Position numbers and translations under genes: made by a program
From: Nitrospira sp.
GTDB taxonomy: Bacteria; Nitrospirota; Nitrospiria; Nitrospirales; Nitrospiraceae
Reading direction: 5' to 3'
NCBI GenBank assembly: GCA_029194535.1
Contig: JARFXR010000001.1
Coordinates: 1,062,721-1,126,720, forward strand
DNA length: 64,000 bases
In this document: positions 1 through 64,000 of the stretch, one piece after another
Numbering within the stretch: position 1 is the stretch's first letter
How the letters are laid out: each line of letters opens with the position of its first letter
Notes under the pieces: generated by a model
Databases searched by the model: none
Told to the model about the DNA's origin: nothing
The model's input: only the letters and a program-made list of their open reading frames with translations

Positions 1-167
1 AGGAAGCGTTGCTTCGGCCCGGCGAAAAGGCCAAGTGGAAGGGGCAGGATCAGTTCGTGTTGACCCTCGGCAACGCCGGTGGTGTGAAAGCAGAGTTGAA
101 CGGCAAACCACAGAAGCCGTTCGGTCCAAGCGGCAAGGTCGCCCGCGATATTGTCCTCAAGCGCTGA
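1..167 (+). CDS. C-terminal end of a RodZ-like protein (partial)
   Basis: The open frame enters from the left edge (first full codon at base 3) and stops at TGA 165-167, leaving about 54 residues. They read as the beta-rich C-terminal domain found at the periplasmic end of RodZ-type helix-turn-helix membrane proteins (DUF4115): a L-x-PGEKAKW segment, then F-x-LTLGNAGGV, then an LNGKPQKPFG turn. In RodZ this domain sits outside the membrane while the N-terminal HTH binds MreB, helping to set cell shape. The HTH and membrane segment lie outside the window, so only the domain is supported and the full architecture is inferred. Confidence 0.6.
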   Translation, partial: EALLRPGEKAKWKGQDQFVLTLGNAGGVKAELNGKPQKPFGPSGKVARDIVLKR

Positions 168-576
168 TCACTCGTCGGTTCTCCCTATTTATCCCAGGCA
201 GTTCCGCGCAGCAGGCTCCACCGAGCTTGCTGAGGCAGGAAGTCACAGGTGGGGCCTAAAGGTGTCCGGAGCCTGAAGTCGTGTGCAACGGCCTTGCGCT
301 AACGTAGCGAAATATCTGTTCCTGGATTGTGGACGTTGTGGCATGAGCTTTGATGGTCCTTCAGACTCAGGGGCGGATGGAACGAGGTTGCACGTGCCGC
401 TGAAAAGTTCCAGGAGCGGCCGGCCGCAACAGAGCGGAATCATAGTCGAATTGCTTGACATCGCCGGAACGCCATTGTTATAGTCCCGAACGTTTTTCGT
501 CCTTTTGGTCAACGAGCCGACGGCCTTATGGCCGGCCTCAGATCTGCGGTAGGTCCAACACAAAGGAGGATTTCTG
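168..576. other. intergenic region, 409 bp
   Basis: No convincing gene lies between the RodZ-like end and the small cytochrome. Short open frames here have no ribosome binding site and no recognisable product. The only signal seen is the sigma-70-like promoter at 455-484 that would serve the cytochrome. Confidence 0.5.
455..484 (+). promoter_or_regulatory. sigma-70-type promoter of the small cytochrome gene
   Basis: A perfect -35 box TTGACA (455-460) is followed after 18 bases by TATAGT (479-484), five of six matches to the -10 consensus. Transcription would start near 491, giving a leader of about 85 bases to the ATG at 577. With the terminator at 1051-1082 this makes the cytochrome a one-gene transcript. 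Confidence 0.6.
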
Positions 577-1026
577 ATGGGGACTTTTTCTAAGTTTTTG
601 GGAGTCAGCGCTGCGGTGCTGATGTTGTCCGCGAGCGTGGCGGGAGCCGAAGAGAAGGATCCGTTGAAGCCGCGCGTTCCGGCCGACCAGATGGCCGATG
701 CCAAGGCGATGAAGAACCCGGTTGCGGCTTCCCCGGAGAACATCGCCAAGGGAAAGGCGTTGTTCGAGGGTAAGGGCACCTGCTTCAACTGCCATGGGAA
801 GGAAGGCAAGGGCGACGGTCCTGCCGGTGCGATCCTCAATCCCAGCCCGCGGAACTTCACAAACTGCAAGTTCCACAAGAAGCGGAAGGACGGCGAGCTG
901 TTTTGGGTGATCAAGAACGGCAGCCCGGGAACCGGTATGGTTTCGTTGATTCCTGCGGCGATCACCGAAGAAGAAGCGTGGACGATCATCAATTACGAGC
1001 GGAGCTTCTGCAAGGGCGAAGAGTAG
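577..1026 (+). CDS. small periplasmic monoheme c-type cytochrome
   Basis: A 149-residue exported class I cytochrome c that would carry electrons in the periplasm. The ATG follows a strong AAGGAGG ribosome site. Residues 1-24 form a Sec signal ending near SVAGA. One heme site CFNCH (Cys69, Cys72, His73) is followed by the G-K-G-D-G-P turn usual in the family, and Met121 in the GTGM segment is the likely distal ligand. It stands alone, with its own promoter upstream and a strong terminator directly after it, so it is probably a freely diffusing carrier rather than part of a complex. Its redox partner cannot be told from context; the many oxidases and cytochromes later in the window are candidates. 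Confidence 0.85.
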   Translation: MGTFSKFLGVSAAVLMLSASVAGAEEKDPLKPRVPADQMADAKAMKNPVAASPENIAKGKALFEGKGTCFNCHGKEGKGDGPAGAILNPSPRNFTNCKFHKKRKDGELFWVIKNGSPGTGMVSLIPAAITEEEAWTIINYERSFCKGEE

Positions 1027-1050
1027 TCGATCCGCCGTCGTGTTTCGATT

Positions 1051-1082
1051 GGGGTGGAGGTGATCCCTCCACCCCTTTTTTT
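1051..1082 (+). terminator. rho-independent terminator after the small cytochrome
   Basis: A perfect 10-bp stem (1051-1060 with 1066-1075, GC-rich) with loop TGATC is followed by seven T residues (1076-1082). It lies 25 bases after the cytochrome stop codon. Confidence 0.9.
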
Positions 1083-1101
1083 GTCTGTGGAGGCATGTTG
1101 C

Positions 1102-2985
1102 TCAGGGTGCTTCGACGGCGGTGATCGCGGCCGGTTTCGTCAGGACCACTGCACCGGCTGGATCCGTAGCTTTCAACGGGGGAAGGACGAGCGGACGCTG
1201 CTCTTGTCCGTACTGACTCTTAGAGGCCCACGGTACCTTCTGCCCCAGATAAGCGGCAGTTTCTCCTAACGTCACCTCGCCGTCCCGATTGGTATCGGCG
1301 TCTCCGCGCAGCGCGCGGAGGAAGTAATAGGTAAACAGTCCGTGCCGGTGTTTTTCGTCCTCAATGGATCGTCCCAGGCTGCTTACGGACACGACATGAA
1401 CCGATGAGCTGCGGGAAGCGGCCCACTGCGGACCCGAACCCTTTGCGCGACCATCGGTCCCTGATCCGAGCCGCGATACGGTTCCGTCGAACAGCACGAT
1501 CGTCTGCCTCGCTTTCACACGGGCCAACGCTGCTTCCAGATCTTTGAGCGGGTAGGAGCGGGAGACGGAAGCGAGGCTTCCATCGTAGGGGAGGAGATAC
1601 ACCTCTCCGGTCGGCGACACCGTTGCCACTCCCGCAAAATAGACGATCACAACCGCATCTCTCCCTGCGTGGGCAGGTAACCAGTCGAGCAGCGCTTCGT
1701 CGATATCGGGGCGCAACGCTTTCCAGTCCTGGAGCAGGCGGACATTGGATGCCGGCACCCCGCCGAGCGACTGTAGGTAGGCCGCCACCATTTCGGCATC
1801 GGAGGCCCCATATTTCCGGACCGGCAATTGTGAGTCCCGATAGGAACCGATACCGATCGATAGGAGAAATGTGTTGGCGCGTTTAAACCCGGCGGCGCCG
1901 GCCGGGATTTGATCCACGTCGTCCGCGTTCACGGCAGTCGGTTGCACGGTGACGGAGAGGACTTGCTCGGGGGCGGCAGCGACGCTCGGATCCGAGACGT
2001 TCACACGAATCTGTGCCTTCTGTGCCTGCACGGACTGAGGGAGTGTGGCAGCAAACTCGAGGGATCGTGATTGGCCGGGCTGCAAGCGGCCGGCCGACAG
2101 CGTCGTCGTCGGAAATTGGGCTAGAATCGCCGGTGGGCCGGAGATGGTCGCGGCTACCTGCTGAAGCTCCTGATCGCCCGCGTTCACCAGGTCCACGCGC
2201 ACGCGCACCCGTTCTCCACCTTCCAGGACCAGGTTACTGTTCTCGTCGAGCACCATGGCTTTGAACGACAGGGGAGAACGGCCGACTTTCGGTGCGGGCT
2301 CGGACGGTCTTGCGGCGGCGCCGGCCGCCGCGGCCACCGGAGCCGCTCCGACTCCCGCCAGCTGGTGACGCGAGACCCGGATGAATTCGGTCGACAGAGC
2401 TACGCCGGACTCGTAAAGAAACTCGTCCATGTTGGCGTAGTCGCATCGCTTCTGTGTGGGTTCCAGGAGCAACCGCTGGTTGCGGTCGATGGCAATCGGC
2501 TGTTGCCCAAGTTCATGCCCCGACATGTCCTTGAATGTGACCAAGGCGTCGATCTTCAAGTCCGCGGGGACTCGGTCATACAGGTGATCTTGGATCAATC
2601 TGAAGGAGGATCTCTCCATCGTCACGAGTATTTCCATGTCGGGCGGGGTGGAGGAGGTGATCCCGCCGGTGACCGACACCGCTCGGAAATTCTGTGCCGC
2701 CGCGTCGATCATCACCGATTCCAATTCGGTGCCGATGTAGACTTCGCGCAAATTCCCGCAATCGTTCTTGTACGTGGCTTTCATGTCGCTGAATGCGGGA
2801 TCGAAAGTCAGTTTGACGGAGTTGTTGAGGCGTGGGCCCATGTCTGGCAGCGGAGTGCGCCGGAATGCCGAGGCGAACTTCTCGCATCCCGTGGACAATC
2901 CCATGACCCAGAGACAGACCAGGACAAGGGCGCATCGGGCAAGATTCGGGCGTGATGAGATGAAAACCAAGCGCCCCGGGGTCAT
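1102..2985 (-). CDS. caspase-fold lipoprotein, apparently catalytically dead
   Basis: About 627 residues from ATG 2985; a TTG at 3009 would add eight residues, and neither start has a clear ribosome site. A hydrophobic signal ends in the lipobox LSTGC, so it is probably lipid-anchored. Residues about 30-200 show no known family. A CARDB/NEW3-like beta domain follows (VLEGGERVRVRVDLVNAGDQ). The C-terminal third is a peptidase C14 (caspase) fold: FLLSIGIGSYRD, then DAVVIVYFAGVATVSP, EVYLLPYDGS and IVLFDGTVSRL. In active members the strand ends GHG with the catalytic His and the later one ends DACYSG with the catalytic Cys; here both are replaced (AGVAT and DGTVS). A DADTNRDGEVT loop resembles an EF-hand. 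Likely a binding or scaffold protein on the cell envelope. Divergently placed from the carbamoyltransferase. Confidence 0.75.
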   Translation of the reverse strand: MTPGRLVFISSRPNLARCALVLVCLWVMGLSTGCEKFASAFRRTPLPDMGPRLNNSVKLTFDPAFSDMKATYKNDCGNLREVYIGTELESVMIDAAAQNFRAVSVTGGITSSTPPDMEILVTMERSSFRLIQDHLYDRVPADLKIDALVTFKDMSGHELGQQPIAIDRNQRLLLEPTQKRCDYANMDEFLYESGVALSTEFIRVSRHQLAGVGAAPVAAAAGAAARPSEPAPKVGRSPLSFKAMVLDENSNLVLEGGERVRVRVDLVNAGDQELQQVAATISGPPAILAQFPTTTLSAGRLQPGQSRSLEFAATLPQSVQAQKAQIRVNVSDPSVAAAPEQVLSVTVQPTAVNADDVDQIPAGAAGFKRANTFLLSIGIGSYRDSQLPVRKYGASDAEMVAAYLQSLGGVPASNVRLLQDWKALRPDIDEALLDWLPAHAGRDAVVIVYFAGVATVSPTGEVYLLPYDGSLASVSRSYPLKDLEAALARVKARQTIVLFDGTVSRLGSGTDGRAKGSGPQWAASRSSSVHVVSVSSLGRSIEDEKHRHGLFTYYFLRALRGDADTNRDGEVTLGETAAYLGQKVPWASKSQYGQEQRPLVLPPLKATDPAGAVVLTKPAAITAVEAP

Positions 2986-3158
2986 CGGGTAAGCGGGCTC
3001 ATGACTCAAGAAGGTACGCGCATGTCATGGCACATTCTGCACCGTACCGAAATGTTGCCGTGAATGCAACTGGAGCCGGCTTCTTGCGGGCGCCGGTCGC
3101 TCCGGCATATGCTTCAGCGGATTCGAGGCCTGCGTATCGATTTGGATGAGCCTTTGGA

Positions 3159-4901
3159 ATGCTGGTACTCGGTCTTTCGAACATGCGGGATGCTGCTGCG
3201 GCGCTGACGGAGGACGGCCGGATCCTCGCGGCGGCTGAGGAGGAGCGGTTTGTCCGCGTCAAACACGTCACGGCGCTTCCGGTTCATGCCATTCGATCCT
3301 GCCTCCAAACGGCGGGCGCACGACTTCGCGACGTCGATGCCGTGGCGGTGCCGTGGAAATATTGGGAAGTGGGACGTCGCGCAACCCTGGTACTCCGCGG
3401 GATGTTGCAGTCGTCGGAGTTGCGCAGGGTCAAGGCCAGGAGGAGTTACGAGCGTCTCGGTCAGGAATGGAAGGAACTGATCTTCCTGCGACGACTCTTG
3501 TCACGGCAGATCGACGGAACGGCTTGTCCCAATCCGGTATTTCTCGACCATCACCTCTGTCACGCAGCCAGCGCCGTCTTGGTTTCGCCCTTCAAGGAAG
3601 CGGCGGTCCTCATTGTCGACGGCGCGTCGGAATCCCACACCACCACCTTCGCTCGGGCAGATGAGCGGACCATTGATGTCTTGGGCCGGATTCCGATTCC
3701 CGATTCGCTCGGACAATTCTATGCGGCCATGACCGCGTATCTCGGGTTTGTTCCAGATCAGGACGAGTACATCGTTATGGGGATGGCGGGATACGGAAAG
3801 CCGGGTTATGCCCGGTCCATTCGCGACCGCATCCTGCCGCTGCTGCCGGAGGGGAGATTTCGTCTCAATACGAACCTGCTGGATTTCCATTTGGCACGTC
3901 GGCGGATCTTCGTTCCGGAATTTCTCGGACTGTTCGGCCCGGCCCGGCTGCCCGGCGGAGACGTCACGGACCGTCATCGAGATATGGCGGCCAGCGTGCA
4001 ACTCGTGCTGGAAGAGACGATGCTGCATCTGGCCCGGCATCTGAGACGGATCACGGGGCTGACCCGACTGTGCCTGGCCGGAGGTGTCGCGTATAACTGC
4101 GTGGCCAACAGTCGCCTCCGGCGGGAGTCCGGATTCGAGGAGATCTACGTGCCGCCCGCGGCCGGAGATTCCGGCGCGGCGCTCGGTGCGGCGCTGTGGC
4201 TGACGCATCGGCGCGGTTTTCTCACCCATCGAACGGCGATGCGGACGGCTGCGTGGGGACCCGGGTACGAGGATCGGGATTGCAGAAGCGTGCTCGAAGC
4301 GGCGAGCTTGGAAGTCACCACGTTGCCGGATGCGCAGCTATGCGACACGGTTGCGGGCGAACTGGCGCGCGGTCGATTGGTGTTCTGGTTTCAAGATCGA
4401 ATGGAATTCGGCCCGCGAGCATTGGGGAATCGAAGCCTCCTCGCCGATCCGCGCCGCGCGGATGTGCGGGAACTGATCAACGCCAAGGTGAAACACCGGG
4501 AGCCGTTTCGTCCTTTTGCGCCGTCGGTGCTGGAGGAGCGGGCGGGCGAATACTTTGACCTTCCCGGATCTTCTCCCTTCATGCTGTTCACGGCGCCGGT
4601 CCTTCCCTCGGCGAGGGACCTCATTCCCGCGGTCTTGCACATCGACGGGTCGGCACGCGTGCAAACCGTGGATGGGCACGCGAATCCGCGCTATCGTCTT
4701 CTGCTCGAGGCCTTTGCCAAGCTGACGGGAGTACCTGTGCTCCTGAACACGTCGTTCAATGTGAACGAGCCGATCGTCTGTACGCCGGAGGATGCCGTGC
4801 AGTGCTTTCTGCGAACGGAGGTGGAGTGGTTGGTGATGGGAAATCTCCTTGCCAGACGGCCGGGCCGTTCCGCCGGCTTTTCATCAGGCGCCGAGCGGTA
4901 G
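3159..4901 (+). CDS. NodU/CmcH-family carbamoyltransferase
   Basis: A 580-residue enzyme that would transfer a carbamoyl group from carbamoyl phosphate to a hydroxyl of a sugar or secondary metabolite, by way of carbamoyl-AMP. The N-terminal part is the Kae1-like ATPase fold with EEERF, the metal-site motif DHHLCHAASA and D-G-A-S-E-S; a glycine-rich MGMAGYG and LAGGVAYNC follow. The C-terminal domain carries the family signature FGPRALGNRSLLADPR and KHREPFRPFAPS. Length and order are those of intact NodU-type enzymes. The next gene begins with no gap (TAG then ATG), and a glycosyltransferase lies nearby, so a role in decorating a surface polysaccharide is a reasonable inference; the acceptor is unknown. 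Confidence 0.88.
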   Translation: MLVLGLSNMRDAAAALTEDGRILAAAEEERFVRVKHVTALPVHAIRSCLQTAGARLRDVDAVAVPWKYWEVGRRATLVLRGMLQSSELRRVKARRSYERLGQEWKELIFLRRLLSRQIDGTACPNPVFLDHHLCHAASAVLVSPFKEAAVLIVDGASESHTTTFARADERTIDVLGRIPIPDSLGQFYAAMTAYLGFVPDQDEYIVMGMAGYGKPGYARSIRDRILPLLPEGRFRLNTNLLDFHLARRRIFVPEFLGLFGPARLPGGDVTDRHRDMAASVQLVLEETMLHLARHLRRITGLTRLCLAGGVAYNCVANSRLRRESGFEEIYVPPAAGDSGAALGAALWLTHRRGFLTHRTAMRTAAWGPGYEDRDCRSVLEAASLEVTTLPDAQLCDTVAGELARGRLVFWFQDRMEFGPRALGNRSLLADPRRADVRELINAKVKHREPFRPFAPSVLEERAGEYFDLPGSSPFMLFTAPVLPSARDLIPAVLHIDGSARVQTVDGHANPRYRLLLEAFAKLTGVPVLLNTSFNVNEPIVCTPEDAVQCFLRTEVEWLVMGNLLARRPGRSAGFSSGAER

Positions 4902-6461
4902 ATGGCGAATCCTTCCGCACGGGAATCCGATCGTGCGGCCGATCTTGCCGATGGTCAGGACGCACATTCAGTTGCCGTCCAGTCATCGTTCGCACTCAAC
5001 GCCCTGTTGTTGCTGTTCCTCCTCAATTTCAGCCTTCAGCCCTTGACCGAGCCGGATTTTGGTTGGCACTTGCGAACCGGGCTCGATCTGCTCGATAGCG
5101 GACTGAGGCTTCCCTCCTTGGATCCCTATTCCCATACGATGCCGGACTGGCCCTGGGTGGAGCATGCTTGGTTGACCGACGTGACCATCGGTGCGCTGTA
5201 CGCATCCTGGGCCGGAGGGTTGGGAGTGATTGCGTTGTTCGCGGCGATCGCTGCCGGTGCCTGGCTGATCGCCGCCGGTACCGCGTCGGTTCCACGGTAC
5301 GCTCGTTGGTTCATCGCCACCCTGTCGGTCTGGGTTGCGCTTCCCTATCTGGGCGCGCGTACTCAGCTCGTTTCTTGGCTCGGGCTCGCCGTCCTGCTCC
5401 GTCTTCTGTCGCGTCCCACAAGGTTCTCATGGCGATGGATCCCGCTCCTGTTTCTGCTGTGGGCGAATCTGCACGGCGGATTTGTCTTGGGTCTTGCGCT
5501 GATGAGCGTCGTTGCGCTCGCTCTGTGGCTCATGCGACTACTCCATGCCAAATGGACATCCCGATTTGGGCCGATCGATGAATCCGGCTTCGCCCGGGCG
5601 GATCTGCGTCGTTTGGTTCTGCTGACGGCGGCCTCGGCCGTCGTGACCCTGGTGAATCCGTACGGATGGCGGCTGCACGGAGAAATTGTCGATTCCTTGG
5701 CTAACCAGTTTATGGTGGATGAGTTACAAGAGTGGCAGCCCCTGTCGTTGGCGACGACGGCCGGTCGCGGGTATGCCCTCTACCTCGCCGTACTGGGTGT
5801 CGCAATGTGCTGCTGGTACCGCCGGCATGAACCGGTCCAGTGGGCGGTGTGGCTGGTCTTCCTCTGGTTTTCCCTGCGACACATGCGGAACATACCGGTG
5901 TTTCTCATCATCAGCCTGCCGCTTGCCGCCGACCTGACGGCCGCGGCATTCGACCGATTGTACCGGTCGCTTGGCGCGGGCGAGCCGGCCATACGATGCG
6001 GCATGTTGACGGGAGCCGTCGTCGCGGCGATTGTGCTGATGTGGGAGGGGCCCGACCATTTGCATCACGTGGTCCAGTCCGGAACGGAGCCGGCCAGGTA
6101 CTTTCAGACGACCTCTTATCCGATCGAGGCCGTGGACTGGATTCAGGCGCATCCTGCGCAAGTTGGTGCCAGCCTCTACAATGATTACGGCTACGGCGGA
6201 TTTCTGCTCTGGTGGATGCCGGAACATAAGATTTTCATCGATGGACGCATGCCGGCCTGGAGGATCGGGGACCGGCGCATCTTCCAGGACTACGTCGCGC
6301 TCACGCGGCGTGAGCCGGTCGATCTATCCGTGCTTGAGAAGTACGCTGTGGATTGGGCTCTAGTGCGCCGCGACACGCCGTTGGATCGCGCGTTGCACCG
6401 TGAGCCGAAGTGGGTTCGTGTCTACGAGGACGGGAAAGTCTCGGTCTATGTCATGCCATAG
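4902..6461 (+). CDS. multi-pass membrane protein, GT-C glycosyltransferase-like
   Basis: A 519-residue integral membrane protein starting immediately after the carbamoyltransferase stop codon, so translationally coupled. A first membrane helix is followed by an extracytoplasmic loop with EPDFGWHLRTG and, further on, HAWLTD, the type of acidic/His loop 1 typical of GT-C (lipid-phosphate-sugar dependent) transferases. About nine to ten further hydrophobic helices follow. The C-terminal soluble part has YNDYGYGGFLLWW and IFIDGRMPAW, a signature seen in a large family of uncharacterised bacterial GT-C-like proteins. It probably moves a sugar from a polyprenyl carrier to an outside acceptor. Specificity is unknown. 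Confidence 0.7.
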   Translation: MANPSARESDRAADLADGQDAHSVAVQSSFALNALLLLFLLNFSLQPLTEPDFGWHLRTGLDLLDSGLRLPSLDPYSHTMPDWPWVEHAWLTDVTIGALYASWAGGLGVIALFAAIAAGAWLIAAGTASVPRYARWFIATLSVWVALPYLGARTQLVSWLGLAVLLRLLSRPTRFSWRWIPLLFLLWANLHGGFVLGLALMSVVALALWLMRLLHAKWTSRFGPIDESGFARADLRRLVLLTAASAVVTLVNPYGWRLHGEIVDSLANQFMVDELQEWQPLSLATTAGRGYALYLAVLGVAMCCWYRRHEPVQWAVWLVFLWFSLRHMRNIPVFLIISLPLAADLTAAAFDRLYRSLGAGEPAIRCGMLTGAVVAAIVLMWEGPDHLHHVVQSGTEPARYFQTTSYPIEAVDWIQAHPAQVGASLYNDYGYGGFLLWWMPEHKIFIDGRMPAWRIGDRRIFQDYVALTRREPVDLSVLEKYAVDWALVRRDTPLDRALHREPKWVRVYEDGKVSVYVMP

Positions 6462-6481
6462 GCCGACGGCCGACCCGTTCG

Positions 6482-7300
6482 CTAATTGAGAGGTAGACCG
6501 AAACGGGGCGGGTGGTCTGAGGTCAATGGTTCGACGAAGGAGGCGGTGCGGTAGAGCCCTTTCCGGTCGTTCTGTCGGACACGAGCCAGGTCCCGCATCA
6601 TCAGGAAGCCGTCGCGCCAGACGCGGACCTTCGAGCCCGGCTGATCGGCCCAGTTGATCGGAACCTCCGCAATCCGATACCCTCGGCGTTGCGCGACATA
6701 GAGCAGCTCCAGATCCAACCCATAGCCGTCGATCGTCCCCACAGCGAAGAGGTCTTGGGCCACCGAGCGACGGAACAGTTTGAACCCGCATTGCGTGTCC
6801 GCAATGGCGCGAATGCCCCCCTGTCGAACGGCGGCATTGAACAGGCTGCCGAGGATCGTGCGGTACAACTTCGCTCGGACGGAAAATGCCGGGAGCCGGG
6901 ACGCGAGAGCCCGCGACCCGATGGCCAGGTCGGCTCCCTGTTCGATGGCCTGTTGCAGCCGGGGCAGCTCCTCAATAGGGGTAGCCCCGTCCGCGTCGGC
7001 AAACAATTGAAGCTGTCCGGTTGCGGCCTGCATGCCGCGTCTGACCGCGGCGCCTTTCCCTCGCCGATCGGGGAGCCGAAGCAGGCTGATTTCCGGTCTG
7101 GACACCGACAGGGCTTCGACGACCGAGGGGGTTGCATCGGTGCTCCCGTCGTCGACCACCAGCACTTCATAGGGGCGCCCGCGCTCCCGCATATAGTCCG
7201 TAATTCTTCGGAGGTAGGGTAGGATTCGACCGGCTTCGTTATAGGCGGGGATGATGATCGAGTGATGCATAGATTCCACGAGAAGCGGGAACAACATCAT
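6482..7300 (-). CDS. family 2 glycosyltransferase, dolichyl-phosphate-glucose synthase-like
   Basis: 272 residues from ATG 7300; the ATG at 7270 gives a start (MHHSIIIPAYNE) that matches the family more closely, and neither has a strong ribosome site. GT-A fold with SIIIPAYNEAGRI, VVDDGSTDAT, the metal-binding FADADGATP and later DTQCGFKLF. The C-terminal RGYRIAEVPINW and a final amphipathic stretch match the ALG5/polyprenol-phosphate-sugar type, which charges a lipid carrier with a sugar on the inner face of the membrane. That product is the kind of donor the GT-C-like protein next door would use; the two genes converge, which supports but does not prove a shared pathway. Confidence 0.85.
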   Translation of the reverse strand: MMLFPLLVESMHHSIIIPAYNEAGRILPYLRRITDYMRERGRPYEVLVVDDGSTDATPSVVEALSVSRPEISLLRLPDRRGKGAAVRRGMQAATGQLQLFADADGATPIEELPRLQQAIEQGADLAIGSRALASRLPAFSVRAKLYRTILGSLFNAAVRQGGIRAIADTQCGFKLFRRSVAQDLFAVGTIDGYGLDLELLYVAQRRGYRIAEVPINWADQPGSKVRVWRDGFLMMRDLARVRQNDRKGLYRTASFVEPLTSDHPPRFGLPLN

Positions 7301-7415
7301 GCCACCGGGTCTTCTACGGCGGGCACTCTCGATGCGAAGTACCGTACCCGAGCCTTGCGGCGATTACAAGGGGCAGGCTGCGCACTTGACAGCTCGGCTA
7401 TGCGGAAGCGAACGT

Positions 7416-8258
7416 ATGGTTTGCGTCGGGGGAGAACTGCGTCCGGAAGTCGTGCGACGGAGGTGGGGATTGCCGCAGTGCGGCGCAATAGGGATTTCAG
7501 TCGCCGTCCTCGGTGCAGCGCTCCTCGCATCCTGCGCGTCGTCGGTGCCGCCGTCTCGCATCGGGGACTATCTGTCGTCGGATCTGAAAGTGGATGAGGG
7601 GGTGTTCGGCCGATTGAAGCCCAGGCCTGTGCCGGCAGGGATGCTTCTGGTCTCGGATACCGCCCATGCCGGCGCAGCGCCGACCTTGCCAGACGAGGCC
7701 GTTCTTCGATTGGGTGAGAGCCTGAAACAAGAAGTCGGCCGAGCCATTCCCGTGTCGGTCAAGGAGATGATCCCGCCTGAGAGCATTCCGCTTCAGCCGA
7801 ACGGAGACTGGACTCAGTTCGCCGAGTTAGCGAAGAAGCGTGGGCTCGACTATCTCGTCTTGGTCGTCCTCTCCAGTATGGAACAGGAGTATCCCGTGAC
7901 GCTCTTTCTGGGGTGGACCACATACGCGCAGCCGGGATTTCGACGCGACAACTGGTCGTTGCTGGAAATCGCGCTACTGGATGTGAAGAATAACCGCGTT
8001 CTTATCCAAGCCGAGGGGCGAGGGTGGGCGACGCTGGACTCGCCTACGGCTCCAGGGATCAATCAGTGGTATCCGGTCATCTACCTGCGCACGCAAGATC
8101 CGGAACGCCGCATTTGGCCTCCGACCTACGAAGAGGCGCCCAATACGCTGAGAGTCGTCTCTTTCGACCAAGCCTCGAAGCGGATGACACTCAATCTCCA
8201 GAAAGCATGGATCGCGTCGTTGGAGGCCGCCGGTGCGGAGGTGCACGAAACCTCATAG
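7416..8258 (+). CDS. conserved lipoprotein of unknown function
   Basis: An exported lipoprotein: a charged RRRW stretch, a hydrophobic run and the lipobox LLASC followed by ASSVPP. The frame is open from 7299, but the first ~40 codons have no ribosome site and overlap the divergent glycosyltransferase start, so ATG 7416 (280 residues) or GTG 7452 is more likely; both have a GGAAG upstream. The mature part alternates beta strands (PAGMLLVSDTAHA, YLVLVVLSS) and looks like the fold of envelope lipoproteins that sense or bind rather than catalyse. No catalytic motif is visible and I do not recognise a named family. It precedes the HtrA protease by about 290 bases with no obvious gene between. Confidence 0.7.
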   Translation: MVCVGGELRPEVVRRRWGLPQCGAIGISVAVLGAALLASCASSVPPSRIGDYLSSDLKVDEGVFGRLKPRPVPAGMLLVSDTAHAGAAPTLPDEAVLRLGESLKQEVGRAIPVSVKEMIPPESIPLQPNGDWTQFAELAKKRGLDYLVLVVLSSMEQEYPVTLFLGWTTYAQPGFRRDNWSLLEIALLDVKNNRVLIQAEGRGWATLDSPTAPGINQWYPVIYLRTQDPERRIWPPTYEEAPNTLRVVSFDQASKRMTLNLQKAWIASLEAAGAEVHETS

Positions 8259-8549
8259 CACCTGTACGGAGATCAGGTTGATCGGGCCGGGGTGGGAAGA
8301 GTCACGATTCCAGCATCAGGAACGCCGGAGACGGAAGGACGTGCGTTGCGCCTTTGCCGAGATGGCAGGGCTTGTTGAAGCCGCCCGGCCTTTCCGCAAA
8401 GCGACTCGTTGTGCGCGAGACCGTGCTCAGCCGCGTATCTGCCGTCTCGTTGCCGATGATCGGCCCCTTTCATCTCGTTCCGTACTTAGACTACAATAAG
8501 GTCGTCCAGCCAACTAAATCGCGCCTATAACTTCTGGAGGAGCCTGGTT

Positions 8550-10046
<1,497 letters not shown>

Positions 10047-10111
10047 CGCCGAAATAGCGGCGAGGCCTCCGAGGAGCCCGCGAACGGCTTCCGGCGTATG
10101 CTGAGGACGGT

Positions 10112-11047
10112 GTGCTAAACGATCTCAATCGGTGGCTGCAAGACTCCGTTTTCAAGCCACTGGAAGACAAAAAGATGCCGGTCATGGAGCACCTGGTTGA
10201 GCTCCAAGTCCGGCTCACGCGGGCGGTCCTTGTCACTGCACTGGTGTTCGTCGGCACGTTTTTCTACGCCGACACGCTCGTGAAATGGCTTCGGGTGCCG
10301 CTGCAGAACATGTTCGTTCCCGGGTCGCTCTCCTGGGTGCCCACTGACCTGCCGATGGTGCCGTTCGTCTTTCTGGCGCCGGCCGAGGCTCTGTGGCAGA
10401 ACGTGAAGGTCGCGGGTCTCTTCGCGCTGGTGATCGCGACCCCCTATATCCTGTTCGAGGTTTGGCAGTTCGTCGTGCCGGGGCTCCATGCCCAGGAGCG
10501 GCGCTTTGTGGGGCCGTTTACCGTATTGAGTACGCTGGCCTTCTTTGCCGGGGTCGGATTTTCGTTTTTCTTCGTTCTGCCGTTCGCGCTGAATTTTTTG
10601 GTGTCGTACGGGGTGAACGCGGGGTTCATTCCGCAACTGTCGATCGCCCAGTATGTGGGGTTTGCGCTGTGGTTCTTGATGGTGTTCGGATTGATCTTCG
10701 AGGTGCCGCTGGCGATCACGCTCATGGCCAAGTTGGGGTGGGTGGACGCCCCGTTCCTCAAGCGCTACCGCAAATGGGCGCTGCTGGGCGCCTTCATCGT
10801 GGCGGCCATCTTGACCCCTACGCCCGATCCGTTCAATCAGTGTTTGATGGCGCTCCCGATGTACGTCTTTTACGAAGTCGGGATTGTGAGCGCGGGGTTT
10901 TTCAACAAGAAGAAATCGGCTCCGGCTGAGACGGGGGCGGTATCGGCGCCGGCGGGGTCCGGTCACGGCAAACCGATGGCTCCCGCCATGTCCGGCGCGT
11001 CAGGGGGCGAATACGTCGGGGTTTCATCCGGAAGTAGGCGGCATTGA
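10112..11047 (+). CDS. tatC: TatC, Sec-independent protein translocase subunit
   Basis: TatC is the twin-arginine signal receptor that, with TatA, moves folded cofactor-bearing proteins across the inner membrane. Starts at GTG 10112 after GAGGA. The N-terminal MPVMEHLVELQVRLTRA is the conserved cytoplasmic signal-binding stretch; six hydrophobic helices follow, with the characteristic PFVFLAPAEALW periplasmic loop and a final TPTPDPFNQ turn before the last helix pair. At 311 residues it is longer than usual (about 250), with an Ala/Gly/Pro-rich C-terminal tail. No tatA/B gene lies beside it. Neighbouring molybdenum-cofactor genes fit the known use of Tat by molybdoenzymes. Confidence 0.93.
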   Translation: MLNDLNRWLQDSVFKPLEDKKMPVMEHLVELQVRLTRAVLVTALVFVGTFFYADTLVKWLRVPLQNMFVPGSLSWVPTDLPMVPFVFLAPAEALWQNVKVAGLFALVIATPYILFEVWQFVVPGLHAQERRFVGPFTVLSTLAFFAGVGFSFFFVLPFALNFLVSYGVNAGFIPQLSIAQYVGFALWFLMVFGLIFEVPLAITLMAKLGWVDAPFLKRYRKWALLGAFIVAAILTPTPDPFNQCLMALPMYVFYEVGIVSAGFFNKKKSAPAETGAVSAPAGSGHGKPMAPAMSGASGGEYVGVSSGSRRH

Positions 11048-11080
11048 TACCGGCAACAACGCGAGAGAGGGCGACAGATT

Positions 11081-12034
11081 ATGCCTCGTGAACTGAACAT
11101 CATTCAAACACCCACATCGGGCGGAAGCGATGCCTGTACCTACATGTGGGCCTGTGCGATTTGCGATGAAAACGAGTCCTGCCAGAAGGACAAAGAAGGG
11201 CACAGTCGGTGGCTCGTCGCGAAGCGGATGGAGCGAATCGAATACAAAGTGCTCATCATGAGCAATAAGGGCGGGGTCGGCAAAAGCACCTGTACCACCA
11301 ACCTCGCGGTGAGCCTGGCGCTGAAAGGCTGGCATGTGGGCATCTGCGACATGGATATTCACGGGCCGAACATCCCGAAGATGGTCGGGGCCGAAGGGCA
11401 GAAACTCAAGATCAGCACCTCGGGTGGTATCATTCCGTTTCAAGCCTACAATCTCAAAATCGCTTCGATGTCTTTTCTGCTGCAGAATCCGGACGATCCC
11501 ATCATCTGGCGCGACGCATACAAATACGAATTCATCAATCAGCTGCTCGGCGGGGTGGAGTGGCAGGATTTGAACTTTCTCCTGATCGATCTACCGCCCG
11601 GTACCGGCAACGAATCCGTGACCACGATCGACCTTCTCGGCCAAGTCAGCGGGGCGGTGATTATCACGACTCCGCAGGAAGTGGCGTTGCTGGATTCGCG
11701 CAAGTCCGTCACGTTCTGTAAGGACAGCGAAGTGCCGATCATCGGCATCGTCGAGAACATGAGCGGCCTCGAATGTCCGCACTGCCACAACCATATCGAG
11801 GTTTTTCGGAAGGGCGGAGGTGAGGCCTCGGCCCAGGATATGGGCGTGCCGTTTCTCGGGCGCATTCCACTCGACCCGGACGTGGTCACCCAGTCGGATG
11901 CCGGGGAGCCATTTGCCATGTTCTATTCGGATACCCCGACGGCTGAGGCCTATCACGAAATCGCGAACAAGGTCGAAGCGTTCTGCAAGAAGAGCGGTTC
12001 GCTCGTCAACGTCGCCCCGCGGCATCACCATTGA
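11081..12034 (+). CDS. mrp: Mrp/NBP35-like Fe-S cluster carrier ATPase
   Basis: A 317-residue P-loop NTPase that would carry and hand over 4Fe-4S clusters to apoproteins. The deviant Walker A SNKGGVGKSTCTTNLA begins near residue 61, followed by DMDIHGPNIPKM and LIDLPPGTGNE. CPHC near the C-terminal third is the cluster-bridging CxxC of the family. In addition, an N-terminal 58-residue extension has cysteines spaced C-x5-C-x2-C-x5-C, close to the stable N-terminal cluster site of eukaryotic/archaeal NBP35 (C-x13-C-x2-C-x5-C). A His-rich tail ends the protein. It is 12 bases from moeA and follows tatC, so it may load clusters into molybdoenzymes; that is inference. Confidence 0.9.
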   Translation: MPRELNIIQTPTSGGSDACTYMWACAICDENESCQKDKEGHSRWLVAKRMERIEYKVLIMSNKGGVGKSTCTTNLAVSLALKGWHVGICDMDIHGPNIPKMVGAEGQKLKISTSGGIIPFQAYNLKIASMSFLLQNPDDPIIWRDAYKYEFINQLLGGVEWQDLNFLLIDLPPGTGNESVTTIDLLGQVSGAVIITTPQEVALLDSRKSVTFCKDSEVPIIGIVENMSGLECPHCHNHIEVFRKGGGEASAQDMGVPFLGRIPLDPDVVTQSDAGEPFAMFYSDTPTAEAYHEIANKVEAFCKKSGSLVNVAPRHHH

Positions 12035-12046
12035 CGTGACGCACCC

Positions 12047-13345
12047 ATGAAAGCCACAGATGCCATGCAGGGACTGACGCCGCTCGAAGAAGCCCAAAAG
12101 ATCGTCCTGGACAGCACGCCGGTGCTGGGATTGGAGAAGATTCCGCTGCTGGATACGTTGGGACGCGTGTTGGGCGAAGACATCATCGTCGAGCGCGACA
12201 ATCCGCCGTGGGACAACAGCGCGATGGACGGATTCGCCGTTCGTTGGGACGACATCAAGTGGGAGCATCCGATCGACAAGCCCGTGACGCTGAACGTGAT
12301 TGAAGACGTGCCGGCCGGGAAAATGCCGACGAAGATGGTCGGGCCGGGCCAAGCCATCCGCATTATGACCGGCGCGCCGGTCCCCAAAGGGGCCGACACG
12401 GTGCTGAAGGTGGAGGACACCGAACATACTCCCGATTCCGTCAGGGTCTTCAAACCCGAGCCCAAGGGCTCGAACATCCGTCCGCAAGGGGAGGATGTCA
12501 AGAAAGGCGAGCGGATCATCGCCAAAGGCACCGCCGTGCGGCCCGGCGAAGCGGGTATGCTGGCCATCCTCGCCAAGTCGTTCGTCTTCGTCCATCAACG
12601 GCCCAGGGTGGCGATTCTCTCGACCGGAGACGAGCTGGCCGACCTGGACGAGCGGTACAGCGAAGAGAAGATTATCAATTCCAACAGCTACGGCATTGCC
12701 GCGGCGGTGCAGGACGCCGGAGGCATTCCCTTCCTGCTCGGGATCGCCAAGGACAACCCCGCCGCGCTGAAGGAAAAAATTTCCCACGGGCTGACGGCCG
12801 ATATCCTGGTGCTGTCCGGCGGTGTGTCGATGGGCGACTATGATTTCACCAAAGCCGTGTTCCAGGACCTCGGCGCGGCGATGAATTTCTGGAAGTTGGC
12901 GATCAAGCCGGGGCAGCCGTTGGCCTTCGGAAAGATTCAGGGTAAGCTCGCGTTTGGGCTGCCGGGGAATCCGGTGTCTTCCATGGTCACGTTCGAGCAA
13001 CTGGTCCGCCCGGCGATGCTCAAAATGGGCGGCCATCGAAGCTACGGACGTCCCATGGTGCGGGCCTTGTTCCAAGAGAAGTTCTCCAAACGAACGGATC
13101 GACGTCATTTCCTCAGAGGGATGCTGACGAATGAGGACGGCGTTTTCAAGGTCTGGACGACGGGAGACCAGGGATCCGGCATTCTGACCTCCATGGTCAA
13201 GGCCAATTGCCTGATCGACGTTCCGATGGATGTGGAGCGACTCAATCCGGGAGATCCCGTATCCGTGCAACTGCTGAGCGATCAAGGTTGGGCCGGTCAT
13301 GCCGTGTACGCGTCCGGCGGTCCTCACCGGCAGTCCTGTTGCTGA
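12047..13345 (+). CDS. moeA: MoeA molybdopterin molybdenumtransferase
   Basis: A 432-residue cytoplasmic enzyme that inserts molybdate into adenylylated molybdopterin, the last step in making active Moco. Domain order is the usual one: DNSAMDGFAV near residue 60, RIMTGAPVPKGADTV near 105, the IRPQGEDV region, then the MoaB/Mog-like domain with LSTGDEL, NSNSYG, GGVSMGDYD and the AFGLPGNPVSS signature, and a C-terminal beta domain. A short Cys-Cys end is unusual but unremarkable. It sits in one transcription direction with mrp (12-bp gap) and mobB (14-bp gap), forming a Moco and Fe-S maturation operon. Confidence 0.95.
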   Translation: MKATDAMQGLTPLEEAQKIVLDSTPVLGLEKIPLLDTLGRVLGEDIIVERDNPPWDNSAMDGFAVRWDDIKWEHPIDKPVTLNVIEDVPAGKMPTKMVGPGQAIRIMTGAPVPKGADTVLKVEDTEHTPDSVRVFKPEPKGSNIRPQGEDVKKGERIIAKGTAVRPGEAGMLAILAKSFVFVHQRPRVAILSTGDELADLDERYSEEKIINSNSYGIAAAVQDAGGIPFLLGIAKDNPAALKEKISHGLTADILVLSGGVSMGDYDFTKAVFQDLGAAMNFWKLAIKPGQPLAFGKIQGKLAFGLPGNPVSSMVTFEQLVRPAMLKMGGHRSYGRPMVRALFQEKFSKRTDRRHFLRGMLTNEDGVFKVWTTGDQGSGILTSMVKANCLIDVPMDVERLNPGDPVSVQLLSDQGWAGHAVYASGGPHRQSCC

Positions 13346-13359
13346 GAGGATTTTCCACC

Positions 13360-13884
13360 ATGGCCGCGCCTATCGTATGTTTCGTCGGAAAATCGAACAG
13401 CGGCAAGACCACGTTCATCGAGCGGATCATCCCCGAACTGGTCCGGGCCGGGTACAAGATCGCGACAGTCAAGCATGCAGGCCATGGGTTCGATCTCGAC
13501 ACGGAAGGGAAAGACAGCTGGAGACACAAACAGGCCGGGGCCAGCAGCGTCATCATCTTGTCGAAAGGGAGTATGGCAATGTTTGCCGATGTCTCCGATC
13601 AATTGACGGTCGAGGACGTGCGTGGGCGGTTCCTGAACGAGTCCTACGATCTCGTCCTTGCCGAGGGATGGAAGCACGAGGGGCATCCGAAAATCGTGAT
13701 CGTCCGCGAGCAAATCGGAGAGATACCCATTTCGCAGGAGGGCCTGCTCGCCGTCGTCTCCGACAAGCCTGTTGATGTGGGTGTCCCCACCTTTGATCTC
13801 AACGACATCTCCGGAGTGGCTGCGCTCATCATAAAGCGGTTCCCTTTGCGGCGACCACGCACGGCGCATGAGCTGGAGGCCTAA
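13360..13884 (+). CDS. mobB: MobB, molybdopterin-guanine dinucleotide accessory GTPase
   Basis: 174 residues from ATG 13360, chosen over upstream in-frame starts because GAGAGGA lies just before it and the family begins with this beta strand. VCFVGKSNSGKTTFIERI is the Walker A loop; TVKHAGHGFDLD and DSWRHKQAGA are the conserved MobB segments that follow; LVLAEGWKHEGHPKI is the later strand. MobB binds GTP and helps MobA turn Mo-molybdopterin into the guanine dinucleotide form used by DMSO-reductase-family enzymes. mobA itself is 40 kb away at 54002. The 3' end overlaps the hexaheme cytochrome gene by 17 bases. Confidence 0.93.
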   Translation: MAAPIVCFVGKSNSGKTTFIERIIPELVRAGYKIATVKHAGHGFDLDTEGKDSWRHKQAGASSVIILSKGSMAMFADVSDQLTVEDVRGRFLNESYDLVLAEGWKHEGHPKIVIVREQIGEIPISQEGLLAVVSDKPVDVGVPTFDLNDISGVAALIIKRFPLRRPRTAHELEA

Positions 13885-14575
13885 GCCGGTCATCATATTG
13901 GCACTTGTCGTCGGTGCCTTGGCGCTGGGCGGAGTGGCCGTTCCCCTGACCAACCATCCGAAATTTTGCGCAAGTTGCCACAACATCGCGCCGTCGTACG
14001 ACAGTTGGGTGGCATCATCCCATAGGGAGGTCACCTGCGTGGCCTGTCATGTGCGGCCTGGGATAGAAGGCTGGATGCACGACAAGGCCTGGGCGGGAAC
14101 GAAGGATCTATTCATTTCTGCGTTCGGTACGCCGACCGATTCCCACAATCTGAAGGCCTCGGTCGATTCCGATGTGTGTCTGGGGTGCCATCGCAACATT
14201 CTCCGGGTATCGGAGGTGGCGCCTCGGGATCTGCCCCCGCCGGTCCAGGACGTCGGGTTGGTCATGAATCATCGGAAGCATATGGAGGCGTTCCGGATCC
14301 AGGGCCGAGGAGAAGGCTGTACCACTTGCCACTCGGGGATCGTCCACGAACGGCCGATCAAAGGGTACCCGATTGTGGTTCCTCGCGGTCACGTGTCGGC
14401 CGACAGTCAGCCCTGGCTTCCGGACCATCCGGAAGGGTCGTATCTCCGAGCACGGGCGCTCAAGGACTGTTTCCGATGTCACGACGGCAAAGCCGATCAT
14501 CAGGGCAAGGTGCTGGATCGAAAGTGCGAGACATGTCACTTACCGGACAAGCTCAAGACCTTCCTCTCATTTTAG
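13868..14575 (+). CDS. membrane-anchored hexaheme c-type cytochrome (NapC/NirT-like N-terminus)
   Basis: 235 residues with one N-terminal membrane helix (about 7-27) and six CxxCH sites in order: CASCH, CVACH, CLGCH, CTTCH, CFRCH and CETCH. The first part, NHPKFCASCHNIAPSYDSW and then SSHREVTCVACH, is typical of NapC/NirT/NrfH-type quinol-linked cytochromes, in which the helix anchors a periplasmic heme wire. The protein would pass electrons between the quinone pool and periplasmic partners. It overlaps mobB and is followed 16 bases later by ABC transporter genes rather than by a reductase, so no partner enzyme can be assigned from context. Six sites rather than the common four or five point to a distinct subgroup. 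Confidence 0.85.
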   Translation: MSWRPKPVIILALVVGALALGGVAVPLTNHPKFCASCHNIAPSYDSWVASSHREVTCVACHVRPGIEGWMHDKAWAGTKDLFISAFGTPTDSHNLKASVDSDVCLGCHRNILRVSEVAPRDLPPPVQDVGLVMNHRKHMEAFRIQGRGEGCTTCHSGIVHERPIKGYPIVVPRGHVSADSQPWLPDHPEGSYLRARALKDCFRCHDGKADHQGKVLDRKCETCHLPDKLKTFLSF

Positions 14576-14591
14576 ACGGATTCGTCAGCGC

Positions 14592-15326
14592 ATGATGATC
14601 CCGCCGGTTCTGAGCGTCACCAGGCTCCGAAAGCAATTCGGTGAGTTCACCGCCGTGCAGGACATCTCTTTCAGCATGAGGCCGGGTGAAATCCTGGGCC
14701 TGCTCGGTCCGAACGGCGCGGGGAAAACCACTACGATGCAGATGTTGCTGGGGCTGATCACACCGACGGCCGGCTTCATCCACATGTTCGGCATGGAATT
14801 GGCGTCCCATCGCGAACAGATCCTCCAGCAGGTCAACTTCTCCTCCACCTATATTTCCATGCCGCTGGCCCTGACGGTTGAGGAGAATCTGTGGGTCGTG
14901 GCCAGACTCTACGGCCTCACCGACATCGAACGGCGGGTGGACGACGTCGTGAAGAAATTCGAGATGGAAGACATTCGCCGGAAAGTGACGCGGAAGCTCT
15001 CGTCCGGACAGATGACCAGGTTGACCTTGGCCAAAGCGTTCCTGACCGAGCCGAAAATACTGTTTCTGGATGAACCTACGGCCAGCCTCGATCCCGACAT
15101 CGCCCACAAGATCCGCGCGCTATTGAAGGAAGAGCGCCGATCATCCGGTCTCAGCATCCTGTATACATCGCACAATATGCGTGAGATGGAGCACATGTCC
15201 GACCGGATTATTTTTCTGCAGCGAGGAAAGATCGTCGCGGAAGGGACGGCTCAGGAAATCGTGGCGCGGTTCGGCGAAGCCGATCTCGAGGAAGTCTTTC
15301 TGAAGATTGCGCGCGAGTCGCGCTGA
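14592..15326 (+). CDS. ABC-2 type exporter, ATP-binding subunit
   Basis: 244 residues from ATG 14592 (the open frame extends upstream but runs inside the cytochrome gene). Walker A GPNGAGKTTT, Q-loop region, signature LSSGQMTRLTLAKAF (a variant of LSGGQ), Walker B ILFLDEPTASLDP and the switch His in TSHNM are all present. Together with the permease at 15758 it forms an exporter of the CcmA/NatA/DrrA class. The substrate is not visible; exporters of this class next to c-type cytochrome genes can serve heme handling or polysaccharide/lipid export, but nothing here decides it. Confidence 0.9.
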   Translation: MMIPPVLSVTRLRKQFGEFTAVQDISFSMRPGEILGLLGPNGAGKTTTMQMLLGLITPTAGFIHMFGMELASHREQILQQVNFSSTYISMPLALTVEENLWVVARLYGLTDIERRVDDVVKKFEMEDIRRKVTRKLSSGQMTRLTLAKAFLTEPKILFLDEPTASLDPDIAHKIRALLKEERRSSGLSILYTSHNMREMEHMSDRIIFLQRGKIVAEGTAQEIVARFGEADLEEVFLKIARESR

Positions 15327-15344
15327 ATCAGCGAGGGGAGCGAG

Positions 15345-15761
15345 GTGGTGGACGCAGTCCTAGATTTCGCCGTCGGCACGATGGTCGGAGGGCTCGGGTT
15401 AAGTTTGTGTTGGGGGCTCTTCTGGTTGGTCATCGGATTGATCGGCCTGACGCGCGGGACCTGTACCTGGCGTGTCGTCGCCAATAGTGCCCTTGTGGTT
15501 GGGCTGCCGTTGCTGTTGGGCGCAGGTCTGTTGTGGAGCAGAGGAGGCGTCAAAGAAACTCAGACATTCGCTCCGGGGCTGCTGGCCATGCCGCTGCTCG
15601 TCATTGGGCTTGGGCTTCGCAAGGCTCCGGACGGTCAGCGTGCCGGGACTCATATGCTCGCCGGCATGCGCCATCTCATGGAAGAACTGCTGGCGGAACA
15701 TCGGGACTGCGGTGGGTGCGGTCATGAGCATGAACCGGGCGATGCCGGAGGGTGCGGATGA
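15345..15761 (+). CDS. small membrane protein with Cys/His-rich tail
   Basis: 138 residues from GTG 15345 (or the adjacent GTG), preceded by GAGGGGAG. Three hydrophobic helices are seen (about 8-35, 45-65 and 72-92), ending in a cytoplasmic or periplasmic tail HRDCGGCGHEHEPGDAGGCG that could bind a metal ion through three Cys and two or three His. I do not recognise the family. It lies between the ATPase and permease genes and its stop codon overlaps the permease start (ATGA), so it is very probably an accessory part of this exporter; the tail suggests metal sensing or metal-linked cargo, which is inference. Confidence 0.65.
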   Translation: MVDAVLDFAVGTMVGGLGLSLCWGLFWLVIGLIGLTRGTCTWRVVANSALVVGLPLLLGAGLLWSRGGVKETQTFAPGLLAMPLLVIGLGLRKAPDGQRAGTHMLAGMRHLMEELLAEHRDCGGCGHEHEPGDAGGCG

Positions 15762-16552
15762 TGAAACTCCATCGGATCGGCGCCTTGGTGTCGCGCCACC
15801 TGTATCTGTACCGACGAAGCTTACCCCGCATCATGGAGATTTTTTATTGGCCGTTCCTGGATTTGGTGATCTGGGGGTTCATCACGCTATATTTGGCAAA
15901 ATACCAACCTCAAGTGCCTGGCTTCGTGACGTTTTTCCTCGGCGCGCTGATTCTCTGGGACATGCTGTTCCGGTCACAACAGGGGATCACCATTTCGTTT
16001 CTGGAGGAACTCTGGGCTCGGAATCTCATGAATCTCTTTGCGAGCCCCCTGACGCCAGCGGAGTTTCTGGCGGCGACGATCGCGATGAGCATCTTCAAGG
16101 TCACCTGCGTGTCCATCGTCATGGGCATCTGCGCCTGGCTGTTTTACGACTACAACGTCATGGTCATAGGGCTGTGGCTCTTCCCGTTTGTCGTCAACCT
16201 GGTCGTGACCGGATGGAGCATCGGAGTCTTCACGACTTCATTGATCATGCGATTCGGGCAGGAGGCGGAGGTGCTCGCCTGGAGTATGGTCTTTCTCTTC
16301 CAGCCGATTTCTTGCGTCTTCTACCCGCTCGACGTGCTGCCGGCCTGGCTCAAGGCCGTAGCCTGGGTCAATCCGGCGGCCCACGTGTTCGAAGGCATGC
16401 GAGCGGTATTGAGCGGTTCAGGCTCTCCGCTGGCCAACTTGATCTGGGCCTGTGGTCTCAATGCGGGCATGCTCGCGGGCATGATCATCCTATTTTACAG
16501 GACCTTTGCCTATTGTAAGGTTCAAGGCTCTTTGGTCCGGATAGGGGAGTAG
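15758..16552 (+). CDS. ABC-2 type exporter, permease subunit
   Basis: 264 residues from ATG 15758, which overlaps the stop of the preceding gene; a GTG six bases upstream is in frame. Six hydrophobic helices with the ABC-2 signature near the end (QPISCVFYPLDVLPAWL, then NPAAHVFEGMR). It would form the membrane channel driven by the ATPase at 14592. Gene order ATPase, small Cys/His protein, permease is unusual and marks this as a three-part exporter. The following 295 bases to the RRM gene hold no clear gene. Confidence 0.88.
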   Translation: MMKLHRIGALVSRHLYLYRRSLPRIMEIFYWPFLDLVIWGFITLYLAKYQPQVPGFVTFFLGALILWDMLFRSQQGITISFLEELWARNLMNLFASPLTPAEFLAATIAMSIFKVTCVSIVMGICAWLFYDYNVMVIGLWLFPFVVNLVVTGWSIGVFTTSLIMRFGQEAEVLAWSMVFLFQPISCVFYPLDVLPAWLKAVAWVNPAAHVFEGMRAVLSGSGSPLANLIWACGLNAGMLAGMIILFYRTFAYCKVQGSLVRIGE

Positions 16553-16847
16553 TCCCCTGGGGATGGCCGATTTGTTCCCACGGTCCCGGCTACTGCGGGG
16601 GAGGTCTGGATCGGTCCTTGGTTGTAATCCACCAGACCCTGTGCTAGGGTTGCCCCCACTTCATTCGTACGGGTCTCGCGGTGAAGGGGGTTCAATAGAA
16701 GGAGACCCGCCACTTTGATGTTGCCTTGCCCGGGAATTTCGTCGGAAGTCAGACCCAAGTCGCCACAATCTTCGCGCCTTCGGCCCGCTCCTTCCCCGTT
16801 GCTCGTGTTCAAGACAATGTCATCATTTTCATAAGGAGGAACCCCAC

Positions 16848-17180
16848 ATGGGTTCGAAGATTTACGTCGGTGGGTTGCCCTATTCGGCAACCGAGCAGCA
16901 GTTGAGCGATCTGTTCGCGGTGCACGGTGGCGTGGCCTCGGCACGGATCATTACGGACAAGTTCACGGGACAGTCCCGCGGGTTCGGGTTTGTCGAGATG
17001 TCCTCGGATTCGGAAGCCCAGGCCGCGATCACTGCGCTCAACGGATCAGAAATGGGAGGCCGGACCCTGACGGTGAATGAAGCGCGTCCTCAAGAGCCTC
17101 GTGCCGGCGGAGGTGGAGGAGGTCGTGGTGGGTTCGGAGGCGGCCGGAGCGGTGGCGGTGGAAAGCGCGATCGCTGGTAA
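16848..17180 (+). CDS. RRM-domain, glycine-rich RNA-binding protein
   Basis: A 110-residue single RRM protein of the bacterial cold-inducible type. RNP2 is IYVGGLPYSA at residues 4-13 and RNP1 is RGFGFVEM near residue 44; the C-terminal tail is Gly/Arg-rich (RAGGGGGGRGG and onward). Such proteins bind single-stranded RNA and act as RNA chaperones in cold or stress. ATG follows a strong AAGGAGGA site. The ~295-base leader region before it is the kind of long 5' region often used for post-transcriptional cold control in this family, but no specific element was recognised. A strong hairpin follows the gene, so it is a single-gene unit. Confidence 0.92.
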   Translation: MGSKIYVGGLPYSATEQQLSDLFAVHGGVASARIITDKFTGQSRGFGFVEMSSDSEAQAAITALNGSEMGGRTLTVNEARPQEPRAGGGGGGRGGFGGGRSGGGGKRDRW

Positions 17181-17210
17181 GCGATAAGACCGATCGTACG
17201 TGTCGATGAG

Positions 17211-17250
17211 AAGGGGGCTGCTGTCGTTTGACGGCAGCCCCCTTCTTGCT
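17211..17250 (+). terminator. strong hairpin terminator after the RRM gene
   Basis: A 15-bp stem (17211-17225 with 17230-17244, one G-U pair) with loop GTTT, followed by a T-rich CTTGCTTG stretch. Located 30 bases after the stop codon. Confidence 0.8.
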
Positions 17251-17345
17251 TGTCCGGTTAGACGATCGCCCGCCTCCCCGGCAACTCCGGCTTGAATCGA
17301 TGGTCCGTCGACCGCTACCGACTCAGTGATGGGTCCGTCGCCTGA

Positions 17346-17846
17346 TCAGTCGAACCATTCGTCCGCTTCTTTGGCCTTGTCCTGATTCTCGTGCAACAGC
17401 GATTCCCTGGTCGGCGGTGCTTCCAACAGGGTGCGGCGGACCAGATCGACCATCTCGAGATTGTCGAAAGGTTTGGAAATGAAGGGCAAGGAGCCTTTCC
17501 TGATGCCGTAACCGGTCAGGTCCTTTTCGATGTTCCCCGACATCAGGACAATACGGAGATTGTCACGCATGCTGAGGGCGCGTACGGCGAGTTCATGGCC
17601 GTGAACATGAGGAAACTCATTGGCTCCCGACGCAAATGAGAACTCCGGAGGCGGAAGCACCAGATCGGTCACCAGGATGTCGATGGTACCGGGATGGTGT
17701 TTGCAGATTTTCAACGCTTCCGAGCTTCCTGCGGCCGGCAGGACGGATAATCCTGCCTGTTCCAAGAGTGTACGGCACAGGGTGAGGACGCCGGGGTCAT
17801 CGTCAACGACGAGCGCGGTCTGTCTCTTGGCATCGAAGGTGGGCAT
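17346..17846 (-). CDS. stand-alone response-regulator receiver protein
   Basis: 166 residues, one receiver (CheY-like) domain: acidic pair in LVVDDDPGV, phosphoacceptor Asp in IDILVTDLVLP, Ser/Thr in IVLMSGN, and Lys in PFISKPFDN. Between the phosphorylation site and the next helix there is an insert of about 18 residues (PPPEFSFASGANEFPHVHG) not usual in the fold. No output domain follows; the last 25 residues are charged and probably flexible. No kinase lies nearby, so its partner is unknown. It could act by binding a target protein, or as a phosphate relay. Confidence 0.85.
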   Translation of the reverse strand: MPTFDAKRQTALVVDDDPGVLTLCRTLLEQAGLSVLPAAGSSEALKICKHHPGTIDILVTDLVLPPPEFSFASGANEFPHVHGHELAVRALSMRDNLRIVLMSGNIEKDLTGYGIRKGSLPFISKPFDNLEMVDLVRRTLLEAPPTRESLLHENQDKAKEADEWFD

Positions 17847-17933
17847 GGTGAACTCCCTGGTCTGACCCGCTGCGGCTGTACGGCTCAGGATAGCCCAGAG
17901 AATGTGGAAACCCTACGAAAAGAGGATTTGGAG

Positions 17934-19376
17934 CTAGGCGTTCTCCTGGCTCCGGTCCTTCAGGTTCGCAAGTCTCGCTGGGTCCAAGCGGACCGTCAGC
18001 GACTGCTCTCGCGTGACGAAAACCGCTCCGGGAGCCTGGTTCTTTGCTTTCCTGACCCACTTCCGTCTTGTATAGATCACCTCGCCTTTGGCGCTTTTCT
18101 TGAGGTCGCTGTACAGGAGAGCCAATGTTGCCGCGTCCAGTACGGTGGCGGGGGGGGCGTCCTTCCCCTTCTCCAATCGCACGACTACATGGGAGCCGGG
18201 AACTCCACGGGCGTGCAGCCATAGGTCATCGCTGTTCGCCAAGCCGAACGTCAGCTCATCGTTTTCCCGGGCGTTCCGTCCCACCAGAATAGGGAGACCG
18301 TCGGTCGAGATGAACCGCCTGAACGGCCCGCGACGTTGATCCGTCTGCCCGGTTCCGTCACGCCGGCTTGGGCGGAACGTTCCATGGATGGGTGGGGCGA
18401 CCGGCGGAGACCAGGTTCCCTGTTCGATCTCCAGAAGTTCCCGTCGCAACACCACGAGGTCTCGTTCCGCCTGCGCAATGCGAGGCGGCAGCTCCTGTTG
18501 CGCCGTCAGATACTTGCGGTGCTTGCGGAAGTAATCTTCCATATTCCCCTGGGCGGATTTCGTCCCGTCCAGCGGAAGGGAGATCTCCGGCATCGTGGAG
18601 TCGAAATAGTCGATCACCAGGATCTCGTCCATTCCCTTCCTGATCATGCCCAGATTAGCCTTCAGCAATTCCCCGTAGCGGGCGTACTCCCGGAACCGGG
18701 TCGCCTTGGCCAGGTCTTCTTGCCAGGCTTCGTTACGGCGCTGTGTTTTCTGAATGGTCTTCTTCAGCACACGCCGACGTGCGCCTTTGACTTGGTCCAG
18801 CACCGCGGCGGAATCACGATCCTGATAGTGCCGTTCGATGGCGGCGGAGACAGAACGGTTCCCGGTCGGGTCGTATAGAGGAAACCGAGAAGCTTGATCA
18901 TGCCCAGTCCGGTCAGGTCTGTCCGGCGGACGATAGCGTGTGCCGATCAATACGCGATCCCCAGAGAGGTCCTTGAGAATCGTGCCTTCGGGGTCCAACA
19001 GGTACAGATTGGCTCGCCGTCCGGTGAGCTCGCACAGCAGCGTGCGAGGCCCTGCCTTGGTCGTCAGCCGCCATTCAACGATTCGGTCGCCGGAAATCTG
19101 CCGGAATCCGTCGATACGGGCTCCCTGAACATGTGCCCGAAGGTACTGGCAAAATGCCGGCGGACTCGGCGGATTTCGCAACGGCCTCGTGACGAGATGA
19201 AGCCGCGCGCATTCCGGTTGACAAGACACCAACAGCCGATGAGTCCGCCCCGGCACGCGGATTTCAAACACGAGTGTGGAGACGCTCGGCTGGGAGACCC
19301 GCTGGATCCAGCCCGTGCCGACGGCAGCCTCAATCTCTGCGAGGACGTGGGTGATCTCTAGATCAGTCAGGGACAT
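17934..19376 (-). CDS. rqcH: RqcH/NFACT-family ribosome rescue protein
   Basis: 480 residues. The N-terminal NFACT-N domain begins LTDLEITHVLAEIEAAVG and has CQYLRAHVQGARIDGF followed by GDRIVEWRL, which holds the Asp-Arg pair conserved in RqcH. A middle coiled-coil region (Lys/Arg-rich, about 200-300) leads to the NFACT-R domain with NDDLWLHARGVPGSHVV and EVIYTRRKWVRKAKN. RqcH binds split 50S subunits carrying stuck peptidyl-tRNA and adds alanine tails that mark the chain for decay. The protein is shorter than the usual 560-580 residues, mostly in the N-terminal/coiled-coil part. Older annotations call this family fibronectin-binding protein. Confidence 0.88.
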   Translation of the reverse strand: MSLTDLEITHVLAEIEAAVGTGWIQRVSQPSVSTLVFEIRVPGRTHRLLVSCQPECARLHLVTRPLRNPPSPPAFCQYLRAHVQGARIDGFRQISGDRIVEWRLTTKAGPRTLLCELTGRRANLYLLDPEGTILKDLSGDRVLIGTRYRPPDRPDRTGHDQASRFPLYDPTGNRSVSAAIERHYQDRDSAAVLDQVKGARRRVLKKTIQKTQRRNEAWQEDLAKATRFREYARYGELLKANLGMIRKGMDEILVIDYFDSTMPEISLPLDGTKSAQGNMEDYFRKHRKYLTAQQELPPRIAQAERDLVVLRRELLEIEQGTWSPPVAPPIHGTFRPSRRDGTGQTDQRRGPFRRFISTDGLPILVGRNARENDELTFGLANSDDLWLHARGVPGSHVVVRLEKGKDAPPATVLDAATLALLYSDLKKSAKGEVIYTRRKWVRKAKNQAPGAVFVTREQSLTVRLDPARLANLKDRSQENA

Positions 19377-19708
19377 GGTGGCCTATCGCCGGTGTATTCT
19401 GCAGGAAATATCCTTCAGTTTGTCAGATCCGGCCGCGCAGGCCCAGACGTATGTGGAATCCCTCGTGTCGACGTTTTCTCGCCAAGGATCCCTAAGGGAC
19501 GAAATCGGTTGCCCGACAGACTGATCGGTACAACTTCAGATGTGGCACTCTACGATCGGCCGGAAAAACTGGCAAGTTTGTCGAGTATGTGCGTGGCATC
19601 TTGATTGCTTACGGTTCATGGTACTGCGCGATGTCGTGCCCTGGTGTGCGGGCGATGGCCCGCACGAGGAACTTGGTGTACATCGGTCATCCATGAGGGA
19701 GGCAGGCT
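19377..19708. other. intergenic region, 332 bp
   Basis: Between the divergent rqcH and zinc-ribbon genes no coding frame with a ribosome site is seen. A sigma-54-like promoter match at 19594-19609 points toward the zinc-ribbon gene. No repeat or RNA gene was recognised. Confidence 0.5.
19594..19609 (+). promoter_or_regulatory. sigma-54-like (-24/-12) promoter candidate
   Basis: TGGCAT (19594-19599) and TTGCT (19605-19609) have the GG and GC doublets exactly in the spacing of the sigma-54 consensus TGGCAC-N5-TTGCW, with one mismatch in the first box. Transcription would start near 19620, about 90 bases before the zinc-ribbon gene. No enhancer site or activator gene is visible nearby. Confidence 0.35.
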
Positions 19709-19924
19709 ATGCATTGCACGAGATGTGAAGGACTCATGGTCCCTGACGATTTGATCGACATGCAGGAGAGCAGTATTCCAATGTGGATGAAGGGTTGGCG
19801 TTGCGTGTCGTGCGGAAACATCATCGATCAACTGATTCAACAGCATCACGGTATCCGGGATTCCTGGCTGAGGGACAAGGATCTCTCGCCGATCATGTTG
19901 CGCTCCGCTAAACAGCCTGCTTAG
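19709..19924 (+). CDS. small zinc-ribbon protein
   Basis: 71 residues after a GGGAGG ribosome site. Two CxxC knuckles, CTRC at residues 3-6 and CVSC at about 33-36, could together bind one zinc ion. The second half is helical and polar. Small zinc-ribbon proteins of this sort are common as hypothetical genes and may bind nucleic acid or protein. It stands just before the HExxH protein in the same direction (about 105-base gap), which makes co-regulation possible. I do not recognise a named family. Confidence 0.7.
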   Translation: MHCTRCEGLMVPDDLIDMQESSIPMWMKGWRCVSCGNIIDQLIQQHHGIRDSWLRDKDLSPIMLRSAKQPA

Positions 19925-20029
19925 CTGGGATGGGGGCGGCACCTTCCTGCCCTTGTCGTCCAGTCCCATGTTCTTGCACGATCGTTCCAGGGTTGGGTAG
20001 AGTCACGCGTTGTCTTACGGAGATTCCGC

Positions 20030-21592
20030 GTGACCACGCCATTGTTCGACGCCGTCGCACTTTCCAGTCTGCAGAGTGAATTCCGGCGATCCATGAAACG
20101 GCTGCTCTTGGATTTATGCCGAGACCTCGTCGTCGACTATGCTCGGCTGTCAAAGCAGCTCGGTCTGCCGGTGGGCTACTTCCATTTTGTAGCCCATACG
20201 TTTGAAGACCGCGCGTTTTGTAACTGGAAAGTCGTGGGATGGATCGAGACGCTCAACGATCTGGTGTATTTTCTGGACCTCCTTCAACAAATCGGCAAGG
20301 AACGAGATCCGCGTGACTTCGCCCAACAACTCTTTGCCGAATGTGAACTAAAGTTTTTCGAAAACAGCTATCTGGACGAACTGTTTCCACATGGACACAG
20401 GCAGCCGAAACGATTACGCATCAGACTGCAATGGCTCTGTGCGAGATTGGCGGGCGAGGTGACGCAGGAGTCGTTGTTCTTCGACCCTCGATGGGCGATT
20501 CAGTGGACCAGACAACAGAGAATGGACCCCTGGGAGGTGCAGGGAACCTTGAATCAACATTTTGAGCGGGCGGAGCCGGCGTGGACCGTTCCGAACGGCA
20601 CAGAGGGAGATGCATTGGTCACTCCTCCCTCCGCAGTTCGCGCCGTGCGCCGGGCCGCGCGGCCCGTCACATTCGAGGTCGACCAAGGAAGAGTCGTCCT
20701 CAAGAAGGGGAAACGTTTCCCCATCTGCACGCTCCAGGACGATCATGTCGAGTGGCACTGGACAAAAAGAGCGGCGGTCACGGCGACCGACGCGCGGCAA
20801 CGGCCTCCCATCGTCGGCCCGACGTTGCGCTATGACAGGGCGCGTCAACCTCAGGCAGTGAGATTGACATATCCTCGTCAGGTGAAGCGGATCGGTCGAG
20901 CCTGGCAGACAATCCGGCGCGCATGGCCGGAAGGTCACGCGGTTCTGGCCTTGCTCACCTCACGGGTGATCCCCCTACACGCCAAAGGTGTCGTGAGCTT
21001 CAGCTATCGCCACCGCCCGGGGCTGTCCTTCATCAATTGTTTCGACCGCGACAATCTGGACTTGATCGACGATCTGATTCACGAAAACAGCCATCACCAT
21101 CTAAACCTATTGCTGCGCAAGCACGTCATGTACCGCGGCGACCGCAACCAGCAGATCTTCTACTCGCCGTGGCGGCGCAGCCTGCGGCCGATCCGTGGGA
21201 TCCTGCACGCCACATTCACATTCACGATGGGTGCGGTGCTGTTCGAGCGTCTCTCAACATTCGGTGAAAGGCGCGAGGCTGCGTGGCGAGCGGCAGGATT
21301 GACAGCACGTGATTTAATGCGCGCGCGATTCCGCTGCCTCGAAGAAATCGAGTCGGTCCGGTACTCGATGCAGGATCTCGACTATGCCGGGCGGCATCTC
21401 AAGTGGCTCACCGGCTCCGGCGCCCGGCTCGTGCGACAACTAGAAGAAGCACTCACCAAGGCTGAACAACGCATCGCTCGACATCGGAACGAAGTGCTCA
21501 CATCAAGATTCGGTCCGGCTCTTCGCAAACACATCAAAGAACTTCAACAAGCCCGTCAAACGTACGGCCCGGTGCGATTGGGGAAGGTTTAG
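20030..21592 (+). CDS. HExxH-motif protein, putative peptide-modifying oxygenase type
   Basis: 520 residues from GTG 20030, preceded by GGAG. The C-terminal half holds LIHENSHHHLNLLL, an HExxH metal site (His351, Glu352, His355), followed after about 25 residues by YSPWRRSLRPIRGILHATF. That order matches the HEXXH domain found in RiPP gene clusters and annotated as putative peptide modification; some members were recently described as 2-oxoglutarate-dependent peptide beta-hydroxylases. The N-terminal half (1-200) is helical and unfamiliar, and the central part is basic. No clear precursor peptide, radical-SAM enzyme or exporter lies beside it, so the substrate is open. A zinc metallopeptidase is the alternative reading of HExxH. 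Confidence 0.65.
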   Translation: MTTPLFDAVALSSLQSEFRRSMKRLLLDLCRDLVVDYARLSKQLGLPVGYFHFVAHTFEDRAFCNWKVVGWIETLNDLVYFLDLLQQIGKERDPRDFAQQLFAECELKFFENSYLDELFPHGHRQPKRLRIRLQWLCARLAGEVTQESLFFDPRWAIQWTRQQRMDPWEVQGTLNQHFERAEPAWTVPNGTEGDALVTPPSAVRAVRRAARPVTFEVDQGRVVLKKGKRFPICTLQDDHVEWHWTKRAAVTATDARQRPPIVGPTLRYDRARQPQAVRLTYPRQVKRIGRAWQTIRRAWPEGHAVLALLTSRVIPLHAKGVVSFSYRHRPGLSFINCFDRDNLDLIDDLIHENSHHHLNLLLRKHVMYRGDRNQQIFYSPWRRSLRPIRGILHATFTFTMGAVLFERLSTFGERREAAWRAAGLTARDLMRARFRCLEEIESVRYSMQDLDYAGRHLKWLTGSGARLVRQLEEALTKAEQRIARHRNEVLTSRFGPALRKHIKELQQARQTYGPVRLGKV

Positions 21593-21612
21593 ATTGGGTC
21601 TGGGGAAAACGA

Positions 21613-22005
21613 TTATTTTGCGGTGGGCACCGTGTGTTGCCTCACCCATTCCACAAAGACGTTTCGCAAAAGGTTGCCTGCAGCTAAGTCCAACATCACG
21701 CGCTCTTGCTCGTCGACAGGGGCACCAAGCTCATAGCCGTTGATCATCAGGAATGTTTCCATCGCCGCGTGGCCGATTCTCTTGTTGCCATCGATGAAAG
21801 GATGGTTGAGGACCAGTGAGAAACAAAGGGCTGCTGCTTTGGTGATGATATCGGGATACAGGTCTTGTCCGGCAAAGCTCTGACGTGGTTGAGCCAAGGC
21901 AGATTCCAGCGCACCGAGGTGACGAATTCCGGTGGCGCCGCCCCAGCGATCAATCACGGACCTGTGAAGATCTAAAACTTCGGCGAAGGAAAGATAGCGG
22001 GTCAC
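21613..22005 (-). CDS. doc: Doc/Fic-family toxin (death-on-curing type)
   Basis: 130 residues, a compact Fic fold. The active-site loop HPFIDGNKRIGH matches the Doc signature H-x-F-x-[DN]-G-N-K-R. Doc of phage P1 phosphorylates EF-Tu using ATP and arrests translation. The GTG start (22005) overlaps the stop codon of the upstream antitoxin gene, so the pair is translationally coupled, antitoxin first, as is normal for this class. The C-terminal part ends in a basic helix. It converges on the HExxH gene with about 20 bases between. Confidence 0.88.
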   Translation of the reverse strand: MTRYLSFAEVLDLHRSVIDRWGGATGIRHLGALESALAQPRQSFAGQDLYPDIITKAAALCFSLVLNHPFIDGNKRIGHAAMETFLMINGYELGAPVDEQERVMLDLAAGNLLRNVFVEWVRQHTVPTAK

Positions 22006-22199
22006 GAGAGGCGACGGTAAAGCTCGACGTTCTTTTCCATCACCCGTTTGGCGGCAGCGCGAAATGAATCGTCGGGTTGATCGATGAAGTCATTGATGCC
22101 GAGGCGGACCATCTGTTCGACGGTCAAACCCTCACGTTTGCTCAGATGCTCCAGCCGGCGCATTTCTTCGTCCGAGAGAGAAACTGTTACGGTTGGCAT
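22002..22199 (-). CDS. ribbon-helix-helix antitoxin paired with Doc
   Basis: About 65 residues from ATG 22199 (MPTVTVSLSDEEMRRLEHL); the frame can be extended four codons to 22211. The first ten residues form the DNA-binding beta strand and the next helices the ribbon-helix-helix dimer; the C-terminal stretch DDSFRAAAKRVMEKN would wrap the toxin and block its active site, as Phd/RHH partners do. Stop overlaps the Doc start by four bases. A perfect 12-bp palindrome just upstream (22206-22217) is the likely operator for self-repression. A decayed second copy of this gene is present at 23393-23594. Confidence 0.85.
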   Translation of the reverse strand: MPTVTVSLSDEEMRRLEHLSKREGLTVEQMVRLGINDFIDQPDDSFRAAAKRVMEKNVELYRRLS

Positions 22200-22205
22200 G
22201 ATCAA

Positions 22206-22270
22206 CTCCATATGGAGGACTGGGCGCTCAAGGCTGATTTCAGTATATTAAAAAGGTTTGGGAAGGGCAA
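22206..22270 (-). promoter_or_regulatory. promoter and palindromic operator of the Doc module
   Basis: On the minus strand, TTGCCC (22270-22265) and TATACT (22247-22242, five of six -10 matches) are separated by 17 bases. Between the -10 box and the start codon lies the perfect palindrome CTCCATATGGAG (22206-22217), which also contains the GGAG ribosome site. Binding of the RHH antitoxin here would block both transcription and ribosome access; that is inference. Confidence 0.6.
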
Positions 22271-22388
22271 ACGAATGAGGCCGGCCGTATAAATCTGCTG
22301 CCACATCAACAAACTCCGCCACGCCCGCCACACCAACGGTCCGGTGCGGTCGAGTAAAGCGCGATGTTCTCGCTCTGATTACACCAGT

Positions 22389-22511
22389 ATGAAGAAGAAA
22401 TCAGACAAACCAAAAACCAAGGTTGGAGTAGGATGCAGGCGGATCAAGTTGATCGCCAAAGAGCTGCGGAAAAAGATACGGACCGATGCTCAAGCGGCTA
22501 GCAAACAATGA
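22389..22511 (+). CDS. very small basic ORF (40 residues), possible gene
   Basis: Starts ATG 22389; very Lys-rich (KKKSDKPKTKVGVGC at the start) with no recognisable domain. Its stop TGA shares bases with the ATG of the next small ORF (ATGA overlap at 22508-22511), a pattern typical of real coupled genes. There is no strong ribosome site, so the call rests mainly on the overlap. It could be a nucleic-acid-binding peptide or a chance frame. Confidence 0.35.
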   Translation: MKKKSDKPKTKVGVGCRRIKLIAKELRKKIRTDAQAASKQ

Positions 22512-22660
22512 AGAGCAAAGCGAAAAAGCGTAAGCAAAGAATGTCCACCGACGATTCATTGGACAAGGTGAAGGGGAAAATCGGAGAAACTTTTGCTCGG
22601 CAGGTTGAACGCTTTATTGAGCGTTACCGTCCTGCCTTGGAAGCTCTATCGAGGCGGTAA
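22508..22660 (+). CDS. very small basic ORF (50 residues), coupled to the previous one
   Basis: Starts ATG 22508 overlapping the stop of the 40-residue ORF. The first 12 residues are almost all Lys/Arg; residues 18-45 form a likely amphipathic helix (DKVKGKIGETFARQVERFIE). No family recognised. Sits within the toxin-antitoxin island, 72 bases before the next candidate small gene. Confidence 0.38.
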   Translation: MKSKAKKRKQRMSTDDSLDKVKGKIGETFARQVERFIERYRPALEALSRR

Positions 22661-22732
22661 TCGAGAGATATGAATTGACGGTGAGTGCGGCAGTAATGGT
22701 AGAGTGGGCTTGAAAGCCTACGGTTGGGAATC

Positions 22733-22918
22733 ATGATACGTCGTGGCAAGCAGAAACGCTCAGTGAAACGGAGCAGGCGCTCCCAGCGGCCAAGCTTGCA
22801 GAAGCTGGTTGCGCGTCAGAAAAAAGCTCTCTTGTCCCTGGCAGGGATCGGAGCCAGCGGGTTTGCCGATGTCAGTGTCGAGCACGACACCTACCTGTAC
22901 GATTTTGCGGTAAGGTGA
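22733..22918 (+). CDS. small basic protein upstream of the ParE module, possible gene
   Basis: 61 residues from ATG 22733. The first half is dense in Arg/Lys (RRGKQKRSVKRSRRSQRP), the second half mixed (LAGIGASGFADVSVEHD). It ends four bases before the antitoxin ATG, so it may be the first gene of a three-gene operon. No ribosome site is obvious and no family is recognised. Confidence 0.4.
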   Translation: MIRRGKQKRSVKRSRRSQRPSLQKLVARQKKALLSLAGIGASGFADVSVEHDTYLYDFAVR

Positions 22919-22921
22919 CGC

Positions 22922-23104
22922 ATGGGAGAGAAAGAGGCCGTTCTCAAACTCCTCGAACAGTTGCCGGAAGAAGCGACTCTCGAAGACATTCAGTATCACT
23001 TGTACGTGCTTCAAAAAATCAAGGCCGGCCAAGAGGCTGTGGATCGCGGGCACGTGATCCCGCATGAGGATGTCATGCGCGAGCTGGCGGGATGGCTCGC
23101 ATAG
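22922..23104 (+). CDS. antitoxin of a ParE/RelE-type module
   Basis: 60 residues, acidic and helical: EAVLKLLEQLPEEATLEDIQ, then LQKIKAGQEAVDRGHVIPHE. The segment GQEAVDRGHVIPHEDVM is typical of the toxin-binding C-terminal part of RelB/ParD-like antitoxins that pair with ParE. It overlaps the toxin gene by 13 bases, the standard arrangement of such modules. Confidence 0.82.
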   Translation: MGEKEAVLKLLEQLPEEATLEDIQYHLYVLQKIKAGQEAVDRGHVIPHEDVMRELAGWLA

Positions 23105-23376
23105 TCTGGTCAGCTGTTGCGCGCGACGACCTCAGGGCGTTGGTGGCCTTCATCAAAGCGGATTCCCCAGGCTACGCTCAAACCTTCGGATTGCACATCC
23201 AGCAGCGCGTTGAACAATTAGGACAATTTCCCGAATCAGGCCGGAAAGTTCCAGAAGATAAACGCGGCATTTATCGGGAACTCATCGTCGGGAACTACAG
23301 GGTGGTGTACCGAGTGGATGGAGACACCGTGACGATCGTGACGCTCATCCACGGCGCACGGCTGCTACAGCTGTAA
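23092..23376 (+). CDS. parE: ParE/RelE-superfamily toxin
   Basis: 94 residues with the ParE layout: IVWSAVARDDLRALVAFIKAD (strand and first helix pair), then a helix with QRVEQLGQFPESGRKV, and the closing strands YRELIVGNYRVVYRV and VTIVTLIHGARLL. ParE members poison DNA gyrase; RelE members cleave mRNA on the ribosome. The sequence fits ParE better because the FPxSGRKVPE and RELIVGNYRVVYRV blocks match that branch. The minus-strand antitoxin remnant starts only 17 bases after its stop. Confidence 0.88.
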   Translation: MARIVWSAVARDDLRALVAFIKADSPGYAQTFGLHIQQRVEQLGQFPESGRKVPEDKRGIYRELIVGNYRVVYRVDGDTVTIVTLIHGARLLQL

Positions 23377-23392
23377 TCAGTTTCTCTCTGTG

Positions 23393-23594
23393 TCACGAGA
23401 GACGACGGTAGAGTTCAGCGTTCTTCTCCATCACCCGCTTAGCGGCAGAACGGAACGATTCGTCGGGTTGGCCGATGAAGTCGCTGATGCCGAGGCGGAC
23501 CATCTATTCGACGGCCAAACCCTCACGTTTGCTCAATTCTTTCTTCCAGTCGGCGCACTTCTTCATCAGAAAGGGAGATCGTGAGCATTGCCAT
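23393..23594 (-). pseudogene. decayed second copy of the Doc antitoxin gene
   Basis: Reads on the minus strand from ATG 23594 as a close relative of the intact antitoxin at 22002-22199 (shared SLSDEE and RRLE at the start, and near-identical DNA over about 200 bases). After 23 codons it meets TGA because of a four-base insertion relative to the intact copy (CTGGAAGAAAGAATTGAGCA against CTGGAGCATCTGAGCA), and further on the CAG of the intact gene has become TAG. Similarity runs to the antitoxin stop and the first bases of the Doc start, then ends at the ParE gene: the Doc partner is missing. A dead remnant, perhaps left by insertion of the ParE module. Confidence 0.85.
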
Positions 23595-23616
23595 GATCGG
23601 CTCCTTTGCTTAACGG

Positions 23617-24135
23617 TTACCGGAGCAGCCAGCAGTTGCTGGGGAAAAGACGATAGACCTCTGCGTGCTGTGACATAATGCAAATCTCATCGAATGGATG
23701 ATTTGAGGGTAGACGAAGCGTTGTAAGCCTTTTTTCTACAGTGCAAAGGTAGAGGCGTTGACGGTATGTAAACACGACAAGCACGAGGTGACCGTTGACA
23801 CTGTAGCGTTTCTTGCTCTTGGCCCGAATTCTTCGGAGTGATTCTGCCAGGAGACGAACATTTTCAACGGAATCCTTTCGGTTTATTGCGTATGATAAGG
23901 TGCTTCTCTCTCTGGCCTGCATCCAAACAGATTTTGCGTGATCCTGATCGTAGTAGACTGAGACAACTTCAATGCCTACTTGCCTGCCTGTTTTCCGGTG
24001 TTCACACAGTTGATCTGGTTCAGGAGGAAGCCCAGCGCGAAGGACTTTGTAAGGGCTGCCAGTAGCGAGCAAGAATTCACGCGCAACAGTCTCCTCCAGG
24101 TTATTCTTCAACGGATCAGTAACAGCCAAACGCAT
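23617..24135 (-). CDS. unknown protein, possible PD-(D/E)xK-like fold
   Basis: 172 residues, start supported by GAGAAAG. Not recognised as a named family. The segment EPDQLCEHRKTGRQVGIEVV has a Pro-Asp, a short gap and then I-E-V on a hydrophobic strand, a pattern seen in PD-(D/E)xK nuclease-like proteins, but the Lys of the motif is not clear. The rest alternates helices with a strand-rich part near 115-145 (GHLVLVVFTYRQRLYLC). It follows the gene at 24155-24670 by 19 bases and both lie in visibly less GC-rich DNA than the flanks, consistent with acquisition. Confidence 0.55.
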   Translation of the reverse strand: MRLAVTDPLKNNLEETVAREFLLATGSPYKVLRAGLPPEPDQLCEHRKTGRQVGIEVVSVYYDQDHAKSVWMQARERSTLSYAINRKDSVENVRLLAESLRRIRAKSKKRYSVNGHLVLVVFTYRQRLYLCTVEKRLTTLRLPSNHPFDEICIMSQHAEVYRLFPSNCWLLR

Positions 24136-24154
24136 GAAAGCTTTCTCTACGTAG

Positions 24155-24670
24155 TTATCCCGCGACGTTCAGGCCACTTAGAAATTTAAGAGTGGCGGCA
24201 CAATTGGTCACAAACTCCATCGTTCCAGTTACTTGGAACAGAGTGTCGTCAGGGTGGCCGCAAAAACGTGCAAACTCCCAGCCCACTTGCTCAAATTGCG
24301 ATTTCTGCAAACCATCTCTTGCTGCCGCGGCATATACAGGAATTCGTTTCCGTAGTTCACTGTCAAAGGTATGCCATGTGGGGTCCTTTTGAGCTAAGGC
24401 GTCTATAAAAGAATAGTAGACAGTAAGAATCGCATTCTGCTCAGGCTCGTTACGGAACAAATCCCAGGTTGCGTACTCATTGATCCAGCCTATGAGCAGC
24501 ATCGACTCATATCGGATACTTTCCCGATCACCTTCAGGCAGAGATGCTAGTGCTTCATTTTGGTCGACCTTGGCGTTGCCACCCTTGACTATGAAATCTA
24601 TGAAGGCGAACGCGATCTCTTTTGGAGTAACCTGAATCTTAGGAGGATTTTCTGGAGATCCCAACGGCAT
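24155..24670 (-). CDS. unknown, mostly helical protein
   Basis: 171 residues; no recognisable domain, signal peptide or membrane helix. Predicted mostly alpha-helical with a Pro-rich N-terminus (SPENPPKIQVTPKEIAFAF). It is upstream of, and probably co-transcribed with, the unknown gene at 23617-24135. The two together could be a small accessory (for example defence or toxin-like) pair, but nothing in the sequence shows it. Confidence 0.55.
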   Translation of the reverse strand: MPLGSPENPPKIQVTPKEIAFAFIDFIVKGGNAKVDQNEALASLPEGDRESIRYESMLLIGWINEYATWDLFRNEPEQNAILTVYYSFIDALAQKDPTWHTFDSELRKRIPVYAAAARDGLQKSQFEQVGWEFARFCGHPDDTLFQVTGTMEFVTNCAATLKFLSGLNVAG

Positions 24671-25200
24671 GATTCAAATCTCTCAGGGAGGGGCGTAACA
24701 GAGAGAGGTTGCTTAATAAATCGGTTTAGGGGAGAGCTTTATAAGAAGCAATATGCTGAGAGCCGGCGAGCTGGTAGTATCAGGCAAATTGGCAGAACAG
24801 TTTCTTATGCTCCAGACTGCTCAAAAAGGTCAGCCAACGAATCCGCAGGGAGTTCGCGACTGAGACATGCGGTTTTCTGTATGTCGCAGAGCGGTCGACA
24901 GCCGACAGCGAAGTGGAGTTGTCTTTCTTTGCTCTCACTCCAAGTCTGCTGGCGATTTGCGAATTCACGGGCGACATACCCTGATACGCATGGCTTGGAA
25001 TGCCCGAAAGATACGAGCGTCAATTAGTGGGTGGCTCGGGGGACAAGGTGCCAAGTTTTTATCTCTTGTTGCGGGTGGTGTCGATCAATCGCTCGCCCGC
25101 AGCGGGGTCCCCACACCGGGCGGGGTGCGAGGACGAGCGATGATCGACGACAGGTCCCGCAACATATTTGCGCATTGTGACATCACATCCGCGCTGCTCG
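24671..25200. other. intergenic region, 530 bp
   Basis: Open frames exist on both strands but none has a ribosome site or a product that reads like a protein family. A stretch near 24805-24870 (with TGCTCAAAAAGG) has the look of a dispersed intergenic repeat, but this cannot be shown from one copy. No RNA gene was recognised. Confidence 0.4.
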
Positions 25201-26325
25201 CTAAGGTTCCACCGTCACGTCCACATAAGCCGGCAAACTATCTGCCCCTTTCTTATCCGTCACGCGCAGCCGGAAGCGGAAGAGTTTAGGCTCCGAGACA
25301 AACGGGGCGACGAACGACGCTTTTGGCATATTGAGGTCGAGGAGCGGGACTTTTGCCCCACGGACCTGACTCCAAGAATAGAAGAGCGCTTCTCCCTCGG
25401 GGTCGCGGCTGCTCAAGCCGTTCAATTCGATCTTGGCACCCGACTTGACGGTACGGTTCGCACCCGCATCGGCCACCGGCGGCTCGTTCGGTTCATCACC
25501 GACCGCGACGGTCACATCGAGCGAGGCTTCCTTGTCCCTGTTCTTCACCGTGAGCACGGTCTTGCCGTTCCCCACGATCTTGAGCATGCCGTCCTGCACC
25601 ACCCGGATGACCTTGTCGTTCGATGACTGATAGGTCGTGCCGCTGGTCGGCGTACTCAAGGGTCTGGTGATTCCGTCGGCGAACTCCCCCACGACCGGGA
25701 GTTCGAAGATTTTGCCGAGTACGTCCACCTGTCCATAGGTTGCCAATTGACCTTCTCGCCCGAGGAGCAGCGGCTTCTCGGTCTCAAAATCGATATTCTG
25801 AAGGGCTGCTCCCGGCTCGACAGTGACGATGATCTCATCGAAAACCGACCTCGTGCCAAGGCGTCCGCGCGAGATCTCGGCCACCGCCAGCAGCCGCATG
25901 GGACCGATCGCCTCAGGCGGGACCTTCAGCGCTCCTCCAAATGCGGGGTCCTGATCTCCTGTCGAGACGAGGACCGGTACCGCCACAACCGCGCCGCCGA
26001 CCACCGAATCCTTCTGAAGAAACTTGTCCACCGAGATCTTCGCCCCGGATTTCGAGGAACTCGAATCGAGCTCGTCTTGCTGCACCAACGTTTCATCTTG
26101 TTCTCGATACCAGTAGTAACGCACCTTGATGATGCCGATGTCGTTTCCCAGATCCACGTGGGCGACGATGGTCCGTCCCGCCGTCAATTTGGTTCCTTCC
26201 GCCGGCTCCCTGATCTTGAAGGCATGGACCGGGTCTGTCGCGAAGATGAAGGCGAGGGCTGCCACGACTGTGAGGGGGACGGGCCGGATCCTGTCGCGGC
26301 CGGCGGTCGGCGATTCAGGTTTCAT
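25201..26325 (-). CDS. secreted protein with Ig-like and PKD/REJ-like domains
   Basis: 374 residues from ATG 26325, chosen over an upstream in-frame start because a signal peptide (PLTVVAALAFIFATDPVHA) begins properly from here. The mature part is all beta: an N-terminal domain starting FKIREPAEGTKLTAG, a middle segment with SSNDKVIRVVQDG and GNGKTVLTV resembling bacterial Ig-like (BIG2) repeats, and a C-terminal PKD-type domain (PPVADAGANRTVKSGAK, then GLSSRDPEGE). Such proteins bind surfaces or other proteins outside the cell. It starts two bases after the stop codon of the KimA-like gene, so the two are co-transcribed; whether they act together is unknown. Confidence 0.78.
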   Translation of the reverse strand: MKPESPTAGRDRIRPVPLTVVAALAFIFATDPVHAFKIREPAEGTKLTAGRTIVAHVDLGNDIGIIKVRYYWYREQDETLVQQDELDSSSSKSGAKISVDKFLQKDSVVGGAVVAVPVLVSTGDQDPAFGGALKVPPEAIGPMRLLAVAEISRGRLGTRSVFDEIIVTVEPGAALQNIDFETEKPLLLGREGQLATYGQVDVLGKIFELPVVGEFADGITRPLSTPTSGTTYQSSNDKVIRVVQDGMLKIVGNGKTVLTVKNRDKEASLDVTVAVGDEPNEPPVADAGANRTVKSGAKIELNGLSSRDPEGEALFYSWSQVRGAKVPLLDLNMPKASFVAPFVSEPKLFRFRLRVTDKKGADSLPAYVDVTVEP

Positions 26326-26327
26326 GG

Positions 26328-28154
26328 TCACCTCGTCAGGTGAAAGGGCACGTCGGTCAAGATGACGCGGTCTCTGAACAGAAGCGAGGCTTTGAGCAGT
26401 AGCGCCCGCTGATTGTGCAGGATGTTCTGCCACCAGCGGGCAGGAAGAATCTCCGGCAACACCACGGTAATCCAACAGTCGGGATCTTTGTCAAGATTCT
26501 CTTCGACATAGTCCAGAAGCGCGCGGAGAATCGACCGATAGGGCGACGGCAGGACGACCAGCGGCACGCCGCATCCCCACTGGGCCCATTTGATTTCCAC
26601 GAGAGCCGTCTCCTCCTTATCGACATCGATCAAGACGGCGCGGACTTCACCGCCCCGGCTCCTGGCATAGTCGACTGCGCGGACCACAGCCTTGTTCACC
26701 GCGCCGATGGGAATCAGGACAAGGTTGCGGCGCGGCCGAGGCGGCCGTGCGTCGCGGGACAACATCACCTGGTCGGCCACGGCTTGGTAATGGGAGCGTA
26801 TGCCCCGAAACATCATGATCAGCAGGGCCACGAGGAGAAAGACGATCCATGCGCCTTGTATGAACTTTGTGCTGGCGATGATGACCGTGGCGATGCCTGT
26901 CGCAACTGCGCCGACCCCGTTGACGATCAATTTCTTGCGCCAGTGGTGGCCCTTCTTGATCAGCCATCGCCGGACCATACCGGCTTGAGAAAGGGTGAAG
27001 GATACGAACACCCCGATGGCATACAGGGGGATCAGCGCGTGAGTGTCACCCTGAAAGATCACGAGCAGGAGGCACGCGAAGAATCCCAGGATGATGATCC
27101 CGTTGGAGAAGACCAAGCGATCGCCGAAGGTTGCCATCTGATGGGGCATGAAGCCGTCCCGCGCCAGGATTGAAGATAAATGAGGAAACCCGGCAAACGC
27201 GCTGTTGGCGGCCAACACCAAGAGCAGCATGGTACCGACTTGAATGGTGTAATAGATCACTCCCGTGCCGAATGTCAGACGAGCGAGTTGCGAGACGACC
27301 GTTTCGTGATCATTCGCCGTGATGCCGTAATGGTAGGCCAGCCAGCTGATACCTATGAAGAGCGACGCCAGAATGCCCGACATCCACACCATGGTCGTCG
27401 CGGCATTCTTCGATTCAGGATGCCGGAAGGCTTTGACTCCGTTCGAGATCACCTCCATTCCGGTGACCGCTGCGCAGCCTGCGGCAAAGGAGCGCAGGAT
27501 TAGAAAGACGGTGAGATTCTCAAGGCTACCCCCGCTGGTCGTGGGGGTCGAGCCGGACAATCTGGAGGGATCTGAGCCGGCCAAGGATTGGATGGTGCCG
27601 ATGAGTACCAAGAGTCCCAAGGCCCCGATGGCGGAATAGGTCGGGACGGCAAAGAACTTGCCCGACTCTCGCACTCCTCTGAGATTCACCACCACGATGA
27701 ACAGGATCGCCGTTAGTCCCAGAGCGGCGCGATGGGCATACAGGCTTGGAATCGCAGACGTGATAGCGGCGACACCGGCTGCCACGCTGACCGCGACTGT
27801 CAGTACGTAGTCGATCATGAGGGCTGCGGCGGCGATCAGGGCGGGCATATCACCGAGATTGGATCGAGCGACGATGTAGGCGCCGCCTCCCTCGGGATAT
27901 TCATAGATAATCTGACGATAGGAAATCGTGAGCACGATCACGAGGAACAGAATTGCGAGACTGACGGGGATGGACCAGACCAGTGCGGCGGAACCGGCAA
28001 GAATCAGGACCAACAGAATTTCCTCCGTCGCATAGGCGACGGAGGAAATCGCGTTGGAGGAGAAGACCGCTAGGGCGATAGTCTTGGAAAGACGCTCGTG
28101 AGCGGCCTGAGCTGTCTTGAGCGGATCACCCACCAACCAACGTTTGAGAATCAT
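26328..28154 (-). CDS. kimA: KimA-like high-affinity potassium importer (APC/KUP superfamily)
   Basis: 608 residues, the length of Bacillus KimA (607). About 12 membrane helices follow the N-terminal cytoplasmic KTAQAAHERLSKTIALAVFS and ISSVAYATEEILLVL; SYRQIIYEYPEGGGAYIVA and the late LIPLYAIGVFVSFTLSQAG are shared with KimA as I recall it. The C-terminal cytoplasmic part is a universal-stress-like domain ending HNQRALLLKASLLFRDR, very close to the end of KimA. KimA brings in K+ with H+ and in Bacillus is controlled by c-di-AMP, at the protein and by a riboswitch. No such riboswitch was seen upstream here. A broader APC amino-acid permease is the alternative call. Confidence 0.8.
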   Translation of the reverse strand: MILKRWLVGDPLKTAQAAHERLSKTIALAVFSSNAISSVAYATEEILLVLILAGSAALVWSIPVSLAILFLVIVLTISYRQIIYEYPEGGGAYIVARSNLGDMPALIAAAALMIDYVLTVAVSVAAGVAAITSAIPSLYAHRAALGLTAILFIVVVNLRGVRESGKFFAVPTYSAIGALGLLVLIGTIQSLAGSDPSRLSGSTPTTSGGSLENLTVFLILRSFAAGCAAVTGMEVISNGVKAFRHPESKNAATTMVWMSGILASLFIGISWLAYHYGITANDHETVVSQLARLTFGTGVIYYTIQVGTMLLLVLAANSAFAGFPHLSSILARDGFMPHQMATFGDRLVFSNGIIILGFFACLLLVIFQGDTHALIPLYAIGVFVSFTLSQAGMVRRWLIKKGHHWRKKLIVNGVGAVATGIATVIIASTKFIQGAWIVFLLVALLIMMFRGIRSHYQAVADQVMLSRDARPPRPRRNLVLIPIGAVNKAVVRAVDYARSRGGEVRAVLIDVDKEETALVEIKWAQWGCGVPLVVLPSPYRSILRALLDYVEENLDKDPDCWITVVLPEILPARWWQNILHNQRALLLKASLLFRDRVILTDVPFHLTR

Positions 28155-28478
28155 GGAGTGATTATCTCATAAACGCAGAGCCGGGCGAAGGAAACCATCA
28201 TCGGGGCGCGAGCACTCGTGTATCGCCGCGGCGGACTCGCCACATGTCACCAAAGTCGTCTTGACAGAAAGAAGATCGACCGTCACGTGCGACGATTCAT
28301 GTGAAAAATGCAGGGGTTGACAGAGATTATCAAGTTCAGTACATTTCGCTATCAATAGCGGTCATACGATACGATTATCGCGAAATTGAATCTGGTTTGA
28401 TTGTGACACGCAGGTTTGGTTCTTCCTCAATGAGTTCCCCGTTTTGCATCACTCATTCAACACCAAGGAGGCCGGTCC
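28155..28478. other. intergenic region between kimA and the multicopper oxidase, 324 bp
   Basis: Divergent promoter region. The signals seen are the promoter at 28317-28345 for the multicopper oxidase gene and a second bare TTGACA at 28261. AT-rich for this genome between 28300 and 28420. No gene recognised. Confidence 0.5.
28317..28345 (+). promoter_or_regulatory. sigma-70-type promoter of the multicopper oxidase gene
   Basis: Perfect -35 TTGACA (28317-28322), 17-base spacer, and TACATT (28340-28345) as -10. Transcription would start near 28352, giving a leader of about 127 bases to the ATG at 28479, which is preceded by AAGGAGG. Confidence 0.6.
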
Positions 28479-31400
28479 ATGTTTCCTCATCAACAAGAGG
28501 TTCGTGTTCCTACCCGCATTCTCGGCGCAATGGCAGCCGCGACCCTACTCTGGGTCCCGCTCGCGTCCGCTGAGAGTTCCCCGTCGCACGTCGCGATGAA
28601 TCATCAGCTTCCCGCGTGGGCGGAGCAGCTGAAGGGACAGACCATTGTCGAAGACACGATGTCCGGGAAGGGAGATCGGGCCGCAATGGTCGAGCAGCAG
28701 CATCAGCGCGTCATGGAACATCTGGCTCAAGACCCGCAGATTCAGGGGATCAACACGGGCATGTACAATACCACGTCCATGATGCACCAGTATGGAGCCG
28801 GTGGTCAGGACATGCTCCTGGTTTCCGATCCACGAGTGGAGCCGGTTTCTACGACCGGAGGTGGAAAGTGTCCCGCGACTGCGCCGGTCAAGCAGTATAA
28901 CGTGTCAGCGATCAACGTCGAGATTACGCTCAACCAATGGCTCGATTTTTATCCTGGGTATATGTATGTCCTGGAGGAGAATCTCGACAAGGTCCGGGCG
29001 GAAGAGAACAAGAACAAAGAAGCTCGTGAAAAGGAGGGCTTCGATCCGGGCGCCGTCATTCCTGGCGTGCAGGCGCAATGGATTCAACCGCTCGTCATTC
29101 GCGGCAATCAGGGCGACTGTGTCAAGATCAAGTTGGCCAACAAGCTGGAAGAGGGAGGGGGGCCGGTCAGCCTGCACATTCACGGATCCAGCATGGTCGT
29201 GAGCGCCACGGGTGCCGCGGCGACGACGACCAATCCCGACACGATCGTCGATGAAAAGAAGAGCGTCGATTTTGAGTGGTATATCCATCCCAGCACACAG
29301 GAAGGCGTCCGCCAGTTCCATACCTTCAGCCAGGATCGCGAATTGACCGTCATGGGCATGTTCGGCGCATTCGTGGTCGAGCCGAGAGGATCGAACTACC
29401 TCGAGGCGCTGGGCTCCGGAGACGCGACGCCTGCCAACAGCGGTTGGCAGGTCATGATCCAAAACGGCACCGGGCCGGACTTCCGCGAGTTCGTGCTGAT
29501 CTACCACGAGGTCGGTGACGAGGCGTTTCGGCCGGTCAACAAGAAGGGCGACTTCCTTCCTCAGCGCGACCCCTTGACCGACGCCTACCGTCCGGGCGGT
29601 CGGGCGATCAACTATCGCAGCGAGCCCTTCGGCATCAACAACATGCATGTGCAGCACGAATATTTTGGTTTCGAAGACGAGTCCATGGGGTATAGCTCCT
29701 ACACTTTCGGCGATCCATCCCCGACGATTCCCCGCTCCTATATGGGCGATCCCGCGAAGTTCCGGCTGGTCCACGGCGGTTCGGAGGTGTTCCATAGCCA
29801 CCACCCGCACGGAGGAACGATTCGGTGGCCGCGCAGCCCGCGGGCGATCGACGATATGAATCTTTGGGCCACGGCCGTCAACGGACCGGTCAAGTATCCG
29901 GTGATCCGCCATAAGACCGATCGCGTCGATGTCGAAGTCATCGGCCCGTCAGAGGCTCTTGACCTGGAGACGGAGTGCGGATCAGGGCTCTGCCAGCAGC
30001 TCGCCGGCGACTTCCTCTTCCATTGTCACGTGGCACATCATTATGTGGCAGGGATGTGGGGTTACTGGCGTGTGTACAACACGATCCAGCAGGGGGATTT
30101 GCGCAACGATGTCATGCCGGATTTGCGCGAACTCCCCGATCGCAAGGGCCGCATCAAGACTCCGATCTCGTCCGACAAGCTCATCGGCCAGACCGTCGAT
30201 TGGTTCGGCAGTCAGTTCAAGATCGTGGACAAGGGGAAGAGCAACTGGAAGGGGAATCCGGCCACGATTACGATCAAGGATTGGGTTGAAATGCAGCTCC
30301 CCACGGCCGGGAAGCCCGGGCACAAGGATGACGAGAAGGGCCAGATCGTCTCCTACGATGCGACCGTGCTCGATTGGATCTGGGAAGGCACTCGTGCCAT
30401 GAGCGAAAAGGAGAGCACGACCGATAACCCAAAGTATAAATCCACCCATCCCGGCAAGCGGCATCCGATCATGTTCGAACCGCTGACGGGAAAAGTGGCG
30501 TGGCCCCATCTGACCCCCCATTTCGGCAAGCGCGTCATGTTCTCGCCGAACCATGTCGGGGCGCCCTGGTTGGAGATGATCCGCCGGGATGCCGGCGGCG
30601 ATGAAAGTGTCGATCAAGCGGTGCCGGGTGAAAATGGCAACTGGAGTCTCTGTCCGGTCAACGCTGGACGCAAGAACTACAACGTCCATTTCATTAAGCT
30701 GCCCATCAAGATCGCCAAGGCTCAGGGGAAGGAGCCGCCGGTCGTGGATCCGAACGGGTTGATCTACGTGCTCCACGAAGAAGAAGCGGCAATCAGGGCG
30801 AACGACGACTTGAAGTATCCGCTGGTCGTTCGCGGCAACATCTACGATTGCGTGGACTGGACGTTGACCAGCGAGTGGGACGACGACGACTACACGAATT
30901 TCCAGTCCTCGAAGATCAATACTCACTGGCACTTTCTGCAGTTCGACAACCAGGCATCGGACGGCGTGATCACGGGCTTCTCCTATGAACAGTCCGTGCG
31001 CCCGTTCACGATGCTGGAAAAGAAAAACGCCAAGGGCCTTCCGGCCCCGATGAACACCGTGTTATCGGCCGCCGCCAAAAAGGGGACGACCACCCTCACG
31101 GTGAAGAATGCTAAGCAGTACCATGTGGGCATTCTGATTCTCGTGGGCGCCGACAATGTGAAAGGCAACGAGGTTTCCCGCATCAAGGCCATCAACGGCA
31201 ACACCATTACGCTGGCCAAGGGACTCAAGAACGATCATCCGGCGAACGATATCGTGACGGTGGAATTCGTCCGGCAGCGGTTCTGGGTCGATGCGGACGT
31301 GGGGACCGTGTTCTGGCATGATCACGCGTTCGGCGCGACCACGTGGCCGCACGGCGGATTCGGCACGTTTATCGCCGAGCCGGTCGGCTCGACGTATCAC

Positions 31401-33323
31401 GATCCCAAGACCGGGAAGCTTGTCTGGAGCGGCCCGATTGCCGACATCCATACCAACGAGCCGGTGGGACACGGTGTGAATAACAGCTTCCGTGAACTGA
31501 TGGTGCAAGTGCACGATACGGTGCCGCATACCGTGAACATCGTGACGGCGGGCAATCCGCCGGGTCAGCCGGTCGAAGTAGCGCTGGAGGCGGGCAAGAC
31601 CGTCTCGTTCATGATGCCGGAGAAACTGTACATGACGCCGATGCCGTTCCTGAACGGCGGAACCCACACCACGGGAAGCGGCTTGAACTTCCGTGCGGGT
31701 CCGATCGCTCAGCGGTTGGCGACCAACCCCGATGTGTCGCAGGCGTTCAACAGCCAGATTCACGGGGATCCGTATACGCCGCTGCTGCGCGCCTATACGG
31801 GAGATACGATGGTGTTCAGGCTGTTGCATACGCTCATGAACGAGACGATGACCTGGACCCTCTCCGGTCACACCTTCTGGTCGGAGCGTTATGCGTCGGA
31901 TGCGAACCGTAAGAACTCGATCCATATCGGGATCGCCGAGCGGTACGACCTGGTCGTGCCGGAAGCGGGTGGCCCGCGGCACCTGGCCGGAGACTACATT
32001 CACTTTAACGGCCGGTCCTCGAAGTTCTCCGAAGGCGGTTGGGGCATCATTCGCGTGTACGACAAGGAGCAGGCTGATCTGAAGAAACTGCCGGCCGGCT
32101 TCTCGGTCAAGGGCGAGATTCCGAAGGCGTTACCGGTTTGCCCGGCCGATGCGCCGGTCAAGACGTTCAACGTCGTGGCGATGGATTATCCGTCCATGAA
32201 ATTCAACGCGAAGGCGCCCGAGTCGATCGAGGTAGACTTCGAGCGAAAGATTCAGATCACCAATCCCGAGGCTAAGATCTATGCCTTGGAGGAAGATGTC
32301 GCCAAGGTGTCCGGAGAAGCGCAACCGATGCCGCTGACGCTCCGCGTCAATGTCGGCGATTGCGTGAAGGTCAATCTGAAGAACAAGATGAAGGGCAGCA
32401 AGGCGTCTTTCTCGGCCATCGGGTTGGTCTTTGACCCGAAGGATTCGATGGGCGCCAATGTCGGCAACAACCCCGGCGATCAGACGATCGCCGCCGGCGG
32501 AGAGCGGACCTACACCTACTACGCGGATCCGTTCAACGGCGAGACCACGTCCCTGGTCTGGGACTGGGGCAACGTTATGACCAATCCTCGCAACGGTCTG
32601 TTCGGGGCGATCGTAGTCGGTCCGAAGGGTTCCAAGTATCGGGATCCCAAGACCGGCGCCGATCTGACGAACAAGAATGCCTGGGCGGCGGACGTGATCA
32701 TTGATCGTACCGTGCCGGGCAATGAGATGAGGGCAAACTATCGCGACGTCGCCCTGTTCTTCCAGGACGAAGACAACATCATCGGCACGAGCTTTATGCC
32801 GTATGTGCAGAACGTTGCGGGCCTCACGGGCATCAACTATCGGTCGGAGCCCTATAAGTATCGCGAGGAGCAAGGCTGTTCCCTGGGCAAGGTCTTCCAG
32901 CCCTGCAAAGTGGACAAGCCGGAAGATCCTGCGACTCCGATCATCGAGTCACATGCCGGAGATCCTGTTCGGATCCATGTCATCGGAGCCAATAACGAAC
33001 AGAACGGCATGTTCAGCATCGAGAAACATGAATGGCCGATTGAGCCCTTCATGCGGGGCGCCGACCAAATCAGCGTGGTCGAGTTCTCCGGTTCGGAAGT
33101 GCTGGATGCGTTCGTGTCGTCGGCGGGCGGACCCTATCGCCTGCCCGGGGACTACGTGTACAGCAACCAACGGTTGCCGTACTCCCAGTCCGGTCAGTGG
33201 GGCTACCTCCGCGTGTTGCCGTCCGGCGACCAGAGGTTGTTGCCGTTGGCCGGTGCCGGTGCCGGGATGAAGAGTGCATCGCTGGAACAGGCAGCGCACG
33301 CCATTCCGGTCGCGACGAAATAA
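28479..33323 (+). CDS. giant multicopper-oxidase-like protein, three tandem units
   Basis: 1614 residues, exported (signal peptide to about residue 30). It consists of three units of paired cupredoxin domains. Unit 1 keeps copper ligands: HIH (233-235), a His-rich HSHHPH (439-444) and HCHVAHH (His515, Cys516, His517, His521) with Met526, a full type 1 site. Unit 2 keeps HWH (816-818) and HDH (947-949), but its closing segment near 1171 reads GDYIHFNGRSSKF instead of GDFLFHCHVAHH, so the type 1 Cys is gone. Unit 3 closes with GDYVYSNQRLPYSQ near 1557 and lacks nearly all ligands. Likely a periplasmic or surface oxidase of metals or small molecules; the substrate is unknown. Has its own promoter and is ended by two hairpins. 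Confidence 0.88.
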   Translation: MFPHQQEVRVPTRILGAMAAATLLWVPLASAESSPSHVAMNHQLPAWAEQLKGQTIVEDTMSGKGDRAAMVEQQHQRVMEHLAQDPQIQGINTGMYNTTSMMHQYGAGGQDMLLVSDPRVEPVSTTGGGKCPATAPVKQYNVSAINVEITLNQWLDFYPGYMYVLEENLDKVRAEENKNKEAREKEGFDPGAVIPGVQAQWIQPLVIRGNQGDCVKIKLANKLEEGGGPVSLHIHGSSMVVSATGAAATTTNPDTIVDEKKSVDFEWYIHPSTQEGVRQFHTFSQDRELTVMGMFGAFVVEPRGSNYLEALGSGDATPANSGWQVMIQNGTGPDFREFVLIYHEVGDEAFRPVNKKGDFLPQRDPLTDAYRPGGRAINYRSEPFGINNMHVQHEYFGFEDESMGYSSYTFGDPSPTIPRSYMGDPAKFRLVHGGSEVFHSHHPHGGTIRWPRSPRAIDDMNLWATAVNGPVKYPVIRHKTDRVDVEVIGPSEALDLETECGSGLCQQLAGDFLFHCHVAHHYVAGMWGYWRVYNTIQQGDLRNDVMPDLRELPDRKGRIKTPISSDKLIGQTVDWFGSQFKIVDKGKSNWKGNPATITIKDWVEMQLPTAGKPGHKDDEKGQIVSYDATVLDWIWEGTRAMSEKESTTDNPKYKSTHPGKRHPIMFEPLTGKVAWPHLTPHFGKRVMFSPNHVGAPWLEMIRRDAGGDESVDQAVPGENGNWSLCPVNAGRKNYNVHFIKLPIKIAKAQGKEPPVVDPNGLIYVLHEEEAAIRANDDLKYPLVVRGNIYDCVDWTLTSEWDDDDYTNFQSSKINTHWHFLQFDNQASDGVITGFSYEQSVRPFTMLEKKNAKGLPAPMNTVLSAAAKKGTTTLTVKNAKQYHVGILILVGADNVKGNEVSRIKAINGNTITLAKGLKNDHPANDIVTVEFVRQRFWVDADVGTVFWHDHAFGATTWPHGGFGTFIAEPVGSTYHDPKTGKLVWSGPIADIHTNEPVGHGVNNSFRELMVQVHDTVPHTVNIVTAGNPPGQPVEVALEAGKTVSFMMPEKLYMTPMPFLNGGTHTTGSGLNFRAGPIAQRLATNPDVSQAFNSQIHGDPYTPLLRAYTGDTMVFRLLHTLMNETMTWTLSGHTFWSERYASDANRKNSIHIGIAERYDLVVPEAGGPRHLAGDYIHFNGRSSKFSEGGWGIIRVYDKEQADLKKLPAGFSVKGEIPKALPVCPADAPVKTFNVVAMDYPSMKFNAKAPESIEVDFERKIQITNPEAKIYALEEDVAKVSGEAQPMPLTLRVNVGDCVKVNLKNKMKGSKASFSAIGLVFDPKDSMGANVGNNPGDQTIAAGGERTYTYYADPFNGETTSLVWDWGNVMTNPRNGLFGAIVVGPKGSKYRDPKTGADLTNKNAWAADVIIDRTVPGNEMRANYRDVALFFQDEDNIIGTSFMPYVQNVAGLTGINYRSEPYKYREEQGCSLGKVFQPCKVDKPEDPATPIIESHAGDPVRIHVIGANNEQNGMFSIEKHEWPIEPFMRGADQISVVEFSGSEVLDAFVSSAGGPYRLPGDYVYSNQRLPYSQSGQWGYLRVLPSGDQRLLPLAGAGAGMKSASLEQAAHAIPVATK

Positions 33324-33333
33324 GAACCGAATC

Positions 33334-33370
33334 CCACACGGGTCTTGCCTTTCAGGCAAGACCCGTGTGG
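33334..33370 (+). terminator. perfect 17-bp hairpin after the multicopper oxidase gene
   Basis: 33334-33350 pairs perfectly with 33354-33370 around loop TTC. It lies 11 bases after the stop codon but is followed by TTCAGTTCC rather than a T run, so it may be an mRNA 3'-end protector that works with the true terminator 25 bases further on. Confidence 0.7.
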
Positions 33371-33394
33371 TTCAGTTCCTCTGCAGTTGGATGT

Positions 33395-33427
33395 GGGGGA
33401 GGCTGTAGAGCCTCCCCCTTTTTCTTT
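33395..33427 (+). terminator. rho-independent terminator
   Basis: A 10-bp GC-rich stem (33395-33404 with 33409-33418), loop GTAG, then TTTTTCTTT. Second of two hairpins closing the multicopper oxidase transcript; the cupredoxin gene starts about 90 bases downstream. Confidence 0.88.
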
Positions 33428-33515
33428 GGTGAGGCCTTTTGGTACGATGGAAAAGTTGTTACCTGGCTCTCGCTGTATCATCAGCGTCAAAGGACTCATC
33501 TTTCTGGAGGCTGGA

Positions 33516-34427
33516 ATGAAACGGGTTGCGCTGCTAGGGCTCTGGTGGTGGCTGACGATCGGGGCCTCCTTCGCTTGGGCTTACGAAGAGGTGCCGGTCG
33601 TCGATGGAGGTACCGTCGCAGGGAAGATCCGGATTACCGCGGGGAAAGCCACGCCCAAGGGATTCAACTTGATCACATTTCCCGATCCCGTCTATTGCGG
33701 TCGGATTTCAACCGGAACGGGCTGGCGTATTCTGAAGGAATTTGATGTGGCGGCCGACGGAGGGCTCAAGGACGTTGTCGTGTGGCTGTCTGACGTCGCA
33801 AAGGGGAAACCGTTCAAGTTCGAACCTCAAACGATCGAGGCCAGAGATTGCCGGTTTCTCCCGTTTGTGACGGTGGTCCAGGATCGGGCGGATGTGATCA
33901 TCATGAACATGGATCCGGTGATGCACGATATCCAGGCCTACGAGACGTCTCATCTGGGTCCCCGTGTGCTGTTCAACACTCCGCTCCCCATGAATCCTCA
34001 TCATAAGCGCAAGGTTGGAGCCGATTCCCATGAGCATCTCGCCGGTGAACCGGTGAAGGAGACGATTCACATGACGAAAGGCCGGAAGTTTTTCGTCATG
34101 CAGTGCGGATTCCATGCGTACATGGAAAGCTGGGGGCTGGCCATCGAGAACCCCTATTATCACGTGACTGGAACAGACGGCACGTTTTCATTGGCCGACG
34201 TGCCGGCCGGGGAGTATGTGCTGACGGCATGGCATCCAGGCGTCGGGACCGTATTGGAGAAGAAGATCACAGTTTCCGCGAAGGAGACGGTGCAGGCCGA
34301 TTTTCTGTTCGAATCCCCCAAGGGACGGCGAAGCGCGCACGAAATCGAGGAGAACCCGCACTTCGGGCTGCAAGCGTTGGGGAAGGCGGTCGACATCCGG
34401 CCCACGCTTGAGCTGCAGGTCCCCTGA
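33516..34427 (+). CDS. secreted cupredoxin / carboxypeptidase-regulatory-like protein, copy A
   Basis: 303 residues from ATG 33516, behind CTGGAGG; the open frame reaches further upstream without a ribosome site. Signal peptide to about residue 24. A beta domain begins GGTVAGKIRITAG; a cupredoxin-type copper site follows with His137 (DPVMHDIQ) and CGFHAYM (Cys197, His200, Met203), spaced as in amicyanin; a carboxypeptidase-regulatory-like sandwich ends the protein (GTFSLADVPAGEYVLTAWHPG). It is a close paralog of the next gene and shares KGFNLITFPDP and YCGRIS with it. Probably a periplasmic copper electron carrier near the multicopper oxidase. Sometimes annotated as methylamine-utilisation-like. 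Confidence 0.8.
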   Translation: MKRVALLGLWWWLTIGASFAWAYEEVPVVDGGTVAGKIRITAGKATPKGFNLITFPDPVYCGRISTGTGWRILKEFDVAADGGLKDVVVWLSDVAKGKPFKFEPQTIEARDCRFLPFVTVVQDRADVIIMNMDPVMHDIQAYETSHLGPRVLFNTPLPMNPHHKRKVGADSHEHLAGEPVKETIHMTKGRKFFVMQCGFHAYMESWGLAIENPYYHVTGTDGTFSLADVPAGEYVLTAWHPGVGTVLEKKITVSAKETVQADFLFESPKGRRSAHEIEENPHFGLQALGKAVDIRPTLELQVP

Positions 34428-34454
34428 ATGATCGGACGCCAGGGAGAAAGGGGA

Positions 34455-35384
34455 ATGATGATGCGACACCGATTCGCAGGTGTGCTGTTCGCAAGTTTGG
34501 GGGTCCTGTGCGGTTGGCCTGCTGGCCTCGGCTTTTCCTATGACGTCGTTGACGTGCAGCATGCGGGAACCATCGAGGGCACGGTGGTCCTCGACGGACC
34601 GGTTCCCGAGCCGAAGGGGTTCAACCTCATCACCTTTCCGGACCCGGCCTACTGCGGACGCATCTCCAACGGGCAGGGATGGCGGCTGCTGTACGACTTC
34701 GTCGTGGGCGAGAACAACGGGCTGAAGGATGCGATTGTCTTGCTGGAAGGTGTGGAGGCCGGTAAACCCTTTGAGGTCTCCGTACCATTGATCGAGGCGC
34801 GCGACTGCATGTTCAAACCCTTCATGACGATCGTGCGCAATGGGCATGCTGTCGAAGTGATCAACATGGATCCAGTGATGCACGACATTCAAGGATACGA
34901 GACCTCCATCGAGGCTGGGGCCCGAGTCCTGTTTAATACGCCGTTGGTCATGAATCACCAGCACCGTCGCGGTGATCTCCATGCCATCCACAATCATGCC
35001 CCCGGCAAGTCTCTCGTCGGACCGGTGTATCTCAACAGGGGGCGCAGGACGTTTTACATGCAATGTGGGTTTCATGCCTACATGGAGAGTTGGGCCATGG
35101 CGGTGAACAATCCCTATTACACGTTGACGGACGGTAATGGGAAGTTCACGATCGGAGACGTTCCTCCCGGCACGTATCAACTGGTTGTGTGGCATCCGCA
35201 GACGGGGCCCGGCACCGCGAAGATGGTGACCGTGCAAGCGGACGGCACGGTCGTTGAACATCTGTCCCTGCCGGCGCCCAAAGGGAATCGCACTTCCTAT
35301 AAGGTCATGCACAACCCCCGTTTCGGACCGGAATCGCTCGGCTATTCCGTGGAGATCAACCCGCTTGTCGAACACCAGCACTAG
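34455..35384 (+). CDS. secreted cupredoxin / carboxypeptidase-regulatory-like protein, copy B
   Basis: 309 residues from ATG 34455, behind AGAAAGGGGA; an in-frame ATG at 34428 touches the stop of copy A. Same layout as copy A: signal peptide, a beta strand block with GTIEGTVVLDG, the shared KGFNLITFPDP, His143 (DPVMHDIQ) and CGFHAYM (Cys204, His207, Met210), and the closing GKFTIGDVPPGTYQLVVWHP sandwich. A tandem duplicate of copy A: the copper ligands are all kept, the loop between them differs (HNHAPGKS, extra His). Co-transcribed with copy A. Confidence 0.8.
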   Translation: MMMRHRFAGVLFASLGVLCGWPAGLGFSYDVVDVQHAGTIEGTVVLDGPVPEPKGFNLITFPDPAYCGRISNGQGWRLLYDFVVGENNGLKDAIVLLEGVEAGKPFEVSVPLIEARDCMFKPFMTIVRNGHAVEVINMDPVMHDIQGYETSIEAGARVLFNTPLVMNHQHRRGDLHAIHNHAPGKSLVGPVYLNRGRRTFYMQCGFHAYMESWAMAVNNPYYTLTDGNGKFTIGDVPPGTYQLVVWHPQTGPGTAKMVTVQADGTVVEHLSLPAPKGNRTSYKVMHNPRFGPESLGYSVEINPLVEHQH

Positions 35385-35477
35385 CCGAGACGGATTCAAT
35401 GACCACGCTCACCTGCCGGGATCGATGCATTGGGGCACGTTGTTGATCGGTAACCTCGGGCTTGTAGACCCTCTCGG

Positions 35478-36230
35478 ATGATCGTGCAAGACAGCGGGAA
35501 GTGCCGCGCGGCCGGATCGCGATGGAGAGCCTGGTTGTCGGGCAGAGCCAGAACGCCGCTCCGAACGGCCACTTCTCTGATTCGCCGGACAGTGCTCGCG
35601 CGGGGCGCGTATCTACGGAGGAGGAGATGCCCTGGCCTCGCGCTTACGATGGTTCTGTGTGTTGCAGGTCCGGTCGGTTCGGCCCAGCCAGAACCCCCGC
35701 CCGGTATTCCTGATTTTTCCGGAAGTCTCATCAGGCAGGTGAACGGCAAACGGCATCAGGCGCAGATCTTCTCAAAAGGGAACCGGCTGCGGTTGGAGTA
35801 CAAGTACGCCGTTCGCACCGACCACGGCTACGCGGCGATTGAGATCATTAGACTCGACTTGGGAGAGGCTTGGTACGTTCTCGCGCAACAAAAAGAGCTG
35901 TTGGTCATGCCACTGAGTTCTGATGACGTGCTCCCGGTACAATCTGAATTGGTGGGGGAGCGGGAACGAATGCTGGTGGGCGATGCGACCACGGCAGGGC
36001 GTCCGACGCGGCTGTATGAAATCCGAACGGAACGGGACGGCCGGGCCGAACGATTCTACGAGTGGGTGGATGTGGAAACCGGCATCGTCCTGAAATTGGT
36101 GAGCCGAGATCGCGATTGGTCGTTTGAATATGAACGGATCCGGTTATCGCCGCAACCCGCTTTCTACTTCGACGAGCCGCCGGGATATCGGAAGCGCACC
36201 GTCGGTACGGCGCCGAAGCGGCAGGGTTGA
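35478..36230 (+). CDS. exported protein of unknown function, possibly LolA-like fold
   Basis: Up to 250 residues from ATG 35478. The first ~40 residues are Arg-rich and look non-coding; a start at GTG 35592 would give RGAYLRRRRCPG plus a hydrophobic run ending VGSAQ, a good signal peptide. The mature part is all beta with FSGSLIRQVNGKRHQAQIF, then RLRLEY, EAWYVLAQQKELLVMPL and YEWVDVETGIVLKLVSRDRDW, reminiscent of LolA/DUF4412 periplasmic sheets that bind lipids. No ligand site is identifiable. It ends just before the HEAT-repeat gene and probably shares its transcript. Confidence 0.6.
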   Translation: MIVQDSGKCRAAGSRWRAWLSGRARTPLRTATSLIRRTVLARGAYLRRRRCPGLALTMVLCVAGPVGSAQPEPPPGIPDFSGSLIRQVNGKRHQAQIFSKGNRLRLEYKYAVRTDHGYAAIEIIRLDLGEAWYVLAQQKELLVMPLSSDDVLPVQSELVGERERMLVGDATTAGRPTRLYEIRTERDGRAERFYEWVDVETGIVLKLVSRDRDWSFEYERIRLSPQPAFYFDEPPGYRKRTVGTAPKRQG

Positions 36231-36257
36231 CAGGTGTGTGAATTCCGGAGGCATCAG

Positions 36258-37652
36258 ATGACCGAAACGGTGAATCGGATATGGGCGGCGACCGCTCTCG
36301 TGATCGCGATGGGGGCGGGGGCAACGGTGGATCACCCTGCGGTTCTCGCCGCTGTCCCGAGTGATCTCCAACGATCGTACGACAGGCGGGAATACCAGAA
36401 AGTGCTGGATGAGATCGCCAAGTTGGACGGCCCATCATCCGCGACGTCCGACATTCGCCGGCTCAAAGTTCGATCGCTGCTGAAACTGAGCAATCCCAAG
36501 GAAGCGTTGGAGGAGTATGACCGGCTGGAGCGGTCCACGAACCAGGATGAGATTCCTCTCCTTCGGGATGTCGCCTTGGGGTTCATTACCGTGATGTTGA
36601 AGGACATGCGAGAGCAGATGCGCGGGGCCGCATTTACAGCGTTGAAGGAGGTCGACTCGGAGGAGGTCATTCCGTACTTTGAGGACGGGCTCAGTGACGG
36701 GTCGGGGCCCGTGCGCATGCTGGCCGTGGAAGGATTGAGCCGGACCGAAGCCGGGCGGAGTTCGCAGAAATTGCGGAGGGCACTTGACGATCAGGCCGGG
36801 CTCGTCAAGGCCCGTGTGGTGAAGGCTCTCGGGCACAGCACAGATCCGTCGGTGGTTCCGCTGCTGGAAACGGCTTCGAAGGACGAGTTGCCCACCGTCA
36901 GGATTGCGGCATTCGGAGCTCTCCTGCGGCACGGGCGCAAGGACGCGTGGGACTCCTTGCGCCGAGCGTCGGACGCCGTCAATCCGGAAGATCGGGCAGA
37001 AGCGATCCGGGTGATGGCCGATGCGAAAGATCCCCGCGCGGTGCCGATCATGGTGGAGTCCCTGACCTACAAGCAGCCGTCTGTCCGGGGTGCGGCGGCC
37101 AGGGGGCTTGGGCACCTGGGACGGCGAGAGGCGCGCGAAGATATTCAACGACTCCTGCGTGATCCAGTATCAGCCGTCCGCGAGGCGGCGGCATCCGCGC
37201 TGGCTGATCTGGCTGACAAGGCTTCGGTGCCGGCTCTCAATCAGGCGCTCCAGGACGGGGCATTTTCCGTGCGCGCCGCGGCCGCCGCCGCCCTGCTTCA
37301 ACTCGGCCAACCATTTGAGAATGTGGCGCCGACAGTGAGGGGGCTGGTTCAGCAAAGCGACACAGGCGCGAGGGCTGCGGCTGCCCATGCCTTGGGTAAG
37401 GCGACGAAACCCAATGCTGCCGGGGCGTTATCGTATCTTGAGAGTTTGGCGGCGGATCCGCTGCCGGGGCCAAAAATTGTGGCCATGCGATCGCTGGGAC
37501 GCCTCAGCGACCCTTCGATGCTTCCTCTCATGAAGGAGGCCTTGCGGGACCAGAACGAAGCGGTTCGAACGACCGCCGGAGGAGCCATCCTCCGATTGCT
37601 ACAAGGTTCGCGGGCCCCGAAGGGTGGTTTTCAGCCGGTTGGCGGCAATTGA
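36258..37652 (+). CDS. exported HEAT-repeat protein
   Basis: 464 residues from ATG 36258, behind CCGGAGG. A signal-like N-terminus (IWAATALVIAMGAGATV) is followed by a short TPR-like part (about 40-100, DRREYQKVLDEI) and then about eight to ten HEAT/PBS-lyase-type repeats of roughly 30 residues, each with the pattern VR-x-AAA-x-AL-x-L (for example AVREAAASALADLAD and SVRAAAAAALLQL). HEAT solenoids bind other proteins. Being periplasmic and between the cupredoxin genes, it may be a scaffold or assembly factor for the copper proteins; that is inference. Confidence 0.8.
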   Translation: MTETVNRIWAATALVIAMGAGATVDHPAVLAAVPSDLQRSYDRREYQKVLDEIAKLDGPSSATSDIRRLKVRSLLKLSNPKEALEEYDRLERSTNQDEIPLLRDVALGFITVMLKDMREQMRGAAFTALKEVDSEEVIPYFEDGLSDGSGPVRMLAVEGLSRTEAGRSSQKLRRALDDQAGLVKARVVKALGHSTDPSVVPLLETASKDELPTVRIAAFGALLRHGRKDAWDSLRRASDAVNPEDRAEAIRVMADAKDPRAVPIMVESLTYKQPSVRGAAARGLGHLGRREAREDIQRLLRDPVSAVREAAASALADLADKASVPALNQALQDGAFSVRAAAAAALLQLGQPFENVAPTVRGLVQQSDTGARAAAAHALGKATKPNAAGALSYLESLAADPLPGPKIVAMRSLGRLSDPSMLPLMKEALRDQNEAVRTTAGGAILRLLQGSRAPKGGFQPVGGN

Positions 37653-37676
37653 CAGCGTACTGCAAAATTTTATATA
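37649..37676 (+). promoter_or_regulatory. promoter of cupredoxin gene copy C
   Basis: TTGACA (37649-37654) overlaps the stop codon of the HEAT-repeat gene; after 16 bases comes TATATA (37671-37676). Transcription would start near 37683, with a leader of about 145 bases before ATG 37828, which has the strong site AAGGAGG. Confidence 0.5.
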
Positions 37677-37827
37677 CATGTGGGTCCAAGACCAGCCTTG
37701 CCCGCATCTCACCTATCGAGGTAACCAGGGAGGAAACGGTCAGCACGTTTCTCTCAGTAGGCCGGTGGAAGATACAGGGAAACGCGAGCCAGGAACCCGG
37801 AATTCTTAATCACAAGGAGGCAGTCCC

Positions 37828-38622
37828 ATGAAGAGTGCGTTATCAGTCGTGTTCGGTGTGGCAGCCGTCGCATTTATCGCGACGCCTGTCACCTCATTTG
37901 CCGGTGGCACCATCGCCGGCAAGGTCACCTATGCCGGGAAATCCGAGCAGAAGGAGTTTCTCTTCTCGAAGTTCCCGAACCCCAAGTTCTGTCCGAAGCA
38001 TCCCAATAAGACCTTGATGGACGGGGACAAGCGGTTCCTGAAGACCATCGAGGTCGGCAAGGATGGCGGATTGAAGAACGCCGTCGTGGCGGTCACCGAT
38101 ATTGAAGACAAGGCCTTCATGGATGGGTTCGCGGGAGCTGAAGTCACCGCGGCCTTCTGCGAATTTCTGCCGTTCAGCGGCGTGGTTGTGAACAATCGCC
38201 CCTTCAAGGTTGAAAATACCGATGCGGATCCGGATGATCCCAAGTCGACGGCCGGTGTGCTGCACAATCCCCATAGCTTCACGGTGAAGGGCTCGACGTC
38301 GGCGACCGGTTTCAACATCGGTCTTGCCAAGAAGGGCGACAAACTCGACAAGCCGGTGACCTTCCGCGGTGGTGCCGAGAAGGAAGGCTACTATCGGCTG
38401 CAGTGCGACCAACATGAGTTCATGCAGTCCTTCTTCCTTCCCGTGTCGAATGCGCATTATGCCGTGGTGAAGGAAGACGGTTCGTTTGAGCTCAAGGATG
38501 TGCCGGCCGGTAAGCACAAAGTCACAGCCTGGCATCCGTTCGTCGGTAAGGGCAAGAAGGTGGAGTTCGAGATCGAAGTTCCGGAAGGCGGGACGGCGAA
38601 TCTGAAGGCCGAACTCAAGTAA
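37828..38622 (+). CDS. secreted cupredoxin / carboxypeptidase-regulatory-like protein, copy C
   Basis: 264 residues with a clear signal peptide (AVAFIATPVTSFAGG). Same overall plan as copies A and B but more diverged: GTIAGKVTYAGK, then a Lys-rich block with KFCPKHPNKTL, a candidate upstream His (146 or 149, in LHNPHSFTV), the copper loop CDQHEFM (Cys193, His196, Met199) and the closing SFELKDVPAGKHKVTAWHPF. Has its own promoter and terminator and a very strong ribosome site, so probably the most highly expressed of the three. A periplasmic copper carrier is the best guess; the electron donor and acceptor are unknown. Confidence 0.82.
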   Translation: MKSALSVVFGVAAVAFIATPVTSFAGGTIAGKVTYAGKSEQKEFLFSKFPNPKFCPKHPNKTLMDGDKRFLKTIEVGKDGGLKNAVVAVTDIEDKAFMDGFAGAEVTAAFCEFLPFSGVVVNNRPFKVENTDADPDDPKSTAGVLHNPHSFTVKGSTSATGFNIGLAKKGDKLDKPVTFRGGAEKEGYYRLQCDQHEFMQSFFLPVSNAHYAVVKEDGSFELKDVPAGKHKVTAWHPFVGKGKKVEFEIEVPEGGTANLKAELK

Positions 38623-38658
38623 TTCGAACGGGTTCTCGACGGCTACCTCGTCGATGGT

Positions 38659-38696
38659 GAAGGGCAGCGGATGTTTCCGCTGCCCTTCGTGTTTTT
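38659..38696 (+). terminator. rho-independent terminator after cupredoxin copy C
   Basis: A perfect 13-bp stem (38659-38671 with 38676-38688), loop TGTT, then GTGTTTTT. About 36 bases after the stop codon. Confidence 0.88.
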
Positions 38697-38856
38697 GCGC
38701 GATTCGCGCGGTATGTCGCGGTATCCCTGCCTTGCGTTTGCATTTTCGATCTAGGTAAGATGCGGTCTTCCAACGGTATTTTCCATGCAGGACAGTGGAA
38801 TCCGGCGGCCTGTCTTTTGAATATCCTGCAAGGGCAAGCTGAGGGAGGAGATTGGT

Positions 38857-39843
38857 GTGTCACGAGAACTCTCGCTCGCGGAAATCTTTCAACTCGGCTA
38901 CTACTGGGAGACCAAGATTCTGCTCACGGCGGTTCGCCTCGACCTTTTTACCGCGTTGGACGGTAAGAAAAAAACGGGCAGTGAGATTGCTGCCCGCATC
39001 GAAGCCCACGAACCCACGCTCTCGCTCTTGCTGAACGCCCTGGTAGCCATGAGATTGCTGACCAAGGAGGGGGAACTTTACGGCAATTCTTACGTCACCT
39101 CAAAACACCTTGTTCGGCATTCGCCCGACTTTGTCGGGCATCTGCTGCTCCTCCATGATGCCGAATGGGAGAATTGGGGAAAGCTCGAACAGACGATCCG
39201 GACCGGACAGCGTTCCGTCGACCGACACCTGTTCGAAACCGATCCGGAACTCGGCGGCAACGTGCTGGCCGTGCTCCATCGAATCGGCAGCCAAAGTGGG
39301 CCTGACTTTGCCAAGCGCTTGAAGTTGACGGGTGCGATTCGCCTGCTTGATTTGGGAGGAGGAGCGGGGACCAATGCCATCGCATTCTGTCGTGTGTACC
39401 CGGACGTGTCCGCCACCGTCTTCGATTTGCCGGCGACGTTGCGCCTGACGGAAAAAACCATCAAAGAGGCGGGTCTCGAATCGAGGATTGCGTTGCGCGC
39501 GGGCAATTTCAATTCGGACGACTTCGGCGGGCCGTATGATGTCGTCCTGATGTCCGACATTCTCCACTATCAATCGTTCGAGACGAATGAGGCCTTGGTG
39601 AGCAAGGTCCTCCGGCATTTGGCACCGGGCGGGCGTCTGATCATCAAAGATCGCTTCCTCAACGAGACGGGAACGGGACCGGCTTGGACTACCGCCTTCG
39701 CGGTGCATATTCTCATCAATACCCAGCAGGGCGGCTGCTATAGAGTTGCCGATGCCATCGATTGGATGACCCGCGCCGGGTTTGTCTCCGCGACGGAGTT
39801 GGAGCGGACTGCCGTCGTGCTGGGTACGAAAGGTCACGGGTAG
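38857..39843 (+). CDS. SAM-dependent O-methyltransferase, family 2 type
   Basis: 328 residues from GTG 38857 (GTG 38855 overlaps it in another frame), behind GAGGGAGGAG. An N-terminal winged-helix dimerisation domain (LSLAEIFQLGYYWETKILLTA to about residue 100) precedes the Rossmann methyltransferase domain with the SAM loop LLDLGGGAGTNAI, VFDLPATL and LSDILHYQ-like MSDILHY. This is the plan of acetylserotonin/O-methyltransferase family enzymes, which methylate hydroxyls of quinones and aromatic metabolites. The DUF420 gene starts eight bases later, so a role in quinone or heme-oxidase assembly is possible but unproven. Confidence 0.85.
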   Translation: MSRELSLAEIFQLGYYWETKILLTAVRLDLFTALDGKKKTGSEIAARIEAHEPTLSLLLNALVAMRLLTKEGELYGNSYVTSKHLVRHSPDFVGHLLLLHDAEWENWGKLEQTIRTGQRSVDRHLFETDPELGGNVLAVLHRIGSQSGPDFAKRLKLTGAIRLLDLGGGAGTNAIAFCRVYPDVSATVFDLPATLRLTEKTIKEAGLESRIALRAGNFNSDDFGGPYDVVLMSDILHYQSFETNEALVSKVLRHLAPGGRLIIKDRFLNETGTGPAWTTAFAVHILINTQQGGCYRVADAIDWMTRAGFVSATELERTAVVLGTKGHG

Positions 39844-39850
39844 GGCACAC

Positions 39851-40564
39851 ATGGATTGGTTGAAAGATCCCGGTTTTCTCGGCACTCACGCTACCATCGG
39901 GGCGGACTTGAGCCAACTCATGGCGACCCTGTTCACTGGACTGTTTGTGATCGGGTGGTTTCAAGCGAAGAAGCGGCAAGCCGATGCGCATCATTGGTTG
40001 ATGCTGGGCGGTATGGTGGCCATGTTGTCCTTCTTCATTGCCTATTACCTCTTCCGACAACTCGGTGTCTTGGCCGTGGAGGGCAAGGAAGGCTTCGGCG
40101 GCTCGCAAGCGTTGTACGACCATGTGTTCATTCCGGTTCTTGTCGTTCATATCATCTTGGTGATCATCGGCCTCGTCATGGCGATTTACATGATCATTCT
40201 CGGGTTCCGTACACAGATGTTTGCCGGAAACCGACGGCAACTGAGCGAATCTCCGCTTGTAACGACGTGGAAACGGATTGGGACGATTATGGGAGCGACG
40301 ACAATCCTGGTGTTGCTGGCTTTCGGTCTACGGGGTGCCACAGCCGGATTTTCCATGCGAAAGCTGGAGGTGTACTTAGGGTTCTTGATCCTCGTGGCTC
40401 TTGTGCTTGGCATTGAAACAACCATTCAACGGATTTGGCCGAACGGCGCACGCCGTCATCGCGCGCTCGGACGCTTTACGATGATCATCTATTGCATCTT
40501 GTTCATGACCGGCAGCTTCACCTACACGATGCTCTACATTCTCTATCCGGGGAAGATCGGATGA
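39851..40564 (+). CDS. DUF420 membrane protein (CtaM/YozB-like)
   Basis: 237 residues from ATG 39851, six or so membrane helices. His residues at the helix ends (THATIGADLS, DAHHWLMLGG, YDHVFIPVLVVHI) are spaced as in the DUF420 family, which in Firmicutes includes CtaM, needed to build an active heme-copper oxidase. Here it sits upstream of a bd-like oxidase, so it may help to insert heme or copper in that enzyme. The C-terminal part RRHRALGRFTM and final helix are typical of the family. Confidence 0.75.
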   Translation: MDWLKDPGFLGTHATIGADLSQLMATLFTGLFVIGWFQAKKRQADAHHWLMLGGMVAMLSFFIAYYLFRQLGVLAVEGKEGFGGSQALYDHVFIPVLVVHIILVIIGLVMAIYMIILGFRTQMFAGNRRQLSESPLVTTWKRIGTIMGATTILVLLAFGLRGATAGFSMRKLEVYLGFLILVALVLGIETTIQRIWPNGARRHRALGRFTMIIYCILFMTGSFTYTMLYILYPGKIG

Positions 40565-40587
40565 TTCGACGAAGTGCGGGGTCCTTG

Positions 40588-40698
40588 GTGCTGAGTGCTG
40601 AGTTGATCGAAGAACGTGCCGAGATCCAAGCCTTGCGCACTGACTCTTGTGAAGGTACGAAATGTCTTCGGTGCACATCTGCTCTCAGGACTCAGCAC
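40588..40698. repeat. inverted repeat pair in an intergenic gap
   Basis: GTGCTGAGTGCTGAG (40588-40602) and CTCAGGACTCAGCAC (40684-40698) are reverse complements with one mismatch, 81 bases apart, in the 160-base gap between the DUF420 and PCP_red genes. Itself built of the unit GTGCTGA twice. It resembles debris of a dispersed intergenic repeat. Confidence 0.6.
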
Positions 40699-40724
40699 GC
40701 ATTACTCAGCGCTGGAGTCGGTTC

Positions 40725-41225
40725 ATGATGACCTGCGGCTGTGGGCGCTGGATGCATACTGAGGGCATTGAGGAGCGGGTCGGCGACAACGGCTCGCCAC
40801 AATGGTTTGTACGTTCGGAATGCCGGGGTTGTGGTCTGAGGGTCGGGATTGAGGTGCCGGCGGGCGAGTCCGGAGGCCTGGTCGATCGGATGATGTGGAC
40901 GGACGAGGCGCTCCATCGGTTGGAGCGCATGCCGCCTTACCTGGCGGGGCTGATCCGGGATGACGTCGAGCGATGTTTGTGTGTCGGTCCTGAACGGGTG
41001 GTCACCTACGACAGGCTGTTGGGACCACTGAGCGGTGAACGGATTGAATGGGAGCCGGAGGCCGAACGTCGATTGGAAAACGTGCCGTCCGCCGTCCGCG
41101 CAATGGCGAGAATCGAGTTGGAACGGACCGCAGCGGAACGGGGGACCACCCGTATCACGGTCGCGCTGATGGAAGAAGTGAAAGCCCGCTACTTTGGAAT
41201 GGGCGCGGCAAAGGACGTTCGATAA
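40725..41225 (+). CDS. protein with two PCP_red domains and Cys-rich N-terminus
   Basis: 166 residues from ATG 40725 (another ATG at 40728). The N-terminus has Cys pairs (MTCGCGRW, SECRGCGLRV) that could form a zinc or Fe-S site. The last ~50 residues, WEPEAERRLENVPSAVR then ARIELERTAAERG, match the PCP_red domain (protochlorophyllide reductase 57-kDa subunit C-terminal), a short helix pair also found in non-photosynthetic bacteria. A second, weaker copy is present earlier (MMWTDEALHRLERMPPYLA). Function in non-phototrophs is not established. No chlorophyll-pathway genes are near. Confidence 0.72.
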   Translation: MMTCGCGRWMHTEGIEERVGDNGSPQWFVRSECRGCGLRVGIEVPAGESGGLVDRMMWTDEALHRLERMPPYLAGLIRDDVERCLCVGPERVVTYDRLLGPLSGERIEWEPEAERRLENVPSAVRAMARIELERTAAERGTTRITVALMEEVKARYFGMGAAKDVR

Positions 41226-41232
41226 GAAGATC

Positions 41233-42285
41233 ATGTTGCATCGGATGGCATTACGGGTTTTGCCCAGTCTCAGTCTTGCCGTGACGGAGGACACGATCCG
41301 CAAGAAAAAGCGGATCGTGATGTTTGTGCCGGGGATGGTCGCTTTCGTGTGCCACCGACTGGCTAAGCACGTCCTCCCGATGTCCGAGCCATGGGTACTG
41401 CTCCTGCTCAGCGGCCTGTTGGGACTCGCGACCGCCCTGATTGCCTATCGGGTCGGCCGCGCCTGCGACTGGCGGAGGATGAGTGCACAGGACGGAGCAG
41501 TTCTGCTGAGTTGGATAGCCGGTTGGATCGGCTTTGTCTATGCCGTACAGCTGTCCCTTTTGGTCCTCGCGTTGCTCTGGCTCGTGGGATACGACTATCT
41601 GCAACATCCGGACGGACCGGCGATGATGGCGATGATCATTCCCTCCACCGCCGTGGCTCGCGATGCTTTTGAGATCGGTCATGTCAGGAGCATGTTGCTG
41701 ATGGGGCGTCCCTTCGCCACCTTTCCGAACGGGGCCTCTCTCCGGGAATTGGTCGGTTCCCGATCCGCACCGTGGGCATCCTGGGCTGCGACAGGTTTGA
41801 TCGCCGGTGCTCTCGGCGCCTCGCTCGGCCATCTTATGCACACGCAGCAGGCCGTCGTGATGGTGCAGTTGGCTGCAGTGACCCTTGTCGGAGGGACGAT
41901 CGCGTTGTGCGCCTATTTCAGCGGAATGCGACCGCAGGTGCCATGGACGTCCGGTTTGCTGTCCACCAAGGCCAGCGAGTCGCTGAAGTACTGGTGGTGG
42001 CCCGGTATGGCCTTCGCTTCTACCTACTATCTGGTCGCCGCAGGCGTCGTCATCTTTGTGGCGAGAGAGCCGGGTGTTCCAACATGGTACGCGGCGGCGG
42101 GTGGTGGAATGGTTGCCGCGCTCATGGGCTTGTACGGTTATTACTTGGGCCATCGGCGCCATATCGAGGATCAATTGGCTCCAGAGGTCAGTACGGCGAT
42201 GCTCCGCTGTCCGTTTGTCATGGGCATATTGGGAAAGTCCGGCGCGGGCGGCCGTTTGGCCGCGTCATCAACATCAAAGGTCTGA
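41233..42285 (+). CDS. multi-pass membrane protein of unknown family
   Basis: 350 residues from ATG 41233; the frame is open a few codons earlier. Seven or eight hydrophobic helices, beginning with a soluble RKKKRIVMFVP stretch. Cytoplasmic-side segments contain several His and Cys (FVCHRLAKHVL, GHLMHTQQAV, YYLGHRRHIEDQ), which could bind heme or metal. I do not recognise the family. It ends four bases before the ATG of bd-like oxidase 1 and is probably part of that transcript and perhaps of that complex. Confidence 0.6.
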   Translation: MLHRMALRVLPSLSLAVTEDTIRKKKRIVMFVPGMVAFVCHRLAKHVLPMSEPWVLLLLSGLLGLATALIAYRVGRACDWRRMSAQDGAVLLSWIAGWIGFVYAVQLSLLVLALLWLVGYDYLQHPDGPAMMAMIIPSTAVARDAFEIGHVRSMLLMGRPFATFPNGASLRELVGSRSAPWASWAATGLIAGALGASLGHLMHTQQAVVMVQLAAVTLVGGTIALCAYFSGMRPQVPWTSGLLSTKASESLKYWWWPGMAFASTYYLVAAGVVIFVAREPGVPTWYAAAGGGMVAALMGLYGYYLGHRRHIEDQLAPEVSTAMLRCPFVMGILGKSGAGGRLAASSTSKV

Positions 42286-42289
42286 CGCG

Positions 42290-44161
42290 ATGGTTGGTTC
42301 AACGACAAGCTTTCTACGCGTGGTAATGCCGCTGTTCTTCATCGGTCTTCTCACTGTCGCAGGGGGGTGGGTGGGCATAACTCCCCCGGCGGCGGCTGAT
42401 GGCGGCGCCGATATCTATTTCAAGACGGAGGGTGTGCCGCAAGGGCCGCCGGCTCCGACGCCTCACGAGACGGTCTACTCACGGATCGGTTCGATGGACA
42501 GTCGATTGCTGGTGTGGTTTGTGACGCAACAGCACACCTATTTCGGAGGATTCGTTCTCGCGCTGCCCTTGTTCTGCGCCTTGCTCGAATTCATCGGACT
42601 CATTACGAAAAATCCTTCCTCGTCGCTCCGGTACGACGGGTTGGCAAGGGACTTGGCCAAGGTCGCGCTCTTGGCCCTGTCGGTTACGGCCGTGGTCGGA
42701 AGCCTCATGCTGGGCCTGTTCATCTGGTTCTACCCGAGTTTCATGAAGTACATGGGGGGAACCTTCAAGGATTTCATGCCCGCCTATGCCATTGTCTTCC
42801 TCGGCGAATCACTGTTGCTGATTCTCTATTACTACAGTTGGAATCGGATGGCGGAGCCGGGGTTGAAATGGGTCCATGCGGCAATCGGCATTCTGACGAA
42901 TATATTCGGGACCGCTCTGCTGTTGCTGGCCAATGCCTGGTCCGCATTCATGATGGCACCGGCCGGGGTCGATTCGGCGGGACGGTTCTTGGGCAATGGC
43001 TGGCACCTCTTGCATTCCGCATTGTGGAATCCTCTGAATGTCCATCGATTCCTCGCGGACATCATGTCCGGAGGAGCCGTCGTGCTCGCCTACGCGTGCT
43101 ATCGGTTCTTCACGAGCAAGACCGACGGAGAGCGGGCGTACTTCGATTGGGTCGGCTACATCTTTCTCTTCGTCACCGTCTGCGCCTTGCTTCCCATGCC
43201 GATCGCCGGCTACTGGCTGATGCGCTCCGTCTATGCCTTCAGCCAAAGTATGGGCGTAACGATGATGGGCGGGTTGCTCACCTGGTTGTTCGTCGTGCAG
43301 GCGCTCCTCATCGGCGCGCTCTTTCTGGGTGTGAACTACTACATCTGGCAGGGCATGGCCCGGATCAAAGGAGGGGAGCGGTATCAGCCCTACTATCAGA
43401 TTTTGCTCGGTGCGCTGACGCTCGCGCTTTTCGTGTGGTTGACGCCCCATACCGTCTTGATGTCGGCGGGCGAACTCAAGGCTATGGGAGGAGCCCAGCA
43501 TCCCGTTGTCGGGAATTATGGCGTCATGTCGGCCAAGAACGGTGCGATCAACGTCCTGATTCTTCTTACAACGCTCAGCTTTCTGTACTACCGACGGGCC
43601 AATCGTACGATGACCGTTTCCTGGGTCAATGCGGGAAATATCGTGATTGGCCTGCTGTTTGCGGTGGGGTTCATCAATGTGATTTGGCTTTCACTGTACG
43701 GCTTCTATCTGCCGGCGAAAATACGCGTTGGTCTATCGGCCCCACAGGCCGCGACGACCCTGACCGTGATTCTTGCGTCCGTGTTGATCAACCGCGCCAT
43801 GCTCAAGCATGCGATCGTCCATGGACCGGTTCAATGGGGCAAGATTCCGGTCCGCGGCATGGTCGGCCTCTTCGGGCTGGCAGCGGCGTTCACGTGGGTG
43901 ATGGGCCTCATGGGCTACATCCGTTCATCAGGACGCTTGTCATGGCATGTAACCGACGTGATGGCCGATGTGTCACCGTGGGCGTTCACCCCGGATCTCG
44001 AGTTTGCGGCGAAAATGGTCACGCTCAACATGGTGGTGTTTTGGGGGGCCGTGTTTGCCCTGTTCTGGATGTGTCAGCGCGGTCAACGGGAAGCGTTCGG
44101 AGAAGAGTTTGACGAAGAGAAATCGCCGACACTGGCTCCCATTCCTTCTCAGGAGGGGTGA
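42290..44161 (+). CDS. cytochrome bd-like oxidase subunit 1, long type (oxidase 1)
   Basis: 623 residues from ATG 42290 (upstream frame is inside the previous gene). Signal-like first helix, then the loop DIYFKTEGVPQGPPAPTP and about 13-14 membrane helices. Heme-ligand His82 lies in QQHTYFGGFVLALP; other conserved blocks are LWNPLNVHRFLAD, PIAGYWLMRSVYAFSQ, TPHTVLMSAGELKAMGG and QHPVVGNYGVMSAKNG. The Q-loop signature of classical CydA (GRQPW) is absent. This matches the Nitrospira type of bd-like oxidase in which extra helices and possible additional metal ligands suggest electrons come from cytochrome c, not quinol. No CydB is next to it. It is paralogous to the gene at 47704. Confidence 0.85.
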   Translation: MVGSTTSFLRVVMPLFFIGLLTVAGGWVGITPPAAADGGADIYFKTEGVPQGPPAPTPHETVYSRIGSMDSRLLVWFVTQQHTYFGGFVLALPLFCALLEFIGLITKNPSSSLRYDGLARDLAKVALLALSVTAVVGSLMLGLFIWFYPSFMKYMGGTFKDFMPAYAIVFLGESLLLILYYYSWNRMAEPGLKWVHAAIGILTNIFGTALLLLANAWSAFMMAPAGVDSAGRFLGNGWHLLHSALWNPLNVHRFLADIMSGGAVVLAYACYRFFTSKTDGERAYFDWVGYIFLFVTVCALLPMPIAGYWLMRSVYAFSQSMGVTMMGGLLTWLFVVQALLIGALFLGVNYYIWQGMARIKGGERYQPYYQILLGALTLALFVWLTPHTVLMSAGELKAMGGAQHPVVGNYGVMSAKNGAINVLILLTTLSFLYYRRANRTMTVSWVNAGNIVIGLLFAVGFINVIWLSLYGFYLPAKIRVGLSAPQAATTLTVILASVLINRAMLKHAIVHGPVQWGKIPVRGMVGLFGLAAAFTWVMGLMGYIRSSGRLSWHVTDVMADVSPWAFTPDLEFAAKMVTLNMVVFWGAVFALFWMCQRGQREAFGEEFDEEKSPTLAPIPSQEG

Positions 44162-44835
44162 TGGAGACGATGGACTACCATCTGGCAGAAGGGAAGTTCC
44201 GCATGAGGTTGATGCTCGCTTTGTTGTTCGGCGGTCTGGTGATCGCGCAGGGTTCCGCCGTCGGGCTCGGCCAGACATTGGTACTGGAGGATTTCCAGGC
44301 CAAGGACGCCGACGGGTTCCCCTCGAATTGGGATCATGAAAGCCAGCGGAGCCAGTCCAAAGGTCGCGATGCCTATAAGGTGCAAACGGAAAATGGATCC
44401 ACTTATTTGTCGGCCAAAGATGCGGGGCAGCGAATTAAGAAGAAGAAAATCGACTGGGATCCCAAGGCGTACCCGGTGCTTACCTGGCGCTGGCGCTTGA
44501 ATAAGGCTGCAACCGGAGCGGAACCGTTGGCGGCCATTTATGCGTCGTTGGATACGGACCTCCTGTTCATTCCCGTCTTTACGAAGTATGTGTGGAGTGC
44601 GACAAAGGCGGAAGGGACGCTGACTGAAGGCGGGATGTTCAGCGGATCGGAGATCGTCGTGCAAAGCGGGACCAAGGATATCGGACAGTGGTTCGAGGAG
44701 AAGGTCAATGTGTATGATGATTTTAAGCGGATTCACCAGCATGAACCAGCCCCCAAGGCGTGGGGAATTTCGGTCATCGCAGGTCCAGGGGTCGAAATCG
44801 ATTTCGGACCAATGACCGCCAGCGTAGCAAAATAG
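44161..44835 (+). CDS. DUF3047 exported protein
   Basis: 224 residues from ATG 44161, which shares its A with the oxidase 1 stop codon (TGATG) and is preceded by AGGAGGGG. A signal peptide (MLALLFGGLVIAQGS) starts a little downstream. The mature part begins LEDFQAKDADGFPSNWDHE and continues WRWRLNKAATG, a beta-rich DUF3047 fold. The family is widespread and uncharacterised; translation coupling to the oxidase argues for a role in its assembly or in substrate delivery. Confidence 0.75.
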   Translation: METMDYHLAEGKFRMRLMLALLFGGLVIAQGSAVGLGQTLVLEDFQAKDADGFPSNWDHESQRSQSKGRDAYKVQTENGSTYLSAKDAGQRIKKKKIDWDPKAYPVLTWRWRLNKAATGAEPLAAIYASLDTDLLFIPVFTKYVWSATKAEGTLTEGGMFSGSEIVVQSGTKDIGQWFEEKVNVYDDFKRIHQHEPAPKAWGISVIAGPGVEIDFGPMTASVAK

Positions 44836-44880
44836 GTCTTCGCGCTGATACCCGCGATGAAAACCGGCCGGAGCATTCCG

Positions 44881-45234
44881 ATGGCAAACCAAAAGGTTTT
44901 CGATATCGCATTCGGCATGTCCGTCATGGGAACCGTGGGGACCCTGATCGGATTCATCATGGGGGGTAGCCTAATGCCGGTGGCCATTGGGTTGGGTCTC
45001 GCGCTCGGGAGTGTGATCGGGTTTCTCGGCGGGCGCAGATTTCTCGTCAGCATTCTAATCGGCACCGTGTTGGGGGGCGCATTGGCCTGGGTGGTCGCCG
45101 GTACCGACCGCATCTGGGTTGGGGCTGGGGCAGGGGCGGCAATGGGCGGGTTCCTCGGAGTTCAAATCTCCATGCTCCTCGATATTCGCGCAGCCAGGAA
45201 GAGCGTGCCTGAACCTGTCGAACCCTCCACATGA
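44881..45234 (+). CDS. small Gly-rich membrane protein
   Basis: 117 residues from ATG 44881 (an ATG at 44857 is also in frame). Four short glycine-rich helices (MSVMGTVGTLIGFIMGG, VGAGAGAAMGGFLG) of the kind found in small packing or assembly proteins. No family is recognised. It lies inside the oxidase 1 operon and could be an accessory subunit. Confidence 0.6.
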   Translation: MANQKVFDIAFGMSVMGTVGTLIGFIMGGSLMPVAIGLGLALGSVIGFLGGRRFLVSILIGTVLGGALAWVVAGTDRIWVGAGAGAAMGGFLGVQISMLLDIRAARKSVPEPVEPST

Positions 45235-45267
45235 GCGTAAACCTCGAGCGAAGGGAAGCGAAGCACC

Positions 45268-46185
45268 ATGGAAAACAGAGGCGTGCTCATTGGATCGATC
45301 ATTTTCGTGTTCGGCTCCTTCGCGCTCATGATCGGCATGATGCTCTGGGAGTCGAATAAGGCCTATAAGATGAAAGAACTGGCTCAGTCTATTAAGACTG
45401 AAAGTCGGCCGACTGAGAGCGCCGGCCCGACACAGGACTACTCCATGTACAAGACGAGAATCGGTGATGAAGGACGGGAGATGGTGCACATCCCCGAGGG
45501 ACCGTTTTCCATGGGGAGTAACGATGGAGATCCAGACGAGGCTCCGGAGCACCAGGTGTTCCTGAAGGGATTCTACCTTGATCGCAAGGAGGTCACGCAA
45601 GACGAATATGCCCGCTTCGCTAAAATGACAAGACGGCCGATGCCGAGGATCGAAGTGTTCGAAGACGATCAGTCGAAGCTGCTGAAACCAGAGTTCGCCG
45701 CGATGAGCGTGTCCTGGGACGACGCCTATGCGTACTGCAAATGGGCAGGGAAACGGTTGCCGAGCGAAGCGGAATGGGAGAAGGCAGGGCGCGGGGAAGG
45801 TAAGCGAAAGTATCCATGGGGAGAGGCCTTCGTCACGGGGCGGGCCAATGTGGACGGAAGTGAAGACGGGTATCGGTATTTGGCGCCGCCCGGTTCGTTT
45901 GATGCGGGCCGAAGTCCCTATGGTCTGCACGATATGACAGGCAACGTGGCGGAATGGGTCGCCGACACCTATGATGAGAAGTATTACAAGAAATCCCCGT
46001 ATCGAGATCCCAAGGGGCCAGAAAGCGGAGATTTGAAAGTCGTCCGTGGGGGGTCATGGAGAGAAACCGAACATAATACGAGATTGTCGAAACGCTTCGC
46101 CGCCAAACACTGGCGGACCGACATCACGATCGGTATTCGTTGCGCCAGCGATGCCGAGGCCGGAGGAAACTCGTCGGCGTCATAG
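45268..46185 (+). CDS. membrane-anchored sulfatase-modifying-factor-like protein 1 (no catalytic Cys)
   Basis: 305 residues. One N-terminal membrane helix (GSIIFVFGSFALMIGMML) then a linker and an FGE-sulfatase (formylglycine-generating) fold: MVHIPEGPFSMGSNDGD, YLDRKEVTQDEYARF, VSWDDAYAYCKWAGKRLPSE, YGLHDMTGNVAEWV and VVRGGSWRE. True FGE enzymes have a Cys pair in the segment after the GGS; here that segment reads TRLSKRFAAKHWRTD with no Cys, and only the terminal GIRCA is kept. It is therefore likely a periplasmic binding or structural protein, as in many bacterial members. It is followed by a second copy nine bases on. Confidence 0.85.
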   Translation: MENRGVLIGSIIFVFGSFALMIGMMLWESNKAYKMKELAQSIKTESRPTESAGPTQDYSMYKTRIGDEGREMVHIPEGPFSMGSNDGDPDEAPEHQVFLKGFYLDRKEVTQDEYARFAKMTRRPMPRIEVFEDDQSKLLKPEFAAMSVSWDDAYAYCKWAGKRLPSEAEWEKAGRGEGKRKYPWGEAFVTGRANVDGSEDGYRYLAPPGSFDAGRSPYGLHDMTGNVAEWVADTYDEKYYKKSPYRDPKGPESGDLKVVRGGSWRETEHNTRLSKRFAAKHWRTDITIGIRCASDAEAGGNSSAS

Positions 46186-46193
46186 CCCCGGAC

Positions 46194-47096
46194 ATGCTCG
46201 AAACCAAATTCAAGGTCGCCTTCCTGCTCACCGTGATTGCCTTTGCTGCATTGCCCATTATGGGCATTCTTCGCGGGACATCTCTAACGCCGTTAGAAGA
46301 TTCCTCTCTTCAGACTGAGTCGACTCCTGAGCCGTTGGAGGTCGATGCCAAGGAAGATCCCATCGGCGAAGACATGGTCGCAATTCCCGCCGGGCCGTTC
46401 TTGAGAGGAACGACGGACGGGGGATTTGACGAGTTGCCTCAGCGCACGATCGCGCTGGATGGCTTCAAGATCGATCGCTACGAAGTTACAAACTATCAGT
46501 ACCAGCAGTTCGTGGCGGCCACGGGTCATCGTAAAGCTGGACCGCCTTCGCGTTATGCCAAGAGCATCGGCAAGATGCGCGGGACCAATCAGCCGGTCGT
46601 GTACGTCTCCTGGGATGATGCAGGCGAATATTGTCGTTGGAAGGGCAAGCGATTGCCGACTGAAGCGGAATGGGAAAAGGCTATGCGGGGAACCGACGGA
46701 CGGCTCTGGCCATGGGGCGATCGTGAGCAGCCGAACGGAGCCAACTGGGCAAGGGTGAATGACGGGTATGACGTGTCAGCACGGGTAGGATCCTTCTCCT
46801 TGGACAAGAGCCCATATGGGGTCATGGACGGCGCCGGAAACGTGATGGAGTGGGTGGAGGACTGGTATGCGGAGACGTATTACCAAGATTCTTCTCAGCA
46901 GAATCCCAGGAGCCCGGAATATGGCACCTATCGTGTCTTGCGAGGGGGGGCCTATACGACCACAGGCCACGACTTGCGTATTACCAGCCGAAGCAAGATG
47001 GTGCCGGACTTTCGTGATGAGACTATCGGATTTCGGTGCGCGATTTCGGACCAGAAAACAGCTGGAAAAAATGATGGAACTAGCGGAAAGAATTAA
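46194..47096 (+). CDS. membrane-anchored sulfatase-modifying-factor-like protein 2 (no catalytic Cys)
   Basis: 300 residues from ATG 46194 (frame open from 46140). An N-terminal hydrophobic helix (VAFLLTVIAFAALPIMG), then the same fold as the previous gene: MVAIPAGPFLRGTTDGG, IDRYEVTNYQYQQF, VSWDDAGEYCRWKGKRLPTE, YGVMDGAGNVMEWV, RVLRGGAY. The segment that would hold the active cysteines is DLRITSRSKMVPDF, so again no enzyme. A tandem paralog diverged from the first; together they flank the small-membrane-protein block of oxidase 2. The 3' end overlaps the minus-strand small gene by four bases. Confidence 0.83.
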   Translation: MLETKFKVAFLLTVIAFAALPIMGILRGTSLTPLEDSSLQTESTPEPLEVDAKEDPIGEDMVAIPAGPFLRGTTDGGFDELPQRTIALDGFKIDRYEVTNYQYQQFVAATGHRKAGPPSRYAKSIGKMRGTNQPVVYVSWDDAGEYCRWKGKRLPTEAEWEKAMRGTDGRLWPWGDREQPNGANWARVNDGYDVSARVGSFSLDKSPYGVMDGAGNVMEWVEDWYAETYYQDSSQQNPRSPEYGTYRVLRGGAYTTTGHDLRITSRSKMVPDFRDETIGFRCAISDQKTAGKNDGTSGKN

Positions 47097-47197
47097 AGGA
47101 AATCGAAGTAGTAGAGGATCAGAAAGACGGCCAAAATTATATTGACAACCATACCTGCCAAAACTATAATGTCGAACACTTTCGAGTTCTTCGTCAT
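47093..47197 (-). CDS. 34-residue single-helix membrane protein, minus strand
   Basis: Starts ATG 47197 behind CAGGGA (minus strand). MTKNSKVFD then a helix of about 20 residues (IIVLAGMVVNIILAVFLILY) and the end YFDFL. It has a convincing promoter at 47234-47262 with a palindrome in its spacer, which argues it is real. It lies opposite the other two small membrane genes, across the start of the oxidase 2 block. Small one-helix proteins are common accessory subunits of terminal oxidases (CydX, CcoQ). Confidence 0.6.
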   Translation of the reverse strand: MTKNSKVFDIIVLAGMVVNIILAVFLILYYFDFL

Positions 47198-47233
47198 GAT
47201 TTTCCCTGTTTTTTCGCGCCCAACGACAAAATT

Positions 47234-47262
47234 TGAATAACACACGCATATGCTCGTGTCAA
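47234..47262 (-). promoter_or_regulatory. promoter with palindromic operator, minus strand
   Basis: On the minus strand TTGACA (47262-47257), a 17-base spacer and TATTCA (47239-47234). The spacer contains the near-palindrome ACACGAGCATATGCGTGT centred on GCATATGC, a likely repressor or activator site. It faces the 34-residue gene at 47197 with a leader of about 30 bases; the same region also lies upstream of the plus-strand small genes. Confidence 0.5.
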
Positions 47263-47320
47263 GATAATGCCTGAATGCACGCACTCACCCTACCATTTCT
47301 AGTCTGGAGAAGGAGAACCA

Positions 47321-47443
47321 ATGGCAACGGCAACTGCGGACAGCGAGATCAAGGTGAAGATCGGCAAGATGATTTTCTACGTCACCTGTGCGGTTGGTTT
47401 GTGGTTCTTTTACTGGTTTGCCGGTATCCAGTGCCCCTGCTGA
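47321..47443 (+). CDS. 40-residue single-helix membrane protein (oxidase 2 operon)
   Basis: Starts ATG 47321 behind GAGAAGGAG. MATATADSEIKVKIGKMIF leads into one helix (YVTCAVGLWFFYWFAG) and the tail IQCPC. Too short for a usual gene call, but it has a good ribosome site and is followed by a second gene of the same size and then by oxidase 2. Best read as a small accessory subunit of that oxidase, comparable in size to CydX or CcoQ. The terminal CPC could bind a metal or form a disulfide. Confidence 0.62.
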   Translation: MATATADSEIKVKIGKMIFYVTCAVGLWFFYWFAGIQCPC

Positions 47444-47505
47444 GCCAGGGCAATTCGACGTGAGCAATCCCTGAACGCGTTCTCGAGTTGAGGAGGAGAT
47501 AACAA

Positions 47506-47628
47506 ATGGGTCAGGCAATCGTTTACGGTGTGATTTCGTTAATCATCTGCGTTGCCTATTTCACCTTGGTCGATCATTTTCTGATGGACATGCAGGGTTT
47601 GGACTACTGGTATCTGTTCCGCAAGTAG
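47506..47628 (+). CDS. 40-residue single-helix membrane protein (oxidase 2 operon)
   Basis: Starts ATG 47506 behind the strong site AGGAGGAG. MGQAIVYGVISLIICVAY is the helix, followed by FTLVDHFLMDMQGLDYWY and a charged end LFRK. Second of two equally short genes before oxidase 2, 75 bases upstream of its start. Conserved small subunit is the likely role; the His and Asp after the helix could face the heme side. Confidence 0.65.
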   Translation: MGQAIVYGVISLIICVAYFTLVDHFLMDMQGLDYWYLFRK

Positions 47629-47703
47629 GGTTCTCACTGCGATTCCGTGAATGTCTGGAACTTTGCCATGAGTCTTTGTTGTATTGCATCAAGGAGGTAT
47701 CCC

Positions 47704-49620
47704 ATGGGTCTTGCAACCCGAAAGAAAGTATTTTCAATCATGGCGCTGTGCGCGATGGTTGGCCTCCTCCTGTTTCCCATCGTCATGTCGCTGCCGACAC
47801 CGGCATCCGGTGAAGAGGCTCCAGCGGCCGACGGGGCAAAGAAGGAGGGGGACAAGGTCGAGAAGGGACGCGATGTCTACTACAAGACCGAAGGTATTGT
47901 GGTCGGCGCTCCGGCACCCAAGACGACAGATGGTCCGAAGGACTATCCGCGGTACAATTTCGAAAGCCGCGTGTTGCTCTGGTTCGCGAATCAGCAACAT
48001 CTCTACTATGGCAGCTTCGTCTTAGCTGTTCCGATCTTCTGTATGGTCATCGAGTTCATGGGGGTGGTGACGAAGGACAAGGCACTTGCAAAGCGCTACG
48101 ATCAACTTGCCTATGACTTCATCAAGATCAGTTTGACGGCCTATTCGTTGACGGCGATTTTGGGCGGCATCTTGATCTTCACGTTCTTGACTCTCTATCC
48201 GGCATTTTTCGGTTACCTCTCCAGTATCTTCCGTCCTGTCATGCACATCTACGCACTGATGTTCGTGGCCGAGAGTGGAACGCTCTACATTTACTATTAT
48301 GGCTGGGACAAGATGAAGGAAGGATTTCTCAAGTGGATCCACTTGAGCATGTCCGTCATTCTGAACGTTATCGGCACATTGCTCATGTTCCTGGCCAATT
48401 CTTGGATCGGCTTCATGATGTCACCTGCCGGTGTCGACGAACAGGGTCGCTTCCTCGGTAACATCTGGCACGTGATCCATACCGCTCTGTGGAACCCGCT
48501 TAACGTGCATCGAATTCTTGGCAACATGGCTTTCGGCGGGGGTGTCGTTGCGGCCTACGCGGCCTATAAGTTCCTGGCTGCCAAAACCGAGGAAGACCGC
48601 GCTCACTATGACTGGATGGGTTATATCGCGATGGCCCTCGGCGTGGCGTTCCTGATCCCGCTGCCCTTCGCCGGCTACTGGCTCATGCGCGAAGTGTATG
48701 CGTATCGGCAGCAAATGGGCATTACGCTCATGGGCGGCCTGTTGGCGTGGCTGTTCATCATTCAGGCGACCATGATCGGCATTCTATTCCTGAGCACCAA
48801 CTACTATCTGTGGCAGGCGATGGGTCGGATGCGAGGGGCCGAAAAATATCAGCGATACATCAAGTATCTCGTATTTCTGCTCGCGGTCGGGTTTTTGGTG
48901 TTCATCACTCCGCACACGATGGTCATGACGCCCGCGGAGCTTAAAGCGATGGGTGGTCAACAGCATCCCGTGTTGGGTAACTACGGTGTCATGTCGGCGA
49001 AAAACGGTGGTATCAATGTCATCATCACCACGACCGTCTTGAGCTTCGTCTGGTACATGCGTGGCAACAAAGTTTCGACGGTTTCCTGGGCGAAGTTCGG
49101 CAACATTTTCATGGGCGTGTTCTTCGCGTGTGCGTACGTCAACATCGTTTGGTTGGCGATCTATGGGTACTACATTCCGGCCAACGTGCGCGTCGGCCTG
49201 TCGGTACCTCAGGTGGCCACGACGTTGTCCTGTCTGTTCTTCATGTTCGCGCTGAACAGTGTGATGATGAAGGGAGCCAAGCAGATGGGGCCGATCGAGT
49301 GGGGCAAGATCTCTGCGCGATCCCAGTACGCGTTGATCATGCTGGCAACCGCGTTCACCTGGATGATGGGACTGATGGGCTACATCCGCTCTTCCGTCCG
49401 CCTCTTCTGGCACGTCAACGAGATTATGCGCGATAACTCCCCTTGGGCCTATACACATACGGTGGGTTTTGCCGCCAACATGATTTCGTTCAATGTGCTG
49501 TTTTTCTGGATCAGTATCCTCTTCGTCTTTTGGCTCGGTAGCTTGGCGGCGAAGAAGGTACCGGTTGAAGCCAAGGCTGGAGTTCCGGGAAGCGCGCCGC
49601 AGCCGGCGGGCAGCCACTAA
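47704..49620 (+). CDS. cytochrome bd-like oxidase subunit 1, long type (oxidase 2)
   Basis: 638 residues from ATG 47704 behind AAGGAGG. Signal-like helix, a charged loop with DVYYKTEGIVVGAPAPKT, then about 14 membrane helices. Heme-ligand His99 lies in QQHLYYGSFVLAVP. Blocks shared with oxidase 1: LWNPLNVHRILGN, PFAGYWLMREVYAY, TPHTMVMTPAELKAMGG, QHPVLGNYGVMSAKNG and WMMGLMGYIRSS. The Q-loop of classical CydA is absent. Preceded by two 40-residue membrane proteins and followed by three cytochrome genes, so the natural electron donor is probably cytochrome c. This is the better-equipped of the two oxidase copies. Confidence 0.88.
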   Translation: MGLATRKKVFSIMALCAMVGLLLFPIVMSLPTPASGEEAPAADGAKKEGDKVEKGRDVYYKTEGIVVGAPAPKTTDGPKDYPRYNFESRVLLWFANQQHLYYGSFVLAVPIFCMVIEFMGVVTKDKALAKRYDQLAYDFIKISLTAYSLTAILGGILIFTFLTLYPAFFGYLSSIFRPVMHIYALMFVAESGTLYIYYYGWDKMKEGFLKWIHLSMSVILNVIGTLLMFLANSWIGFMMSPAGVDEQGRFLGNIWHVIHTALWNPLNVHRILGNMAFGGGVVAAYAAYKFLAAKTEEDRAHYDWMGYIAMALGVAFLIPLPFAGYWLMREVYAYRQQMGITLMGGLLAWLFIIQATMIGILFLSTNYYLWQAMGRMRGAEKYQRYIKYLVFLLAVGFLVFITPHTMVMTPAELKAMGGQQHPVLGNYGVMSAKNGGINVIITTTVLSFVWYMRGNKVSTVSWAKFGNIFMGVFFACAYVNIVWLAIYGYYIPANVRVGLSVPQVATTLSCLFFMFALNSVMMKGAKQMGPIEWGKISARSQYALIMLATAFTWMMGLMGYIRSSVRLFWHVNEIMRDNSPWAYTHTVGFAANMISFNVLFFWISILFVFWLGSLAAKKVPVEAKAGVPGSAPQPAGSH

Positions 49621-49645
49621 CCATCTTACTCAGTTTAGGCTCGCT

Positions 49646-49678
49646 GAGGGGGGCAGCGCATCGTCCGCTGCCTCCCTC
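49646..49678 (+). other. intercistronic hairpin
   Basis: 49646-49658 pairs with 49666-49678 (13 bp, one mismatch, GC-rich) with a 7-base loop and no T run. It lies between oxidase 2 and the diheme cytochrome gene and may mark an mRNA processing point or tune the relative amounts of the two products. Confidence 0.5.
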
Positions 49679-49704
49679 CGGTGTAGCCGCAGGAGGTTAC
49701 AACT

Positions 49705-51015
49705 GTGGGTAATCTGATTAACGAGGCCCTTTCGATGGGGTGGATGGTCCTGGCCATTCTCGTCGGGCTGCTCATTTACTTCCAGGTCTCCATCCCCGAT
49801 CCCGCGGCAAAGAAGCGGGCGGTATTCAAGACTTTTATCGGCATCGTCGCCGCGTTCTTAATGTTCATCGCGATCGCGAATTACAAGAACAATTTTTACG
49901 GAGAGAATCGGTTGTTGCCGGTCTCCCTCGTCATGATCACGGCGACGACGTTTGTGATGGCTCTGTATTTCACCAATCTTGCTGCGTTGCTGAAGATCGG
50001 TGGATTCATGTTCTTCGTGGCGGCCTTCCTCTCCGGGTACGGAAACTGGTTGCCTCAAGTAGAAGGAGGATTTCCTCCCAAGGAAGAGAAGTTGGACTTT
50101 AGTTCGATGACACCTCAGCAGTTGGCCGACGAGGGCGAGAAGATCATTTTCGGAGGCATCGGTCAGAACAAGGTCCAGGGTGCGATCGGTAAGGGACAAT
50201 GTCCTCTGTGCCATGCATTCCATGCGGGAATGTTGGGTGAACGGGCGCCTAACCTTCTCGGTCTTCCGGAGCGTGCGGGCAAAGAGCGACTTGAAGACCC
50301 GAAGTATTCCAAGGGCAATCCTTCTAAGCGGGAGTATGCGGATAAAGAAGCCTTTCCCGGATCGGGAACAGCGGAGAATGGCCAGGAGTACATTGCCGAG
50401 TCTCATTCATGCCCCAGTTGCTATGTCGTTGCAGGGTACGGTGTGAAGGGAACCAACGACAAAGAGAGCCCGATGCCCAAGATTCACAAGCCACCGATCT
50501 CGCTCTCGCTGCCTGAACTGGCGGCCGTGGATACGTGGTTATATGTCCGTGAAGGACGTGAGTCGCCTTCTTTTGAGGAAATCACCAAGTCCTATGAGAA
50601 GTTCATTCCGGAAGCTGAGCGTCCGAAAATGCAAGAGGACAAGCCGGCGGCCGCAAGCGCGTTATTGGCCGACGGGTCCGAACCGGTAGACCAGATTTTT
50701 GCCAAGGCGCAGTGCGTCGTCTGTCACACGATTCCTGGTATACCCGGTGCCACCGGTACCCAGGGACCCAAGCTTGAAGAGGGGACGAACGCACCGACCA
50801 GAATCAAAGATCCTGGCTACAAGGGCGCCGCGCACAGCACTCCCGAGTACATCATGGAATCGATCGTCGAGCCCAGCACCTACGTGGTGAAGGGATTCCC
50901 GGACAACCTGATGCCGAAGGTTTTCGGCCAGAAGCTCAGCGCGGGGGCGCTGAAGAAGATTGTCGACTACCTGTCGCAGGTGAAGGCGGGAGCACCGCCA
51001 CCCAAGATTTCCTAA
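49705..51015 (+). CDS. membrane-bound diheme c-type cytochrome (oxidase 2 operon)
   Basis: 436 residues from GTG 49705 behind AGGAGG. The N-terminal ~110 residues form three or four membrane helices (GWMVLAILVGLLIYF; TFIGIVAAFLMFIAI; VMITATTFVMALYF; IGGFMFFVAAFLSGYG). Two cytochrome c domains follow with CPLCH (Cys166, Cys169, His170) and CVVCH (Cys337, Cys340, His341); Met in SPMPKIH and LMPKVFG are likely distal ligands. A third Cys pair, CPSCY at 236-240, sits where the second domain has EPSTY, beside the Met loop, so it is not a heme site but may be a disulfide or other metal site. Likely electron-delivery subunit for oxidase 2. Confidence 0.88.
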   Translation: MGNLINEALSMGWMVLAILVGLLIYFQVSIPDPAAKKRAVFKTFIGIVAAFLMFIAIANYKNNFYGENRLLPVSLVMITATTFVMALYFTNLAALLKIGGFMFFVAAFLSGYGNWLPQVEGGFPPKEEKLDFSSMTPQQLADEGEKIIFGGIGQNKVQGAIGKGQCPLCHAFHAGMLGERAPNLLGLPERAGKERLEDPKYSKGNPSKREYADKEAFPGSGTAENGQEYIAESHSCPSCYVVAGYGVKGTNDKESPMPKIHKPPISLSLPELAAVDTWLYVREGRESPSFEEITKSYEKFIPEAERPKMQEDKPAAASALLADGSEPVDQIFAKAQCVVCHTIPGIPGATGTQGPKLEEGTNAPTRIKDPGYKGAAHSTPEYIMESIVEPSTYVVKGFPDNLMPKVFGQKLSAGALKKIVDYLSQVKAGAPPPKIS

Positions 51016-51057
51016 TTGTTGCGGTTTATCGTTCGAAGACTAAGAGGGAGTTAACCC

Positions 51058-52095
51058 ATGAAAGCTTTGATGTCCGTCGGTGCGCTGGTTGGGGTCATCG
51101 GACTCCTCCTGCTGGTCGGGATGATTTTCGACGTCGTCCCGTCGAACACCGTGCGCTTGGTTGAGGGCTATATGCCCATGCAGATGATCACGGAGTTGGC
51201 GATCTTCGTGGGCAGCTTCGCGGGACTCAGTTATATGCTCAGTGCGATGGGGATGGGCATCCCGCGGTTCTGGCAGGGAATCGCCTTCTGGGCGTTTATT
51301 TTGCTGTATCTGAAGTTCCGAGTCTATCCGCCCATTCCGTTCAGCGTGAGGGCCATGTACGGGACCGTGTCGCTCGTGGCGGTGTTCATGTGGATGTCGT
51401 CGAACGAGGAGGACTGGAAGAAATTCAAACAGCCGATCATGAACGTGATGGATGCGCAGACGGGTATGAACAAGCTGTTGCGCTATGCCTATCTGATTCT
51501 GTTGCCGATCCTGATAGGCGGATTTTCCTACAATGCCATGGTGCCAAAATCCGAAGAGCCGATCGAGCTTCGGACTGTGCATCCGGCTCCTCCGGCCAGC
51601 ACCAAGGTGCACGGGAAGACGTATGTACTGCAGACCTCTCAGAATCCCTACCGAGTGAATCCTGAAGGCAAGTACGATCAGGAATATACCAATGCCAACA
51701 TCGTGGAACAGGGTATGGGCCGGCTCATGAAGCCGAACGCCAATCCTTGGGACCAGAACGCGCAAGGCTACCTCAAGTATGTCCGCGAGGGTGGAGAAAT
51801 CTTCTTCCAAAATTGTCACTTCTGTCACGGGGATAATCTGAACGGCCGCGGGCTTCATGCCTTTGCCTTCAACCCAATTCCGGCCAATTTCACAGATCCG
51901 GGCACCATTGCCCAGCTCCAGGAGACCTTCATTTTCTGGCGTGTATCAAAAGGCGGAATCGGGTTGCCGAACGAAGGCTTCCCCTGGGCATCCGTCATGC
52001 CGCCCTGGGAGCAGCACCTGACCGTCGACGAAATTTGGAAGGTCATTCTCTTCGAATATTGGCATACCGGTTACTATCCCCGTACGTGGGACTAA
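51058..52095 (+). CDS. membrane-bound monoheme c-type cytochrome (oxidase 2 operon)
   Basis: 345 residues behind GAGGGAG. The N-terminal half has about five membrane helices (LMSVGALVGVIGLLLLVGMI; LAIFVGSFAGLSYMLSAM; GIAFWAFILLYL; VSLVAVFMWM; LLPILIGGFSYNAM). The periplasmic half holds one heme site, CHFCHGD (Cys253, Cys256, His257), followed by a class I cytochrome fold with MPPWEQHL as the probable Met loop. Sits between the two diheme genes in the operon; a second electron entry point or structural subunit of the same complex. Confidence 0.85.
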   Translation: MKALMSVGALVGVIGLLLLVGMIFDVVPSNTVRLVEGYMPMQMITELAIFVGSFAGLSYMLSAMGMGIPRFWQGIAFWAFILLYLKFRVYPPIPFSVRAMYGTVSLVAVFMWMSSNEEDWKKFKQPIMNVMDAQTGMNKLLRYAYLILLPILIGGFSYNAMVPKSEEPIELRTVHPAPPASTKVHGKTYVLQTSQNPYRVNPEGKYDQEYTNANIVEQGMGRLMKPNANPWDQNAQGYLKYVREGGEIFFQNCHFCHGDNLNGRGLHAFAFNPIPANFTDPGTIAQLQETFIFWRVSKGGIGLPNEGFPWASVMPPWEQHLTVDEIWKVILFEYWHTGYYPRTWD

Positions 52096-52144
52096 TAGGC
52101 CGAAGGCTTTTTCGATAACCTGGACTTAGATGAAGAGGATAAAC

Positions 52145-53920
52145 ATGAGAAAGAGTGCAAGTCAGAAGCTAGGAGTGGCTGCCGCTGCCGCCTTCGGCAT
52201 CATCCTGACTTCCGGGCAGATCGGCATTCCGGTAGTCGGGGCCGAAGGGCTACCGGAGGGATTCAAGAAGGGGGACCTCGCCCCAGAACCCTCCGCCGAG
52301 ATGATCGAAGCGGGAAAGCGGGTCTACTTTACAAAGTGTGTGTGGTGTCACGGAGTCGATGGAGCGGGTGATGGCCCTGGTGCAGACCGTCTGTGGCCTC
52401 GTCCTCGCAATTTCAATCAAGGCACCTTTAAGATTCGTCACACGGCGAGCGGCGAGCTCCCCTTGTTCGACGCAAAGAAGCCCATAGCAGGTCAAAACGA
52501 TTTGTTTGAGACCGTCACGCACGGCCTCCCCGGTTCGGCCATGCCCTCGTGGGAAGGTATCCTCACCGAGGAACAGCGACTTCAGGTGCTCTCCTTCGTC
52601 ACAACTCAACTCGTAAAGGATCGGAAGTTCACGGACAAACAGTCGGAGACGCAGACGATCCTACAGCTCACTGAGCTGAAGGCCAAACCGGCGAACGCAG
52701 AGAGCGTGAAGCGTGGCTCCGAGCTGGTTGTCGAAAGGAAGTGCATTGAATGTCACGGAACGGAAGGACGAGGTGACGGAAACGCGTTCAATCTGAAAGA
52801 CGACTGGGGCTTTTCCATTCAGCCTGCGGACTGGCACAAGTGTTGGAACTTCCGCGGCAGCCGGCAGGATCCCTACAACGTGAAGAACATTTTCCGAACT
52901 TTCTCTACCGGAGTGAACGGGACTCCGATGCCGTCATTCGCGGATAACACCACGGTCGATGAGCGGTGGGACATTGCGAATTTTGTGAATTCGTTATGTG
53001 AGCGGGATGCCGAAGGCAATCCGCTCCCGATCGATCCTCTGACCGACAAGCCGAAGATCAATTTCGTTGTGCCTGCTAATCTCGTCGAAGGGGAGATTCC
53101 GGCCGATCTTGAGAATGAAGCGTGGCAGAAGGCCCCTCGCCGGTATGTCGCGATGGGTGGACAGATCACCCACAAGCCTCGGAACTTCGTCAATCGGATC
53201 GACGATATTTGGGTGCGGGCTCTGTACAACGATAAGTCACTCGTGTATTTGCTGGAGTGGGACGATCGGACCAAGAGCGTTGCGGAAGGCAAGCTGCCTT
53301 GGGCTCCCACGCAGGTGAACATCGATGTTAAGGAGCAGGATCCCAAAACTGGTGAGGAAGGGTCTATTGCAGCCAATCAGAATAACTACAAAGTGTACAA
53401 CGATGCCATCGCGATTGAGCATCCGGTGAAGTGGAAGGAGCTGCCAGCTCCGATCAAGCCGCGCTACCTGTTCGGGACGAACGACCAGTTCCCGGTCGAT
53501 ATCGTCAAGTGGGAAGCGGATGGGTCTATCCGAGCGTTCAAGGGAACGGGGTGGGACAAGGATTTTGAAGAGCGCGATACCTATGAGGAAAGTCTTAAGG
53601 TCCTCAAGGCTGAGTGGAAAAATGGTCGGTGGTACGTCATGATCCAACGTCCCCTGGGTAATAAGAAGGATCAGGACTACGATGAGGATACGTTCTTTGA
53701 GGTCGGCCAATATGTTCCCACGGTGTTTTTTGCCTGGGACGGACACAATGGGGATGCAGGACGTAAGATGGCCGTCTCGGCTTTCTTCTATACGTTCCTG
53801 AATCCTCCGATTCCGCGAGAGACCTATATCTATCCAGCCGTTATTGCGTTTGGAATCGTACTGCTGGAAGGGTGGGTGATGACGCGGCGGGCAAACAAGA
53901 GGAAAGGGAAGACCCTCTAA
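52145..53920 (+). CDS. diheme cytochrome c with ethylbenzene-dehydrogenase-like heme domain
   Basis: 591 residues from ATG 52145 (an ATG at 52130 is in frame, but GAGG falls correctly for 52145). Signal peptide to about residue 35; two cytochrome c domains with CVWCH (Cys65, Cys68, His69) and CIECH (Cys200, Cys203, His204); from about 300 to 555 a beta-sandwich of the EB_dh/DMSO-reductase heme-b-binding type (NAWQKAPRRYVAMGG, LVYLLEWDDRTKS, WYVMIQRPLG, VFFAWDGHNGDAG); and a final membrane helix (PAVIAFGIVLLEGWV). The heme domain type is that of NxrC, the subunit passing electrons from nitrite oxidoreductase. Here the domain is fused to two hemes c, so a tri-heme relay is likely. Last gene of the operon. 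Confidence 0.87.
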   Translation: MRKSASQKLGVAAAAAFGIILTSGQIGIPVVGAEGLPEGFKKGDLAPEPSAEMIEAGKRVYFTKCVWCHGVDGAGDGPGADRLWPRPRNFNQGTFKIRHTASGELPLFDAKKPIAGQNDLFETVTHGLPGSAMPSWEGILTEEQRLQVLSFVTTQLVKDRKFTDKQSETQTILQLTELKAKPANAESVKRGSELVVERKCIECHGTEGRGDGNAFNLKDDWGFSIQPADWHKCWNFRGSRQDPYNVKNIFRTFSTGVNGTPMPSFADNTTVDERWDIANFVNSLCERDAEGNPLPIDPLTDKPKINFVVPANLVEGEIPADLENEAWQKAPRRYVAMGGQITHKPRNFVNRIDDIWVRALYNDKSLVYLLEWDDRTKSVAEGKLPWAPTQVNIDVKEQDPKTGEEGSIAANQNNYKVYNDAIAIEHPVKWKELPAPIKPRYLFGTNDQFPVDIVKWEADGSIRAFKGTGWDKDFEERDTYEESLKVLKAEWKNGRWYVMIQRPLGNKKDQDYDEDTFFEVGQYVPTVFFAWDGHNGDAGRKMAVSAFFYTFLNPPIPRETYIYPAVIAFGIVLLEGWVMTRRANKRKGKTL

Positions 53921-53943
53921 TCGCTGGAGAGAGGTCAACGTTT

Positions 53944-53980
53944 AGAGGGGGTGGGGAGACCCACCCCCTCTTTGTTTTTT
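53944..53980 (+). terminator. strong terminator of the oxidase 2 operon
   Basis: A perfect 12-bp GC-rich stem (53944-53955 with 53960-53971), loop GAGA, then TTGTTTTTT. About 25 bases after the stop codon; marks the end of the redox block. Confidence 0.92.
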
Positions 53981-54001
53981 AGCCTGCCGAGATGACCTCC
54001 T

Positions 54002-54631
54002 ATGATCACCGATGTCGCTGGTATCCTGCTCGCCGGCGGAATAAGCCGGAGAATGGGAGAAGACAAGCGGTTTATCGAGATCGGTACACGCACCCTGCTG
54101 GAGCGAAGCCTCGACATCCTCCGTTCGGTCTTTCAGGACGTCATGATCGTGATTGCGCAAGACAGTCCCGAGCTTCGGTCCATCGTTCCAGTCGCCCGTG
54201 ATCTCGTGGCTGATTGCGGGAGTCTCGGGGGACTTTACACGGGATTGAGACATGCCCGAACGAGCCGGGTTTTCGTGGTCGCTTGCGACATGCCCTTTTT
54301 TAATCAGGAGACCGTCCGATACTTTGTCGATCTCAAGAGCGAGGCGGACATCGTGATGGCGAATCTGCACAATGGGCGGCATCCCATGCACGCGCTGTAC
54401 GGGCGGCGGTGCCTGCCGGTCATGGAATCCATGATGGCAGCGAGAAACCTGCGGATTCACAGACTGCTCGAACATCCCGAGCTGAAACCCCATACAGTCA
54501 CCTCGGAGGACTTGAAGTTGATCGACCCCGACGGGCGAGCGTTCCTAAACATCAACACGCCGGCCGATCTTGAATTGGCCAGGTCGATCTTCGCGGCCGA
54601 CCGACTTCGGAATCGTCCTGGCCAACCGTGA
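54002..54631 (+). CDS. mobA: MobA, molybdenum cofactor guanylyltransferase
   Basis: 209 residues from ATG 54002. N-terminal nucleotidyl-transferase signature GILLAGGISRRMGEDKRF binds GTP; VIAQDSPELR and VVACDMPFFNQETV (metal-binding Asp) follow. MobA attaches GMP to Mo-molybdopterin, giving the bis-MGD form used by enzymes such as nitrate reductase and nitrite oxidoreductase. moeA and mobB are 40 kb upstream. The stop overlaps the next gene by four bases. Confidence 0.92.
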   Translation: MITDVAGILLAGGISRRMGEDKRFIEIGTRTLLERSLDILRSVFQDVMIVIAQDSPELRSIVPVARDLVADCGSLGGLYTGLRHARTSRVFVVACDMPFFNQETVRYFVDLKSEADIVMANLHNGRHPMHALYGRRCLPVMESMMAARNLRIHRLLEHPELKPHTVTSEDLKLIDPDGRAFLNINTPADLELARSIFAADRLRNRPGQP

Positions 54632-55665
54632 TACGAAGCGTCGTCATGATTCATCCCGGAGCCTTGGGGGACGTGCTGCTCGCCTTGCCTGCCATCGGCT
54701 TCCTCCGCAGAAAATTCCCCGGTCATGAATTCTTGCTCTGTGCCAACGATGAGATCGGGGAGTTGCTGAGAGATTGTGGTGTCATCGATGGATGGATGTC
54801 GGCACGGGGATTCCGCTTCGGCCAGTTGTTCGGCGGCTCCGTCGAGGCGGGAAGCGAGATCTGGGGTTGGTTGAGGAGATGCGATCTGGCCGTCGCCTGG
54901 GTCGGCGATGAAGGAGGGATCCTGGAAGGAGTTCTCAGGAGATACGTACAGGGAAACGTCACGGTCTGCTCGCCCTTTTCCGATGTACTGTCTTCGGCCC
55001 ATCAGAGCGATCGATTTCTGGAAGCGTTGGGTGAAGCGTCGAAAGAGTATTCGCGGCCTGGTGCGCTGCAGTTACCTCACCGTCTCCTCGAACTTGGGCG
55101 CGCACGGTTTCGCGAGGCTGGCATAGATCCCGATCGAGAAATCATTCTGCTCCATCCCGGAAGCGGAAGTCCGTTGAAATGCGCCAAGCCGGAGATACTT
55201 GCCGAGGTGATTGACAGTCTGAGACAGGAGGGATGGAGCCTTGCCTTGCTGGAGGGACCGGCCGATCACATACCGGTCGTCGAAGTGATGCGCCTCCTGA
55301 AGGAACGAGTCATGATAGTGCGGGATCTGAGTCTGGGATCGCTCGCCGGTGTGCTGGCGGCGACCGATCTCCTCGTGGGACATGATTCCGGAGTCAGCCA
55401 TCTGTCGGCATCGCTCGGAGTGGAAACTATAGCCCTCTTCGGTCCCACCATGACGGAACGATGGTCCCCCCTCGGGAGTCATGTGACCGCTGTGAGGGCC
55501 GATGCCTGTCGATGTCGTGCTTGGGACGCAGTCAGCCGCTGTGTCGAACGACCGTGTCTGGGCATCTCGCCGCGTACCCTATTGGATATCTGCCGGCAGC
55601 GGCTGGCTCGCCGCAACCCCTCGAAAATCCTCACGAAGCGCCTTGTCTCCGAACAGGTCGTGTGA
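54628..55665 (+). CDS. family 9 glycosyltransferase (heptosyltransferase-like)
   Basis: 345 residues from GTG 54628, which overlaps the mobA stop (GTGA). The N-terminal MIHPGALGDVLLALPAI is the GT9 signature, with FLRRKFPGHEF next; the C-terminal domain has IILLHPGSGSPLKCA, then LVGHDSGVSHLSASLGV and ALFGPT, the usual donor-binding blocks. Enzymes of this family add ADP-heptose to lipopolysaccharide core. The Cys-rich tail (ADACRCRAWDAVSRC) is unusual. Confidence 0.88.
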   Translation: MIRSVVMIHPGALGDVLLALPAIGFLRRKFPGHEFLLCANDEIGELLRDCGVIDGWMSARGFRFGQLFGGSVEAGSEIWGWLRRCDLAVAWVGDEGGILEGVLRRYVQGNVTVCSPFSDVLSSAHQSDRFLEALGEASKEYSRPGALQLPHRLLELGRARFREAGIDPDREIILLHPGSGSPLKCAKPEILAEVIDSLRQEGWSLALLEGPADHIPVVEVMRLLKERVMIVRDLSLGSLAGVLAATDLLVGHDSGVSHLSASLGVETIALFGPTMTERWSPLGSHVTAVRADACRCRAWDAVSRCVERPCLGISPRTLLDICRQRLARRNPSKILTKRLVSEQVV

Positions 55666-55718
55666 TAGAGTGACAGGCTAATTTTCTCTTTCAATGCTAA
55701 GGACTTAGGAGCGATTGG

Positions 55719-57473
55719 GTGTCTCAGGGTGTGGTGCTGCACAAAGTCACCAGCGCGTTGCTTGGCGCTCTGAACGGAGCGAAGAAAAAAGGGCTGCTGA
55801 GGACGGAATCCTGGCCTGTTCTAAGCCTGGACGCGCCCAAGCGTCCGGAGTGGGGGGATCTCGCTTCGACCGTGGCCATGTCGCTCGCCTCCTCTGAACA
55901 ACGAAGCCCGCACGATATCGCCCGGATCATTGTCGAAGAATTGGCGCAGGACGACCGATTATTCGATCGTGTCGAAATCGTCCAGCCGGGTTTTCTCAAC
56001 CTCACGGTGAAGCCGGCCGTTTGGCAGGAAGTGTTACGCGAGATTGAAGCTCAGGGTGACGGCTATGGGCGAAGCAATTCAGGCGGCAGGCGACGAATCC
56101 TCATCGAATTTGTAAGCGCGAATCCGACCGGTCCCTTGCACGTCGGACATGGTCGTGGAGCGGCGGTTGGGCAAGCCGTTGCCAATCTGCTGGACGCCGT
56201 CGGATACGATGTCGTCAGCGAATACTACATCAACGATGCGGGTCGTCAGACAAAACTCCTGGGCGAATCGGTCTATGCCCGCTATCAAGAATTGAGCGGC
56301 CGTCCGGCGGACTTCCCGGTCGACGGGTATCACGGTGCCTATATCACCGCCGTGGCGGAGCGACTGCGGCAGCGCCGGGAGTCCTCCGACGAAAGTCAGG
56401 GGGGCGACGATCTAGGAGAGCGATGCCGCCGCTTCGCTCTCGATGACCTGCTGAGTGTGATTCGACACGATCTGCTTGCGTTCGGTATCGAATTCCAGTC
56501 GTGGTTCAGTGAGGCATCTCTCCTGTCCTCCAATGCCGTCGAACGGGTGTTGGATGACCTGAAGTCTCGACAACTGTTGTTCGAGCAGGACGGAGCCTGG
56601 TGGTTTCGATCCTCTCGATTTGGAGACGAGAAGGACCGCGTCGTCAAGAAACAAGACGGAGAGTATACCTATCTTGCATCCGACATCGCCTATCATTGGG
56701 ACAAGCTGCAGCGAGGATATGATTTGTTGATCGATGTGTGGGGGGCGGACCACCATGGGTACATTTCCCGCATGCAGGCCGTGATGCAAGCCTACGGGCA
56801 TCCGAAAGAGCGACTCCAAGTCGTTCTCGTGCAGCTCGTCAAGCTTCTGCGCGGCGACGTGGAAGTGAAGATGTCGAAGCGCACCGGTGAGTTCATCACC
56901 CTTCGGGATGTCATCGATGAAGTGGGAACCGATGCGGCGAAGTTCTATTTCCTCATGCGGGATTCCAAGACGCATCTCGATTTCGACCTGGAACTGGCCA
57001 AGCAACGGTCAGCCGAGAATCCCGTCTACTATGTACAATACGCTCATGCCAGAATCTCCAGCCTCTGGCGGGTATCCAAGGCGCGCGGCATCGATCGCCC
57101 CCTGCCGGGCCGGACCGACTTGGGAGTGTTGACCGACCCGGATGAACTTGCATTGATCCGCAAGCTCTCGGCATTTCCTTCCGTCGTTCACGCCAGTGCC
57201 CTGTCGTACGAACCCCATCGGCTCACCTATTATTTGCAGCAGCTGGCGGGCCTGCTTCACGGATTCTATAACAAGCATCGGATTCTTCCACCGGCTGCCG
57301 ACAAAGAGGCTGTGGACGGCGATTCCGTGGCCGTGACGTCAGAAAAAGAAACGCAACGGGAGCTCGTCGACTCCGAACGGACGGCCGCGCGCCTGGCCTT
57401 GATGGCGGGCGTACAGCAAGTGCTCCGGAACGGCCTGTCGCTGCTTGGAATCTCCGCGCCGGACCATATGTAA
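55719..57473 (+). CDS. argS: ArgS, arginyl-tRNA synthetase
   Basis: 584 residues from GTG 55719. Class I synthetase charging tRNA-Arg. The N-terminal Add-1 domain is followed by FVSANPTGPLHVGHGRGA (HIGH motif, here HVGH), then the connective region and VKMSKRTGEFITL (KMSKS-type loop), and a C-terminal helical anticodon domain with the final MAGVQQVLRNGLSLLGI. All parts present and in order; a housekeeping gene in normal form. Confidence 0.96.
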   Translation: MSQGVVLHKVTSALLGALNGAKKKGLLRTESWPVLSLDAPKRPEWGDLASTVAMSLASSEQRSPHDIARIIVEELAQDDRLFDRVEIVQPGFLNLTVKPAVWQEVLREIEAQGDGYGRSNSGGRRRILIEFVSANPTGPLHVGHGRGAAVGQAVANLLDAVGYDVVSEYYINDAGRQTKLLGESVYARYQELSGRPADFPVDGYHGAYITAVAERLRQRRESSDESQGGDDLGERCRRFALDDLLSVIRHDLLAFGIEFQSWFSEASLLSSNAVERVLDDLKSRQLLFEQDGAWWFRSSRFGDEKDRVVKKQDGEYTYLASDIAYHWDKLQRGYDLLIDVWGADHHGYISRMQAVMQAYGHPKERLQVVLVQLVKLLRGDVEVKMSKRTGEFITLRDVIDEVGTDAAKFYFLMRDSKTHLDFDLELAKQRSAENPVYYVQYAHARISSLWRVSKARGIDRPLPGRTDLGVLTDPDELALIRKLSAFPSVVHASALSYEPHRLTYYLQQLAGLLHGFYNKHRILPPAADKEAVDGDSVAVTSEKETQRELVDSERTAARLALMAGVQQVLRNGLSLLGISAPDHM

Positions 57474-57496
57474 CTGAGAGTCAGGCCGGCAACAGC

Positions 57497-58690
57497 ATGG
57501 AATTCACACTGATTCGGACAGCTCAGAGCGGGTTTGCAAGGTTGGGTGTGCTGACGACTCCCCATGCCCGAATCGAGACGCCTGCCTTCATGCCTGTCGG
57601 TACATTGGGGCCGGTCAAGGGGATCGATCCTCAAGAACTGCGGCAACTGGGCTTTCAATTGTTTCTGAACAACGCCTACCATCTGTACCTGCGGCCCGGA
57701 CACAAGGTGATTTCGGATCTCGGCGGCTTGCACCGGTTCACCGGCTGGCCAGGAGCCATTCTAACCGACAGCGGTGGTTTTCAGATCTTCAGCTTGGCCG
57801 GGCTGTGCCGGATCACGGACGAGGGCGTGACTTTTCGATCGCACCTGGACGGATCGACGCATGGCATCACTCCGGAATCCGCCATTGAAATTCAAGAGGA
57901 TCTTGGGGCCGACATCATCATGGCCTTCGATCAGTGTGTGGCGTTGCCCGCTGACCGAGACACCTTGACGGACTCGGTGCGGCGAACCACGCTGTGGGCC
58001 GGACGATGTCAGAACAGCCGACGGAGAACGGACCAGGCCCTCTTCGGCATCATCCAAGGGGGGCTGGATTCCGAGCTTCGCCGGAAGTCCGCGCGTGAGA
58101 TTGTCGCACTCGATTTCGACGGCTATGCCATCGGAGGGCTGTCCGTCGGTGAACCCAAAGAAGAGATGTATCGGATGTTGGACATATCGGCTCCCGAGCT
58201 TCCCTCCGGGAAGCCTCGCTACTTGATGGGAGTCGGCATGCCGGAAAATCTCATCGAAGGGGTGGCGCGTGGTATCGATCTGTTCGATTGCGTCATTCCG
58301 TCTCGTCATGGGAGGACCGGATGGCTGTTCACCGAGTTCGGGCGCGTATCCATCAAGCAAGCCAGATACGCGCGGGATGAGCGGCCGATCGATTCCGACT
58401 GCGCCTGTCCGGTCTGCGCACGATATTCGCGCGCCTATCTGCATCATTTGTACAACGTCAAAGAGATGTTGGCCTCGCGTCTCAATACGATGCACAACCT
58501 CTGGTATTTTTCCGATTTCATGCGCCGGATGCGCGCGTCCATCGCCAATGGAACGTTCAGGGATTTTCGGGACACGTTTTACCGTATGCGGGCAGAGGCC
58601 CCCTCGGAATTCGTCGGCGCGACGGAGGCCAACGGCGGCCACGAGGCCGGGAGGGCTCGGCGCAGAGAGGAGCAGACTCGTTTATGTTGA
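57497..58690 (+). CDS. tgt: Tgt, queuine tRNA-ribosyltransferase
   Basis: 397 residues. Exchanges guanine 34 for a queuosine precursor in GUN-anticodon tRNAs. LGPVKGIDPQEL near the start, then LTDSGGFQIFSL and GVTFRSHLDGS, the base-binding MAFDQC and GIIQGGLDSELR, the catalytic region GGLSVGEPKEEM and the zinc site CACPVC with the later His (LHHLYNVKE). The 3' end overlaps yajC by seven bases, as in many bacteria. Confidence 0.96.
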   Translation: MEFTLIRTAQSGFARLGVLTTPHARIETPAFMPVGTLGPVKGIDPQELRQLGFQLFLNNAYHLYLRPGHKVISDLGGLHRFTGWPGAILTDSGGFQIFSLAGLCRITDEGVTFRSHLDGSTHGITPESAIEIQEDLGADIIMAFDQCVALPADRDTLTDSVRRTTLWAGRCQNSRRRTDQALFGIIQGGLDSELRRKSAREIVALDFDGYAIGGLSVGEPKEEMYRMLDISAPELPSGKPRYLMGVGMPENLIEGVARGIDLFDCVIPSRHGRTGWLFTEFGRVSIKQARYARDERPIDSDCACPVCARYSRAYLHHLYNVKEMLASRLNTMHNLWYFSDFMRRMRASIANGTFRDFRDTFYRMRAEAPSEFVGATEANGGHEAGRARRREEQTRLC

Positions 58691-59016
58691 TGGCATCCGT
58701 TGCATGGGCTCAAGGGACTGCCGGAGGGGGGAGCGGCGCGAGCACCATCTTGTCGCTCGTTCCGTTCGTGTTGGTGTTTGTCATCTTTTATTTCCTGCTG
58801 GTGTTGCCGCAGCAGAAAAAACAGAAGCAGCAACGAGCCATGTTGGAAGCCCTGAAGAAAGGCGACCGGGTCATCACGTCCTCCGGCGTCTGGGGGGTTG
58901 TGGCGAATCTGAGCAAGGAGACGGTGACACTGCAAATTGCCGACAACACCAAGGTCAAGATTCAGCGGGAACACATTGCGCGGCTGCGCGCCGATGATGA
59001 CGAGAAAGAGTCGTAG
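58684..59016 (+). CDS. yajC: YajC, preprotein translocase accessory subunit
   Basis: 110 residues. One membrane helix (SLVPFVLVFVIFYFLLVLP) then the YajC signature QQKKQKQQRAMLEALKKGDRV and ITSSGVWGVVANL. YajC joins the SecD-SecF complex. Standard order tgt-yajC-secD-secF. Confidence 0.94.
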   Translation: MLMASVAWAQGTAGGGSGASTILSLVPFVLVFVIFYFLLVLPQQKKQKQQRAMLEALKKGDRVITSSGVWGVVANLSKETVTLQIADNTKVKIQREHIARLRADDDEKES

Positions 59017-59045
59017 GCTCAAGCATCAAGGGGACAAGAGACACG

Positions 59046-60689
59046 ATGAAGAAAGTGAGCGGGCGGTTGACGTTGTTGGCGCTGGTCGTGATCGCTTCGG
59101 TGGTTGCGTTCGTGCCGTCGGTTCCGGATGTGTATCAAGGGTTGCCGGGATGGTTGAAAACCCTGTTGCCCAACAAGGGCATCACCCTCGGGTTGGATCT
59201 CCAGGGCGGTATCCACATGGTGATGGAAGTCGACGAGGATCGGGCGGTCGAAATTGCGGTCGACCGGTCGCTGACGTCGCTGCAGGACCTTCTGGTGGAC
59301 AAGAAAATTCCGGCGGAGTCGGTCAAGCGTACGAGTCCGACCGACATCACCATCCAATTCCAGAATGCCGACCTGAAAGCTCAGATCCAAAAATTGATCG
59401 ACGACTTTCCGACCTTTGCGGAGAAGGACTCGGCAGGGTCGGCCAACACGCTGGTGTGGGAGCTTCGGGAGTCGGAGATCAAGCGCATTAAGGATTCCGC
59501 GGTCAATCAAGCCCTCGAGACCATCCGCAATCGCATCGATCAATTCGGCGTGGCCGAACCGATCGTGCAACGGCAGGGCTTGAAGCAGATCGTGGTCCAA
59601 CTGCCCGGGGTCAAGGAGCCGAAACGCGCCAAGGATCTGATCAAGGAAACCGCGTTGCTCGAATTCAAGATGTTGGACGAGGACAGCCAAATCAGATTGG
59701 ATCTGCCTGCCAGGGTGCCGAAGGATAAAGAAGCCGAGGTGCTCAAACAGTTCGAGGGCAAGTTGCCGGAGGGCGATCAGATCCTCTTTGAGCGGGCGAT
59801 CGATAAGGACACGGGACGGGAGTACCGCATTCCGTATTTGGTCAAGAAACGGGTCATGCTGACGGGCGACGTGCTGAGCGACGCGCGTGTGTCGATCGGG
59901 CAATTCAACGATCCGTACGTCTCCATCACGTTCGATGCCAAGGGCGGGCGTGAGTTTGAGCGCATCACAGGCGACAATGTGAAAAAGCGGATGGCGGTGG
60001 TGCTCGACAACACCATCTATTCCGCTCCTGTGATTCAGGAGCGGATCTCCGGTGGGCGCGCGCAGATTACCGGAACTTTTTCGACGCAAGAGGCCAATGA
60101 CCTCGCCATCGTGCTTCGGGCCGGCGCCTTGCCGGCGCCGCTGAAGATCGTTCAAGATCTGACGGTCGGTCCGTCACTCGGCCGGGATTCGATCGAAAAG
60201 GGCATCAAGGCGACGTTGGTGGCCGGGGCGATCGTCATGATCTTCATGATCGTCTACTACCGGCTGTCCGGTCTCATCGCGGACGTGGCGTTGATCTTGA
60301 ACCTGATCTGCCTGATGGGGGCGTTGTCTGCATTGACGGCCACATTGACGCTGCCGGGGATTGCCGGCATCGTGCTCACGATCGGGATGGGGGTCGATTC
60401 GAATGTGTTGATCTTCGAGCGGATCCGCGAAGAACTTCGATCGGGGAAAGCGGTCCGGCTTGCAGTCGACGGCGGCTACGAGAAGGCATTGCTCACCATC
60501 GTCGATTCCCACGTCACGACGTTGATTACGGGAGTCGCACTGTTCCTTTTCGGCACCGGTCCGATCAAGGGCTTCGCCGTCACCCTCTGTCTCGGCATCG
60601 CCATCAATCTCTTTACGGCCTTGGTCGGGACCAAGGTCATCTTTGACATCGTCAATCAACGCCGCAAGGTCGATCAGTTGAGTATTTAG
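59046..60689 (+). CDS. secD: SecD, protein-export membrane protein
   Basis: 547 residues. Helix 1, then a long periplasmic region beginning LGLDLQGGIHMVMEVDED, the crucial domain segments, and five C-terminal helices starting LRAGALPAPLKIVQDLTVGP. Conserved acidic/Gly segment MGVDSNVLIFERIREELRSG near the end is shared with SecF. Uses the proton gradient to help pull proteins through SecYEG. Normal length. Confidence 0.96.
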   Translation: MKKVSGRLTLLALVVIASVVAFVPSVPDVYQGLPGWLKTLLPNKGITLGLDLQGGIHMVMEVDEDRAVEIAVDRSLTSLQDLLVDKKIPAESVKRTSPTDITIQFQNADLKAQIQKLIDDFPTFAEKDSAGSANTLVWELRESEIKRIKDSAVNQALETIRNRIDQFGVAEPIVQRQGLKQIVVQLPGVKEPKRAKDLIKETALLEFKMLDEDSQIRLDLPARVPKDKEAEVLKQFEGKLPEGDQILFERAIDKDTGREYRIPYLVKKRVMLTGDVLSDARVSIGQFNDPYVSITFDAKGGREFERITGDNVKKRMAVVLDNTIYSAPVIQERISGGRAQITGTFSTQEANDLAIVLRAGALPAPLKIVQDLTVGPSLGRDSIEKGIKATLVAGAIVMIFMIVYYRLSGLIADVALILNLICLMGALSALTATLTLPGIAGIVLTIGMGVDSNVLIFERIREELRSGKAVRLAVDGGYEKALLTIVDSHVTTLITGVALFLFGTGPIKGFAVTLCLGIAINLFTALVGTKVIFDIVNQRRKVDQLSI

Positions 60690-60704
60690 GTCGAAGGAGC
60701 CTGC

Positions 60705-61622
60705 ATGCTGGAAATCTTGGGAAAGACGAACTTCGATTTCATGGGCAAGCGGAACATCTCGTTCCTGTTCTCCGGTATCATGGTTGTGCTGGGAATACTG
60801 GCGATCATTCAAATCAGCCGCGGTGCGGCCAACCTGGGCATCGACTTTGCCGGCGGCACGGCGGTGCAGCTGAAATTCCAGCAGCCGATCAAGATCGACG
60901 AAGCCCGGAACGCGCTGGAGACGAATGGGTTGGGAGATGCCGAGCTACAAGAATTCGGCCAGGACAACAAGTTGCTGATCCGGGTGAAGGCTTCCACGAC
61001 GTTGGAACAGAAAACGGCGGAGCGCGTCGTGGCGGTCTTTTCGAAGGAGTTTCCAGGGAACACCTTTGTGGTGGATTCCAGCACGGAAATCGGACCCACC
61101 ATCGGCAAGAAGCTGCAGGAAGATGCGTTGATCGCGGTGCTCGTGTCGTTTGCCGGCATTATCCTCTACGTTGCCGCCCGCTTTGAACTGCGGTTCGGGG
61201 TGGCGGCGGCCCTGGCGACGTTCCACGACGTGCTGGCCGTTCTGGGGGCATTCTATCTGCTCGACAAAGAGATCACGCTGTTGGTCGTGACGGCCCTCTT
61301 GACCTTGGCGGGCTATTCGCTGACCGACACGGTCGTGGTCTTCGACCGCATTCGCGAGAATCTTCGGATGCGGCGTCGGGACAGTGAAGAAGTAATGATC
61401 AACAATGCCATCAACCAGGTGTTGAGCCGCACGATCGTGACCAGTCTCACTGTAGTGTTGGTCCTGATTCCCCTGACCGTCGCCGGCGGAGAGGTGTTGC
61501 ACGATTTCTCCCTGGCGCTGTTGTGGGGGGTGATCTTCGGAACATACTCGTCGATCTTTGTCGCCAGCCCCCTGTTGCTCCTGTGGCCGGGGACGACGGG
61601 GCGCTTACTCAAACGCGCCTAG
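60705..61622 (+). CDS. secF: SecF, protein-export membrane protein
   Basis: 305 residues, 15 bases after secD. Helix 1, LGIDFAGGTAVQLKFQ (the D1 motif), a short periplasmic domain, and five helices ending with GYSLTDTVVVFDRIREN and VLSRTIVTSLTVVLVL. Partner of SecD. Both genes are complete. Confidence 0.96.
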   Translation: MLEILGKTNFDFMGKRNISFLFSGIMVVLGILAIIQISRGAANLGIDFAGGTAVQLKFQQPIKIDEARNALETNGLGDAELQEFGQDNKLLIRVKASTTLEQKTAERVVAVFSKEFPGNTFVVDSSTEIGPTIGKKLQEDALIAVLVSFAGIILYVAARFELRFGVAAALATFHDVLAVLGAFYLLDKEITLLVVTALLTLAGYSLTDTVVVFDRIRENLRMRRRDSEEVMINNAINQVLSRTIVTSLTVVLVLIPLTVAGGEVLHDFSLALLWGVIFGTYSSIFVASPLLLLWPGTTGRLLKRA

Positions 61623-61692
61623 GTTTGAGCGATAGTGAACCGGCTGCCCTGCGGGCAGAGTCGGGCGGTCTCTCGCATAGGCAGACACGTTC

Positions 61693-64000
61693 ATGAAATT
61701 CTGGAGTCGATCCCACAGTCTCCAGCATAAGATCATCACGGCGATCGTGATGGTCGGACTTCTGCCTCTCACCATCCTGCTCGTGTTGACCTACCTGGAA
61801 GAACGCCGCGCCCTGCGCGAGACCAGCGGGACCAGCTTCAAGGAAGTCGCCGTCGAAGCGGCCCGCCGGATTGAAATGCATGTCAGCCGCGGCATGAACG
61901 AGGCGCAACAGCTGGCGACGACTCCCTTCCTGCGCACGGCGGTGGCGGAAGCCAATCGGACGTACGAGGGAAAGGACGCGCAACAGATCCAGGAGGTCAT
62001 CAAGGATTGGCAGCAGCGGTGGAAGCAGCGGGACAAGCGGAGCGAATTTCCGCTCTTCATCAATCGAATCGTGACCAACTATCTGATCCGGTGGCACGAC
62101 ATCCGAAAAGCCGATTATGTGGGTATTCTGGTCACCGACGTGCAGGGGGCGCTGGTCGTCAGCTCCATTCCCCAGGTGGAGTACTTTTACGGCAAGACCG
62201 GCTGGTGGCAGGCCCTGGTGAAAAGCGGGACCCGTCAACCCTACGTCGGCGACATTGCCTTCGACCCTTCCTTCGGGACTCATGTCGTCGTCGTCGCAGC
62301 TCCCATCATTGACGATCAACAACGGACGGTCATCGGAGCCATTACGATTTTGTTGCGGCGGGATACCCTGTTCCATTCCATCGCCGAGGTCTCCATCGGC
62401 GCGACAGGGCACGCCATGTTGTTCAGTTCGGACGGCGTTCCGCTGATTTGCCCGATTCTCTCCCCGGAAGAGCATACCGTGAAACCCGAACTCATCCAGA
62501 CGCTCCAGATGCTCAAGGCCGGCTGGGCCGTGGCGTCCGATGATTCTCATGGGAGCCGCGATGCCTTGATCGGATTCGCTCCTGTTCGGTTCAGTGATCG
62601 GCTCGCGCCCGGCAGCATCGGAGGGAAACAGTGGATTACCGTCATCCGCCAAGACCCAAGAGAAACCTTCGCCCCCCTCGCCGATCTTGTCGCCAAGGTT
62701 CTGCTGTACGGGTTGGTCGTGTTGGCGGTGCTGTGGGGAACGGGCTTAGTGGTGGCCAGGCGGATCGCCAGGCCGATTAAGCTGTTGCATGAGGGCGCGA
62801 GAGAACTCGGCAGCGGCCGCCTGGAACAGCGATTGGTACTGAAGACGGGAGACGAAATCGAAGGGTTGGCCGGCGCCTTCAATGAGATGGCCGAGAACCT
62901 ACAACGGTCATTCGGTCAAGTCGAGCAGCGGGTAGTGGAAGTCCGCAGGCTGGAGGAAAAGTATCGCGACCTCATCGAGCACTCACCGGAGATGATCTAT
63001 CAGTTGGATCGGAGCGGACAATTTGTTCACGTCAACAAGACGGGATTGGACAAGTTGGGTTATCACTTGGATGAAATGCTGGCGATGAAGCTCTGGGATC
63101 TGGTCCCGCAAGGGCAGGCTACCCGAGTGTTACAATACCTCGAACGGCTGGTTTCGCAGGGGCAGACGACGATGGAAACGGTCTTGTTGGCCAAGGACGG
63201 ACGTCCGATCGATGTGGAGATCCATGCGACCGCCTTGTTCGATCAGGAGCGAGGCGGACTCGTGCATTCTCGTGCGTTCGTGCGCGACGTCACCGAACGG
63301 CACCGCCTTGAACAGGAGCTTCAACAATATACGTCGAAGCTCGAACAGGCCGTGACCGAACGCACCAAGCAGCTGGTTGCCTCTCAGGCCCGGTACAAGG
63401 CCCTCTTCGATCTCGTCGCCGACTCGGTGTTCATGGTGGACCCCAGCGGCACGATCGTCTCGGTCAACAAGCGCGAGGAGCAGGCGCTCGGGTATGCGGA
63501 GCCGTACATCGTCGGGCGCAGCATTTTGGAGGTTGCACTCGAGGCCTATCGAGAGCCTCTGCGACTGTGGCTGGACGACATCAACACGGGTCAGCAAAAG
63601 GCTCCCACCCAGGAGATCACGGTGTACAACGCCGCCGGCGTGGAAACTCCGGTAGAAATGGATCTGATTCAAGTCGGAACTCCCGATCAGCTGTTGGTCA
63701 TGGTGCAATTGCGGGATATAACCGACAGAAAGAAACTTGAGCGGCAGCTGCAGACCTATCGGGAAGAGCTCGAAATCAAGGTCAAGGAGCGGACCAGGGA
63801 GATCGAACAGACCAAACAGTACTTGGAGAATCTGCTCGAGAATGCCAACGACGTGATCTATACGCTCGATACGGACCAACGGTTCACATATGTCAACAGC
63901 AAGGTCACCGTGTGGGGGTATCGGAAGGACGATCTGCTGGGACGGCCCTACCTGTCGCTGCTCTCGAGGCGACATCGGGGACGTCGGTTGAAGAACACAC
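61693..64000 (+). CDS. large membrane sensor with dCache, HAMP and three PAS domains (partial)
   Basis: 769 codons are visible from ATG 61693 and the frame is still open at the right edge, so the output domain is not seen. Order: membrane helix 1 (about 14-35), a periplasmic dCache-type sensor (about 36-330, with VGILVTDVQGALVVSS and FGTHVVVVAAPIID), helix 2 (about 333-355), HAMP (RRIARPIKLLHEGAREL), coiled coil, PAS 1 from about 422 (LIEHSPEMIYQLD), coiled coil, PAS 2 from about 567 (LFDLVADSVFMVD), coiled coil, and PAS 3 from about 711 (LENANDVIYTLDTD). The pattern fits a hybrid histidine kinase or a diguanylate cyclase. The ligand cannot be told from the sequence. Confidence 0.85.
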   Translation, partial: MKFWSRSHSLQHKIITAIVMVGLLPLTILLVLTYLEERRALRETSGTSFKEVAVEAARRIEMHVSRGMNEAQQLATTPFLRTAVAEANRTYEGKDAQQIQEVIKDWQQRWKQRDKRSEFPLFINRIVTNYLIRWHDIRKADYVGILVTDVQGALVVSSIPQVEYFYGKTGWWQALVKSGTRQPYVGDIAFDPSFGTHVVVVAAPIIDDQQRTVIGAITILLRRDTLFHSIAEVSIGATGHAMLFSSDGVPLICPILSPEEHTVKPELIQTLQMLKAGWAVASDDSHGSRDALIGFAPVRFSDRLAPGSIGGKQWITVIRQDPRETFAPLADLVAKVLLYGLVVLAVLWGTGLVVARRIARPIKLLHEGARELGSGRLEQRLVLKTGDEIEGLAGAFNEMAENLQRSFGQVEQRVVEVRRLEEKYRDLIEHSPEMIYQLDRSGQFVHVNKTGLDKLGYHLDEMLAMKLWDLVPQGQATRVLQYLERLVSQGQTTMETVLLAKDGRPIDVEIHATALFDQERGGLVHSRAFVRDVTERHRLEQELQQYTSKLEQAVTERTKQLVASQARYKALFDLVADSVFMVDPSGTIVSVNKREEQALGYAEPYIVGRSILEVALEAYREPLRLWLDDINTGQQKAPTQEITVYNAAGVETPVEMDLIQVGTPDQLLVMVQLRDITDRKKLERQLQTYREELEIKVKERTREIEQTKQYLENLLENANDVIYTLDTDQRFTYVNSKVTVWGYRKDDLLGRPYLSLLSRRHRGRRLKNT

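Follow-up and report, generated by a model that had tools for sequence, protein, structure and literature searches.

The 64,000-nucleotide stretch of DNA analysed here (the window) belongs to a Nitrospira-like genome of 99.9% completeness (G000) and contains a 1614-aa open reading frame (28479..33323, +) with an ATG start and no internal stop. The product (P0001) matches the Pfam family Cu-oxidase_3 (E 1.6e-11), finds its closest solved structure by sequence in Bacillus MnxG (9bxa, E 2.7e-82) and begins with a likely signal peptide that can be read from residues 1–31 (...WVPLASA/ES; 28479..28571, +); the whole gene is accordingly described as encoding a putatively secreted six-cupredoxin multicopper oxidase. 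Downstream on the same strand, domain matches and alignments identify three putative blue-copper proteins, encoded by the next gene (33345..34427, +), by 34428..35384 (+; H152, C213, H216, M219) and by 37828..38622 (+), all of them secreted-looking, with a CarboxypepD_reg-like C-terminus and a conserved His ... CxxHxxM pattern. A gene group similar to the N. moscoviensis cluster bd-like_3/bd-like_4/alt_NxrC_2 (PMC6606698) occupies 42056–44161, 47647–49620, 49705–51015 and 52130–53920; it encodes two subunits of cytochrome bd-like oxidases, one cytochrome c and one diheme c/ethylbenzene-dehydrogenase-like (EB_dh) protein. Adjoining genes for formylglycine-generating-enzyme-like proteins (PF03781) lie at 45268–46185 and 46140–47096, and the same family also occurs near the oxidase copies L092 and L093.

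For a repeat test, the oxidase was cut into six stretches and their profiles were compared pairwise. D1, D3 and D5 matched one another, as did D2, D4 and D6 (E 4.5e-32 to 3.7e-42), and odd domains scored no more than weakly against even ones. This resolves the protein into three two-domain units and six cupredoxins and bears out the three-unit repeat and the ceruloplasmin/MnxG-like size (1614 aa, six domains) proposed in a preliminary description of this DNA. Unit 1 comprises D1 (residues 132–310; 28872..29408, +), placed by its profile match to D3 and D5 and carrying a partial His set (H233, H235 and H281), and D2 (residues 314–548; 29418..30122, +), to which alignment and profiles assign the type 1 (T1) copper and half of the trinuclear cluster. 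Unit 2 comprises D3 (residues 724–975; 30648..31403, +), assigned the other trinuclear half from profiles, and D4 (residues 982–1202; 31422..32084, +), where the T1 Cys occurs in no row; unit 3 comprises D5 (residues 1216–1385; 32124..32633, +), which lacks a ligand set in alignments and profiles, and D6 (residues 1395–1590; 32661..33248, +), which lacks the T1 Cys and has a conserved H1517. The equivalent closing segments of the three units lie where they had been reported, GDFLFHCHVAHH at residue 510, GDYIHFNGRSSKF at residue 1171 and GDYVYSNQRLPYSQ at residue 1557.

Canonical multicopper oxidases carry two HxH motifs in one domain and HxxHxH together with HCHxxxHxxxxM in another. All four motifs are present in the window protein and were followed through a Nitrospira-group alignment of 88 rows, in which the window gene is counted twice (P0001 and L081). 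In D2, HSHHPH (29793..29810, +) would supply H439 to the T1 site and H442 and H444 to the trinuclear cluster (87–88 of 88 rows), and HCHVAHHYVAGM (30021..30056, +) would supply H515 and H517 to the cluster and C516, H521 and M526 to the T1 site (87 of 87 readable rows); the D3 motifs HWH (H816, H818; 30924..30932, +) and HDH (H947, H949; 31317..31325, +) are each present in 88/88 rows. Among the 88 rows, the exceptions are an H439P substitution in one and unresolved X in another, and because the ligands are otherwise invariant the observed pattern is not a product of chance. Read from the sequence, the D2 and D3 ligands make up a single complete canonical set, with His, Cys, His and Met for one T1 site and eight His, four per domain, for the trinuclear cluster, and we infer that about four Cu would be bound per chain, with a trinuclear cluster at the D2/D3 interface that is common to units 1 and 2. 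The preliminary description had rightly placed the only T1 site in unit 1 (HCHxxxHxxxxM), HWH (816–818) and HDH (947–949) without a type 1 Cys in unit 2, and almost no ligands in unit 3, but it omitted the HxxHxH of unit 1 (439–444) and overlooked that the unit 2 motifs complete the site of unit 1; its odd metal count gives way to one canonical site with four coppers expected.

Among the far relatives aligned, HxxHxH occurs in all and the full D2/D3 set is found in Streptomyces, Priestia, Haladaptatus, Halalkalicoccus, Hymenobacter and Microvirga relatives; in the same alignment a Rubrobacter relative has Phe at the M526 position and a Pseudonocardia row lacks HCH and HDH. These comparisons bear on the earlier suggestion that the protein is a degenerating tandem repeat, with a gradient of decay from unit 1 to unit 3. 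The T1 cysteines are indeed missing from units 2 and 3, but the active-site ligands of D2 and D3 are fixed, units 1 and 2 make one complete site, and the T1 Cys is absent from D4 and D6 in all 88 Nitrospira-group rows and in every aligned far relative, across phyla. Since the same D2/D3 layout occurs in Bacillus-type MnxG and in haloarchaeal and other bacterial relatives, we reject decay along the repeat and regard a degenerating protein with an odd copper count as extremely improbable. The two outcomes that the preliminary description had named as contrary to its own account, a complete T1 site in unit 2 or 3 and fewer than six domains, were both looked for and neither was found. The Nitrospira group conserves eleven Cys, of which C516 is the T1 ligand; from their positions the remaining ten look like structural pairs (131/214, 500/505, 725/791, 1221/1295 and 1467/1476).

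Partial AlphaFold models were obtained for residues 118–1212 (mean pLDDT 64.9, pTM 0.66) and 985–1600 (mean pLDDT 71.8, pTM 0.79). For both, Foldseek returned MnxG 9bxa first (E 5.2e-41 for D1–D4 and 4.9e-39 for D4–D6), followed by ceruloplasmin and factors V/VIII. The D2 metal loops (construct 317–411, corresponding to residues 434–528) have confidence below 50 in the model, and the geometry of the site is therefore taken from sequence. Bacillus sp. PL-12 MnxG (9bxa; NF041487) shares with the window protein six cupredoxins, a T1 site in D2, trinuclear ligands in D2 and D3, and D4 and D6 without a T1 Cys; it differs in its length (1227 aa vs 1614 aa), in working with MnxE3F3 and in lacking the D3 insert, and the window protein has a long N-terminal extension by comparison. 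An Ala stands at the aligned second T1 His position of 9bxa, but the structure is titled as an H340A mutant, and the two proteins therefore do not differ naturally at this position. The D3 insert (about 85 residues, about 849–932; 31023..31274, +) is apparent from the spacing between the two D3 His motifs, which is 131–148 residues in the Nitrospira group, 116 in Streptomyces and 45–47 in Priestia, haloarchaeal, Hymenobacter and Microvirga relatives. Assignment to the MnxG equivalog (NF041487) was rejected (133.9 bits vs a curated cut-off of 3100), and a small gene just before Priestia mnxG, possibly MnxF, had no match in the window genome in one query run without a positive control.

One repeat of the protein resembles the two-domain (small) laccases, in which the trinuclear cluster lies between domains of neighbouring two-domain units; those laccases are separate trimeric chains with their own site in each chain. 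Bacterial six-domain oxidases with a trinuclear site at D2/D3, a mononuclear site in D2 only and residual ligands elsewhere were described by Vasin 2013 (PMC3600357), and the window protein, with six domains and ligands for a D2/D3 trinuclear and a D2-only mononuclear site, is MnxG-like in this sense. Its architecture is thus ordinary for the MnxG-like clan, and the D2/D3 plan is already published. Ceruloplasmin and hephaestin share the six-cupredoxin fold, but their trinuclear cluster lies between D1 and D6 and their T1 sites in D2, D4 and D6 (PMC3600357); a D1/D6 site of this type was rejected for the window protein, whose D6 lacks ligands, and the T1 Cys expected for ceruloplasmin-type sites in D4 and D6 is absent from both. 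According to PMC3600357, the Chlamydomonas Fox1-type ferroxidase also has its trinuclear cluster in D2/D3, with an additional mononuclear site in D4. In all likelihood, 28479–33323 encodes a multicopper oxidase of the MnxG clan that has six cupredoxin domains and is secreted, probably into the periplasm; it is predicted to be a four-copper, O2-reducing enzyme with T1 in D2 and trinuclear His in D2 and D3.

Three oxidase copies are present in the window genome, namely the window gene and paralogs of 74% and 68% identity, the former at a distance of about 5 kb from two genes that fit nxrAB, the first for a 1152-aa molybdopterin oxidoreductase with a TAT signal and the next for a 4Fe-4S protein. 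Identity to relatives reaches 96% in Nitrospira sp. CR1.3, 92% in N. moscoviensis and 88% in Candidatus N. defluvii, whose copy (L023) also has the same neighbours. Across a sample of 296 Nitrospirota genomes the oxidase was matched in 117, of which 114 belong to class Nitrospiria, and the unmatched genomes of this sample, apparently in kinship order, start outside that class; the gene appears to be present in all class Nitrospiria genomes sampled, with or without a close NXR. NxrA (E<=1e-200) was found in many family- and order-level genomes and in 0/15 matched class-level genomes, which indicates that the oxidase is not tied to a close NXR; these 15 carriers without an NXR match at that threshold make it less likely that the gene is there because of nitrite oxidation. 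Luecker 2013 (PMC3578206), in passages that give no ligand map, describes an MnxG-like multicopper oxidase that Nitrospina and Candidatus N. defluvii share with high conservation and whose gene is clustered with those for bd-like oxidases and electron carriers; this is very probably the same protein family as the window protein. The oxidase is not mentioned in the searched text of the N. moscoviensis transcript and N. marina proteome papers.

The blue-copper-like family that accompanies the oxidase conserves its H, C, H and M in at least 161 of 163 rows, and a member is encoded downstream on the same strand within 3 kb in 68 of the 82 copies with room for it, near-duplicate loci included. No blue-copper gene lies within 3 kb of some paralogs, including the one adjacent to nxrAB, and a PDB search with the neighbour protein gave weak matches alone, to its C-terminal fn3-like part.

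By analogy with established multicopper-oxidase chemistry, single electrons would enter at the T1 copper of D2 and pass through C516 and the flanking H515 and H517 to the three coppers clustered between D2 and D3, where O2 would be reduced to water, with D1, D4, D5 and D6 mainly serving to close and support the ring. O2 reduction at such a four-copper site is well supported by what is known of the family. Among possible donors we rank the adjacent putative blue-copper proteins first, Mn(II) second and Cu(I)/Fe(II) third. The proteins encoded directly downstream are put forward tentatively, adjacency alone being no sign of interaction; Mn(II) has a smaller chance of being the electron source, and the rest of the probability falls to small reductants such as Cu(I) and Fe(II).

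A metal oxidase was already proposed in the preliminary description, and we accept this as a plausible class. If the protein worked as a genuine Mn(II) oxidase in the manner of Bacillus MnxG, the oxidation would take place at the T1 site or close to it, and the Mn(III) would serve to counter superoxide or to form Mn oxide. By both sequence and fold the nearest solved relative is MnxG, Mn(III)-based protection against ROS is the role proposed in Luecker 2013 (PMC3578206), Nitrospira MAGs from Mn-removing sand filters carry an MnxG annotation (PMC12070406), and the gene is kept by class-level relatives without a close NXR. The score of 133.9 bits is nevertheless far from the equivalog cut-off of 3100, and PMC11995701 states that in the nitrifier families it covers Mn oxidation is still to be demonstrated and verified; on balance we consider this function unlikely, though with a real chance of being correct. 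Somewhat less probable is a role in copper tolerance or iron handling through the oxidation of Cu(I) or Fe(II). CueO, Fet3 and ceruloplasmin are Cu(I)/Fe(II) oxidases with such roles, the ligand set and six-domain fold of the window protein match ceruloplasmin-type proteins, and copper-export or CopC genes occur near some far relatives. The annotated neighbours in the window, however, include no copper efflux or iron uptake gene and are respiratory (bd-like oxidases and cytochromes c), a setting that, together with several conserved copies per genome, is unlike that of a metal-stress gene. Donation by the blue-copper-like proteins, which we prefer to both metal substrates, could be extended to a soluble periplasmic electron sink, formed by these proteins and the oxidase, in which cupredoxins would feed an O2 reductase that uses copper only and that would belong to the core respiratory equipment of class Nitrospiria and would not be a metal oxidase; in this full form the proposal is speculative and ranks below either metal oxidase. 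Nitrite-oxidising Nitrospira are among the commonest nitrifiers and their oxidase has been called variously a Mn oxidase or a ROS-defence protein, and its presence throughout the sampled class Nitrospiria, its independence from close NXR and its linkage to genes for a putative blue-copper carrier pose a sharper, testable question than whether or not it is a Mn oxidase.

The His residues of D1 (H233, H235 and H281) are kept in 46/46 rows of the window ortholog clade and lost in many paralogs; because about 58% of columns in that clade are invariant, their conservation counts for little as evidence. In class-level relatives, D1 has both HIH and HSH, four of four His. Together with H1517 of D6, the three D1 His could hold an extra, non-canonical metal site, a suggestion we hold more weakly than that of an electron sink.

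Several loci (L008, L018, L034 and L057) carry two divergent oxidase copies, and the oxidase of Nitrospira sp. UW-LDO-01 (L049:7836–12806) is divided into frames of 431 and 1225 aa, through either a true lesion or an assembly error. Copies from MAGs labelled Nitrosospira, Opitutales and Nitrosomonas (L022, L053, L064 and L076) fall inside the Nitrospira tree and are probably mis-binned contigs. Elsewhere in the window, a protein with a caspase-like peptidase domain (PF00656) is encoded on the reverse strand at 1102–3009.

Follow-up and report, generated by a model that had tools for sequence, protein, structure and literature searches.

Could three proteins with a copper-type motif, encoded at one locus of a Nitrospira sp. 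genome, carry electrons in its respiratory chain? Nitrospira oxidases are non-standard, and the carriers proposed to lead from nitrite to oxygen are without biochemical proof in the relevant sections of three papers (PMC3578206, PMC12342949, PMC10579370). The genes lie in a 64,000-nucleotide stretch of contig JARFXR010000001.1 (the window), on the + strand, as do all features given below. Open reading frames and translations gave gene A at 33516-34427 (303 aa), gene B at 34458-35384 (308 aa; other Met codons at 34428 and 34455), and gene C at 37828-38622 (264 aa). All three are secreted proteins and are related to one another.

The original prediction was that each protein contains an upstream His and a C-x2-H-x2-M motif, and the three translations bear this out. 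The putative ligands are H137 (33924-33926), C197 (34104-34106), H200 (34113-34115), and M203 (34122-34124) in A; H142, C203, H206, and M209 in B; and H146 (38263-38265), C193 (38404-38406), H196, and M199 in C. The numbering proposed for the motif was right for A and C. However, B had been given as 204/207/210 instead of 203/206/209, because the count began one codon earlier, at the Met of 34455. The proposed frame of a DVPAG or DVPPG turn and W-HP was also found, as DVPAG and AWHP in A and C and as DVPPG and VWHP in B. The observation of three C-x2-H-x2-M copper-type proteins is confirmed.

To this we added a set of 198 homologues, made up of the three window proteins and 195 of the 197 found in 80 genome loci (two short homologues were left out). 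The loci were fetched by a scan for QC[GD][FQ]H[AE][YF]M plus a pattern of the VMHDIQ type, and a filter demanded C-x2-H-x2-M; neighboring family members were picked up by HMM, not by the motif pattern. In this partly motif-selected set, the upstream His, Cys, His, and Met were each present in 198/198 homologues, aligned with those of amicyanin and in the order expected of the cupredoxin superfamily. N131, D133, C61, C112, and H240 (A numbering) were likewise each present in 198/198. Therefore, the motif pattern is not due to chance. Only one of the 197 found homologues lacked C-x2-H-x2-M, and it was a truncated 177-aa ORF.

AlphaFold2 models had high confidence (pLDDT of 92.9 for A and 91.0 for C), which extended to the N-terminal part. 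They predict a plastocyanin/amicyanin fold at residues ~102-210 of A and ~100-207 of C, and VIA-align found the Greek-key cupredoxin fold in both. The domain of A (residues 102-210; 33819-34145) was delimited by alignment to plastocyanins and amicyanin and by conservation. Over these residues, the A model aligned with cupredoxin 4hcg (Z 10.8, rmsd 1.9, 86 aligned), and it also aligned with amicyanin 1sf3 (Z 9.4, rmsd 2.0, 83 aligned). The C model aligned with 2plt (Z 10.7, rmsd 2.2, 87 aligned). PDB sequence searches with A alone or C alone gave nothing useful, a profile made from the cupredoxin region in Nitrospirales sequences did no better than E 0.41, and hhalign of a narrow profile against amicyanin aligned the C-x2-H-x2-M loop alone (probability 1.6). 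Only a diverse family profile worked. Its best match among copper proteins was the purple cupredoxin 5fc9 of Nitrosopumilus maritimus (E 3.9e-5), and it also matched 1sf3 (E 0.002) and 1aac (E 0.013). This profile places the ligands onto those of amicyanin and the C-x2-H-x2-M spacing matches, as had been proposed.

The C-x2-H-x2-M loop, the upstream His, and the cupredoxin fold are thus common to these proteins and to amicyanin of Paracoccus denitrificans (1aac/1sf3). However, amicyanin is a free-standing protein of 105 aa and 5fc9, from an ammonia-oxidizing archaeon, is a free-standing domain of 95 aa, whereas A, B, and C have 264-308 aa with a second domain in which the cupredoxin appears to be nested. 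The methylamine dehydrogenase light chain (PF02975) had no match in this genome, and control genomes gave none either.

The second domain is predicted to be a prealbumin-type sandwich. VIA-align matches to such sandwiches span the cupredoxin, over residues 30-268 of the A model and 24-264 of the C model. A aligned with 3is0 (Z 10.4, rmsd 2.1, 81 aligned, range 30-268) and 3rkp (Z 9.8, rmsd 2.4, 90 aligned), and alignments to 3is0, 3rkp, and 3kpt all begin with residue 30 and reach residue 267 or 268. C aligned with 6fwv (Z 9.6, rmsd 2.5, 84 aligned) and 1nkg (Z 9.3, rmsd 2.5, 80 aligned, range 25-264). Because the sandwich matches run across the cupredoxin, they support a nested layout. The insertion would mean that the sandwich is built from both chain ends, which in A are residues 30-101 (33603-33818; aligned to 3is0, 3rkp, and 3kpt) and residues 211-268 (34146-34319; containing W-H-P and a PF13620 match at 216-263). 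Therefore, high-confidence models and structural matches support the suggested nesting of a cupredoxin in a carboxypeptidase-regulatory-type sandwich. The outer-domain fold is like those of PF13620/prealbumin-like and CNA-B-type sandwiches (1nkg domain II, BcpA 3rkp, and UafA 3is0), but those sandwiches are uninterrupted. No single match covered both domains among the Foldseek and VIA-align matches listed for the A and C models.

If there were no nesting, the chain would simply be a long N-terminal extension, a cupredoxin, and an incomplete CarboxypepD_reg domain in series. The Pfam result is what this arrangement would give. PF13620 scored 32.5 bits in A and 36.7 in B, above the cut-off of 32.3, and 20.1 in C, below it, but it was not found as a complete continuous domain: the match covers only profile positions ~29-82, wholly after the cupredoxin. 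Joining the sandwich halves hardly raised the score (-0.1 bits for A, -1.7 for B, +1.9 for C, and +2.5 for a rhizobial member), so that sequence by itself gives weak support for the N-terminal half. However, the AlphaFold2 models of A and C place the missing PF13620 part before the cupredoxin, in the confidently modeled N-terminal region. Furthermore, the sandwiches align over 80-90 residues (range 24-30 to 264-268), but only 58 residues follow the cupredoxin. We consider an unnested arrangement highly improbable. The modeled insertion of a redox domain into a sandwich of the prealbumin type would be a clear case of domain nesting.

The layout had been called unusual. The nesting is supported, but it is not peculiar to these genes, because it is the normal layout of a large, widespread, and unnamed family. 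Relatives were found in 143/295 Nitrospirota genomes and also on rhizobial plasmids, and NCBIfam has no family for these proteins. PF13620 was present in 33/33 members at E values up to 0.1, and a Pfam cupredoxin in only 2/33. Pfam labels mainly the sandwich, which has hidden the family from annotation, and many copper proteins are probably annotated as "carboxypeptidase regulatory-like" for this reason. On rhizobial and Caballeronia plasmids, the annotations are "carboxypeptidase regulatory-like domain-containing protein" or "methylamine utilization protein." A Phyllobacterium member has 31% identity to A, and its sequence suggests the same ligands and layout; however, it does not have the His insert described below, and its oxidase neighbor is of the cbb3 type. 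A phage collection contained no match to the rhizobial member. Literature searches, with most subscription journals outside their coverage, found no report of a cupredoxin or blue copper protein with a carboxypeptidase-regulatory-like domain, of carboxypeptidase regulatory-like proteins in Nitrospira, or of a "methylamine utilization protein" with a cupredoxin.

What do the neighboring genes suggest about function? Upstream of A is an MnxG-like multicopper oxidase (MCO) of 1614 aa (28479-33323; Pfam Cu-oxidase_3, 1.6e-11), which scored 133.9 bits against NCBIfam MnxG NF041487, far below its cut-off of 3100. The MCO adjoins A or B in 74/80 loci, and a second MCO adjoins another family copy elsewhere in the same genome. 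B is followed by a 250-aa ORF without a Pfam match (35478-36230) and by a HEAT-repeat protein, which is a conserved neighbor (36258-37652; Pfam HEAT_2, 1.1e-56). Beyond C are two bd-like oxidases with Pfam Cyt_bd_oxida_I, the first in conserved order (42281-44161) and the second at 47647-49620, and three cytochrome c genes (49705-53920), the last of which encodes an ethylbenzene-dehydrogenase (NxrC-like) domain. The order is MCO-A-B-OM-HEAT-C in another genome (G034, locus L043), and A, or the whole MCO-A-B part, is missing beside C in some relatives (L040 and L053). A 2013 paper describes two cupredoxin-like proteins and a multicopper oxidase in an NXR/bd-like oxidase cluster of Nitrospira and Nitrospina (PMC3578206, Figure 6). 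From its description there, that cluster appears by content to be of the same kind as this locus (MCO, cupredoxin-like proteins, bd-like oxidase, and cytochromes c), and section 19, which describes the cupredoxin-like proteins, does not mention a nested layout. A relative of A (L094) is also present in "Ca. N. defluvii" (FP929003.1).

Outside the class, family members adjoin a bd-like oxidase and cytochromes c in 3/4 stretches and occur together with nosZ in 4/4, with nosD also present. A member lies within 20 kb in 12 of 16 strong-nosZ genomes. PF18764 found no nosZ in the genome studied here and was silent in 14 control genomes, yet it matches 22/295 genomes of the phylum. At a rhizobial plasmid locus, the member is near cbb3 oxidase and SCO genes. 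Therefore, the neighbors (MCO, bd-like oxidases, cytochromes c, nosZ, and cbb3) indicate a role in respiration.

We propose that A, B, and C are probably periplasmic type 1 copper electron carriers, in a nested frame, of the Nitrospira respiratory chain. From the gene structure, ligands, predicted fold, distribution, and neighbors, we infer copper occupancy, a redox role, partners, and a direction of flow. A plastocyanin/amicyanin-type domain with His, Cys, His, and Met would sit inside a prealbumin/CarboxypepD_reg-type sandwich, which is probably a docking or mounting part. The proteins would shuttle single electrons, most likely between c-type cytochromes, which nitrite oxidation would supply, and an oxygen-reducing partner, either a bd-like oxidase or the neighboring MCO. 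They make up an order-wide set of candidate carriers whose active site can be put to the test, and they may be the wires still missing from the respiratory chain.

The constant company of copper enzymes (the MCO, nosZ with nosD, and SCO with cbb3 at the rhizobial locus) could also mean that these proteins are copper chaperones or stores, which load the MCO and terminal oxidases. The His insert in A and B could then be a transfer site. However, C has no such insert, and the full Cys-His-His-Met set in a plastocyanin-like fold, kept in 198/198, is usual for an electron carrier. This makes copper handling unlikely as the main role. Some relatives might instead point to structural or assembly subunits of oxidase or MCO complexes, in which the copper site is secondary. 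In other Nitrospirota, the copper Cys is lost in one of each gene pair, and 11/51 relatives are without C-x2-H-x2-M; Ser-type relatives without the Cys still belong to the fold family and occupy the same operon position. Even so, not one of the four ligands is lost among the A, B, and C orthologues, and a mainly structural role seems very unlikely for them.

The His insert was found in this analysis and is new. Row conservation places it at residues 157-179 of A (33984-34052), where H163, H172, and H174 (A numbering) are invariant in 72/72 A/B-type rows; their B counterparts are H169, H178, and H180. It is restricted to the A/B type, being absent from the C type and from 54 other rows, and it raises the direct question of a second metal site. 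By fold topology, the insert is expected close to the end of the barrel that would hold copper, and the three invariant His residues are a possible candidate for such a site. A and B would then be two-center copper proteins, with the nested type 1 site and an all-His site (H163/H172/H174), although we hold this idea to be doubtful. If it were right, chemistry on oxygen, nitrite, or NO might be possible beyond electron carrying. Alternatively, electrons from nitrite oxidation might go straight to the soluble multicopper oxidase as a terminal oxidase.

A and B had been described as tandem duplicates. They are paralogous, but their identity is 47-49% and in the tree each has a separate group of orthologues throughout the order, which argues against simple duplication. 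A recent tandem duplication is rejected by the tree, in which two other copies of the same genome (L002 and L003) group with B. A and B are ancient paralogues.

Terminator-like hairpins are present between the MCO gene and A (33395-33418) and, with 15 pairs, after C (38657-38690); such sites are no more numerous in the window than in shuffled sequences. The separate promoter suggested for C is supported by a promoter-like element, TTGACA-N18-TATACA, at 37649-37678, which a consensus scan missed because of the last -10 base. In 17/26 loci, the window included, a like element lies no more than 190 bp before C.

Genes A (33516-34427), B (34458-35384) and C (37828-38622) translate as open reading frames of 303, 308 and 264 aa, each with what we read by eye as a signal-like hydrophobic N-terminal stretch. 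The upstream His, C-x2-H-x2-M, the DVPAG or DVPPG turn and W-H-P are present in all three proteins. The residue numbers of the original prediction hold for A and C and are off by one for B, for which a different start had been chosen. The DNA belongs to a Nitrospira-like genome. Among named organisms, N. moscoviensis has the relative closest to A (82% identity), and a relative is also present in the Ca. N. defluvii record.

To the three window proteins we added ORFs matching the family profile in 80 genome loci (197, minus 2 short ones), giving 198 homologues. The four putative copper ligands (H137, C197, H200 and M203 in A) are each present in 198/198, as are N131, D133, C61, C112 and H240 (numbered as in A), a result that is partly by construction, because the patterns used to fetch loci covered the Cys-His-Met loop or the His region, and ORFs were also filtered for C-x2-H-x2-M. 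Neighbouring members in the loci came from the profile match, and the sole loop-less ORF among the 197 was truncated. C61 and C112, which may form an inter-domain disulfide, also occur in 72/72 rows of a wider alignment.

When a profile was built from 33 diverse members, its matches included 5fc9 (E 3.9e-5) and amicyanin chains (E from 0.002). When aligned with amicyanin by hhalign (probability 69.9), the family's N-x-D-P-x-x-H fell on N-R-E-A-M-P-H and its C-x2-H-x2-M on C-T-P-H-P-F-M, the amicyanin segments that contain its copper ligands H53, C92, H95 and M98.

AlphaFold2 models of A (91 aligned sequences) and C (54 sequences) had mean pLDDT values of 92.9 and 91.0. With the A model, the top rows from VIA-align contained cupredoxins, matching at residues about 100-211, together with three prealbumin/CNA-B-type sandwiches, whose alignments ranged from 30 to 267-268: 3is0 (Z 10.4, rmsd 2.1, 81 residues), 3rkp (Z 9.8, rmsd 2.4, 90 residues) and 3kpt (Z 9.7, rmsd 2.3, 90 residues). 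C gave a similar picture, with 6fwv, 1nkg, 8qox and 3rkp aligned between residues 24 and 264. The 1nkg alignment covers 80 residues over an 80-residue chain stretch and starts at residue 25 of C; because C has only 58 residues past the cupredoxin, at least 22 of those aligned must lie earlier. The output consists of residue ranges, from which the nesting was read, and the case for a single sandwich interrupted by a cupredoxin in the predicted structures of A and C is strong but not final. The N-terminal half of the sandwich is difficult to recognize in sequence searches. When the two halves were joined, the PF13620 match began at profile positions 9-14 instead of 30-33 in A, C and the rhizobial protein, but its start did not move in B. 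The score changed by -0.1 bits for A, -1.7 for B, +1.9 for C and +2.5 for the rhizobial protein.

Pfam searches (E up to 0.1) found CarboxypepD_reg in 33/33 members, Cupredoxin_1 in only 2 and Copper-bind in 1, and no NCBIfam family covers these proteins. B matched 143/295 Nitrospirota genomes at 1e-5, as did a Phyllobacterium protein at 1e-8, and A matched 49 plasmid records, mostly from Sinorhizobium. The proposal of amicyanin-like domains nested in sandwiches was largely right, but the layout, thought unusual, is standard across a large, unnamed family. One genome of the same class (G302; 2.3 Mb) has 25 family matches, an unusual expansion.

The gene order MnxG-like multicopper oxidase (MCO; 28479-33323), A, B, a neighbour ORF (OM), a HEAT-repeat protein gene, C, methyltransferase and DUF420 recurs, with gaps, among 20 fetched relatives. 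Two of these loci (L040 and L053) have C without the adjoining MCO-to-HEAT part, and A was not called in several more. Across the 80 genome loci, many of which end early at contig ends, MCO adjoins A or B in 74, HEAT adjoins C in 47 and C adjoins the methyltransferase in 41. A and B, which had been called tandem duplicates, are adjacent in 72/80. However, in a 72-row tree the 18 rows of A and B type make up a single clade (support 100/97), in which the two extra copies of this genome are placed with B, and C clusters with the C-like class-level proteins (99/97). The A/B split is therefore older than the diversification of Nitrospirales.

C had been predicted to have its own promoter, and this agrees with a promoter-like TTGACA-N18-TATACA at 37649-37678. 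By a pattern defined after inspection of the window, a like element lies at most 190 bp upstream of C in 17/26 loci, window included, and was not found in 9. T-run hairpins follow the MCO gene and C, in a region whose count of such hairpins does not exceed that of shuffles.

Farther downstream, the window encodes three cytochromes c and two bd-like oxidases. Two adjoining FGE-sulfatase-like genes (45268-47096) lie between the oxidases, and similar genes recur near MCO/cupredoxin loci elsewhere. A second MnxG-like MCO of this genome (L239, 1950-6878; 67% identity to the window MCO) is beside an A/B-type copy, L003, with FGE-sulfatase-like genes next; the other extra copy, L002, was read by eye as lying by complex-I-like membrane genes. 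In other families of the class, MCO is beside A/B-like genes in four stretches (L232, L233, L234 and L236). A C-like gene is close to a bd-like oxidase and FGE genes in L231 but not in L235.

In L228, L229 and L230, which are outside the class, a family pair adjoins a bd-like oxidase, two cytochromes c and an NxrC-like cytochrome, a neighbourhood not found within the stretch of L237. All four stretches (4/4) contain nosZ; family members are flanked on one side by nosZ operons and, in 3/4, on the other by the bd-like oxidase with cytochromes c. By hand tally, nosZ occurs in 22/295 genomes, 19 of which carry the family, and among the 16 genomes with a strong nosZ match (E < 1e-30) a member shares the contig at a distance of at most 20 kb in 12, is on another contig in 3 and is absent in 1. 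This suggests a link to N2O reduction in other Nitrospirota classes. One member of these pairs is a Ser-type protein, with Ser in place of the copper Cys (S-N-x-H-x-W-M/I/L), alongside a Cys-bearing partner. Of 51 relatives, 11 have no C-x2-H-x2-M; Ser-type pairs outside the class are those of L176, L178, L180, L181, L183, L196, L218 and L220-L223. The Ser-type member is possibly a non-copper or structural half of the pair.

We favor A, B and C as electron carriers because O2- and N2O-reducing enzymes and cytochromes c occur repeatedly nearby, the type 1 ligands are all intact and the N-terminus is signal-like; the nested sandwich would probably be a docking or mounting part, and we infer the direction of electron flow and the partner. 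Copper carriers in the NXR/bd-like cluster are a prior idea: PMC3578206 presents its cupredoxin-like proteins as possible stand-ins for heme carriers and includes in it an MCO similar to the Bacillus SG-1 manganese oxidase. What is added here is the architecture, the family and a His insert.

The insert is the newest point of our analysis. A/B-type proteins have about 20 extra residues between cupredoxin strands 150-157 and 180-184, in which H163, H172 and H174 are invariant (a 91-row alignment shows them in 72/72 A/B-type rows). In the separate 72-row set, read by eye, these His residues occur in all 18 A/B rows and in none of the remaining 54, which include C and class-level, phylum-level and rhizobial proteins. 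Columns filled in fewer than 30% of rows were excluded from the tree. Most of the insert thereby dropped out, and the A/B clade does not depend on it. The motif could be a second metal site.

The Phyllobacterium member (L136, on a plasmid) is with SCO, GroEL, 5-aminolevulinate synthase and cbb3 oxidase genes, and by eye a Sinorhizobium meliloti SM11 plasmid locus (L137) resembles it. Odd oxidase residues common to Sinorhizobium SM11 and Nitrospina are mentioned in PMC3578206.
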